Source of the DNA: Chlorobiota bacterium
GTDB lineage: Bacteria; Bacteroidota; Bacteroidia; Bacteroidales; VadinHA17
DNA length: 35,980 nt
Assembly (NCBI GenBank): GCA_013152085.1
Contig: JAADHC010000029.1
Coordinates: forward strand, 1 to 35,980
Direction of reading: 5' to 3'
Shown in pieces: positions 1 through 35,980 of this stretch. Under the pieces are notes generated by a model, which saw only the letters and a program-made list of their open reading frames with translations, made no database searches and was not told the DNA's origin. Within the stretch, counting starts at the first letter, position 1. The number at the start of each line of letters is the position of its first letter. A program made the position numbers and the translations under genes.

Positions 1-2
1 AT

Positions 3-88
3 GCTGCCGTCGGCAGCACATATCAATGCTGTAATCGTGAGATTACAGTTAAAATGAACAAATCAACAAAGTTCCGTAGGAACGACAT
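3..88 (+). repeat. Dispersed three-hairpin repeat (window-start copy)
   Basis: This copy has three short hairpins in a row: GCTGCC-gtc-GGCAGC (3-17), CTGTAATC-gtga-GATTACAG (29-48) and GTTCC-gta-GGAAC (71-83). The same three hairpins, with the same 68-nt offset from first to third, recur at 32599-32684. The second hairpin differs between copies at a paired position on both arms (CTGTAATC/GATTACAG against CTGCAATC/GATTGCAG), so pairing is kept. It lies downstream of the phosphofructokinase stop and contains no credible gene. The rest of the stretch to 169 has a weak imperfect inverted repeat (94-103 with 131-141) and nothing else I recognise. Confidence 0.75.
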
Positions 89-169
89 GTTTACCCGGTA
101 CTTTTACATTCCGCAAGATCGTAAGAAAAGAAGTACTCGGGACAAACCGGGAACCAGGAACTTACGTTG

Positions 170-1264
170 TCAATCCCCGAATGAGATTCCTATACCCCGG
201 GCGGCTTTGATCAACGAAGAGTCGGGATTAACGAGTTTTTCAATACCGATAACCTCTTTAAGCGGTACAGCAACAATATCGGGATGGCGGTAGGCTACCA
301 TATAACCATACTGTTTTTTAAGGACCATTTCGAAAGCTTTAACCCCGAATTCGGTTGCTAATATCCGGTCATAGGCATTGGGGATTCCGCCACGCTGCAG
401 GTGACCCAACACGGTTTCACGCATATCAGCTTCAAAACCGGTTTGTTTGATTTCGTTCATAACCCTGGCGGCGGCACCTATAAGTCGCAGATTTTCATAG
501 CCGACTTCGCTACTCTTTTGGCCGGAAACATCTCCGCCTACAGGCTTTGCTCCTTCAGCTATTACAATGATGGCAAATCCTTTGCCCCTGTTGAAGCGTT
601 GCTCAAGCCGTTCAACCACCTTGTTAATGTCATACGGAATTTCAGGGATAAGACAGACTTCGGCTCCTCCGGCTACGGCAGCATGAAGTGCAATCCATCC
701 TGCTTCCCTTCCCATGACCTCCAGGATCAACACACGGTTATGACTCTGGGCTGTGGTAACAAGCTTGTCAACCGCTTCGGTGGCAATCTGAACGGCTGTC
801 TGAAAACCAAAGGTGAAATCTGTTGCCTGCAGATCGTTATCAATGGTTTTGGGTACACCGATAATGTTGAGACCTTTTTCGTATAAAGCCTGTGATATCT
901 TCTGGGAGCCGTCCCCACCGATATTAATGACGGCATCGACACCCATAAAACCCAGTTTACGGATCATCTCGTCCGACCGGTCGGCATATTCATAAGTTCC
1001 ATCCGCTCTTTTTACCGGCCATGCAAAGGGACCTCCTTTATTGGTGGTCCCGATAATGGTCCCGCCACGCACATGTATACCTGAAACTTTTTTTTCGTCC
1101 AGCAGGATTACTTCTGTCGGTTCACTGAGAATCCCGTCAAAAGCCTGTATACTTCCCAGTACTTCCCAGTTTTTCTCCTGCCCTGCACGTTTTACGATCG
1201 CCCGGATCACGGCATTCAAACCCGGACAATCACCACCACCGGTGGCTACCAGTACTCTGTTCAT
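170..1264 (-). CDS. pfkA: 6-phosphofructokinase (group III, PfkA family)
   Basis: A 364-residue protein that phosphorylates fructose 6-phosphate to fructose 1,6-bisphosphate in cytosolic glycolysis. Visible family motifs are GGGDCPGLN (9-17, phosphate loop), IGGDGS (115-120), PKTIDND (138-144, with D142 the likely catalytic base) and MGREAGW (184-190, sugar-phosphate binding). The residue after GGD is Gly, as in ATP-dependent enzymes. The residue before TIDND is Lys, as in pyrophosphate enzymes and the mixed group III. Family knowledge makes Gly at the first position the stronger predictor, so I infer ATP use. Length is normal for group III. It follows the acyltransferase gene on the same strand, but a promoter box of its own lies in the 52-bp gap. 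Confidence 0.95.
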   Translation of the reverse strand: MNRVLVATGGGDCPGLNAVIRAIVKRAGQEKNWEVLGSIQAFDGILSEPTEVILLDEKKVSGIHVRGGTIIGTTNKGGPFAWPVKRADGTYEYADRSDEMIRKLGFMGVDAVINIGGDGSQKISQALYEKGLNIIGVPKTIDNDLQATDFTFGFQTAVQIATEAVDKLVTTAQSHNRVLILEVMGREAGWIALHAAVAGGAEVCLIPEIPYDINKVVERLEQRFNRGKGFAIIVIAEGAKPVGGDVSGQKSSEVGYENLRLIGAAARVMNEIKQTGFEADMRETVLGHLQRGGIPNAYDRILATEFGVKAFEMVLKKQYGYMVAYRHPDIVAVPLKEVIGIEKLVNPDSSLIKAARGIGISFGD

Positions 1265-1287
1265 TTTTATCTGTTTTTACCGGAGTG

Positions 1288-1295
1288 CAAAAGTA
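1288..1295 (-). promoter_or_regulatory. Bacteroidota -7 promoter box for pfkA
   Basis: On the minus strand the bases read TACTTTTG, an exact match to the TAnnTTTG -7 consensus, followed by CACTCC. It ends 23 nt before the pfkA start codon. No clear TTTG -33 element is visible at the expected distance. Confidence 0.5.
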
Positions 1296-1316
1296 AAAAT
1301 AATATCGACCGTAGTG

Positions 1317-2681
1317 TTATATAATTTTCTCTTTTTTGGATACCCGGTAAATAAAATCCTGTAAAATATGGTGGAGTTTTTCAAGCCGTTGGATTTCCGG
1401 GTTTTGTTTCCTTGCCAGCCAGGAATATCTCCAGCGGGCCCTGAATTTCTTAAAAGCAATATAATATTGAAAAGCAAATATCCCGGATAATGGTAATGAA
1501 ACCAGATAAATCAACGCAATCTGAAGAGAATCTGTGAGGATACCGGCCAGTAAAGTCTGGATCAGATGAAACAGGGGGAAAAAGATAAAAGATAAAACAA
1601 ATTTTAAAGAACTGGTAAACGCCTTATCTTTTACTTTGGAAGCAAGCACAACGGGAAGCTTGTATGGCATCCAGTTGTTGATCAGTCCGTAAAGAAAGAC
1701 CGGGAAAAACACAATCAACACCATAATGCGCCAAAGAAACCCGGCAATAGTCATCTTCTGTTTGTTCAACACCCAGCTTCTGAGACCAAATTTCTGTATC
1801 TCGTTTGTATATGCCTGGACTTCCTGCTCCAGGTTATCCAGCGTATCCTTATCCCGATGAATAAACTCGTTGAGGAGGGTAACAAATTCCTGCTGGGACC
1901 GGAATCTTTGGAGTGGTTTAAGGTTTTTTTGAAGCCGGTTGGCTATTCGTTCCGCAAAAAGAGTACGTAAGTGGTCAATGGTCTCATAATGATCAGGATC
2001 ATCAATGTGGATCATTTGTTTCTTCATCCGTTCACTCAGATCCCGCATCAGTGTAATAATAGCTTTATTCGGATTTTCACGATACAGGTCATAATAGTCC
2101 GACAGGCTTATAGGTTCGCCGTAGTTAACCGTAAGCTTTTGCCTGAACTTATAATAATCCGAGTAGTCAATACCGACAGGAACAATTTTGATGTCTTTCG
2201 AAAAATTGTTCTTTTCTGCAGCCTGGAAAGCCAAGCGTGCAATGCCTTTTTTCAGTATCCTCAGCCGTCTGTAAGGAGCATGATTACCTTCGGGTAACAC
2301 GACAAGGCCGTTTTTATTCTCAATGACATCAATGGTTTTCCGGAATATCTGGTCGTTGTTTTTCAGTGATGCATAACCATCCCTGATCCGGTACACAGGT
2401 AATATTTTCAGAAATGTGAGAATATCGGCAATAAATTTTTTCTTAAAAATATCTGACCGGGCCAGAAAAACAGGCTGACCGGGTTGGGTGCCTAATACTG
2501 CCATGGCATCCATAAGGGCATTTTGATGATTGGGAGCAAAAATTACCAGTTCGTTTTTAGGAACATTCCCGGCATTCAGTACAATAATCCGGCGGTAATA
2601 CACTTTATTATGCCAGAACATGACCACACTTTTCAGCAGTCCGTAAAAAAAGGATCTCTTTTCAATGTTTTTCATTCCCAT
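1317..2681 (-). CDS. PlsC-type 1-acyl-glycerol-3-phosphate acyltransferase, membrane protein
   Basis: A 454-residue protein of the glycerolipid acyltransferase superfamily, expected to transfer an acyl chain to lysophosphatidate or a related lipid at the inner membrane. The N-terminal third carries the catalytic block NHQNALMD (His-x5-Asp spacing, seen in several bacterial members) and the PEGN block that corresponds to the usual FPEGT acceptor motif. The C-terminal third has several hydrophobic stretches, starting near FLWRIMVLIVFFPVFLYGL, consistent with about four membrane segments. That is longer than a minimal PlsC (about 240 residues). A second Met two codons downstream is an equally good start. 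The exact acyl acceptor cannot be told from sequence. Confidence 0.8.
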   Translation of the reverse strand: MGMKNIEKRSFFYGLLKSVVMFWHNKVYYRRIIVLNAGNVPKNELVIFAPNHQNALMDAMAVLGTQPGQPVFLARSDIFKKKFIADILTFLKILPVYRIRDGYASLKNNDQIFRKTIDVIENKNGLVVLPEGNHAPYRRLRILKKGIARLAFQAAEKNNFSKDIKIVPVGIDYSDYYKFRQKLTVNYGEPISLSDYYDLYRENPNKAIITLMRDLSERMKKQMIHIDDPDHYETIDHLRTLFAERIANRLQKNLKPLQRFRSQQEFVTLLNEFIHRDKDTLDNLEQEVQAYTNEIQKFGLRSWVLNKQKMTIAGFLWRIMVLIVFFPVFLYGLINNWMPYKLPVVLASKVKDKAFTSSLKFVLSFIFFPLFHLIQTLLAGILTDSLQIALIYLVSLPLSGIFAFQYYIAFKKFRARWRYSWLARKQNPEIQRLEKLHHILQDFIYRVSKKEKII

Positions 2682-2846
2682 TTTACAGGTATTTTAGTCA
2701 TTATAAAGTTCCCGGACCATCCTGACCCTGTATTTGAAAACCCGGAAAATTAGAAAAAATAGCGGGTATAACAAAACAAAAATCTCTCTGTGGCTATTGC
2801 TCCGGTTTATGGAAAATCCGTAACTTTATCATCATAAAGGATTAAG

Positions 2847-3872
2847 ATGAAACCTTTTCCAAAACATTGGGTGATACTCTTAATGGCCGGTATCCTTGTG
2901 GCGATACAGGCTGGGGGGGAACTGTTCGGACAGAAAAACAAAAAGATTAATGTTCCCGACAGTCTGAAAATTGAAAGAAAAGATACCACATCCCTCTTTC
3001 TTAATGACAGTACCCTGAAACAGAAATGGGAGAAGGGTGGAAAAGCCGGTGTGACTCTGGCACAGGTTTACCTTGTAAACTGGGTATCCGGCGGGGAAAG
3101 TTCCCTTTCAGGTGTGGCTCAGGCGCATCTTTTTGCAAAACGCCTGCGAAAGACCTCTTTATGGGAAAATACATTGGACGCCAGGCTGGGATATGTCGGC
3201 CAGGGAAAGATATACCAGAAAACTACAGACCGGCTGGATATAGTTACTTCCGGGAGAGTTTACCTGAAAGAAAAATGGTTTTACGCCTGGCGTGTAAACC
3301 TGCGTACACAAATGCTTCCCGGATACGGTTTACCCGGTGATTCCGTGATCATCTCGAATTTTCTCTCACCCGGATATATGTACATAAACCTGGGTTTTGA
3401 TTATCACCCGTTTAAAGGACATACACTCCTGCTTGCCCCGTTATCCAGCAAGGTAACCATTGTCGCAGATCAGGAATTGGCCAACAAGGGAGCTTTCGGT
3501 GTGATTATGGCAACATTTGATGTGATTACAAACACTATCCTTTCATTTGGGCAAAATCTGAAATATGAATTCGGCGGTTTCGTCCGTTACACCTTTAAAG
3601 GACAAATTACACCTACTACTTCACTGGAAACCAGGCTGGAGCTGTTTTCAAATTATCTGAAAAAACCCCAGAATGTTGATATTGACTGGGAAGTATTGGG
3701 GAAAGTTAAAATTTCGGACAAGGTTTCTGTAAATCTCTATACACACCTGATTTATGATGATGATATAAAGATGGAAACAGACAATCTGGGGAATGTAATC
3801 CGGGGTCCGAAAGTACAGTTTCAGGAAATCCTCGGCCTGGGGCTTACCTTGAATTTTAGCAATGAAAAATAA
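2847..3872 (+). CDS. DUF3078 family outer-membrane/secreted protein
   Basis: A 341-residue protein that I recognise as the Bacteroidota DUF3078 family. The hallmark is the segment LAQVYLVNWVSGGESSLSG near residues 71-89. A hydrophobic N-terminal signal peptide (about 1-28, ending near GELFGQ) suggests export. The rest alternates short hydrophobic and polar stretches with many aromatic residues and ends in a strand-like segment (GLGLTLNFS), so a small outer-membrane beta-barrel is likely. Function is unknown. It stands alone, divergent from the acyltransferase and convergent with the DUF4924 gene. A near-match to the promoter box (TAACTTTA, 2821-2828) lies 18 nt before the start. Confidence 0.8.
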   Translation: MKPFPKHWVILLMAGILVAIQAGGELFGQKNKKINVPDSLKIERKDTTSLFLNDSTLKQKWEKGGKAGVTLAQVYLVNWVSGGESSLSGVAQAHLFAKRLRKTSLWENTLDARLGYVGQGKIYQKTTDRLDIVTSGRVYLKEKWFYAWRVNLRTQMLPGYGLPGDSVIISNFLSPGYMYINLGFDYHPFKGHTLLLAPLSSKVTIVADQELANKGAFGVIMATFDVITNTILSFGQNLKYEFGGFVRYTFKGQITPTTSLETRLELFSNYLKKPQNVDIDWEVLGKVKISDKVSVNLYTHLIYDDDIKMETDNLGNVIRGPKVQFQEILGLGLTLNFSNEK

Positions 3873-3970
3873 ATATCAGTAGGTCAGGGGATGCTTTGTC
3901 GAACGCAGGTTATTTAAAACCTTATTGATCTTCAGATATATAAGTAGCTTTTTATGCCGGACGTATGTTA

Positions 3971-4513
3971 TTATATTTCGCGTTCACCGGCTTCAAACTG
4001 CCGGTATCGTGTGGCAAGAAGATAAAGCCATTCGGTTATTCGCGTGATGGCTGCCCTGGTTTCAACGGTAGTCTCTTTGTTATTGATCTGAAGCAACAGG
4101 TAGCCATAGATTCCTTCAACGCCGGTTTCTACGTCATGAGCAACGGGATTTCCGATTTTCTTATGGAGGAGTTCCAGGTCGGGCCGGGCCTGGTAATAAG
4201 TGTTTTCATAGCTATTATCTTCTCCGCCCTTTAAAAGCATTATATGTACTCCGTACAGATCATTCAGGATATTCCGCAGGAATTGCAGATGACCTTTTTC
4301 TTTGATCTTCTCTTCGATCATCATCCGGGATAGATCAAGATACCAGTTTCTTATTTCGACTTTTACCTCTTCCGTCTGTTCGTATTTGTTAACCAGTTGT
4401 TCTTCGATTTGCCTCTCATCAAAATTGAGAGCCCGGATCGAATTTTCAATCTGAAACATATAGACCAGGTATTCGACAATATTGGTTTTTTTCTTTTCTC
4501 TGGCGATGATCAT
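3971..4513 (-). CDS. DUF4924 family protein
   Basis: A 180-residue soluble, helix-rich and highly charged protein. The opening (REKKKTNIVEYLVYMFQIEN) and overall length match the Bacteroidota family DUF4924, whose function is unknown. No catalytic motif, signal peptide or membrane segment is visible. Its ATG overlaps the stop codon of the S4-domain gene by four bases (ATGA type), so translational coupling in the operon L25, Pth, Hsp15-like, DUF4924 is likely. This neighbourhood hints at a translation-related role, but only as guilt by association. Confidence 0.75.
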   Translation of the reverse strand: MIIAREKKKTNIVEYLVYMFQIENSIRALNFDERQIEEQLVNKYEQTEEVKVEIRNWYLDLSRMMIEEKIKEKGHLQFLRNILNDLYGVHIMLLKGGEDNSYENTYYQARPDLELLHKKIGNPVAHDVETGVEGIYGYLLLQINNKETTVETRAAITRITEWLYLLATRYRQFEAGEREI

Positions 4514-4914
4514 TCTGTGGGTAGATTTTCATCATTATCAAAAAAACGATCCAGCATGCGTCTCTCTTTTTTTGTCGGGCGTCCGGAAAACCGCAAGCGG
4601 GAACCGGTGTACATGGTATGGCGCAATTTCAGTTTTTCCAGCTCCTCAGCCGGGGTGATATCTTCGGCAAAGTCCGGAACACTTTTTGCCGGCAGCCGCT
4701 TTCCGGTAAGCCTGATGACCCTGATCTGATAATAGATCTGGTTTTTCCTGATCCGGAAAATTTCTCCGGCATGTACGGGCCTGGCAGGTTTTACTTTTTG
4801 GTCACCGGTTTCTACCGCACCTTTCCGGCAGGCATCCGTCGCCTGACTCCGGGTTTTAAATATCCTGACAGCCCAGAGAAATTTGTCAATCCTTATGTTA
4901 TTACTATCAGTCAT
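4510..4914 (-). CDS. hslR: S4-domain RNA-binding protein, Hsp15-like
   Basis: A 134-residue protein starting with an S4 RNA-binding domain (RIDKFLWAVRIFKTRSQATDA, about 8-28), followed by a basic tail (RFSGRPTKKERRMLDRF). This is the layout of Hsp15, which in Escherichia coli binds 50S subunits carrying stalled peptidyl-tRNA and helps recycle them. Family knowledge fits the context well: the gene directly upstream encodes peptidyl-tRNA hydrolase, which cleaves the stalled product. It overlaps the DUF4924 gene by four bases. The symbol rests on domain order and length; another small S4 protein is possible. Confidence 0.8.
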   Translation of the reverse strand: MTDSNNIRIDKFLWAVRIFKTRSQATDACRKGAVETGDQKVKPARPVHAGEIFRIRKNQIYYQIRVIRLTGKRLPAKSVPDFAEDITPAEELEKLKLRHTMYTGSRLRFSGRPTKKERRMLDRFFDNDENLPTE

Positions 4915-4949
4915 GTATGACGGATAAAGAGTCCGGCAATAAAACGGAA

Positions 4950-5507
4950 TCAGTTATGGATGTTCATCGTTCTTTCAACACCCAGGGTGGTGAAGGATTT
5001 TATAATATCTCCTGCACGGTCAAGCATTTCCGGCAAATGTTCTGATTCTTCTTCCGACCATTTTCCCAAAACATAATCTACCTGTCTGCCCTGGGGGAAA
5101 TCGTTGCCAATACCAATACGCAGACGGGCAAAATCCGGAGTACCGAGAATGGTGATGATGTTTTCCAGCCCATTGTGGCCCCCATGTCCTCCATGTGCCC
5201 GGAGTCTTAATTTCCCGAAAGGCAGCGCAATATCATCAGCAATAACCAGCAGCTTCCGGGGAGCAATCTTTTCCTTTTTCAGCCAGTAATTTACGGCTCT
5301 GCCACTCAGGTTGACGAATGTTGAGGGTTTCAGCAAAACCAGCCACCGGGACTTGTATTTCATCCGGGCAACAAATCCGTACCGTTTGTCTTCAAAGGTT
5401 ATTCCGGAAGCATCAGCAAGCCTGTCCAGCACCTGAAACCCGGCATTATGACGGGTATTCCGGTACTGATCCCCGATATTACCAAGGCCTGTGATGAGAT
5501 ATTTCAA
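4950..5507 (-). CDS. pth: Peptidyl-tRNA hydrolase (TTG start)
   Basis: Cleaves peptidyl-tRNA released from stalled ribosomes. From the TTG at 5507 the product is 185 residues, beginning MKYLITGLGN, exactly where the Pth family begins. Catalytic and binding residues are in place: N10, H20 (NTRHNAGF), N66 (TFVNLSG), D92 (ADD) and N112 (GGHNG). The open frame continues upstream to an ATG at 5714, but that extension overlaps the L25 gene, is low-complexity (runs of K, L, P) and has no counterpart in Pth, so I reject it. There is no ATG or GTG near the conserved N-terminus. The start lies 13 bp after the L25 stop, an arrangement consistent with coupling. Confidence 0.92.
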   Translation of the reverse strand: MKYLITGLGNIGDQYRNTRHNAGFQVLDRLADASGITFEDKRYGFVARMKYKSRWLVLLKPSTFVNLSGRAVNYWLKKEKIAPRKLLVIADDIALPFGKLRLRAHGGHGGHNGLENIITILGTPDFARLRIGIGNDFPQGRQVDYVLGKWSEEESEHLPEMLDRAGDIIKSFTTLGVERTMNIHN

Positions 5508-5520
5508 AACAGGGTCCCCG

Positions 5521-6192
5521 TTATTCTTCTTTCTTCTCAGTATTTGCAGATTCAGCACTTTCTGAAGTTTCTCCCTCAGCAGCAGCAGCAGCTTCGGCAG
5601 CTTCGGCTTCGGCAGCTTCCTCTTCGGCGATTTCTTCGGCTGTACGTGCAATCCGTGAAGAAACAACGCCGACAACCATGGCGCGATCCGGGTCAAGGAT
5701 CTCGATGTTGTCAAACTGAAGGTCTTTGATTTTTATAGACTGACCGATATCTAAAGGTGTAATATCAACTTCAAGGTAATCCGGCAGGTCCTTAGGTAAG
5801 GCACGGATTCTCAGTGTACGGCGCTTTAACCGGAGCTTACCGCCGGCTTTAATACCTACGGAATCCCCTATGATATGTACCGGAACGCTGATATTAACGG
5901 GCTTGTTCTCAAAAATTTCCAGAAAATCAAGGTGAATAATGTGATCGGTTAGCGGATGAAAATTCAAGTCTTTTAAAACAGCTTTGTGAGGCTTGCCGTC
6001 AACGTCCAGATTTACAAGAAATACCTTTGGCGTGTAAATCAGCTTTTTAAATGCCAGCTCAGGAGCAGAAAAATGTAAAACATCTTCTCCCCCGTACATG
6101 ACGCAGGGAACCAGTCCCTCTTTACGCAGACGTTTTGAAGCCTTTTTCCCTGTTTCCTCTCTTTTGGAAACTTTAATGTCTATGGTATCCAT
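5521..6192 (-). CDS. rplY: 50S ribosomal protein L25, CTC form
   Basis: A 223-residue protein of the L25/TL5/CTC family, which binds 5S rRNA in the large ribosomal subunit. The N-terminal domain (about 1-95) carries the family pattern of RKEGLVPCVMYGG. The second domain (about 96-185) is the TL5 extension absent from the short E. coli form. The last about 40 residues are almost only Ala and Glu and end in KKEE; such acidic tails are common in Bacteroidota L25. It is the first gene of the operon with pth, hslR and the DUF4924 gene, and a good promoter box lies about 90 nt upstream. Confidence 0.93.
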   Translation of the reverse strand: MDTIDIKVSKREETGKKASKRLRKEGLVPCVMYGGEDVLHFSAPELAFKKLIYTPKVFLVNLDVDGKPHKAVLKDLNFHPLTDHIIHLDFLEIFENKPVNISVPVHIIGDSVGIKAGGKLRLKRRTLRIRALPKDLPDYLEVDITPLDIGQSIKIKDLQFDNIEILDPDRAMVVGVVSSRIARTAEEIAEEEAAEAEAAEAAAAAEGETSESAESANTEKKEE

Positions 6193-6281
6193 CGGGTTTT
6201 GTTTTATTCGTGCTACTCAGGTTTGCAGGAAAAAACAACCCCCATCGCACGAAGGTTATAAAATATAAAAAATTGAGGGTG

Positions 6282-6289
6282 CAAAAATA
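6282..6289 (-). promoter_or_regulatory. -7 promoter box for the rplY-pth operon
   Basis: On the minus strand the bases read TATTTTTG followed by CACCC, an exact TAnnTTTG match. It sits in the short gap just after the stop of prs and about 90 nt before rplY, giving a leader of roughly 80 nt. This supports separate transcription of the L25 operon rather than pure read-through from prs. Confidence 0.5.
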
Positions 6290-6294
6290 ATAAA

Positions 6295-7233
6295 TTATTG
6301 TAAAAACCGTGTACTGATGGATTGATAAGTATAAACTTTCTGAATAATATCAGCTAAAAGTTCTGAAACGGAAATAACCTTGACTTTAGGGCTTTGTTGT
6401 TTTAACGGAATGGAATCCGTTACGACAACTTCCTGAAGAGAGGATTTTTCGATTTTTTCATAGGCTCCTCCCGACAATACAGGATGTGTGGCACAAGCCC
6501 TTACACTCCTGGCACCCTGATCCATCATCATATCGGCCGCAAGGGTCAGGGTTCCGGCAGTATCGATCATATCGTCAAGGATTACAATGTTTTTATCCTT
6601 AACATCTCCGATAACGGTCATGTCACCAACCACGTTGGCCTTTTTCCGTTGCTTATAGCAGATGACCATTTCGGCGTTGAGAAAACGGGAATAGGCATTG
6701 GCCCTTTTTGTACCGCCCATGTCCGGTGCTGCGATAACCAGGTTGTCCAGTACAAGGCTTTTTATATAAGGGACAAAAAGTGAGGAGGCAAAAATATGAT
6801 CCACCGGTATATTGAAAAACCCCTGGATCTGGTCGGCGTGCAGATCCATGGTCATGATGCGGTCAACACCGGCCGCTGACAACAGGTCGGCAACCACTTT
6901 GGCCCCGATAGAAACCCTGGGCTTGTCTTTCCGGTCCTGCCTGGCAAAACCGAAATAGGGCATGACGGCGATTACCTTGTAGGCAGATGCTCTTTTTGCC
7001 GCATCGATCATGAGAAGCAGTTCCATAAGGTTTTCTGCCGGCGGGAAAGTTGACTGTATGATGAAAACACTGCACCCTCTTACCGATTCATCAAATGAGG
7101 GTTGAAATTCTCCATCGCTGAAAAGCTGTACGGAACTTTTTCCGAGTTCGGTATTCAGGTTCCGGGCAATCTGTTCTGCCAGATAACGGGAAGCCCTTCC
7201 GGAGAAAAACTTCATGGGTGTGTTTAGGGTCAT
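6295..7233 (-). CDS. prs: Ribose-phosphate pyrophosphokinase (class I PRPP synthetase)
   Basis: Makes phosphoribosyl pyrophosphate from ribose 5-phosphate and ATP, feeding purine, pyrimidine, histidine, tryptophan and NAD synthesis. The 312-residue length is typical. Visible motifs include FSDGEF (38-43), the ATP loop region YFGFARQDRKD (93-103), LHADQIQGFF (131-140, metal and ATP binding) and the PRPP loop DDMIDTAGT (220-228). A second possible start at M7 (MKFFSGRAS) would also fit the family. It lies between engB and the L25 operon on the same strand. A weak promoter-like TATTTTTA is present about 40 bp upstream. Confidence 0.95.
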   Translation of the reverse strand: MTLNTPMKFFSGRASRYLAEQIARNLNTELGKSSVQLFSDGEFQPSFDESVRGCSVFIIQSTFPPAENLMELLLMIDAAKRASAYKVIAVMPYFGFARQDRKDKPRVSIGAKVVADLLSAAGVDRIMTMDLHADQIQGFFNIPVDHIFASSLFVPYIKSLVLDNLVIAAPDMGGTKRANAYSRFLNAEMVICYKQRKKANVVGDMTVIGDVKDKNIVILDDMIDTAGTLTLAADMMMDQGARSVRACATHPVLSGGAYEKIEKSSLQEVVVTDSIPLKQQSPKVKVISVSELLADIIQKVYTYQSISTRFLQ

Positions 7234-7303
7234 TTTTGGGAGGGTTTTATCAGGAGTTTTCCGGTTGTAAAAATAACGTTTTCACGGCAATTTTAAAGCG
7301 ATC

Positions 7304-7912
7304 TTATCCATTCTTTTTGAACAACGGATTTGTTTCTTCGATATAATCCAGAATCTCTCCGCCACCAACGCGGTTTGTGGCTGATGTAGTAAAAAAACGG
7401 GGAAGCTCCTCCCATTCTTTCAGCATCTCACCCCGGAATAATGACAGGTTTTTTTCTAATACACCGGCTGAAATCTTGTCGGTTTTTGTAAAAACCACAA
7501 CGAATGGGATTCCTTTGCTGCCCAGAAAAGATATAAACTGCATATCATTTGACAGTACCGGATGCCTCGAATCAATAAGCACAAAAAGTGACATCAGGTT
7601 TTCCCGGTTAAGAATATATTCCCTGATCAGTCCCGACCATGCCTGCCGCTTTTTCTTGCTGGTCTTTGCATAACCGTATCCGGGAAGATCGGCAAGATAC
7701 CAGTTTCCGTTTATAAGGAAATGATTGATCAGTTGTGTTTTCCCCGGAGTGGTGGAGGTATAGGCCAGTCTTTTCCGGTTTACCAGGTAATTGATCAGAC
7801 TTGACTTCCCGACATTCGACCGGCCGGTAAAAGCATATTCGGGGTACTTTGCCGGAGGACAATGATTCAGTGCAGCACTGCTGGTTACAAATGTGATATT
7901 CCGGATAATCAT
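7304..7912 (-). CDS. engB: Ribosome biogenesis GTPase EngB/YsxC
   Basis: A 202-residue GTPase of the EngB (YihA/YsxC) family needed for 50S subunit assembly. All G motifs are visible: P-loop GRSNVGKSS (30-38), G2 in TTPGKTQ, G3 DLPGYGYA, G4 TKTDK and G5 SATNR. The length and the G1-G2 spacing are those of EngB rather than Era or EngA. It lies on the minus strand between the DUF3108 gene and prs. Confidence 0.95.
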   Translation of the reverse strand: MIIRNITFVTSSAALNHCPPAKYPEYAFTGRSNVGKSSLINYLVNRKRLAYTSTTPGKTQLINHFLINGNWYLADLPGYGYAKTSKKKRQAWSGLIREYILNRENLMSLFVLIDSRHPVLSNDMQFISFLGSKGIPFVVVFTKTDKISAGVLEKNLSLFRGEMLKEWEELPRFFTTSATNRVGGGEILDYIEETNPLFKKNG

Positions 7913-7966
7913 ATGTGGATGAATATGCCTGATCTCCGTGACAAATTAAATCATTTTTATCGAATC

Positions 7967-7983
7967 CCGGATGAAAAATCCGG
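7967..7983 (-). terminator. Hairpin just after the DUF3108 stop codon
   Basis: A perfect inverted repeat, CCGGAT-gaaaa-ATCCGG, abuts the stop codon of the DUF3108 gene. There is no T-run afterwards, so it may be a weak terminator or an mRNA 3'-end stabiliser rather than a strong intrinsic terminator. Confidence 0.4.
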
Positions 7984-8844
7984 CTAATGCGGCAATTGCA
8001 GAACGGCCATGACTGATCCTATCACAACCGGGGCTTCTACAAGTAGTGGAACCCTTTGCCGGTCGGCCGATACCCATATTCTGAGGTCTTTATCTTTTCT
8101 GAAGAGCGTGCCTCCGGGTACCCGGGCGGTAAAAAAATAGCTGTCCCTCGGGGCTGATTTATTCAACCGGATGGATCCCTGATGATGATAGGTAATTTCA
8201 ATGGTTTCTGTCGAATTATTTAGCAGGACCCTGAGATAAAACTTCCGGGTTGCAGTGCAGGTATCAAACGGAAGAAACCGGCAGCGATATACAGCCGTTA
8301 AAATGTCCATGGGTAATACCGTATCGTGAATCAAAAGCGTGTCTCCTTTCATCATATCTGTAATGGTAACTTCCCGGTTGCTGATGTCATAGTAGTATCG
8401 CCAGTGTAATTTCTTATTTCCTTCTGATGTTTGTTGTTCGAAAGTCTCTGTAGAACCGGCCTGGCAATAAAACTGTGCTTGATACCGGTCATCAATACGA
8501 TAGAACCAGTTGTATTTTGGCAGGGTTTTCCCGGTGGAAACCAGTTCCAGCCGGGGTATTCCGGAAAAACCGGAATAATGCCGGCAGGAAAAGGTTACGG
8601 TTCCGCCATAAAACCGGAAAAAACCGGCATTATAAAAAGCCTTATAAGTGAGATGTTCATTTTCAGGGATCTGCCGGCAAAGATTTGCCTGTCCGTTTCC
8701 TGTGTCAGGGAAAAAAATCAGCAGACAGGCCGGCAGAAAAAATGAAAGGAAAGACAATGCCCTCCCCTGCCGCAGGCCATGGGGTATCTTAAAAATGTGT
8801 TTCCTTATTTTATACGTTACAGGCAGAGAGAAATATGACCCCAT
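7984..8844 (-). CDS. DUF3108 domain-containing exported protein
   Basis: A 286-residue protein. After a basic N-terminus and a hydrophobic stretch (about 31-46, SFLSFFLPACLLIFF) the mature part opens with ENEHLTYKAFYN and runs as many short strands, the pattern of DUF3108, a periplasmic beta-rich family of unknown function. The n-region before the hydrophobic core is unusually long (about 30 residues), so the ATG at 8844 may be too early. A TTG inside (near ALSFLSFF) would give a shorter leader but lacks positive charge. The ATG sits only 6 bp from the edge of the tandem repeat at 8851-9082, so the original 5' region may have been replaced. Confidence 0.75.
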   Translation of the reverse strand: MGSYFSLPVTYKIRKHIFKIPHGLRQGRALSFLSFFLPACLLIFFPDTGNGQANLCRQIPENEHLTYKAFYNAGFFRFYGGTVTFSCRHYSGFSGIPRLELVSTGKTLPKYNWFYRIDDRYQAQFYCQAGSTETFEQQTSEGNKKLHWRYYYDISNREVTITDMMKGDTLLIHDTVLPMDILTAVYRCRFLPFDTCTATRKFYLRVLLNNSTETIEITYHHQGSIRLNKSAPRDSYFFTARVPGGTLFRKDKDLRIWVSADRQRVPLLVEAPVVIGSVMAVLQLPH

Positions 8845-8850
8845 CGTATT

Positions 8851-9082
8851 CCGGTGAGCTTTGCTGTCGGGATCAGTTCGACTATATGATTTTAATGCGT
8901 CTGCGACTTTTAAAAGGAATACTTTACCGACCGGTGAGCTTTGCTGTCGGGATCAGTTCGACTATATGATTTTAATGCGTCTGCGACTTTTAAAAGGAAT
9001 ACTTTACCGAAATAATCCCGACGAGCTTTGCTGTCGGGATCAGTTCGACTATATGATTTTAATGCGTCTGCGACTTTTAAAA
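8851..9082 (+). repeat. 80-bp tandem repeat, two full copies plus a 60-bp third
   Basis: Copy 1 is 8851-8930 and copy 2 is 8931-9010; they appear identical over 80 bp. After a 12-bp spacer a third copy (9023-9082) repeats 60 bp of the unit exactly. The third copy is flanked by bases that complete two hairpins that the first two copies lack in full: CCCGAC-n10-GTCGGG (9017-9038) and the long stem at 9047-9090. This suggests the third is the ancestral form and the other two are truncated duplicates. It fills the gap between manA and the DUF3108 gene and encodes no believable protein. Confidence 0.85.
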
Positions 9083-9090
9083 TCATAGTC
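9047..9090 (-). terminator. Long hairpin downstream of manA
   Basis: The arms GACTAT(at)GATTTTAA (9047-9062) and TTAAAATCATAGTC (9077-9090) pair over 14 bases with a two-base bulge around a 14-nt loop. It starts 8 bp beyond the manA stop codon, so it may terminate or stabilise the manA transcript. It is also the complete version of the repeat unit next to it. Confidence 0.5.
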
Positions 9091-9098
9091 TCACTGAT

Positions 9099-10082
9099 TT
9101 AATGGATATAAACTTCAATAATTCTGCTCTTCTCCAACGGCTCAAGACGTACGTTGTGTATGGTTGCCGGGATCAGGAGGGACTTCCCTTTTTCAATAAG
9201 GATATCCCCTTCATCCCAGATGATCTTTGTTTTACCTTCAAGCCCGATATAGATAACAAATGAGTCGAGCATATAATAATCTTTTTCCATCGGTTTTGAC
9301 AGGTGGATAAGCTGAGTGCTGAAATATTTACACCGGATGATTTTGTTGGTCTGGTCAGGCCAGTCTGTATAGTCGGTTTTATATTCGGTATAATGCTTAA
9401 AATCAATGGCATCCATAGCCAGATCGGTATGTAGTTCCCGCTCTTTGCCCTGGGCATCGGTGCGGTCCCAGTCGTATATACGGTAGGTAATATCCGAAGT
9501 CTGCTGAATCTCAGTGAGCAGTATGCCGGCACCAATGGCATGTACCCTTCCGGGTGGAATGAAAAACACATCCCCTTTACGGGCATGTTCGATATTCAGA
9601 ATATCCCTGAGCGTTTTATCCTTCAGATGTTTGAGATATTCTTTCCTGGTGATATCACGGTTAAAACCCACAATGATCTCAGCTCCCGGATCTGCCTCTA
9701 TGATATACCACATCTCGGTTTTGCCATATGTATTGTGACGCTTTCTGGCGAGGGCATCGTCGGGATGCACCTGTATGGAAAGAATATCCGTGGCATCAAT
9801 AAATTTGATCAGAAGCGGAAATTCAATTCCGAATTTTTCAAAAATGGAATCACCCACAAGATCTCCCATATAAATTTCAACAAGCTCCTGCAGGCTGTTA
9901 CCGGCGAGGAAACCATTTTCCACCACAGATATGTTTCCGGGAACACCTGATATTTCCCAGCTTTCGCCGATATGATCCTGGTTCCCGGTATCTTTGCCCA
10001 ATACATCATGAAGTTTATTCCCTCCCCAGATTTTGGATTTAAGTACCGGCTTAAATAATAAAGGGTAAAGCGCTCGTGTCAT
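9099..10082 (-). CDS. manA: Mannose-6-phosphate isomerase, class I
   Basis: Interconverts mannose 6-phosphate and fructose 6-phosphate, linking glycolysis to GDP-mannose and glycan synthesis. The 327-residue length fits the short bacterial class I enzyme. Zinc ligands are recognisable: Q104 and H106 in QVHPDD, E123 in KTEMWY and H181 in GRVHAIGAG. The first strand segment FKPVLKSKIWGG is also typical. The start lies 2 bp after the stop of the Dabb gene, so the two are co-transcribed. Confidence 0.93.
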   Translation of the reverse strand: MTRALYPLLFKPVLKSKIWGGNKLHDVLGKDTGNQDHIGESWEISGVPGNISVVENGFLAGNSLQELVEIYMGDLVGDSIFEKFGIEFPLLIKFIDATDILSIQVHPDDALARKRHNTYGKTEMWYIIEADPGAEIIVGFNRDITRKEYLKHLKDKTLRDILNIEHARKGDVFFIPPGRVHAIGAGILLTEIQQTSDITYRIYDWDRTDAQGKERELHTDLAMDAIDFKHYTEYKTDYTDWPDQTNKIIRCKYFSTQLIHLSKPMEKDYYMLDSFVIYIGLEGKTKIIWDEGDILIEKGKSLLIPATIHNVRLEPLEKSRIIEVYIH

Positions 10083-10084
10083 GG

Positions 10085-10396
10085 TTAACTGTTTTCAGGT
10101 TCGTAATCTACAACTGCCGACAACTTTTTAACGGCCGAAGATTTCCGTATGGCTGCCAGGTGTTCAGGATGAGTGCGATAAAGCTGCAGATCCCCGATAG
10201 TATCAAAATCACTGTCAATAATCAGATCCCAGGCATTATCAGATTTACTCAGGTTGATCCCGACCCGGTATCCCCTGATCTGAGGGATCCGGTCAGGCAG
10301 GGCCCGGAAAATATTTTTCAGGTAATCGGTTTGCTGTCTTTTACTTTCTTCTGTACCCGGATCGGTGAGTTTAAAAAAAACGATATGTCGTATCAT
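10085..10396 (-). CDS. Dabb-family stress-responsive A/B barrel protein
   Basis: A 103-residue protein of the Dabb family, small ferredoxin-like dimeric alpha/beta barrels. The opening MIRHIVFFKL, the middle YRVGINL and the late segment LYRTHPEHLAA are characteristic. Some members are polyketide cyclases or are stress-induced in plants; for bacterial stand-alone members the role is mostly unknown. It precedes manA with a 2-bp gap and is divergent from udk. Confidence 0.85.
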   Translation of the reverse strand: MIRHIVFFKLTDPGTEESKRQQTDYLKNIFRALPDRIPQIRGYRVGINLSKSDNAWDLIIDSDFDTIGDLQLYRTHPEHLAAIRKSSAVKKLSAVVDYEPENS

Positions 10397-10442
10397 TGGT
10401 TAAAAGATTTTGAATTTGTAATTTTCCGAAATAAAGATTTAT

Positions 10443-10450
10443 TAGTTTTG
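10443..10450 (+). promoter_or_regulatory. -7 promoter box for udk
   Basis: TAGTTTTG matches TAnnTTTG and lies 18 nt before the uridine kinase start. A TTTG at 10415-10418 could be the -33 element, although the 24-nt spacer is at the long end. Confidence 0.45.
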
Positions 10451-10468
10451 CCTCTAAAGTAAGAAAAA

Positions 10469-11098
10469 ATGTTGATCGTCGGGATTGCCGGAGGTACCGG
10501 ATCGGGAAAAACAACGGTGGTGAAAAAGATCATTGAACGCCTGCCTCCCGGCGAAGTTGCCGTATTGCCCCAGGATGCCTACTACCGGGACAACGGCCAT
10601 CTGCCCCTGGAGGAAAGACAGGAGATGAATTTCGATCATCCCTCTTCGGTGGAATTCCCCCTGCTGGTAAAACATCTTAAAATGCTGAAAGCCGGAAATA
10701 CGATTCAGCAACCCGTCTATTCCTATCTCACCTGTACCCGTCAGAAAGAGACCATTCCCATTGCGCCGCATGATGTTATCCTTGTGGAGGGAATTCTGAT
10801 CCTGACGGATGAAGAACTGAGAAACCATTTTGATATTAAAGTTTTTGTTGATGCAGATGCCGACGACCGGCTTGGCCGGGTGATCCGTCGCGATCTTCTC
10901 GAACGGGGACGATCGGTGGAAAAAGTACTGGAAAGATATGACAAGACCGTAAAACCCATGCACCTGCAGTTTATCGAACCTACAAAAAGATATGCTGATA
11001 TCATCGTACCCCAGGGGGGAAATAACGAAGTGGCCATATCTATACTGACATCCATCATTGAAAAAAATCTTAAATCCTCTAACGGTTTCCATGCTTGA
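10469..11098 (+). CDS. udk: Uridine kinase
   Basis: Phosphorylates uridine and cytidine in pyrimidine salvage. The 209-residue product has the P-loop GGTGSGKT (8-15) and, further on, QDAYYRD, NFDHPSS, the lid-like segment RRDLLERGRS and the late FIEPTKRYADIIVPQGG block, all typical of the bacterial uridine kinase family. It is followed by the exonuclease gene, whose ATG overlaps the udk stop by 8 bp, so the two are probably translated from one transcript. Confidence 0.94.
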   Translation: MLIVGIAGGTGSGKTTVVKKIIERLPPGEVAVLPQDAYYRDNGHLPLEERQEMNFDHPSSVEFPLLVKHLKMLKAGNTIQQPVYSYLTCTRQKETIPIAPHDVILVEGILILTDEELRNHFDIKVFVDADADDRLGRVIRRDLLERGRSVEKVLERYDKTVKPMHLQFIEPTKRYADIIVPQGGNNEVAISILTSIIEKNLKSSNGFHA

Positions 11099-11816
11099 CC
11101 ATATATCACCTGAGAAAATATTGTTTCTGGATATTGAAACGGTGCCCGCGGCTCCGGTATTTGAAGATCTGCCTGAAAGAATACAGGCGCTTTGGCTGAA
11201 AAAAGCATTATACATCTCAAGGGAAAACGAAACCCCTGAAGAGGCCTATGGACGTGCAGGGATTTATGCCGAGTTCGGAAAAATTGTTTGCGTTTCTGCC
11301 GGTCTTTACCGCCGTAAGGGAACTGAAGGTACCCTGCGGCTGAAATCCTTCTTCGGAGATGATGAAAAGGAGATCCTTACCGGTTTCAGCGGTTTACTGC
11401 AGGATTTATCAGGCAAAGGAGCGTGGTCATTATGTGCCCACAACGGGAAAGAATTTGATTTCCCTTATCTTGCCCGCAGGATGCTTATAAACGGACTGCG
11501 CCTGCCTTCACTGCTGGATATGGCAGGTAAAAAACCATGGGAGGTCCCTTTTCTGGATACGATGGAATTGTGGAAATTCGGCGATTATAAGCATTATACA
11601 TCCCTGGACCTGCTGGCGGCAATTTTTGGAATCCCTACACCTAAGGATGATATTGACGGCAGCCGGGTGGCACATACTTATTACGAGGAAAAAAACCTGG
11701 AAAAAATTACCCGGTATTGTGAAAAAGATGTACTGACGGTAGTGCAGATATTCCTGAGATTCCAGGGAAAGCCCCTGGTACGGGATGAAAATATTTCCTC
11801 GGCCACGCTTTTCTGA
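11091..11816 (+). CDS. PolB-like 3'-5' exonuclease (DEDD superfamily)
   Basis: A 241-residue predicted exonuclease resembling the proofreading domain of family B polymerases but free-standing. Motif Exo I is LDIETVP, Exo II is HNGKEFDFPYL, and Exo III is YCEKDVLTV, giving the four acidic metal ligands. I use the ATG at 11091, overlapping the udk stop, because the upstream ATG at 11058 would only add 11 residues encoded inside udk and unlike the family start. Its substrate (DNA repair or RNA) cannot be told from sequence. Confidence 0.88.
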   Translation: MLDHISPEKILFLDIETVPAAPVFEDLPERIQALWLKKALYISRENETPEEAYGRAGIYAEFGKIVCVSAGLYRRKGTEGTLRLKSFFGDDEKEILTGFSGLLQDLSGKGAWSLCAHNGKEFDFPYLARRMLINGLRLPSLLDMAGKKPWEVPFLDTMELWKFGDYKHYTSLDLLAAIFGIPTPKDDIDGSRVAHTYYEEKNLEKITRYCEKDVLTVVQIFLRFQGKPLVRDENISSATLF

Positions 11817-11943
11817 AGCGTATCATTATCATCGCACCGGAAAAAATCAACCTGAAATCGCTGTAAACCAAAGGATTATCAGTCCTTGCATCCTGAAATT
11901 CGATGTAACTGATAAATTAAATACTGCATATTTCCCGATTATG

Positions 11944-11957
11944 CGGATAGATATCCG
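11944..11957. terminator. Small hairpin between convergent genes
   Basis: CGGAT-agat-ATCCG lies in the 157-bp gap between the convergent exonuclease and hydrolase genes. A second weak stem (AAGGA/TCCTT) lies at about 11873-11890. Either might end transcription, but neither has a proper T-run, so this is a weak call. Confidence 0.25.
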
Positions 11958-11973
11958 TGTCAGACGCAGTTTA

Positions 11974-12783
11974 TCAGTCAAGAAGAAAAGACAAAACGGC
12001 CTTTAGAAATCGTTCCGGTTGTTCCGCATGTACCCAATGACCGGCATCGGGGATGGTTACCGTTTCGGCATAGGGAAAGATGTTGCTGATGAGCTTTATG
12101 TCTTCGTCCTGAATATATGTTGAATGGCTACCGCGGATAAAAAGTACCGGAAACCCGGTAAATGATTTACCCGCGACCAGGGGATCCTGTTCAAGACCTT
12201 TCAGAATATCGGACAAATGATGATACAGGGCGGATATATTCAGACGCCACCGGAACCGGTTGTCTTTGTCCCGGTACAGGTTTTTCAGTAAAAACTGCCG
12301 CACGCGCTCTGAAGGAATATCCTTTTCCAGTGCTTTCAGCGCCTCCTGTCTTGAGGTGAGTTTACCGGTATCCAGATGAAGGATTGCCTCCATGATCTTT
12401 CTGTGTCCCGAAAACCGTTCTCCCGAATCTTCCCGGATAACGTAAGTACGTGGTGAAATATCCACCACTACCAGTGCACTGACCTCCTCAGGATGGCAGG
12501 TAGCATAAAACATCGCCGTTTTCCCACCCATCGAATGTCCCAGGATGACCGGCCTGACAATATTCTTCTCGGAAATAAAGCCGGCAAGGTCTTCACACAT
12601 CGAAGGATAATCGTGAACATCGCTGTGGGGAGAATGACCGTGATTCCGCTGGTCGATCAGATAAACATGAAAATACGGTGAAAGTTTCCTGGCAATACTC
12701 ATCCAGTTGTCCGATGAGCCATACAACCCGTGGATAATGATCAGTGCCGGTCCTTCGCCGGTTTCGCGGTAATAAAGTTTCAT
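11974..12783 (-). CDS. Alpha/beta hydrolase (YbfF/ABHD11-like)
   Basis: A 269-residue serine hydrolase. The oxyanion segment HGLYGSSDNW (18-27) and the nucleophile elbow GHSMGG (S84) are clear. The late PDAGHWVHAEQP block supplies the catalytic His, and DQRNHGHS is also characteristic. The HGLxGSxxNW signature is that of the YbfF/ABHD11 esterase group. The natural substrate is unknown. It lies 14 bp downstream of pdxJ on the same strand, so it is likely co-transcribed. Confidence 0.88.
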   Translation of the reverse strand: MKLYYRETGEGPALIIIHGLYGSSDNWMSIARKLSPYFHVYLIDQRNHGHSPHSDVHDYPSMCEDLAGFISEKNIVRPVILGHSMGGKTAMFYATCHPEEVSALVVVDISPRTYVIREDSGERFSGHRKIMEAILHLDTGKLTSRQEALKALEKDIPSERVRQFLLKNLYRDKDNRFRWRLNISALYHHLSDILKGLEQDPLVAGKSFTGFPVLFIRGSHSTYIQDEDIKLISNIFPYAETVTIPDAGHWVHAEQPERFLKAVLSFLLD

Positions 12784-12797
12784 ACAGAACCTCTTTT

Positions 12798-13511
12798 TCA
12801 GTGTATTTGCCGCAGGTACATCTGTATGGTGTTTTCCAATCCGTAGTAAAGGGCATCCGAAATAAGGGCATGTCCTATGGAAACCTCTGCCAGATCGGGA
12901 ACCATTTGATGAAAATAACCGAGGTTGTCCAGATTCAGGTCATGACCGGCATTGATCCCGAGTCCCAGCCGGCGGGCCTTACGTGCAGCCGCAATAAATG
13001 GTCTGACAGCCTTTTCCCGGTCTTTCACAAACATCGAAGCATAAGGCTCGGTATACAATTCAATACGGTTGGTTCCGGTTTCTGCCGCTTTTTCAAGGTT
13101 CTGCAGATCGGTGTCAACAAATATCGAGGTTCTGATCCCTGCTTTTTGAAAATCACGGATGACGGATTTTAGAAAATCCATATTTTTCGCTACATCCCAA
13201 CCTGCGTTGGAAGTAAGCGTGTCGGGAGGGTCCGGAACCAGGGTGACCTGGTGGGGTTTTATTTCTGTTACCAGGGCAATAAACCTTTCGGAGGGATACC
13301 CTTCTATGTTAAATTCAGTGGTTATATGCGGGCGGATATCCCTGACATCCTGATAACGGATGTGACGTTCGTCAGGCCGAGGATGAACCGTGATCCCTTC
13401 TGCTCCGTATTGCTCGCAGCGAATGGCTGCTTCCGGAACATCCGGGATATTTCCACCCCTGGCATTCCGGATTGTCGCAATTTTATTTATATTTACACTT
13501 AATCGTGTCAT
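12798..13511 (-). CDS. pdxJ: Pyridoxine 5'-phosphate synthase
   Basis: Condenses 1-deoxy-D-xylulose 5-phosphate with 3-amino-2-oxopropyl phosphate to give pyridoxine 5'-phosphate, the last ring-forming step of the DXP-dependent vitamin B6 route. The 237-residue length and the blocks [38 protein letters not shown], and HDLNLDN near the C-terminus are diagnostic. It is divergent from the CBS-domain gene and shares a 54-bp intergenic region with it. Confidence 0.95.
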
Positions 13512-13540
13512 ATTTTAATAATTTTACCGGAAAATTAACG

Positions 13541-13548
13541 CAAAGTTA
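13541..13548 (-). promoter_or_regulatory. -7 promoter box for pdxJ
   Basis: The minus strand reads TAACTTTG, an exact TAnnTTTG match, 29 nt before the pdxJ start. A minus-strand TTTG at 13573-13576 is a possible -33 element with a 24-nt spacer; it would lie inside the start of the divergent CBS gene. Confidence 0.45.
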
Positions 13549-13565
13549 ACAGGAATTTTAGGAAA

Positions 13566-14231
13566 ATGTTGGCAAAAGAACTCATTTCGGAAATCGTTCC
13601 CGCCTTGCGGACATCGGATACAGGACAAAAAGCCCTCAACTGGATGGAAGTCTTCCGGGTGTCCCATCTCCCGATTGTCAATAACAAGGAATTCCTTGGC
13701 CTGATCTCGGACACCGACATCTACGACCTCAACATGGTAGATGAACCTATCGGGAATCATAAACTCTCGCTGTTCAGTCCCTATGTTTTTGATGATCAGC
13801 ATATTTATGAGGTGATCGAGATCACTGCACGTCTCAAGCTTACCGTAGTGCCGGTATTAGACCGGAAAAACAGGTATCTCGGCCTGATTACCATGAATAA
13901 CCTGATTACTTATTTTGCCGATCTTACAGCTTTAAATAACCCCGGTGCGATCATCGCACTGGAATTGCACCAGAATGATTATTCCCTGTCACAAATTGCC
14001 CAGATTTTCGAATCCAATGATGCCCGTATCCTGAGTTTTTATATCCGCTCTCACGAGGACTCGATGAAAATGGAACTGGTTATCAAGGTTAACGTTACGG
14101 ATTTGTCCGGAATATTACAGACGCTCGACCGGTACGACTATATGGTTAAGGCTTCTTTCATGGAAGAGGATAAACTGGATAGCCTGTATGCTTCGCGTTA
14201 CGAAGAATTTATGAAATATCTTAATATCTGA
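13566..14231 (+). CDS. CBS-domain protein with ACT-like C-terminus
   Basis: A 221-residue soluble protein. Two CBS motifs occupy about residues 1-125 (VSHLPIVNNKEFLGLISDTD, then LTVVPVLDRKNRYLGLITMNN), a nucleotide-sensing module. The remaining about 95 residues (ALELHQNDYSLSQIAQIFESN onward) resemble an ACT-type regulatory fold. No enzyme domain is attached. It is the first gene of the forward run and lies 21 bp before nadK, which suggests a regulatory link to NAD or envelope metabolism, though this is inference from position. Confidence 0.8.
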   Translation: MLAKELISEIVPALRTSDTGQKALNWMEVFRVSHLPIVNNKEFLGLISDTDIYDLNMVDEPIGNHKLSLFSPYVFDDQHIYEVIEITARLKLTVVPVLDRKNRYLGLITMNNLITYFADLTALNNPGAIIALELHQNDYSLSQIAQIFESNDARILSFYIRSHEDSMKMELVIKVNVTDLSGILQTLDRYDYMVKASFMEEDKLDSLYASRYEEFMKYLNI

Positions 14232-14252
14232 TTTATTAACCGATAGCTCTTT

Positions 14253-15137
14253 ATGACAATTGCGATTTATGGCAGAGAGGTGAATCCGGGATTTGTTCCG
14301 TACCTGAAAACCATTTTCAGAAAATCCATTTCCTATCAGTCAAAACACCTGATATATCATGATTTTGCCCGTTTGTTAAAGGATCAGGGAATCGGATTTC
14401 CTGAAGATACCGAAACCTTTTCTTCACCTGAAGAGATCAGTGGAGATGTGGATATTATGCTCAGTGTAGGTGGTGACGGAACATTCCTCGAAGCCGTGAG
14501 TTATGTACGGGATTCTGACGTGCCTATCATTGGTATAAACAGCGGGAGACTGGGATTCCTGGCAACCATCTCACGCGAGGAGATCGAATCGTCGTTAGAT
14601 GCTTTGTTCAGGAAAGAGTATGTCCTTGAAAACAGGACCCTGATTAAAATATCTCCGGCACAAGGGCTTTTGGCAGACTTCCCGTATGCCCTCAATGAAT
14701 TTACGGTACAAAAAAAAGGTACCGAAATGATTATGGTTGAGGTTAAGATCGACGGGAAACATCTCAATACATATTGGGCTGATGGCTTATTGATTTCCAC
14801 ACCAACCGGATCAACGGCTTACTCTATGAGTGTCGGTGGCCCTATTGTAATTCCCGGTTCGAATAATTTTATCCTCAGCCCGATAGCTCCCCACAACCTG
14901 ACCGTTCGTCCTATCGTTATACCGGATGATCACGAACTTACCATCAGGGTTGCAGAACGGAGCAAACAGTATTGGGTCTCAATGGATTATCTTTCTGAGA
15001 TCTATAAAGATCACGAACCGATCACAATAAAAAAAGCAGAATTTACCGTGCAAATACCCAAACTGGATTTTCAGGATTACTTCCAGACACTCCGTTCGAA
15101 ACTGATGTGGGGTGCAGACCGGAGAAGCCGGCAGTAA
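14253..15137 (+). CDS. nadK: NAD kinase
   Basis: Phosphorylates NAD to NADP, the cell's only source of NADP. The 294-residue product has the GGDGTFLEA motif (73-81), with D75 the likely catalytic base, then INSGRLGFLA, NEFTVQKK (the usual NE block), DGLLISTPTGSTAYS and PHNLTVRPIV. All are canonical for the NAD kinase family. It follows the CBS gene closely. Confidence 0.95.
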   Translation: MTIAIYGREVNPGFVPYLKTIFRKSISYQSKHLIYHDFARLLKDQGIGFPEDTETFSSPEEISGDVDIMLSVGGDGTFLEAVSYVRDSDVPIIGINSGRLGFLATISREEIESSLDALFRKEYVLENRTLIKISPAQGLLADFPYALNEFTVQKKGTEMIMVEVKIDGKHLNTYWADGLLISTPTGSTAYSMSVGGPIVIPGSNNFILSPIAPHNLTVRPIVIPDDHELTIRVAERSKQYWVSMDYLSEIYKDHEPITIKKAEFTVQIPKLDFQDYFQTLRSKLMWGADRRSRQ

Positions 15138-15203
15138 TTGTTTTGCAGGGATACTAAAAATGATAAAAAGTAGTTATTCAAAGTGAAATTTCCGTAATTT
15201 TAT

Positions 15204-15211
15204 TAAATTTG
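15204..15211 (+). promoter_or_regulatory. -7 promoter box before the envelope gene run
   Basis: TAAATTTG matches TAnnTTTG and ends 19 nt before the first DUF6089-like gene. The 93-bp gap after nadK and this box suggest the DUF6089-uppS-bamA set has its own promoter. No clear -33 element is seen. Confidence 0.45.
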
Positions 15212-15230
15212 TATTACGAAATCGTTTATC

Positions 15231-15977
15231 ATGAAGTGGATAAGCCGGATATTTATTCTTTTATTTATCACTACACTACCTGCCAGGTCGCAAATCTGGA
15301 AAATGCGCCGGTGGGAGCTCCAGGGTGGCATCGGCACGGGACATTATTTTGGTGATATCGGTGGCGTTTCTCCCTCCGAGAACCTGTTGGGACTAAAAGA
15401 TATATCCCTGGTAACTACCCGTCCGGTTTTTAATGTGGGGATGCGCTATAAGATCGGAGCAAACAGGTCGGTAAATGCCCGTTTTTTTACAGGATGGCTC
15501 CATGGACAGGATGCCGGCGGAGTTAACGACGCCCGCGGAATCGTTTTTAACACTTTTATTTTTGAACCTTCCGTAATGTTTGAACAGAATATCATCCCTG
15601 ATAAAAGCAACAAAAGCTATCTGATGATGAAAGGACGCGGGATTATCAGCTTTACCAGCAGCCTGAGCGTGTATGCTTTTGCCGGGATCGGGGGGAGTTT
15701 GTTCTTCCCCAAAGTCGTTGACGATCCATTTAACCGTCTTGATCTTTCAGCTTCGAAAATAGCACTGGTTTTCCCTATGGGCCTCGGGTTAAAATACCCG
15801 ATTGATCCCAACTTTTCCCTGGGATTCACCCTGGGTGCAAGGCTGACCACAACGGATGAAATTGACGGGTTTACATCCCCTTACTCAAAGCATAAGGATA
15901 TCTATTACTTTTCTTCCTTTCATCTGATATGGAAGTTGCGTACCTCGCGCCAGGGATGGCCCTTATTTAAATTGTAA
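15231..15977 (+). CDS. DUF6089-like outer-membrane beta-barrel protein (first copy)
   Basis: A 248-residue protein with a signal peptide (about 1-20, ending near LPARSQ). After it come strand-like segments rich in Gly and aromatic residues (LQGGIGTGHYFGDIGG), the pattern of a small outer-membrane barrel. The position directly before uppS and bamA matches the DUF6089 family in Bacteroidota. It ends 2 bp before a second, diverged copy. Function is unknown; the neighbours point to envelope assembly. Confidence 0.75.
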   Translation: MKWISRIFILLFITTLPARSQIWKMRRWELQGGIGTGHYFGDIGGVSPSENLLGLKDISLVTTRPVFNVGMRYKIGANRSVNARFFTGWLHGQDAGGVNDARGIVFNTFIFEPSVMFEQNIIPDKSNKSYLMMKGRGIISFTSSLSVYAFAGIGGSLFFPKVVDDPFNRLDLSASKIALVFPMGLGLKYPIDPNFSLGFTLGARLTTTDEIDGFTSPYSKHKDIYYFSSFHLIWKLRTSRQGWPLFKL

Positions 15978-15979
15978 CC

Positions 15980-16657
15980 ATGATAATACATCGGTATTTC
16001 AGGTACCTGCTCATTGGCGGGCTGTTCGTTTCAACTATACAGGCGGGTGTGGCACAAAAAAAGGTGATCAATGACCTCGGGCTGGCAGCCGGTGGTGCCT
16101 GGTATTTTGGCGATCTGAATCCGGCAGTGATGTTTTACAGCCCTTCTCCGGCAGTCGGTATCTTCTATCGTCCAAATATTAATAAAAGATATGCGGTTAG
16201 AACATCATTCTGGTTTGGAGGTTTGCGTAGCAATGGGAATGCATTTGGCGATCCCCTGCCCCCGTTCAATACGGCCTCGTTTCAGCATTCTTTTATCGAC
16301 CTGTCCGTTCAGTTTGAATTTAACTTTCTTCCATACAGTCCCCATCCCCGTAAAGTGATGTACTCGCCGTATGTTTCGGCAGGGGCAGGATATGCCATGA
16401 TCTTTGGCGCAACTCCTGCAGGCCAGTTTGTACTGCCTTTCGGCCTGGGTTTTAAACTGAATATTTCGGAACGTATCGACGGCGGCGTCGAATGGGGCTT
16501 TCGCAAAACTTTTAATGATATGATCGACGGTAGTCAGAATTTAATTGCCCCAAATGATAATTCTTTACTACACAATAATGATTGGTATTCAATAGTTGGT
16601 ATATTTGTGAGCTATAAAATTTTCTATAACCGGGAAAAATGCGCCGCTTACTGGTAG
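15980..16657 (+). CDS. DUF6089-like outer-membrane beta-barrel protein (second copy)
   Basis: A 225-residue protein with a signal peptide (about 1-25, ending near AGVAQ). The first strand, GLAAGGAWYFGDLNP, parallels GGIGTGHYFGDIGG of the gene before it, so the pair looks like an old tandem duplication. The segment YVSAGAGYAMIFG and the closing VGIFVSYKI are typical barrel strands. This copy is nearer the DUF6089 pattern I know. It ends 13 bp before uppS. Confidence 0.78.
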   Translation: MIIHRYFRYLLIGGLFVSTIQAGVAQKKVINDLGLAAGGAWYFGDLNPAVMFYSPSPAVGIFYRPNINKRYAVRTSFWFGGLRSNGNAFGDPLPPFNTASFQHSFIDLSVQFEFNFLPYSPHPRKVMYSPYVSAGAGYAMIFGATPAGQFVLPFGLGFKLNISERIDGGVEWGFRKTFNDMIDGSQNLIAPNDNSLLHNNDWYSIVGIFVSYKIFYNREKCAAYW

Positions 16658-16670
16658 TAAATCTTTGCTG

Positions 16671-17420
16671 ATGGAAATGAAAGATCAGATTGATAAGAAA
16701 AAGTTGCCTGTCCACGTGGCGGTTATCATGGATGGTAACGGACGGTGGGCAAAGGAAAAGGGACAGCACCGCATTTTCGGCCACCAGCAGGGCGTTAAAT
16801 CGGTTCGGGAAATCACCGAGGCTGCCGCCGAATTGGGAATCCGGTATCTGACGCTGTTTGCTTTTTCTACCGAAAACTGGAATCGTCCCAAGGAGGAAAT
16901 CAGCGCCCTGATGTCTTTACTGGTTACCACATTAAAATCCGAAACCAAAACCCTGATGAATAACAATATCCGTCTCGAGGCCCTCGGAAACCTGGACCTC
17001 CTGCCCGTTCAGGTACGTGACGGACTTAATGAAACCATAAACAAAACCTCCGGAAATACAGGAATGATCCTGGTGCTGGCACTCAGTTACAGCGCCCGCT
17101 GGGAAATTACCAATGCTGCCAGGAAGATAGCCATGGATGTCCGGTCCGGTAAACTGAATCCGAAAGATATTGACGAACAGGTATTCTCACAATATCTGCT
17201 CACACATCATATCCCCGATCCCGATATCCTGATCCGTACCAGTGGAGAATACCGGATCAGCAATTTCCTTCTTTGGCAAATTGCTTATGCTGAACTCTAT
17301 TTTGTTCATAAATATTGGCCTGATGTCAGAAAATCTGATTTCTACCGGGCAATAATCGATTATCAGCAACGCGAAAGAAGATTCGGGAAAATCAGTGAAC
17401 AAATCCAGTTAAATCTTTAA
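16671..17420 (+). CDS. uppS: Isoprenyl transferase (undecaprenyl diphosphate synthase)
   Basis: A 249-residue cis-prenyltransferase that builds the C55 carrier lipid precursor for peptidoglycan and glycan export. Signature blocks are VIMDGNGRWA (D21 is the catalytic Asp), FSTENWNRP, and the substrate-binding IRTSGEYRISNFLLWQIAYAELYF near the C-terminus. The ATG at 16671 is preferred over a TTG two codons earlier. It lies between the DUF6089 genes and bamA, a common Bacteroidota arrangement. Confidence 0.95.
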   Translation: MEMKDQIDKKKLPVHVAVIMDGNGRWAKEKGQHRIFGHQQGVKSVREITEAAAELGIRYLTLFAFSTENWNRPKEEISALMSLLVTTLKSETKTLMNNNIRLEALGNLDLLPVQVRDGLNETINKTSGNTGMILVLALSYSARWEITNAARKIAMDVRSGKLNPKDIDEQVFSQYLLTHHIPDPDILIRTSGEYRISNFLLWQIAYAELYFVHKYWPDVRKSDFYRAIIDYQQRERRFGKISEQIQLNL

Positions 17421-17431
17421 AGGTGTTTGAG

Positions 17432-19936
17432 ATGGGCATGTGGAAGAAGTTTTTTTACATTACACCGCTTCTGATCATTTTTATTCGTTTATCCTTCGCA
17501 CAAAATACGCCGGATTTCAATATCCCGACGATGGATTATTCCAATCCTCAGCAATATGAGATCGCCGGTATCACCATCTCCGGGGTTGAGTTTCTGGATA
17601 AAAGTATTCTGGTACAACTTACCGGTTTGAAAGTAGGGCAGGAGATACTGATCCCGGGAGAGGCGATCACCAAATCATTGAACAAACTGTGGAAACAGGG
17701 ATTGTTCTCGGATATCAAAATAACGTATACCAAAATCGAAGGAACAAAAATTTATCTGGATTATTATCTTAAGGAACGACCCCGTTTGTCAAAGTTTAAG
17801 TTTACCGGAATACGGAAATCCGAAAAAGATGACTTGCAGGATAAAATAAACCTCCTGGCCGGAAGCCAGGTAACGGAAAACATTATCAACAATGCAACCA
17901 AAGTTATCTCTGATCATTATATCGAAAAGGGCTTCCTTGATGTGAAAGTAAGTATCAGACAGGAAAAAGACCCCAGATTCCAGAATAGTGTCATTCTGGT
18001 AGCTGATATTGATAAAGGGAACCGGGTTAAAATCGGAGAATTGTCTTTTGTCGGAAATAAAGTTTTCCCGGATAAACGCCTCCGGAGGGTGTTGAAAAAA
18101 ACCAAGAAAAAGAACCTGAACTTTTTCAAAACCTCCAAATTGGTGGAGAGTGAATATAAGGAAGACAAGAAAAGTCTGGTCGAATTTTATAATAAAAACG
18201 GTTACCGTGATTTTAAAATCCTTGGGGATACGATCTATCCCATCCCCGGTGAAGAAGCACGTATCGGATTGATACTGAAAGTGTATGAAGGAGACCGCTA
18301 CTATTTCAGAAACATTACCTGGGTAGGAAACACAAAATATACCACCCAGGAACTGAGCCGTAAGCTGGGAATTAAAAAGGGTGACCCCTACGACCTTACA
18401 ACATTAAACGAACGGGTGAATACGGATGAAGATGCTGTGAGTAGCTTGTATATGGATGCCGGTTACCTTTTTTCCCAGATCATCCCTGTTGAGAAGCATA
18501 TTGAAAACGACTCCGTTGATATAGAGATGAGAATCTACGAAGGAGAACCGGCAACCATCGATAAGATCATGATCCGGGGTAATACCAAAACCAACGAACA
18601 TGTGGTAAGGCGTGAATTGCGAACCATGCCGGGTGAGTTGTTCAGTAAAACGGATATCATCAGGTCGGTACGTGAACTGGCTCAACTGGGACATTTCGAC
18701 CCCGAAAAAATTTCACCCAATCCCATACCCAATCCGTCAAACGGAACCGTTGACCTGGAGTACGACCTGACCGAAAAAGCCAACGATCAATTCGAAATCT
18801 CCGGAGGATGGGGTGCCGGAATGCTCGTGGGAACCATCGGGTTACGATTCAATAACTTTTCGGTCAGGAACCTGTTCAATGGTAAGGCATGGCGACCGAT
18901 ACCTACCGGAGACGGCCAGTCTGTCAGCCTCAGGGCCCAGTCCAACGGAAGATATTACCAGGCGTACAGTTTTAGTTTTGTAGAACCCTGGTTTGGCGGG
19001 AAAAAACCCAATGCCTTTTCCTTTTCCCTCTACCATACCATCCAATCCAATGGAAGAAAAAAGACTGACCTTACCCGCCAGGGACTCAATATTAACGGTG
19101 CTACCATAGGTTTGCAGAAAAGACTGAAGTGGCCCGATGACTATTTTACACTCTATACCGGTTTAAGTTTCCAGAATTATATCCTTAATAACTGGAATCA
19201 GTATTTCCTCTTCTCAAACGGGAATTCAAACAATGTAAGTTTTACTACCACTTTCGGACGTTTTTCCGCCGGGCCAAACCCGATTTATCCCACTTTGGGA
19301 TCAAATGTTTCTTTATCTCTCCAGGTTACCCCGCCTTTTTCAGCCTTTAATTCAAAAAATTATGCCGACCCGGAAATGACGGATAGCGAGCGATACCGGT
19401 GGATTGAATACCATAAATGGACCTTTAAGTCCGACTGGTATCTGACTTTGGCAGGAAAATTGGTATTATATACAAGGGCTCATTTCGGTTATCTCGGTTA
19501 TTATAACCGGCATATCGGCCCCTCACCCTTCGAAGGCTTTGACCTGGGAGGTGACGGAATAACAGGTTATAACCTCTACGGACGCGAAACCATTGCGCTG
19601 CGTGGATATGAAAACGGTTCTTTGACACCTATAATAAATAATAAGAAAGCCGGAAATATGTATGAAAGAGTGACCATGGAACTCCGGTACCCGATAACCC
19701 TGCAACCCCAGGCTACCGTTTTTATCCTGGGATTTCTCGAGGGCGGAAATGCCTGGTACCGCATACAGGATTTTAATCCTTTCGGACTGAAACGTTCTGC
19801 CGGCATCGGATTACGGGCCTTCCTGCCTATGTTCGGATTGCTCGGAATCGATTGGGGCTATGGCTTTAATTCCATACCCGGAAGGCCGGAAGCCAACGGT
19901 AGCCATTTCCACTTTGTTATCGGACAGGAATTTTAA
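17432..19936 (+). CDS. bamA: Outer membrane protein assembly factor BamA
   Basis: The core of the beta-barrel assembly machine that inserts outer-membrane proteins. The product is about 834 residues, with a signal peptide (ending near LSFAQ). The N-terminal half consists of POTRA repeats (for example QYEIAGITISGVEFLDKSIL, LSKFKFTGIRKSEKDDL, VKIGELSFVGNKVFPDKRLR). The C-terminal half is the Omp85 barrel, including LRGYENGS, the VRGF/LRGY-type motif that folds into the lumen. It ends in a Phe (IGQEF), the usual barrel signature. An upstream GTG at 17423 is possible, but ATG 17432 or 17438 gives a better signal peptide. Confidence 0.94.
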   Translation: MGMWKKFFYITPLLIIFIRLSFAQNTPDFNIPTMDYSNPQQYEIAGITISGVEFLDKSILVQLTGLKVGQEILIPGEAITKSLNKLWKQGLFSDIKITYTKIEGTKIYLDYYLKERPRLSKFKFTGIRKSEKDDLQDKINLLAGSQVTENIINNATKVISDHYIEKGFLDVKVSIRQEKDPRFQNSVILVADIDKGNRVKIGELSFVGNKVFPDKRLRRVLKKTKKKNLNFFKTSKLVESEYKEDKKSLVEFYNKNGYRDFKILGDTIYPIPGEEARIGLILKVYEGDRYYFRNITWVGNTKYTTQELSRKLGIKKGDPYDLTTLNERVNTDEDAVSSLYMDAGYLFSQIIPVEKHIENDSVDIEMRIYEGEPATIDKIMIRGNTKTNEHVVRRELRTMPGELFSKTDIIRSVRELAQLGHFDPEKISPNPIPNPSNGTVDLEYDLTEKANDQFEISGGWGAGMLVGTIGLRFNNFSVRNLFNGKAWRPIPTGDGQSVSLRAQSNGRYYQAYSFSFVEPWFGGKKPNAFSFSLYHTIQSNGRKKTDLTRQGLNINGATIGLQKRLKWPDDYFTLYTGLSFQNYILNNWNQYFLFSNGNSNNVSFTTTFGRFSAGPNPIYPTLGSNVSLSLQVTPPFSAFNSKNYADPEMTDSERYRWIEYHKWTFKSDWYLTLAGKLVLYTRAHFGYLGYYNRHIGPSPFEGFDLGGDGITGYNLYGRETIALRGYENGSLTPIINNKKAGNMYERVTMELRYPITLQPQATVFILGFLEGGNAWYRIQDFNPFGLKRSAGIGLRAFLPMFGLLGIDWGYGFNSIPGRPEANGSHFHFVIGQEF

Positions 19937-19966
19937 AAAACAAATATTCACTTAAAACCTGATATC

Positions 19967-20482
19967 ATGAAAAAGTTAGTATATATCTTAAGTTTTCTCC
20001 TGCTCACCGGCGGAGTAGCCTTTGCACAAAAGTACGCTTTTGTGGATACGGAATATATTCTCAGCAACATCCCGTCTTATAAAGCGGCTCAGGAACAACT
20101 GGATAAAATCAGCAAGGATTTTGAACAGGAAATTTCCGACCGCTATGCCGAAGTGGATAAAATGTACAAGGCTTACCAGAATGAAGTCGTTCTGCTGACA
20201 CAGGATATGCGAAAGAAACGCGAAGATGAGATCGTTAAAAAAGAACAGGAAGTAAAAGATCTTCAGCAAAAATATTTCGGGCCTGATGGCGATCTGTTCA
20301 AGAAACGGGAAGAACTCGTTAAACCCATTCAGGATGAGATCTATAATGCCGTGAAAGAAATTGCCGTTGAAGGAAATTATGCGGTGATCTTTGATACAGC
20401 CAGTGGCCCGGCTTTCCTTTATACCAATCCCCGGTACGACCTGAGTGATTTAGTCCTGAAAAAAATGGGATATAAAGATTAA
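19967..20482 (+). CDS. OmpH/Skp family periplasmic chaperone (first copy)
   Basis: A 171-residue protein with a cleavable signal peptide (1-21, ending VAFAQ). The N-terminal YAFVDTEYILSNIPSYKAAQ and C-terminal YAVIFDTASG strands bracket a long charged coiled coil (about 50-125), the Skp jellyfish layout. Skp holds unfolded outer-membrane proteins on the way to BamA, and this gene directly follows bamA. It is half of a tandem pair of equal-length paralogues. Confidence 0.9.
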   Translation: MKKLVYILSFLLLTGGVAFAQKYAFVDTEYILSNIPSYKAAQEQLDKISKDFEQEISDRYAEVDKMYKAYQNEVVLLTQDMRKKREDEIVKKEQEVKDLQQKYFGPDGDLFKKREELVKPIQDEIYNAVKEIAVEGNYAVIFDTASGPAFLYTNPRYDLSDLVLKKMGYKD

Positions 20483-20487
20483 ATCTT

Positions 20488-20495
20488 TACATTTG
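20488..20495 (+). promoter_or_regulatory. Possible -7 box for the second OmpH gene
   Basis: TACATTTG, followed by CGTTCG, matches TAnnTTTG in the 110-bp gap between the two OmpH genes. It begins 5 bp after the first OmpH stop codon and would give a leader of about 90 nt. Confidence 0.35.
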
Positions 20496-20592
20496 CGTTC
20501 GAAAAACACATAAACAGATGATACAATGAACGCTCCGTGATCTTATGGCCCGTTCAGTACTATCCGGTTAATTCAAAATAAACGATAAACAG

Positions 20593-21108
20593 ATGAAAAA
20601 ATTAGTAACGATTATTTTTGCTCTTTCCGTAGCTCTTTCGGGAAGTGTCCTTCATGCACAGAACCTGAAATTCGGGCATATCAACAGCTCGGAATTGCTG
20701 CAGGCTATGCCTGAAAATGACAGCGCCCAGGCACAACTCCAGCATTATGCCAAACAACTGCAGGATCAGCTCCAAACCATGCAAACGGAATACAACACCA
20801 AATTACAGGACTACCTGGGACAACAGGATAATCTGACGGATCTGATCAAAAAAACAAAAGAGGAAGAACTCCAGCAACTACAACAACGTATTCAGGATTT
20901 TCAGAGTACCGCACAGCAGGATATGCAGAAAAAACAAAACGACCTGCTGACTCCCATCATTAACAAAGCCAATGAGGCCATTAAGGCCGTGGCCCGGGAG
21001 AATGGATTTATTTACATCTTTGATATATCCAGGGGTACTATCCTTTATTACTCGGATAAAAGTCAGGATATTCTCCCCCTGGTGAAGAAAAAACTGGGTA
21101 TTCAGTAA
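20593..21108 (+). CDS. OmpH/Skp family periplasmic chaperone (second copy)
   Basis: A 171-residue paralogue of the gene before it. The signal peptide ends near VLHAQ. The sequence LKFGHINSSELLQAMPE takes the place of the first-copy VDTEYILSNIP block. The coiled coil is much richer in Gln (LQQLQQRIQDFQ) than in the first copy, and the closing strand is FIYIFDISRG. Two OmpH copies behind bamA are common in Bacteroidota and may form hetero-oligomers, which is speculation. A clear intrinsic terminator follows. Confidence 0.9.
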   Translation: MKKLVTIIFALSVALSGSVLHAQNLKFGHINSSELLQAMPENDSAQAQLQHYAKQLQDQLQTMQTEYNTKLQDYLGQQDNLTDLIKKTKEEELQQLQQRIQDFQSTAQQDMQKKQNDLLTPIINKANEAIKAVARENGFIYIFDISRGTILYYSDKSQDILPLVKKKLGIQ

Positions 21109-21134
21109 GAATTGATCAGGATTTTTTAATTTTG

Positions 21135-21168
21135 AAGACCATCTGCAACGGCAGCGTGGTCTTTTTTT
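21135..21168 (+). terminator. Intrinsic terminator before murI
   Basis: AAGACCA (21135-21141) pairs with TGGTCTT (21157-21163), with an inner CTGC-aacg-GCAG stem. A run of seven T (21162-21168) follows. This is the clearest intrinsic terminator in the window. It ends only 6 nt before the murI start, so it either closes the ompH transcript or acts as an attenuator in the murI leader. Confidence 0.75.
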
Positions 21169-21174
21169 ATAGGT

Positions 21175-21990
21175 ATGTCCATGACTGATCACGATAAACC
21201 CATAGGCGTTTTTGATTCAGGAGTCGGAGGCCTGACCGTAGCACATGCCATTCGCCGGATTCTGCCCGGAGAGTCCATGATCTATTTCGGCGATACCGCT
21301 CATCTTCCTTATGGTGATAAATCACCCGAATCCATCATCTATTATTCGAAGAAAATTACCGGTTTTCTCCTCGGAAAACAGTGCAAAGCCATTGTCATAG
21401 CATGTAATACAGCTTCTTCGGTGGGCTATGAAGAGATCAGTAAATATGCCGGTGACCAGGCCCTCATATTCAATGTGATCGATCCTGTTACCGATTATTA
21501 CCATGAGTTTCTGGCACCCAAAACGGTGGGGGTGATCGGCACTAAGGCAACGATACAGTCCGGAGCATACGAAAAAAAGATATTGGCGGAAAACCCGGGC
21601 GTGAAAGTGTTCTCCAAGGCAACACCCCTGTTGGTCCCGATGATCGAGGAAGGATTTATCTATGACGACATCAGCAATGCCATTATACGGGCTTACCTCT
21701 CGGATAAACCCCTTGACAATGTTGAAGCCCTGATCCTCGGTTGTACGCATTATCCGATCATTAAAAACCAGATCAGGCGCTTTTATAATTTTGATGTTGA
21801 GATCCTTGATTCGGCATCTATCGTAGCCGGTGCACTGAAATCCAGGCTTGAGGCTGATGGCCTCCTGCATTCCGGACGAAGGGGAAAAGACCGGTTTTTT
21901 GTTTCGGATTATACCCCTTACTTTAAAAAGATCGCCGGAATGTTTTTCGATGGCAGCATCGAACTTGAAAAACGCGACCTCTGGCGGTAA
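21175..21990 (+). CDS. murI: Glutamate racemase
   Basis: Converts L-glutamate to D-glutamate for peptidoglycan. The 271-residue product has GVFDSGVGGLTV (11-22), the first catalytic Cys in ACNTAS (C77) and the second in GCTHYP (C190), both with normal context. ATG 21175 and ATG 21181 are both possible starts; the family core begins at KPIGVFDSG. It is last in the envelope run. Its 3' end meets the decayed carbonic anhydrase fragment on the opposite strand. Confidence 0.94.
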   Translation: MSMTDHDKPIGVFDSGVGGLTVAHAIRRILPGESMIYFGDTAHLPYGDKSPESIIYYSKKITGFLLGKQCKAIVIACNTASSVGYEEISKYAGDQALIFNVIDPVTDYYHEFLAPKTVGVIGTKATIQSGAYEKKILAENPGVKVFSKATPLLVPMIEEGFIYDDISNAIIRAYLSDKPLDNVEALILGCTHYPIIKNQIRRFYNFDVEILDSASIVAGALKSRLEADGLLHSGRRGKDRFFVSDYTPYFKKIAGMFFDGSIELEKRDLWR

Positions 21991-22274
21991 ACAAGAATTT
22001 CCCTGTCGAAACCGCAAAGACGCGAAGCATCGTGAAGAGTTTTTATCTGATCTTCGGTAACGGTTCCGTTCTGCCTGGCAGGGATACCTGCAAAAATAAT
22101 TCCGGGAGGGATAATGGTGTATCCGGGAATTACAGTACCGGCGGCAACGATCGCATGCCGGCCGATTTTAATATGATCCATAGTAATATCACCGGTAAGA
22201 ACAGCGTTTTCGGCAATAAAACAACCCTTTCCTGTTTTTAGGAAAAATCCCCTGACGCCCCTTTTCGTAACAAT
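21991..22274 (-). pseudogene. Gamma carbonic anhydrase remnant with internal deletion
   Basis: Reading the minus strand in one frame from about 22274 gives VRGFFLKTGKGCFIAENAVL, which matches the first residues of gamma-class carbonic anhydrase-like hexapeptide proteins. It is followed directly by TGDITMDHIKIGRHAIVAAG and then IPPGIIFAGIPARQ, which match their last third. The central about 80 residues, including the His metal ligands, are missing at a point near TGDIT|MDH. There is no ATG at the family start; an ATT codon (22272-22274) stands there. After about IKTLHDASRL the frame diverges into the murI 3' end. I infer a dead gene with a clean in-frame deletion. Confidence 0.75.
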
Positions 22275-22282
22275 TTGATTTA

Positions 22283-22290
22283 TATCTTTG
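22283..22290 (+). promoter_or_regulatory. Possible distal -7 box upstream of korA
   Basis: TATCTTTG matches TAnnTTTG but lies more than 200 nt before korA and next to the carbonic anhydrase remnant. It may be unused. The stretch 22275-22495 is very AT-rich and holds no gene. Confidence 0.25.
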
Positions 22291-22408
22291 TATGTAGATA
22301 TGTCAATTTTATAAATTATAATGTTGATTTATTGGTTTTAAGGGAATTAAATAAAAAAAAACTTTTTTAAAACATGTCTGAAAAATGACTGTAAATCTTG
22401 AAAATACT

Positions 22409-22416
22409 TACTTTTG
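22409..22416 (+). promoter_or_regulatory. Likely -7 promoter box for korAB
   Basis: TACTTTTG matches TAnnTTTG. It would start a transcript about 50 nt before the strong hairpin at 22464-22505 and about 100 nt before the preferred korA start. No clear TTTG -33 element is present at 19-24 nt. Confidence 0.4.
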
Positions 22417-22463
22417 TAAAGTAAATTAAATATAGACTATAGATTATAAAATAAATTATCACT

Positions 22464-22505
22464 TTAAATGCATGTAAAAATGGAGACGTTTTTATATGCA
22501 TTTAA
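22464..22505 (+). promoter_or_regulatory. 17-bp hairpin in the korA leader
   Basis: TTAAATGCATGTAAAAA (22464-22480) pairs with TTTTTATATGCATTTAA (22489-22505) over 17 positions, one of them G-U, around an 8-nt loop (tggagacg). The ATG at 22496 lies inside the right arm and would be hidden by the fold, while the ATG at 22526 is free. There is no T-run after it, so it does not look like a plain terminator. It may control translation, stabilise the leader or be an inverted-repeat operator. Confidence 0.65.
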
Positions 22506-22525
22506 CATATGAAGCGAATAAACCC

Positions 22526-24367
22526 ATGGGCAAACAACAGAAACCTATTGAATTAGATGATGTTACAATCCGGTTTTCCGGAGATTCCGGTGACGGAATG
22601 CAGTTGACGGGGACACTGTTTTCAAATACTTCTGCGTTTTTAGGCAATGACCTGGCCACTTTTCCCGATTACCCTGCCGAGATCAGGGCTCCTCAGGGTA
22701 CCGTAGGAGGCGTATCCGGATTTCAGGTTCATGTGGGTCATAAAAATATAAAAACACCCGGAGATTATGCGGACATTCTGGTGGCTATGAACCCGGCAGC
22801 ACTCAAAGCCAACGCCAAATGGGTGAAAATGGGTGGCACCATCATTCTGGATGTTGACAATTTTAATGAAAAAGGCTTTGCAAAAGCCGGCTATCGGGAT
22901 GACCCCATTAAGGAAGAAGGACTGGAGGACTACAATATCATCCGGGCCCCCATTACGTCACTGACCAAAGAAAGCCTGAAAGATCTTGGCCTGGATATGA
23001 AAAGTGTGGTGCGTAGTAAAAATATGTTTGCCCTCGGGATGATCTACTGGCTTTTTAACCAGCCTTTGAAATATACGGAGGAGTTTTTTACCAACAAATT
23101 CCGTAAACGTCCCGAAATTATTAAAGCGAATGAAAAAGTGCTTAAAGCAGGATACCATTATGCAGACACTATTGAAGCACTGCATACTTCCTATCTTATC
23201 AGGCCTGCTGAGATTGCCAAAGGGAACTACCGTAATATTAATGGCAATACCGCTACGGCGTGGGGATTGCTGGCAGCAGCTGAAAAAGCGGGTTTACAGT
23301 TGTTTATAGGTTCTTATCCCATCACCCCCGCTACAAGTATCCTTGAAGAAATGGCTGCAAGAAAAGATCTCGGGGTGATCTCTTTCCAGGCAGAAGATGA
23401 AATTGCCGGAATCTGTACCTCCATCGGCGCCAGTTTTGCCGGGAAGATGGCAGTAACCACAACCTCGGGACCGGGCCTGGCACTCAAATCCGAAGCAATC
23501 GGTCTGGCCGTTATAACAGAACTTCCATTGGTGATTGTAGATGTTCAGCGGGGTGGCCCTTCTACCGGCCTGCCTACCAAAACCGAACAATCCGACCTGA
23601 TGCAGGTGCTTTATGGACGTAACGGCGAAAGCCCGGTAGCCGTGGTTGCCGCAAGTACACCGTCAAACTGTTACTATTATGCCTTTATGGCTGCTAAAAT
23701 TGCCCTCGAGCATATGTGTCCCGTAATCCTGATGACGGATGGTTATCTGGCTAATGGCTCGGAACCCTGGAAAATCATGCCTACCGGTGAATTGCCTGGA
23801 ATTACGCCTCCTTTTGCCGACCCGGATAAAGAGTATGAACCCTATGAGCGGGATCCGGAAACCCTTGTTCGTAAATGGGCCATACCCTCTATGCCCGGAC
23901 ATGAACACCGTATCGGCGGCCTTGAGAAAGATGCGCTGAAAGGGACTGTCTCTTATGATCCTGTTAATCATGAAGTGATGACAAAGACCAGGGCTGAAAA
24001 AATCCGCAGAATTACAAAGGAAATCCCGGACATTGAAATCGAAGGAGATCAGGACGGTGATGTCCTGTTGGTTGGATGGGGAAGTACTTACGGTCATCTG
24101 GCTACAGCCCTCGAAGAACTGCTGGACGAAGGTAAAAAAGCGGGACTGGCACATTTTCATTATCTGAACCCGTTACCGCTCAATACCGGAGAAGTCCTTG
24201 GAAAGTTTAAGAAGATTATTGTTTGTGAACTCAATATGGGACAGTTTGCCGGTTATCTCCGGATGAATTTTCAGCAATTTACGTACCATCAGTTGAATAA
24301 AATCCAGGGCCTGCCCTTTACCGTTACTGAAATTAAAGATGCTGTAAATAAATTATTGGAGGTTTAG
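22526..24367 (+). CDS. korA: 2-oxoacid:ferredoxin oxidoreductase, alpha subunit (gamma-alpha fusion)
   Basis: The larger subunit of a CoA-acylating 2-oxoacid oxidoreductase, most likely for 2-oxoglutarate, using ferredoxin. From the ATG at 22526 it has 613 residues. The N-terminal gamma domain opens with TIRFSGDSGDGMQLTG; the alpha domain starts near LFIGSYPITPATSILEEMA and includes GPGLALKSE and VDVQRGGPSTGLPTKTEQ. The ATG at 22496 would add 10 residues but lies in the hairpin stem and before the usual family start. korB follows 2 bp later. No separate ferredoxin-type delta subunit is present, as in the two-subunit enzymes. Substrate choice is inferred from family resemblance. Confidence 0.88.
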   Translation: MGKQQKPIELDDVTIRFSGDSGDGMQLTGTLFSNTSAFLGNDLATFPDYPAEIRAPQGTVGGVSGFQVHVGHKNIKTPGDYADILVAMNPAALKANAKWVKMGGTIILDVDNFNEKGFAKAGYRDDPIKEEGLEDYNIIRAPITSLTKESLKDLGLDMKSVVRSKNMFALGMIYWLFNQPLKYTEEFFTNKFRKRPEIIKANEKVLKAGYHYADTIEALHTSYLIRPAEIAKGNYRNINGNTATAWGLLAAAEKAGLQLFIGSYPITPATSILEEMAARKDLGVISFQAEDEIAGICTSIGASFAGKMAVTTTSGPGLALKSEAIGLAVITELPLVIVDVQRGGPSTGLPTKTEQSDLMQVLYGRNGESPVAVVAASTPSNCYYYAFMAAKIALEHMCPVILMTDGYLANGSEPWKIMPTGELPGITPPFADPDKEYEPYERDPETLVRKWAIPSMPGHEHRIGGLEKDALKGTVSYDPVNHEVMTKTRAEKIRRITKEIPDIEIEGDQDGDVLLVGWGSTYGHLATALEELLDEGKKAGLAHFHYLNPLPLNTGEVLGKFKKIIVCELNMGQFAGYLRMNFQQFTYHQLNKIQGLPFTVTEIKDAVNKLLEV

Positions 24368-24369
24368 CC

Positions 24370-25395
24370 ATGTCTGAAACGAAAGAATTTGTACAATATA
24401 CCCCCAGGGATTTTAAAAGTGACCAGGAAGTAAGATGGTGCCCTGGATGTGGTGACCATGCAATCCTGAACAGTATGCAGCGGGCAATGAGTGAGTTGGG
24501 CATCCGAAAGGAAATGTATGCCGTCATCTCCGGCATTGGCTGTTCCTCCAGGTTCCCGTATTATATGAATACATACGGTTTTCATACGATCCATGGTCGT
24601 GCCGCTGCTATTGCTTCCGGGACAAAAGTGTCTAATCCCGAACTAAGCGTATGGGAAATTACCGGTGATGGTGATGCGCTGGCTATTGGTGGAAATCATC
24701 TGATCCATGCCGTTCGCAGAAATGTCAATATCAACATCATCCTTTTCAACAACCAGATTTATGGCCTTACCAAAGGGCAATATTCACCCACATCAAAAAA
24801 AGGACAGATAACCAAAACTTCCCCTTACGGTACGGTTGAAGATCCTTTCCACCCGGGTGAGCTGGTTATCGGTGCCCAGGGTAAGTTTTTTGCCCGTACG
24901 ATGGATAATAATATTAAACTTTCCACGGAAATTTTTAAGGAAGCAGCCCGCCATGAAGGAACTTCTGTAATTGAAGTATTGCAGAACTGCGTGATATACA
25001 ATGATGGCGCTTATGCAGATATCAACGATAGGGAGCATCGTGAAGACCGGCAGCTTATCCTGCATGACGGCGAACCGATGATCTTTGGAAAAAACAGGGA
25101 TAAAGGGATCATCATGGATGGATTTAAATTGCAGGTGGTGACCCTTGGCGAAAAAGGGATTACAGAAGATGATATTCTTATACATCATGCCAATGAGAAC
25201 AATCCGGGCCTCCATACCATGATCTCAAACATGCGTCATCCGAGTTATCCGGTAGCCCTTGGCGTGATCCGAAATGTTCAGTCGCCGGCTTACGATATGA
25301 TGGTACATGCTCAGATTGATAAAGTAAAGGCCGGATCGAAAATCAAATCGGTGAACGACCTGCTTTTCAGTGGAAATACCTGGGAAGTTGAATAA
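24370..25395 (+). CDS. korB: 2-oxoacid:ferredoxin oxidoreductase, beta subunit (TPP-binding)
   Basis: A 341-residue subunit carrying thiamine diphosphate and, by family, one 4Fe-4S cluster. The Cys ligands are visible in WCPGCGDH (C24, C27), GIGCSSRFP and probably LQNCVIYND. The TPP motif is GDGDALAIGGNH followed by NNQIYGLTKGQYSPTS. With korA it decarboxylates a 2-oxoacid to the acyl-CoA and reduces ferredoxin, typical of anaerobes running a reversible or partial TCA cycle. It starts 2 bp after korA. Confidence 0.92.
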   Translation: MSETKEFVQYTPRDFKSDQEVRWCPGCGDHAILNSMQRAMSELGIRKEMYAVISGIGCSSRFPYYMNTYGFHTIHGRAAAIASGTKVSNPELSVWEITGDGDALAIGGNHLIHAVRRNVNINIILFNNQIYGLTKGQYSPTSKKGQITKTSPYGTVEDPFHPGELVIGAQGKFFARTMDNNIKLSTEIFKEAARHEGTSVIEVLQNCVIYNDGAYADINDREHREDRQLILHDGEPMIFGKNRDKGIIMDGFKLQVVTLGEKGITEDDILIHHANENNPGLHTMISNMRHPSYPVALGVIRNVQSPAYDMMVHAQIDKVKAGSKIKSVNDLLFSGNTWEVE

Positions 25396-25498
25396 TTATA
25401 ACAGGTTGAAAGTAAAGCATGTGTATGAATTATCTCGCTCTTTTCCAATAAACGGGGCACATTATTAAGTAAAATAATTTATCGCCAAAGATCAATAA

Positions 25499-25518
25499 CC
25501 CCGGGATTTAGCCCGGGG
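25499..25518 (+). terminator. GC-rich hairpin downstream of korB
   Basis: CCCCGGG-atttag-CCCGGGG forms a perfect 7-bp all-GC stem about 100 nt after the korB stop. No T-run follows. It may mark the end of the korAB transcript or be a short repeat of the type scattered in this genome. Between korB and 25499 I see nothing else. Confidence 0.4.
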
Positions 25519-25562
25519 GATAAAACTTGTCGCAACAAAAGAAATTTCCGGAATACAGCCGG

Positions 25563-25622
25563 TTATCTACGTAGATAAATTTATTTAACTACGTAGATAA
25601 TTTTTAAGAACTACGTAGATAA
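25563..25622 (+). promoter_or_regulatory. Three CTACGTAG palindromes phased at 22 bp
   Basis: CTACGTAGATAA occurs exactly three times, at 25567-25578, 25589-25600 and 25611-25622, with starts 22 bp apart. The core CTACGTAG is a perfect 8-bp palindrome. The first copy extends to the 16-bp palindrome TTATCTACGTAGATAA (25563-25578). Spacing near two helical turns puts all copies on one face of the DNA, as expected for cooperative binding of a dimeric regulator. The array lies about 120-180 bp upstream of the receiver-kinase-like gene at 25741 and is the main feature of the 345-bp gap. Confidence 0.7.
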
Positions 25623-25714
25623 TTCACTATGTCCTTTATGATGGGCTATGATCTTTCCGGAAAATCAAGCTCCGCTTTTATTCCTCCTTAAAAAATCATA
25701 ATTTTAGCAAAATT

Positions 25715-25731
25715 CAGCTTTACATAAGCTG
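25715..25731 (+). promoter_or_regulatory. Small leader hairpin before the 25741 gene
   Basis: CAGCTT-tacat-AAGCTG is a perfect 6-bp stem with a 5-nt loop, ending 9 nt before the ATG. A promoter-like TAATTTTA (25699-25706, last base off consensus) lies just upstream. The hairpin could be a leader structure or half of an operator. Confidence 0.35.
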
Positions 25732-25740
25732 CAAAGACGA

Positions 25741-28700
25741 ATGATGATGAATTTCTGGGACCTGGATGAGAATATTCATAAGATCCTGCTGCAGAAAACC
25801 GAAAAACTGCAGGAGCTGGCCTTTATAAATGAAGCTTCGGCAGTGCTGAATGAATATAAATCCATTGAGGAGGGTATGTCTGAAATGGTACTGCTTATCA
25901 GGAGTCATTCACGCTTTACGGAAAATGCGCATGTCCGTATCAGCTTTGACGGCAATGAATATACATCTCCTGATTTCAGACACACCCACTGGGGCATTAC
26001 CCAAAAATTTGAAACCATTGACGGACAACAGGGGAACATACAAATTTATTACTCCGGCGAGGTCCGGCCCAACAGTAAAAGTGTCCTTACTGCTGTCAGA
26101 CAGGATACGGTTTTGCTCGAAGAGATGGCAAGAATGATCGCCGGTTTCCTGAATCATAAGAAAAGTCAGGCTGTATTTGATAATGCGGAAAAAAAGTCAG
26201 ACAAAAAATCCGGCTATGGCAAACCCCTGACTACACGACGGTTGTTACAGATATTTCTGGATAAGCATAATGCCGACAGGGACGTGTTTCATGATCTCAT
26301 GCCGTTTAAGGCCAGGGAGATACTGCTCGTTGCCAGTCTCTATGATGCATACAGTATCGAAGGAGAAGGGCAGTTTACCGACCACATCCTGGGTGAATAC
26401 CATCAACTGAACCTTACGGCTGTGCCAAGGGTAACCGCCGTTTCATCGGGAGAGGAGGCATTGGCACGCCTCGACCGGAAACATTTCGACCTGACGATTA
26501 TCATGGTTGGTGCCGATAAAAAATCGCCGATTGAACTTTACCGCAGTATAAAAAAGAAATATTCCTACCAGCCTACGTACCTGCTGCTTAATAATAACAA
26601 TGATATTCCTTTTGTAAGAAACGAGTTGCGGAATCTCGATCCCTATGACCACTTTTTTGTATGGAACGGGGATTCCAAGGTTTTCTTTGCCATGGTCAAG
26701 CTGCTTGAGGATCGTGTAAACATTCAAAATGATACCCGCGTCGGCTTTACCCGCATTATCCTGCTTGTCGAGGATAATACAAAATATTTCTCACGGTATC
26801 TGCCGGTGTTGTATACAACCATCCTGGAACAGACGAAAAGCCTGATCGAGGATGTGGGGATGGACGACCGTTACAAAGTGTTAAAGCTGAGGGCCCGGCC
26901 AAAAGTTCTGCTCGCAACCAATTATGAGGAAGCTGTCGAGATCATTAATGATTACCGTGATTACCTGCTGGGGATTATTTCCGATGCCCGCTTTCCGAGG
27001 CAGGGAATCGTCGATTCCAGGGCAGGATATAAATTACTGAAGTATGTACGTACATTTCTCCCCAATCTTCCCGCCATCTTCCAGTCTTATGAACCCGGGA
27101 ATGCCGTGCTTGCCGAAGAGTTGAATGCAAACTTTATCGATAAGAATTCCGAATCCCTCTTTCAGGACCTGCGTCATTTCATCAACTATTATCTCGGTTT
27201 TGGCCATTTCGTGTACCGGGATCAGGAGGGCAGGGAAATTGCCGTTGCCAGATCAATGGAGGAGTTTGAAGCTTACCTCCAGACCATCCCCGAAGAATCC
27301 CTGGCATATCATGCCATGAAAAACCATTTTTCCCTATGGCTGATGGCCCGGGGAGAAACCAGGATCGCCAAAGCCATAAACCCGCTCAAGATTTCAGACT
27401 TTAAAAATCTGTCCGAGTTGCGTGAGTTGCTGATTGAAATTGTCCGGCGCAGAAGAAGCGAGCAGGATCGTGGCAAGATCATCCCTTTTAACGAACAGGC
27501 TGTTACCGATGAGAGCAATATCGTCAGTCTGGCCTCCGGCTCACTCGGAGGAAAAGGCCGTGGCATTGCATTTATCAATACATTGATCTATAATTTCGGA
27601 TTAACGCGTTTTACCCCGGGCATCAATGTCAGAACACCAAGAACAGCCATCATCGGCACCGATGAGTTTGACCGCTTTATTGAAACCAATGAGTTGCAGG
27701 AAACACTCTACCATATCCAGGATTACCGGGAACTGCAAAAGAAGTTTATCACCGGCAAACTTACCGGCGAACTGGAAGATAAACTACGGATCATTCTTCG
27801 CCTGATCCGCAAACCGATAGCCGTCCGTTCCTCCAGCCTCCTGGAAGATTCCCTTACACAACCGTTCAGCGGGATCTTCGGTACGTACATCTTACCCAAC
27901 AACCATCCCGACCTCGAAATTCGCCTGAAACAGCTGCTCGATGCCATAAAGCTGGTATATGCTTCCATTTATTCACCGCAGGCCAGAAGCTATTTCGAAG
28001 CGATTGATTATAAGATCGATGAGGAAAAGATGGGCATACTGATCCAGGAAGTTGTAGGTAATACATTTGACAGGTATTACTATCCCCATCTTAGCGGTAC
28101 GGCACAATCGCACAACTACTACCCCGTAGCGCACATGAAGCCCGAAGAAGGATTTGCCGTGGCTGCAGTGGGATTGGGGCAATATGTGATGACCGGGGAA
28201 ACAGCTTTCCGTTTTTCACCCAGGTATCCCAAACTTGATGTCCTTACCCCGAAGCAATTGTTTCAGAATTCGCAGACCGAGTTTTTTGCCGTTAATCTGG
28301 GACAGCCGGAGATCGATCTCCTGGAGGGCGAGGAAGCAGGCCTGAAACGCCTGACCATAAGTGATGCCGAAAAACATGGATCCCTGAAACACTGCGTCTC
28401 GATATACAATGCCGATAATGACCGTCTGGATCCGGGCCTGGATACCCCCGGCCCGCGGATCGTTGATTTTGGCAACATCCTGAAATATGATTATATTCCC
28501 CTTGCCCGAACCATAAATTTTCTGCTCGAACTGTCTAAAGAGGCCATGGGGTGCCCCGTGGAAATTGAGTATGCTGTGGACCTCGAAAAAGACGAAAAAG
28601 GACTGGCCTCATTTTATCTCCTGCAGATCAAACCGCTGATCAGCATGGATTATGATTTTAACCTGGATATGAACACTATTAACAAAAAGAAAATAGTCCT

Positions 28701-29196
28701 TTATTCTACCAAAAGCATGGGTAATGGAAAACTGGATAATATAAGTGATGTGGTCTATGTGGATGAGGAAATCTTTGACAATACCAAAACGATACAGATT
28801 GCCAACGAAATTCAGGAACTCAACCGGAAAATGGTGCAGGCCGGCACCCCGTATATACTGATAGGTCCCGGCAGATGGGGTACACGCGATCGTTTTATCG
28901 GGATTCCGGTTAACTGGCCCCAGATCTCCATGGCCAAAGTGATTGTGGAAACCGGCCTGAAAGATTACCCGCTGGATGCTTCCCTCGGCTCTCACTTCTT
29001 TCATAATGTCACCAGTATGAATGTCGGATATTTTTCAGTCCAGCATTATAACCACGAAGAATATATCCGCTGGGAAACCCTGAAGAAACAAACCGTTGTT
29101 GACAAAACAACTTTTTGCCGTCATGTTCGTTTTAACCATCCCCTCACGGTCTTTATGGATGGGAAAAAGCGGATTTCCGTAATTCTTGAACACTAA
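25741..29196 (+). CDS. Receiver-receiver-PEP-synthase-type ATP-grasp protein with an extra sensor-like N-terminus
   Basis: An 1151-residue soluble protein. Residues 1-150 look like a GAF-type sensor with a helical start. Residues 191-325 resemble a receiver domain whose phospho-acceptor position is not Asp (DLTIIMV). Residues 336-485 form a second receiver with VEDN (343-346), D415 (IISDARF) and K468 in place. Residues 600-966 match the PEP/pyruvate-binding ATP-grasp domain of PEP synthase: GGKG (603), RSSSLLEDS (696-704), EIEYA (941-945) and LQIKP (961-965). The phosphohistidine swivel domain and TIM barrel of PEP synthase are absent. The C-terminus (985-1151) is a conserved domain I do not recognise, with GPGRWG (1042-1047) and H1085. 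Databases may call such proteins PEP synthase, but full activity is unlikely. Several in-frame ATGs cluster at the start. Confidence 0.8.
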   Translation: MMMNFWDLDENIHKILLQKTEKLQELAFINEASAVLNEYKSIEEGMSEMVLLIRSHSRFTENAHVRISFDGNEYTSPDFRHTHWGITQKFETIDGQQGNIQIYYSGEVRPNSKSVLTAVRQDTVLLEEMARMIAGFLNHKKSQAVFDNAEKKSDKKSGYGKPLTTRRLLQIFLDKHNADRDVFHDLMPFKAREILLVASLYDAYSIEGEGQFTDHILGEYHQLNLTAVPRVTAVSSGEEALARLDRKHFDLTIIMVGADKKSPIELYRSIKKKYSYQPTYLLLNNNNDIPFVRNELRNLDPYDHFFVWNGDSKVFFAMVKLLEDRVNIQNDTRVGFTRIILLVEDNTKYFSRYLPVLYTTILEQTKSLIEDVGMDDRYKVLKLRARPKVLLATNYEEAVEIINDYRDYLLGIISDARFPRQGIVDSRAGYKLLKYVRTFLPNLPAIFQSYEPGNAVLAEELNANFIDKNSESLFQDLRHFINYYLGFGHFVYRDQEGREIAVARSMEEFEAYLQTIPEESLAYHAMKNHFSLWLMARGETRIAKAINPLKISDFKNLSELRELLIEIVRRRRSEQDRGKIIPFNEQAVTDESNIVSLASGSLGGKGRGIAFINTLIYNFGLTRFTPGINVRTPRTAIIGTDEFDRFIETNELQETLYHIQDYRELQKKFITGKLTGELEDKLRIILRLIRKPIAVRSSSLLEDSLTQPFSGIFGTYILPNNHPDLEIRLKQLLDAIKLVYASIYSPQARSYFEAIDYKIDEEKMGILIQEVVGNTFDRYYYPHLSGTAQSHNYYPVAHMKPEEGFAVAAVGLGQYVMTGETAFRFSPRYPKLDVLTPKQLFQNSQTEFFAVNLGQPEIDLLEGEEAGLKRLTISDAEKHGSLKHCVSIYNADNDRLDPGLDTPGPRIVDFGNILKYDYIPLARTINFLLELSKEAMGCPVEIEYAVDLEKDEKGLASFYLLQIKPLISMDYDFNLDMNTINKKKIVLYSTKSMGNGKLDNISDVVYVDEEIFDNTKTIQIANEIQELNRKMVQAGTPYILIGPGRWGTRDRFIGIPVNWPQISMAKVIVETGLKDYPLDASLGSHFFHNVTSMNVGYFSVQHYNHEEYIRWETLKKQTVVDKTTFCRHVRFNHPLTVFMDGKKRISVILEH

Positions 29197-29202
29197 TCCT
29201 TT

Positions 29203-32181
29203 ATGGGCGAGTTTCCTTATACATATACCCTCGACAAGTACGACTTCGGAGATGTTTCCTTTGAACTGCTGATGCAGAAGCGTATCCATAGGGTGCTGCT
29301 GGTGGTTAACCGTTATGATGCCTTTATCCTCGAAGAAGACGGCCGTATCGACGAACAGATATTTAACGAATATGTCTCACTCAGCTTGCGGTATCCTCCG
29401 GTTTTTATTCAGGCCGGTTCACCCGAAAAAGCTTTGAATATCCTCGAAAACGAACAGATCGACCTGGTTATTTCTGCCCTGAAGATCGGCGACAGGGATG
29501 CTTTTGCCCTGGCACGTGAAATGAAATCACGATACCCGGAGATCCCCATTGTGGTGCTTACCTATTTTTCACGTGAGGTGTCCAGGAAAATCGAAACGGA
29601 AGACCTTTCCGCTATTGATTATGTCTTTAGCTGGCTTGGAAATGCCGACCTGCTCCTGGCGATTATCAAACTTATCGAGGATAAGATGAATGCCGAATAC
29701 GATATCCGCAATATCGGTGTCCAGGCCATTATCCTGGTAGAAGACTCGATCAGGTATACTTCATCGTACCTCCCCAGCCTGTACAGGATTATCTTTCAGC
29801 AATCCAAGGAGTTTCAGCAGGAAGGGTTGAATGAACACCAGAAAATGATAAGAATGCGGGGGCGCCCTAAAGTACTCCTGGCTACCAATTTTGAAGATGC
29901 CGTCGGGTTATTTGAAAAATATAAATTTAATACCCTGGGTATTATTTCCGATGTGAGCTTTAAAAAGGAGGGGAAAAAAGACCCGGAAGCAGGCCTTCAC
30001 CTGTTGCACCATGTCAGAAAAGCTGACCCGCATATGCCTTTCCTGCTGCAATCTTCAGATGCCTCCTATGCTGAAACGGCGTATAAAAACGATGCCGGCT
30101 TCATACATAAATACTCGAAGTCCCTGTCACATGAACTCAAGCAGTTTATTATCGATTACCTGGCCTTCGGCCCTTTTGTCTTTATCGACCCCGATACAGG
30201 CAAAGAGATTGACCGGGCAACGGATTTGCAGGAATTTCAGCAAAAACTTATGCAGATTCCTGACAAAACCCTGGAATATCATACCCTGCGAAACCATTTC
30301 TCCCGGTGGCTGAATGCGCGGGCACTCTTTCCCATTGCCCAGATGTTCAAATATCTGAAAAATGAAGATTTTCCATCGCTGGAAGACCTGCGCAGGTTCG
30401 TTTTTGTCTCTGTTTCAAGCTATCGCCTGGGACGAAGCCGGGGCGTAATTGCCCAGTTCGATGCGGAAACCTACGATGAATATGCTGTATTTTCACGTAT
30501 CGGTGAAGGTTCTATCGGAGGCAAGGCACGCGGACTGGCCTTTGTAAATATTATGATCAAGGAAAACCGGCTGTTTAATAAGTTTGATAATGTATTGATA
30601 TCCATCCCCCGTACCGTGGTGATCAGTACCGAGGTGTTTGATGAATTTATGGACCGGAATAAACTTTACGAAGTGGGATTGGCCGACCTTCCGGATGAAG
30701 AAATACTGAAAAGTTTCGTTAAAGCGGAATTGCCGGCTTCCCTCGACAAAGACCTGGAAGCATTCCTGAAAGTTGTCCGGAACCCCGTGGCCATACGTTC
30801 GTCCAGTAAACTGGAGGATTCGCATTACCAGCCTTTTGCCGGAATCTATTCCACCTATATGATCCCGGGACATTCGGATTACCGGTGGATGCTTGGCGCA
30901 CTGAAAGATGCCATCCGTCAGGTATATGCCTCGGTGTACTTTAAAAACAGTAAAGCATACATGACGGCTACATCAAATGTCATAGATGAGGAGAAAATGG
31001 GCATTATCCTTCAGGAAGTTTGTGGTAACGCTCACGGATCTCTCTTTTATCCGACATTTTCCGGGGTGGCACGCTCGATAAATTATTATCCCATCGAACC
31101 GGAAAAACCCGGAGATGGTATCGTAAGGGTTGCCTTCGGCCTGGGGAAAATAATTGTTGACGGGGGAACCAGTCTGAGGTTCTCACCGAGATATCCGCAG
31201 AAAATATTGCAGCTAAGCTCTACCGATACGGTATTGAAAGAAACCCAGCGTCTTTTTTATGCCCTTGACCTGCATCCCGAAAGTTTTGTTCCGTCGGTGG
31301 ATGACAGTGTAAACCTGAAAAAACTAAGGATTGGAGATGCCCCCGAAGACAAAGCCCTCCAATATGTAGCTTCTACCTATGACTTTCAGAATCATATGAT
31401 CAGGGACGGTATCCAGGAAAGTGGAAAGCGCATCATTACCTTTGCCAATATCCTGCAGCATAAGCAGTTTCCCCTGCCGGATATTGTCAGTGAGCTTCTG
31501 GAGACAGGACAACGTGAGATGGGAAATCCTATTGAGATTGAATTTGCCGCCAACCTGGAAACACCGAAAGGTTTACCGCAGATTTTTAATTTTTTGCAGA
31601 TACGGCCGATTGTCGTGGGAGAGGAGGGCCTGGACGTGAATATCAACGAATGGAAACAGGAGGATGTCCTTCTCTATTCTGATGCCGCACTTGGCAACGG
31701 ACTGATTACCGGTATCCGTGATATGGTCTATATCAAACCCGAAAGTTTCAATGCGGCAAGATCCGCAGAAATCGCTGCTGTGGTCGATAAACTAAACCGG
31801 CAGTTTGGTAACGGGAATGAAAATTATATCCTCATGGGTCCCGGACGATGGGGTTCCTCGGATCCGTGGCTCGGCATACCGGTAAAATGGCCGCAAATAT
31901 CCAATGCCCGCCTGATTATCGAGGCAGGGAAGAAAGATTATCGTATCGACCCCAGCCAGGGAACACACTTTTTTCAGAATCTCACTTCATTCCGTGTCGC
32001 ATATTTTACAATTAACCCCGAATTGAATGATGGTATCCTCGATCTTCAGTGGCTCAATGCAATGCCGGCAGTTTACGAAGATGATTTCCTCCGTCATATC
32101 CGCTTCCCTGAACCGGTGACTATCCGGGTTGACGGCAGGAAAAACCGTGGCGTCGTCCTGAAACCGGGAGTGAACGACTGA
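29203..32181 (+). CDS. Receiver-receiver-PEP-synthase-type ATP-grasp protein, second paralogue
   Basis: A 992-residue paralogue starting 6 bp after the previous stop, so probably in one operon. It lacks the sensor-like N-terminus. Residues 27-160 are a degenerate receiver (DLVISALKI, no acceptor Asp). Residues 173-320 are a second receiver with VED (179-181), D250 (IISDVSF) and K303. The ATP-grasp domain spans about 435-803: GGKA (439), RSSSKLEDS (532-540), EIEFA (778-782) and LQIRP (798-802). The unknown C-terminal domain repeats the partner's pattern, including GPGRWG (879-884), KWPQIS and GTHFFQNLTS (H922). Again there is no swivel His domain or barrel. Function is unknown; a heteromeric phospho-signalling or nucleotide-dependent regulatory complex is possible. 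Confidence 0.8.
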   Translation: MGEFPYTYTLDKYDFGDVSFELLMQKRIHRVLLVVNRYDAFILEEDGRIDEQIFNEYVSLSLRYPPVFIQAGSPEKALNILENEQIDLVISALKIGDRDAFALAREMKSRYPEIPIVVLTYFSREVSRKIETEDLSAIDYVFSWLGNADLLLAIIKLIEDKMNAEYDIRNIGVQAIILVEDSIRYTSSYLPSLYRIIFQQSKEFQQEGLNEHQKMIRMRGRPKVLLATNFEDAVGLFEKYKFNTLGIISDVSFKKEGKKDPEAGLHLLHHVRKADPHMPFLLQSSDASYAETAYKNDAGFIHKYSKSLSHELKQFIIDYLAFGPFVFIDPDTGKEIDRATDLQEFQQKLMQIPDKTLEYHTLRNHFSRWLNARALFPIAQMFKYLKNEDFPSLEDLRRFVFVSVSSYRLGRSRGVIAQFDAETYDEYAVFSRIGEGSIGGKARGLAFVNIMIKENRLFNKFDNVLISIPRTVVISTEVFDEFMDRNKLYEVGLADLPDEEILKSFVKAELPASLDKDLEAFLKVVRNPVAIRSSSKLEDSHYQPFAGIYSTYMIPGHSDYRWMLGALKDAIRQVYASVYFKNSKAYMTATSNVIDEEKMGIILQEVCGNAHGSLFYPTFSGVARSINYYPIEPEKPGDGIVRVAFGLGKIIVDGGTSLRFSPRYPQKILQLSSTDTVLKETQRLFYALDLHPESFVPSVDDSVNLKKLRIGDAPEDKALQYVASTYDFQNHMIRDGIQESGKRIITFANILQHKQFPLPDIVSELLETGQREMGNPIEIEFAANLETPKGLPQIFNFLQIRPIVVGEEGLDVNINEWKQEDVLLYSDAALGNGLITGIRDMVYIKPESFNAARSAEIAAVVDKLNRQFGNGNENYILMGPGRWGSSDPWLGIPVKWPQISNARLIIEAGKKDYRIDPSQGTHFFQNLTSFRVAYFTINPELNDGILDLQWLNAMPAVYEDDFLRHIRFPEPVTIRVDGRKNRGVVLKPGVND

Positions 32182-32337
32182 GTCTGACAATATCCTGTAT
32201 CTTCCTGATTCCCGGAGTCTCACGGCCCCTTCGCCCTTCCTTGTCCACCGTAGCAAAGCGAAGATGGGAAGTAACGCCTGGTACCGGCAAAACTTTAAAA
32301 TTATTTCGTGTCCTCTCCTGGGCTTGAAATCCTTTTA

Positions 32338-32665
32338 GCTGCCACCGGCAGCACATATCAATGCTGCAATCGTAGGATTGCAGATACAATATCCGTCCGA
32401 CAAGTTTCAAAGCAGGAACATGCTGCTGCCACCGGCAGCATATATCAATGCTGAAATCATAAGATTACAGATACAATGCCCGTCCGATAAGATTCAAAGC
32501 AGGAACATGCTGCTGCCACCGGCAGCATATATCAATGCTGAAATCATAAGATTACAGATACAATGCCCGTCCGACAAGATTCAAAGCAGAAACATGTTGC
32601 TGCCACCGGCAGCACATATCAATGCTGCAATCGTAAGATTGCAGTTATAATAGACAGATTATTAA
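32338..32665 (+). repeat. 87-bp tandem repeat, four hairpin modules
   Basis: The module GCTGCC-acc-GGCAGC begins at 32338, 32425, 32512 and 32599, exactly 87 bp apart each time. Each is followed by a second stem: CTGCAATC with GATTGCAG in copies 1 and 4, CTGAAATC with GATTACAG (one mismatch) in copies 2 and 3. The joining sequence (about CCGTCCGACAAGATTCAAAG) is nearly constant, so this is not a CRISPR array. As 87 is divisible by three, a reading frame stays open through it, but the product is only the repeat read as protein. The 543-bp gap 32182-32724 holds this array and no gene. Confidence 0.88.
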
Positions 32666-32684
32666 AGTTCCGTAGGAACGACAT
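32599..32684 (+). repeat. Dispersed three-hairpin repeat (second copy)
   Basis: The last module of the tandem array continues into GTTCC-gta-GGAAC (32667-32679) and ACGACAT, just as at 3-88. The distance from first to third hairpin is 68 nt in both places. So the tandem array grew by duplication of the first two hairpins plus a joining piece, next to a complete dispersed element. Confidence 0.75.
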
Positions 32685-32724
32685 CGAAACGGTTTCATTG
32701 AGCTTTATCCTTTTGCCTTACCCT

Positions 32725-33606
32725 TCACACTTCCACACTTCCCGCCTCAACCTCGCGGCTGATTTTCCGGATCAGGCCCTGCAGCACTTTCCCCGGACCG
32801 GCTTCGAGAAAGGTTGTGGCACCGTCACGGATCATGTTTTGTACGGTTTGTGTCCAGCGTACAGGAGCCGTGAGCTGTTCGATGAGGTTTTTACGAATGA
32901 TATCCGGATCGGTGGTGGGCAAAGCGGTTACATTCTGGTAAACCGGGCATACCGGCTTCCCGAAAGCAGTCCTTTCAATGGCTTCCTGGAGCTCCTTTTT
33001 TGCCGGATCCATCAGCGGCGAATGAAAAGCACCGCCTACCATGAGTCTTATGGTCCTTTTAGCCCCTTTTTCCTGCAACTGTTGCATGGCTGTTTCAATA
33101 CCACTTACAGTGCCCGAAATAACGACCTGTCCCGGACAGTTGAAATTGGCAGGAACGACCACATCATCAATTCCGGCACATATCTCTTCGATAACGGCAT
33201 CTTCCAGTCCCAGTATGGCTGCCATCGTCGAAGGAATGACCTCACAGGCTTTCTGCATAGCCATTGCCCGTTGATAAACAAGTTTCAGGCCGTCTTCATA
33301 CGGTAATGTTCCGTTGGCAACCAGTGCGGAAAATTCCCCCAGTGAGTGACCGGCAACCATATCGGGAGAAAACGTAGCTCCCGACACCTTTACCAGGATA
33401 ACCGAATGAAGGAAAATCGCCGGTTGGGTTACCCGGGTCTGTTTCAGGTCCTCTTCACTGCCCGTGAACATGATATCCGTAAGTTTGAATCCGAGGATTT
33501 TATCTGCCAGATGAAAAAGATCCCGTGCCGTTTCACTCTTGTCGAAAAGGTCTTTCCCCATGCCCGGGAACTGTGCTCCCTGTCCGGGAAATACGTATGC
33601 TTTCAT
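32725..33606 (-). CDS. fabD: Malonyl-CoA:ACP transacylase
   Basis: Loads malonyl groups onto acyl carrier protein for fatty acid synthesis. The 293-residue product opens with YVFPGQGAQFPGMG (4-17). The nucleophile Ser88 sits in GHSLGE, and the catalytic His in GGAFHSPLM. QPAIFLHSV and FLEAGPGKVLQGL near the ends complete the family pattern. It is a single gene with its own promoter box 26 nt upstream, 56 bp after folE. Confidence 0.95.
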   Translation of the reverse strand: MKAYVFPGQGAQFPGMGKDLFDKSETARDLFHLADKILGFKLTDIMFTGSEEDLKQTRVTQPAIFLHSVILVKVSGATFSPDMVAGHSLGEFSALVANGTLPYEDGLKLVYQRAMAMQKACEVIPSTMAAILGLEDAVIEEICAGIDDVVVPANFNCPGQVVISGTVSGIETAMQQLQEKGAKRTIRLMVGGAFHSPLMDPAKKELQEAIERTAFGKPVCPVYQNVTALPTTDPDIIRKNLIEQLTAPVRWTQTVQNMIRDGATTFLEAGPGKVLQGLIRKISREVEAGSVEV

Positions 33607-33631
33607 TGTTACTTGTTTTAAAAAGAAGCGG

Positions 33632-33639
33632 CAAAGATA
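33632..33639 (-). promoter_or_regulatory. -7 promoter box for fabD
   Basis: The minus strand reads TATCTTTG followed by CCGC, an exact TAnnTTTG match. It ends 25 nt before the fabD start. Confidence 0.55.
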
Positions 33640-33662
33640 AATGTTTTTCCAGATTCTCCCCG

Positions 33663-34301
33663 CTAATGAAGGTTGGAACCGATGATGTGTATGAATTCCT
33701 CACGTGTTTCCTGTTGTTTCAGGAAAATTCCGGTGAAGGCCGATGTTGTTGTTACGGAATTCTGTTTTTGAATCCCGCGCATCATCATACAGAGGTGATG
33801 TGCCTCAATGACAACAGCCATGCCTTTCGGATTCAGGGTTCCTTCAATACAATCGCGGATTTGTACCGTCAGGCGCTCCTGAACCTGCAACCTCCGTGCA
33901 TAGGCCTCAACAACACGGGCGATCTTACTAATCCCGGTAATATATCTGTTGGGAATGTATGCCACATGTGCCTTGCCGAAAAAAGGGATCAGATGGTGTT
34001 CACACATCGAGAAAAGGTCAATATCTTTTACGATCACCATTTCGTTGTAATCCTCTTCGAACATGGCAGAACGTATAATGTCAAAGGGATCCGTGTTATA
34101 TCCCTGAGTAAGGAACTGTATGGCTTTGGCCACCCTTACAGGTGTTTCTGAAAGCCCTTCACGTTCCGGATCTTCTCCGATTTTCTTAAGGATGTTCATG
34201 TAATTGTTTGCCAGCTCTTCCGTAGTGGCATCATTCCAGTGGTCAATACGTGTATATCCCTGTTCGGGATCAATGGCCTGTCCGTTATTGATAAGTTCCA
34301 T
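33663..34301 (-). CDS. folE: GTP cyclohydrolase I
   Basis: Converts GTP to 7,8-dihydroneopterin triphosphate, the entry to folate, biopterin and queuosine pathways. The 212-residue product has the zinc ligands C100 and H103 in [10 protein letters not shown] and C171 in [10 protein letters not shown], plus [12 protein letters not shown] and the QVQERLT block. It begins 5 bp after the pterin synthase gene, so the two form an operon that makes and then uses dihydroneopterin triphosphate. Confidence 0.95.
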
Positions 34302-34306
34302 AAGAT

Positions 34307-34720
34307 TTATTCTCCAAAATATTCAATAAAGTTATTTTCCGATTCTTTGATCTTGACGGCGTGCAGATGAATTCCCAGTGCAGAAAAATCCGGATCCAGT
34401 TCCTTCCAGATAGCCCTGACCAGGTTTTCGGTAGAGGCAATCTTCCCTTTCATAAAAGGGACCTCCAGATTGATGTTTTTATGATCCAGCTTAACGGTTA
34501 TTCTTTCCCGGATGATGGTACTGACCTCTTTAAGGTTGATCAGGATGCCTGTTTCCGGATCGGGTTCTCCTTTTACCGTAACAAACAACTCGTAATTGTG
34601 TCCGTGCCAGTTCGGGTTGGAGCACTTTCCGTAAAAATCCATGTTCCTACGGTCATCCCAGTCCTCCCTGTACATACGGTGGGCTGCATTAAACCGTTCC
34701 CTGCGTGTAAGATAGATCAT
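34307..34720 (-). CDS. 6-pyruvoyl-tetrahydropterin synthase family protein (C-x5-HGH type)
   Basis: A 137-residue member of the PTPS/QueD family acting on the product of the adjacent folE. Zinc ligands are H14 (FNAAHRM), H39 and H41 (WHGHNY); the catalytic Cys is C33. The spacing C-x5-HGH (CSNPNWHGH) is that of animal-type PTPS, which makes 6-pyruvoyl-tetrahydropterin, whereas QueD usually has C-x3-HGH. So a tetrahydrobiopterin-like product is possible; queuosine synthesis is the alternative. LDHKNIN and the Glu of VKIKESENN are also conserved. I leave the symbol open because of this ambiguity. Confidence 0.85.
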
Positions 34721-34776
34721 CTTTCCGTTCCGGATTGATTACGCAGGCAAGTTAATAAAAAAATTTCCCCGGTTAT

Positions 34777-35046
34777 TCATTCCGTGTCCGGTTTTAATTC
34801 AGAAATACCTGAAACTTTTTTCCGTGAGACTTTACTGCCTTTATCTTGCTCCGGTTTATTTAATTCCCGAACAAACTCTTCAATCTGCTGATTTGTAAAC
34901 CCTTTTTCTTTTGCAGCCTCTTCAAGTGTTCCCCAGATCGGTTCCCCGCACATGATGCACCGGATGCCTTTTTTACTCAGGTAAGATACGGATGACGGTA
35001 TCTGTTCTACCAGATCCTCGATAGTAATATCTTTTGTAACAGCCAT
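34777..35046 (-). CDS. DUF1858 domain-containing protein
   Basis: An 89-residue protein. The DUF1858 core (DITIEDLVEQIPSSVSYLSKKG, then CIMCGEPIWGTLEEAAKEKG) fills residues 6-65 and holds a C-x2-C pair that could bind metal or form a disulfide. The last about 25 residues are charged and probably disordered. The family is of unknown function and is often found near redox proteins; here superoxide dismutase is the divergent neighbour. A good promoter box lies upstream. Confidence 0.82.
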   Translation of the reverse strand: MAVTKDITIEDLVEQIPSSVSYLSKKGIRCIMCGEPIWGTLEEAAKEKGFTNQQIEEFVRELNKPEQDKGSKVSRKKVSGISELKPDTE

Positions 35047-35088
35047 GTCTTAAAAATTAACCATGTACAATTTCTGTTTTTTAATGGG

Positions 35089-35096
35089 CAAAGATA
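35089..35096 (-). promoter_or_regulatory. -7 promoter box for the DUF1858 gene
   Basis: The minus strand reads TATCTTTG followed by CCCATT, an exact TAnnTTTG match ending 42 nt before the start codon. This is one of the best promoter boxes in the window. Confidence 0.5.
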
Positions 35097-35136
35097 TGTT
35101 TTTATCCGGCTTTTTTTTTGCGTTTCCCTCTTCAAT

Positions 35137-35148
35137 TGTAAATTTACA
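35137..35148 (+). promoter_or_regulatory. 12-bp palindrome upstream of sodB
   Basis: TGTAAATTTACA is a perfect 12-bp palindrome 23 nt before the sodB start. It overlaps a near -7 box (TAAATTTA), so a bound regulator could block or assist the promoter. Which regulator would bind is unknown. Confidence 0.4.
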
Positions 35149-35171
35149 GGATAAACCAAAAAAACCGAATC

Positions 35172-35747
35172 ATGTCTTTCTCACTACCACAACTTCGTTT
35201 TGCCGCCGATGCTCTTGATCCGCATATCTCACAGCGTACCATCGAATTTCATTACGGCAAACACCATCAGGCTTATGTCAATAACCTGAACGGATTGCTG
35301 CCGGGATCGGGATTTGAAAATGCCTCTCTTGAGGAGATCATTACAAATGCTTCAGGGCCGGTTTTTAATAATGCCGCCCAGATATGGAACCATACTTTCT
35401 ATTTCGAAGCTTTTGACCCTGCCGGCAGGAAATCTCCCGAAGGTCCACTTGCCGGTGCCATTGACCGGGACTTTGGTGACTTTGCTGCTTTTAAAGATGC
35501 GTTTACCAAAGCGGCTGCAACACTTTTTGGCTCGGGATGGGCCTGGCTGGCAAAAAATGATCAGGGGAAACTCCATATTCTGCAGGAAAGCAATGCCGGA
35601 AACCCGCTCACGCAGGGAATGACACCCCTGCTTACCTGCGATGTCTGGGAGCATGCTTACTACCTCGACTATCAAAACCGCCGCCCCGACTACATTGCCG
35701 CCTTCTGGAACCTGGTCGACTGGTCCGTCGTCGAAGAACGGTTTTGA
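35172..35747 (+). CDS. sodB: Superoxide dismutase, Fe-type (or Fe/Mn cambialistic)
   Basis: Dismutes superoxide to oxygen and hydrogen peroxide in the cytosol. The 191-residue product has the four metal ligands H27 (FHYGKHHQAY), H74 (IWNHTFYF), D157 and H161 (DVWEHAYY). Q70 in NNAAQIWNH is at the position typical of iron enzymes, and SNAGNPL near residue 140 also resembles the Fe or cambialistic group. Metal use cannot be settled from sequence alone. It is a single gene divergent from the DUF1858 gene. Confidence 0.94.
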   Translation: MSFSLPQLRFAADALDPHISQRTIEFHYGKHHQAYVNNLNGLLPGSGFENASLEEIITNASGPVFNNAAQIWNHTFYFEAFDPAGRKSPEGPLAGAIDRDFGDFAAFKDAFTKAAATLFGSGWAWLAKNDQGKLHILQESNAGNPLTQGMTPLLTCDVWEHAYYLDYQNRRPDYIAAFWNLVDWSVVEERF

Positions 35748-35756
35748 CAATACTTC

Positions 35757-35895
35757 GTTCGTCTCGATACGATGGCTTCGCCATCACCCGACGACCTGAT
35801 ACCCGGACGCTGAGTGTCCCGCGCAGCGGGATGTATCGAAGCGTAGCCGGGACGAAACCTGCCCGCCGTAGCAAAGCGCAGGTAGGCCACCTGCC
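35757..35895. repeat. Multi-hairpin intergenic repeat after sodB
   Basis: Three perfect stems follow one another: GATGGC-ttc-GCCATC (35771-35785), CCCGC-gca-GCGGG (35818-35830) and GCAGGT-aggcc-ACCTGC (35878-35894). Outer arms (TTCGTCTCGATAC near 35758 with GTATCGAAG and GGACGAA near 35833-35856) can enclose the first two. The string CCGTAGCAAAGCG also occurs near 32249-32261, so it looks like a dispersed, non-coding element. It may also serve as the sodB terminator. Confidence 0.65.
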
Positions 35896-35964
35896 TGGTC
35901 TTAACACTGTATTTTAATAGAATCCTTTTCAAAGATTATCGTTAACTTTATGGAGATTGCTTCA

Positions 35965-35980
35965 GCCCGCCGGGGCGGGC
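35965..35980. repeat. Palindrome cut by the window end
   Basis: GCCCGCC-gg-GGCGGGC is a perfect 7-bp inverted repeat that ends at the last base of the window, so the element may extend further. The stretch 35896-35964 before it is AT-rich and shows no gene. Confidence 0.5.

Follow-up and report, generated by a model that had tools for sequence, protein, structure and literature searches.

Receiver-dikinase proteins P1 and P2 of Bacteroidota: a candidate phospho-signalling family at the 2-oxoglutarate/glutamate branch point

Introduction

Two adjacent genes in the window (the whole 35,980-nucleotide stretch of DNA analysed here, from a Chlorobiota bacterium) encode large proteins, P1 and P2, in which receiver (REC) domains are joined to an ATP-grasp domain of the PEP-synthase type, and they raise the question of what a dikinase core might do when it is fused to receivers and parted from the PEP/pyruvate barrel. 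The architecture itself is already on record, as published censuses (PMC5847659; PMC4395418), in their accessible portions, list REC-PPDK response regulators and describe receivers that lack the phospho-acceptor Asp as "highly associated" with PPDK outputs, and as a related gene pair is known from Desulfovibrio vulgaris, where a protein with a PPDK-type ATP-grasp and a mobile domain is encoded beside a lone receiver (DVU0246/DVU0247; PMC4001038, accessible text). Transposon mutants of that pair showed equal growth with and without 100 mM nitrate, according to the same text. The first-pass annotation of the window had left room for an existing experimental description of the architecture; the censuses do name REC-PPDK, and their accessible portions report no experiment on it. 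We found no functional account of REC-PPDK fusions in the open literature.

Domain architecture and family of P1 and P2

The P1 frame (25741-29196, 1151 residues) and the P2 frame (29203-32181, 992 residues) lie on the plus strand with 6 bases between them, and their products are 38% identical across P2 residues 10-987, which bears out the first-pass description of adjacent paralogues of these lengths; the motifs that the annotation had named are present in both translations. Pfam places PPDK_N at residues 601-968 of P1 (27541-28644, E 1.4e-32) and 437-819 of P2 (30487-31626, E 2.5e-35), and REC at residues 70-150 of P2 (E 2.2e-10, above the cut-off) and 224-290 of P1 (E 0.0014, below the cut-off). 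The second receiver of each protein escapes Pfam, is visible in the alignment and, in P2, is also evident from the order of strands and helices in the model, and the proposal of two receiver-like domains with one PEP-synthase-type ATP-grasp per protein therefore holds. The predicted structure of the whole P2 chain (mean pLDDT 85) gives the order REC1 (residues ~27-165, 29281-29697; also by Pfam and alignment), REC2 (~173-320, 29719-30162), a helical linker, ATP-grasp (~429-808; also by VIA-align and alignment) and a C-terminal, swivel-like domain (822-992, 31666-32178; also by VIA-align and alignment). By alignment P1 follows the same order, with REC1 at residues ~190-330 (26308-26730; also by Pfam), REC2 at ~337-485 (26749-27195), a linker, ATP-grasp and a C-terminal swivel-like domain at 28693-29193 whose borders come from alignment to P2, all preceded by an extra N-terminal domain of ~165 residues (1-165, 25741-26235) that is absent from P2. 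DUF5752 scores 26.7 bits on the P1 linker against a cut-off of 23, and falls below the cut-off on the P2 linker. Pfam finds no PEP/pyruvate TIM barrel in either protein, and the chain of the P2 model stops at the C-terminal domain. A separate classical PPDK, the sole other PPDK_N protein of the genome, is encoded on another contig (917-residue frame with PPDK_N and PEP-utiliser domains).

The N-terminal domain of P1 received no assignment from Pfam, NCBIfam or the PDB. Its profile (P1 alignment A4 holds 37 of the 48 P1 relatives) has one further match in the genome of the window, within a PAS/GAF histidine kinase of 1617 residues, and weaker matches to P1 lie in a 923-residue hybrid kinase and a Crp-type regulator. 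The two kinases and the Crp-type protein partly back a likeness of the domain to kinase-linked sensor domains, and because related stretches occur in histidine kinases and in a Crp-type regulator it is probably an input domain. P1 and P2 may accordingly sense different signals for one target, since only P1 would have this additional input. A further weak match lies within a 284-residue protein that has a Pol-beta-type nucleotidyltransferase domain (locus L211, 1379-2230).

A pattern scan of one genome per species returned at least 585 relatives of P2 among at least 590 matches listed, and this number, together with the identity between P1 and P2, argues that the architecture is not a product of chance. 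The 80 relatives kept from the scan are from Bacteroidota-type MAGs, with one Chlorobiota. A phylum sample of 296 genomes contributed further full-length relatives at 39-53% identity, REC-less forms of 575-606 residues (one of these, G047, stands outside the neighbourhood counts below) and distant forms of 777-1084 residues. A Pfam scan of eight distant proteins gave a C-terminal NTP_transf_2 domain above the cut-off, together with PPDK_N, in six (L180, L183, L190, L191, L203 and L207) and not in L187 or L189. Profiles that run from the ATP-grasp to the end align the distant form with the rest at a probability of 100% (E 5e-75, 536-550 columns). In the tree, support is 0.99 for a P1 clade of 49 tips and 1.0 each for a clade of P2 proteins and a clade of ten short genes, and the placement of the REC-less short form with P2 or P1 has a support of 0.115. 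A P2 frame of ~2200 residues in two relatives, considered as a fusion, proved to be P1 and P2 side by side.

Receivers and ATP-grasp

Conservation was counted over 173 full-length rows, 48 of P1 and 125 of P2, the latter made up of a near set (79 Bacteroidales-type P2 loci) and a far set (46 P2-like genes from 36 genomes of the wider Bacteroidota). The complete table of 210 rows adds 16 short REC-less rows, among which are five fragments cut off at contig ends and L147, part of a broken P2, and 21 distant rows that include one fragment (L064); ten partial relatives were set aside, and loci L084-L103 were excluded as overlapping duplicates. REC1 is a receiver without the acceptor Asp, and REC2 is a receiver with intact acceptor residues. 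REC1 of P2 matches receivers at Z ~15 (VIA-align), its phospho-acceptor position is occupied by Met, Ala, Thr or Trp and never by Asp in 173 of 173 relatives, and Trp (Trp144 in P2) replaces the conserved Lys in every one of them. REC2 keeps E180, D250 (29950-29952; Asp415 of P1, 26983-26985), S/T284 and K303 in all 173, while the second acidic residue, D181, is kept in 145 and is Asn in 28 near P2 proteins. The P2 model of this domain has five strand-helix units plus one inserted helix, and D250, S284 and K303 sit where strands three, four and five end or immediately after, their usual places in receivers.

The ATP-grasp appears to be intact and of the PEP-synthase type, as judged by its sequence: K441, R532, E538, E778, E780 and Q799 are conserved in 173 of 173 relatives, and R801 is replaced by Lys in all 48 P1 proteins. 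In VIA-align, P2 superposes on rifampin phosphotransferase and PEP synthase over 287-367 residues, with Z 25-26 (maximum 26.0). The Lys, Arg, Glu and Gln residues are assigned their roles at the ATP site by analogy with PPDK. A loss of chemistry in these proteins finds no support, since the ATP-site residues are conserved throughout the full-length P1 and P2 relatives.

C-terminal domain

When the C-terminal domain (~170 residues) was folded alone (pLDDT 86.5), its top VIA-align row was the phosphoryl-carrier domain of PPDK (2fm4; rmsd 3.7 over 119 residues), at a Z of 7.4 that falls below the caution line of 8. PPDK accounts for eight of the first ten rows, and the first 17 comprise eight PPDK, two pyruvate kinase C-terminal regions, two enzyme I, one rifampin phosphotransferase and four chaperonins; enzyme I scores 5.7 and rifampin phosphotransferase 5.2, and the unrelated chaperonins reach 5.7. 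With the whole P2 model, the match to PEP synthase (2ols; Z 25.4, rmsd 5.1, 367 residues) extends from model residue 418 to 991 on chain residues 4 to 467, and the matches to PPDK extend to residue 988 (1dik, Z 18.2) and 992 (1kbl, Z 17.5). All three ranges start in the ATP-grasp and finish in the C-terminal domain, a range giving the first and last aligned residue only and so not proving continuity through that domain, and fewer than one fifth of the whole-P2 rows span the C-terminal part.

A single histidine stands out in this domain. The equivalent of His922 of P2 (31966-31968; His1085 of P1, 28993-28995) is present in 209 of 210 rows (P1 48/48, near P2 78/79, far P2 46/46, short 16/16, distant 21/21), and in the models its motif, G(T/S)HFF, stands where a helix begins after a strand, with low pLDDT at residues 920-922 of the P2 model. 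The motif published for the residues before the swivel histidine, T/SxxGGxxxH (PMC12167813, accessible text), is absent from both proteins, P2 having DPSQGTH and P1 DASLGSH, in which Ser, Gly and His are invariant in alignment A1 (44 of 98 P2 and 29 of 48 P1 relatives plus the window's two).

On the grounds of sequence the domain is not recognisable as a PEP-utiliser: every sequence test failed, and only VIA-align, with both models, pointed in that direction. Profile searches with PF00391, run to an E of 10, matched the C-terminal domain in 0 of 75 members, and genome-wide they matched a single place, the classical PPDK. A comparison by hhalign with 22 PEP-utiliser domains of the same phylum gave a probability of 0.1%, a longer profile alignment that included the ATP-grasp was poor and left the two histidines unpaired, and neither sequence searches of the PDB nor Foldseek alone gave a significant match for the domain. 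The other alignments comprised 22 of 26 extracted domains (A2), and 64 of 98 P2 plus 7 of 48 P1 relatives (A3). Because sequence profiles miss the kinship and the structural score is middling, we hold with moderate confidence only that the domain, as modelled, is a derived swivel domain with a catalytic histidine. The first-pass statement that neither a His domain nor a barrel is present can be kept for the barrel, on Pfam and the model, and is probably wrong for the His domain, given the C-terminal fold matches and the conserved histidine.

Were there no phosphoryl acceptor here, the ATP-grasp and C-terminal domain would only bind nucleotide, perhaps 2-oxoglutarate as well, and change shape, leaving REC2 alone to signal and forming no His phosphate. 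Such a non-catalytic regulator would fit a His domain that sequence profiles miss, the absent swivel motif and a P2 model in which no acceptor domain is seen. REC-carrying, REC-less and distant relatives nevertheless all keep the C-terminal His together with the Lys, Arg, Glu and Gln of the ATP site, gaps being mostly contig-end fragments, and conservation of this kind exceeds what binding usually needs; we consider non-catalytic regulation unlikely.

Gene neighbourhood

Upstream of P1 in the window lie genes for a KorA-type 2-oxoacid:acceptor oxidoreductase alpha subunit (22496-24367, plus strand; Pfam POR_N/POR, NCBIfam TIGR03710 at 651 bits, above the cut-off) and a KorB-type beta subunit (24370-25395, plus strand; TPP_enzyme_C, with PorB_KorB at 251 bits, just below the cut-off of 262), and 345 bases separate KorB from P1. 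We infer 2-oxoglutarate as the substrate of this KorAB. 2-Oxoglutarate is the metabolite that KorAB-type enzymes and glutamate dehydrogenase (GDH) have in common. Many Bacteroidales relatives likewise have the P1-P2 pair behind KorAB. Of the 79 loci in the near set, 60 have P1 adjacent to P2, 12 lack it despite at least 3.6 kb of upstream sequence, and 7 have too short a flank; the two proteins are usually but not invariably neighbours, a point that the first-pass annotation had proposed to test. KorB lies within 4.6 kb of P2 in 34 of the 51 near loci with at least 6 kb upstream, and GDH within 3 kb in 14 of the 54 with sufficient downstream sequence; within 1 kb, GDH is lacking in 66 of the 79, a group that includes 17 loci ending near a contig end. 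The order KorA-KorB-P1-P2 is followed by a same-strand GDH within 3 kb in L037, L038, L043, L045, L072, L074, L075 and L206, and is accompanied by GDH on the opposite strand in L051 and L055. KorAB and P2 occur without an intervening P1 in L033, L067 and L071, the last with GDH after P2.

The far set has a same-strand GDH within 1 kb of 36 of its 46 P2-like genes, directly upstream in 33, an other-strand GDH beside two, and none within 1 kb of eight. These GDH-linked P2 genes come from 27 of the 36 genomes and nine of the ten family codes, the GDH being convergent in the tenth (L155 and L156, from the window's order), and L140, L143, L146, L159 and L171 have two P2-like genes, each with a GDH directly before it. 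GDH identity was taken from Pfam for one member of each of two GDH types and from BLAST to those members for the rest. By our estimate, chance alone would put a gene in such a position well under 1% of the time, given a genome of ~3.5 Mb that has a few GDH genes. A mirror correlation between far P2 and upstream GDH (r 0.65, 33 pairs) was set aside as evidence of co-evolution, having no species-tree control.

REC-less forms show a linkage of their own. The second GDH type lies directly upstream of nine of the ten REC-less short genes (L141 and L174-L182, the exception being L141), and all ten are followed by a distant form; L203 has GDH, a REC-less short gene and a distant form, and L204 has GDH and a short gene without the distant form. 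Six of 20 distant genes have a same-strand GDH within 1 kb and 14 have none within that distance, and some of the distant forms fused to a nucleotidyltransferase adjoin GDH. That REC-carrying and REC-less forms are linked to two GDH types and to KorAB points to control of the 2-oxoglutarate/glutamate node, although gene neighbourhood by itself does not demonstrate enzyme control. Baggio and Morrison reportedly found in 1996 that GDH activity in B. thetaiotaomicron is affected by trans-acting genes downstream of gdhA.

Recurrent neighbours that are metabolic enzymes would also suit a metabolic dikinase, one whose substrate would be a small molecule of the glutamate/2-oxoglutarate node and whose rate the receivers would tune, and this ATP-grasp is found in the small-molecule dikinases PEP synthase, PPDK, rifampin phosphotransferase and HpeHI. 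The P2 model, however, has no substrate domain besides the ATP-grasp and C-terminal domain, and the presence of two receivers, of which one lacks the Asp, speaks for signalling; a metabolic role is improbable in our estimate, and we prefer a signalling one.

The source of phosphate for REC2 bears on a further alternative. Clusters c4 and c2, which follow P2 in five far loci (L140, L148, L159, L168 and L171), resemble, by the sequences of their L140 members, a histidine kinase of the PAS type and a regulator of the NarL type, and no kinase gene was seen beside P1 and P2 in the window. Within P1 and P2 the ATP-grasp could itself drive a phosphorelay, from ATP to His922 and on to Asp250 of REC2, with no histidine kinase taking part, and the near-invariance of His922 and Asp250 in the same chains would agree with this as would the window's lack of an adjacent kinase gene. 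We judge this internal relay distinctly improbable, since the apparent kinase and regulator genes of the five far loci speak against it and since the histidine is kept in REC-less relatives, where it must have another use. Phosphorylation of REC2 in trans by a histidine kinase is the reading that we carry forward.

Several other features of the loci were recorded. L174-L182 and L203 constitute a second system of GDH, a REC-less ATP-grasp protein and a distant ATP-grasp protein that mostly has a nucleotidyltransferase domain, and ten loci have, close to the distant ATP-grasp gene but on the other strand, a gene for a calcineurin-type phosphoesterase (one member identified by Pfam). The window genome's own two GDH-family genes are on another contig, seemingly in a setting like that of L205, without P1; in L205, which comes from a relative of the same family, two GDH genes flank P1, and a different contig carries the P2 relative. 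Before P1, window positions 25563-25622 hold CTACGTAGATAA in three direct copies spaced 22 bases apart. The element has 33 forward and 27 reverse exact matches genome-wide (0 and 1 for the reversed control), many of them overlapping because its core is a palindrome, and the 15 places inspected, the site before P1 included, have one to four copies each among varied genes, so that it resembles a palindrome dispersed between genes more than an operator specific to P1. The CTACGTAG repeats in front of P1, at first taken for a dedicated operator, likewise recur across the genome. Further upstream, positions 14253-21990 encode NAD kinase, two barrel-like outer-membrane proteins, an undecaprenyl diphosphate synthase family protein, a POTRA protein, two OmpH-like proteins and an Asp/Glu/hydantoin racemase family protein.

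Discussion

The reading that we favour, with confidence about evenly balanced, is that P1 and P2 belong to a Bacteroidota phospho-signalling family, receiver-gated and dikinase-like, that controls the 2-oxoglutarate/glutamate branch point. The putative mechanism would begin as it does in PEP synthase and rifampin phosphotransferase, with the ATP-grasp passing a phosphoryl group from ATP to a histidine, here His922 of a strongly altered swivel domain; REC2, once phosphorylated in trans by a histidine kinase, would gate this transfer, and the His phosphate or the resulting change of shape would act on the neighbouring enzymes. A bolder form, in which the ATP-grasp dikinase starts a relay from ATP to H922 and then to D250 and/or to GDH/KorAB as a dedicated Bacteroidota system for 2-oxoglutarate/glutamate control, we regard as a long shot.

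PEP synthase (2ols), PPDK (1dik/1kbl) and rifampin phosphotransferase (5hv1) have the ATP-grasp in common with P2 (Z 17.5-26), whereas P1 and P2 have two added receivers, no PEP/pyruvate barrel or rifampin-binding domain, and a swivel domain that is unrecognisable by sequence and lacks T/SxxGGxxxH. The census proteins share the receiver-PPDK fusion, and the accessible census text is silent on any intact second receiver, on a His domain at the C-terminus and on a link to GDH or KOR. DVU0246 and DVU0247, compared by description, differ in being separate proteins with a recognised mobile domain, and glutamate enzymes go unmentioned in the accessible account. Actinobacterial GarA/OdhI, in the accessible descriptions, acts with Ser/Thr kinases and, unlike P1 and P2, has neither REC nor ATP-grasp. 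GarA/OdhI is an FHA protein defined by that domain, and Pfam, run to an E of 1, matches FHA in neither P1 nor P2. A search of the open literature, with most subscription papers outside its scope, returned no description of the intact REC2, the C-terminal domain or the GDH/KOR link. The architecture alone is not new; what is new is the genomic linkage, and the GDH association across the sampled phylum, taken with the conserved histidine and the intact receiver, makes a concrete and testable case for carbon/nitrogen control.

Large PPDK-domain proteins that are easily taken for metabolic enzymes by their name thereby gain a testable regulatory role, and the conserved His, the conserved Asp and the neighbouring enzymes make the question of control directly testable in vitro. 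Should the linkage be a sign of control, a dikinase core and receivers would together make up a carbon/nitrogen switch in a widespread phylum, in parallel to GarA/OdhI of the actinobacteria.
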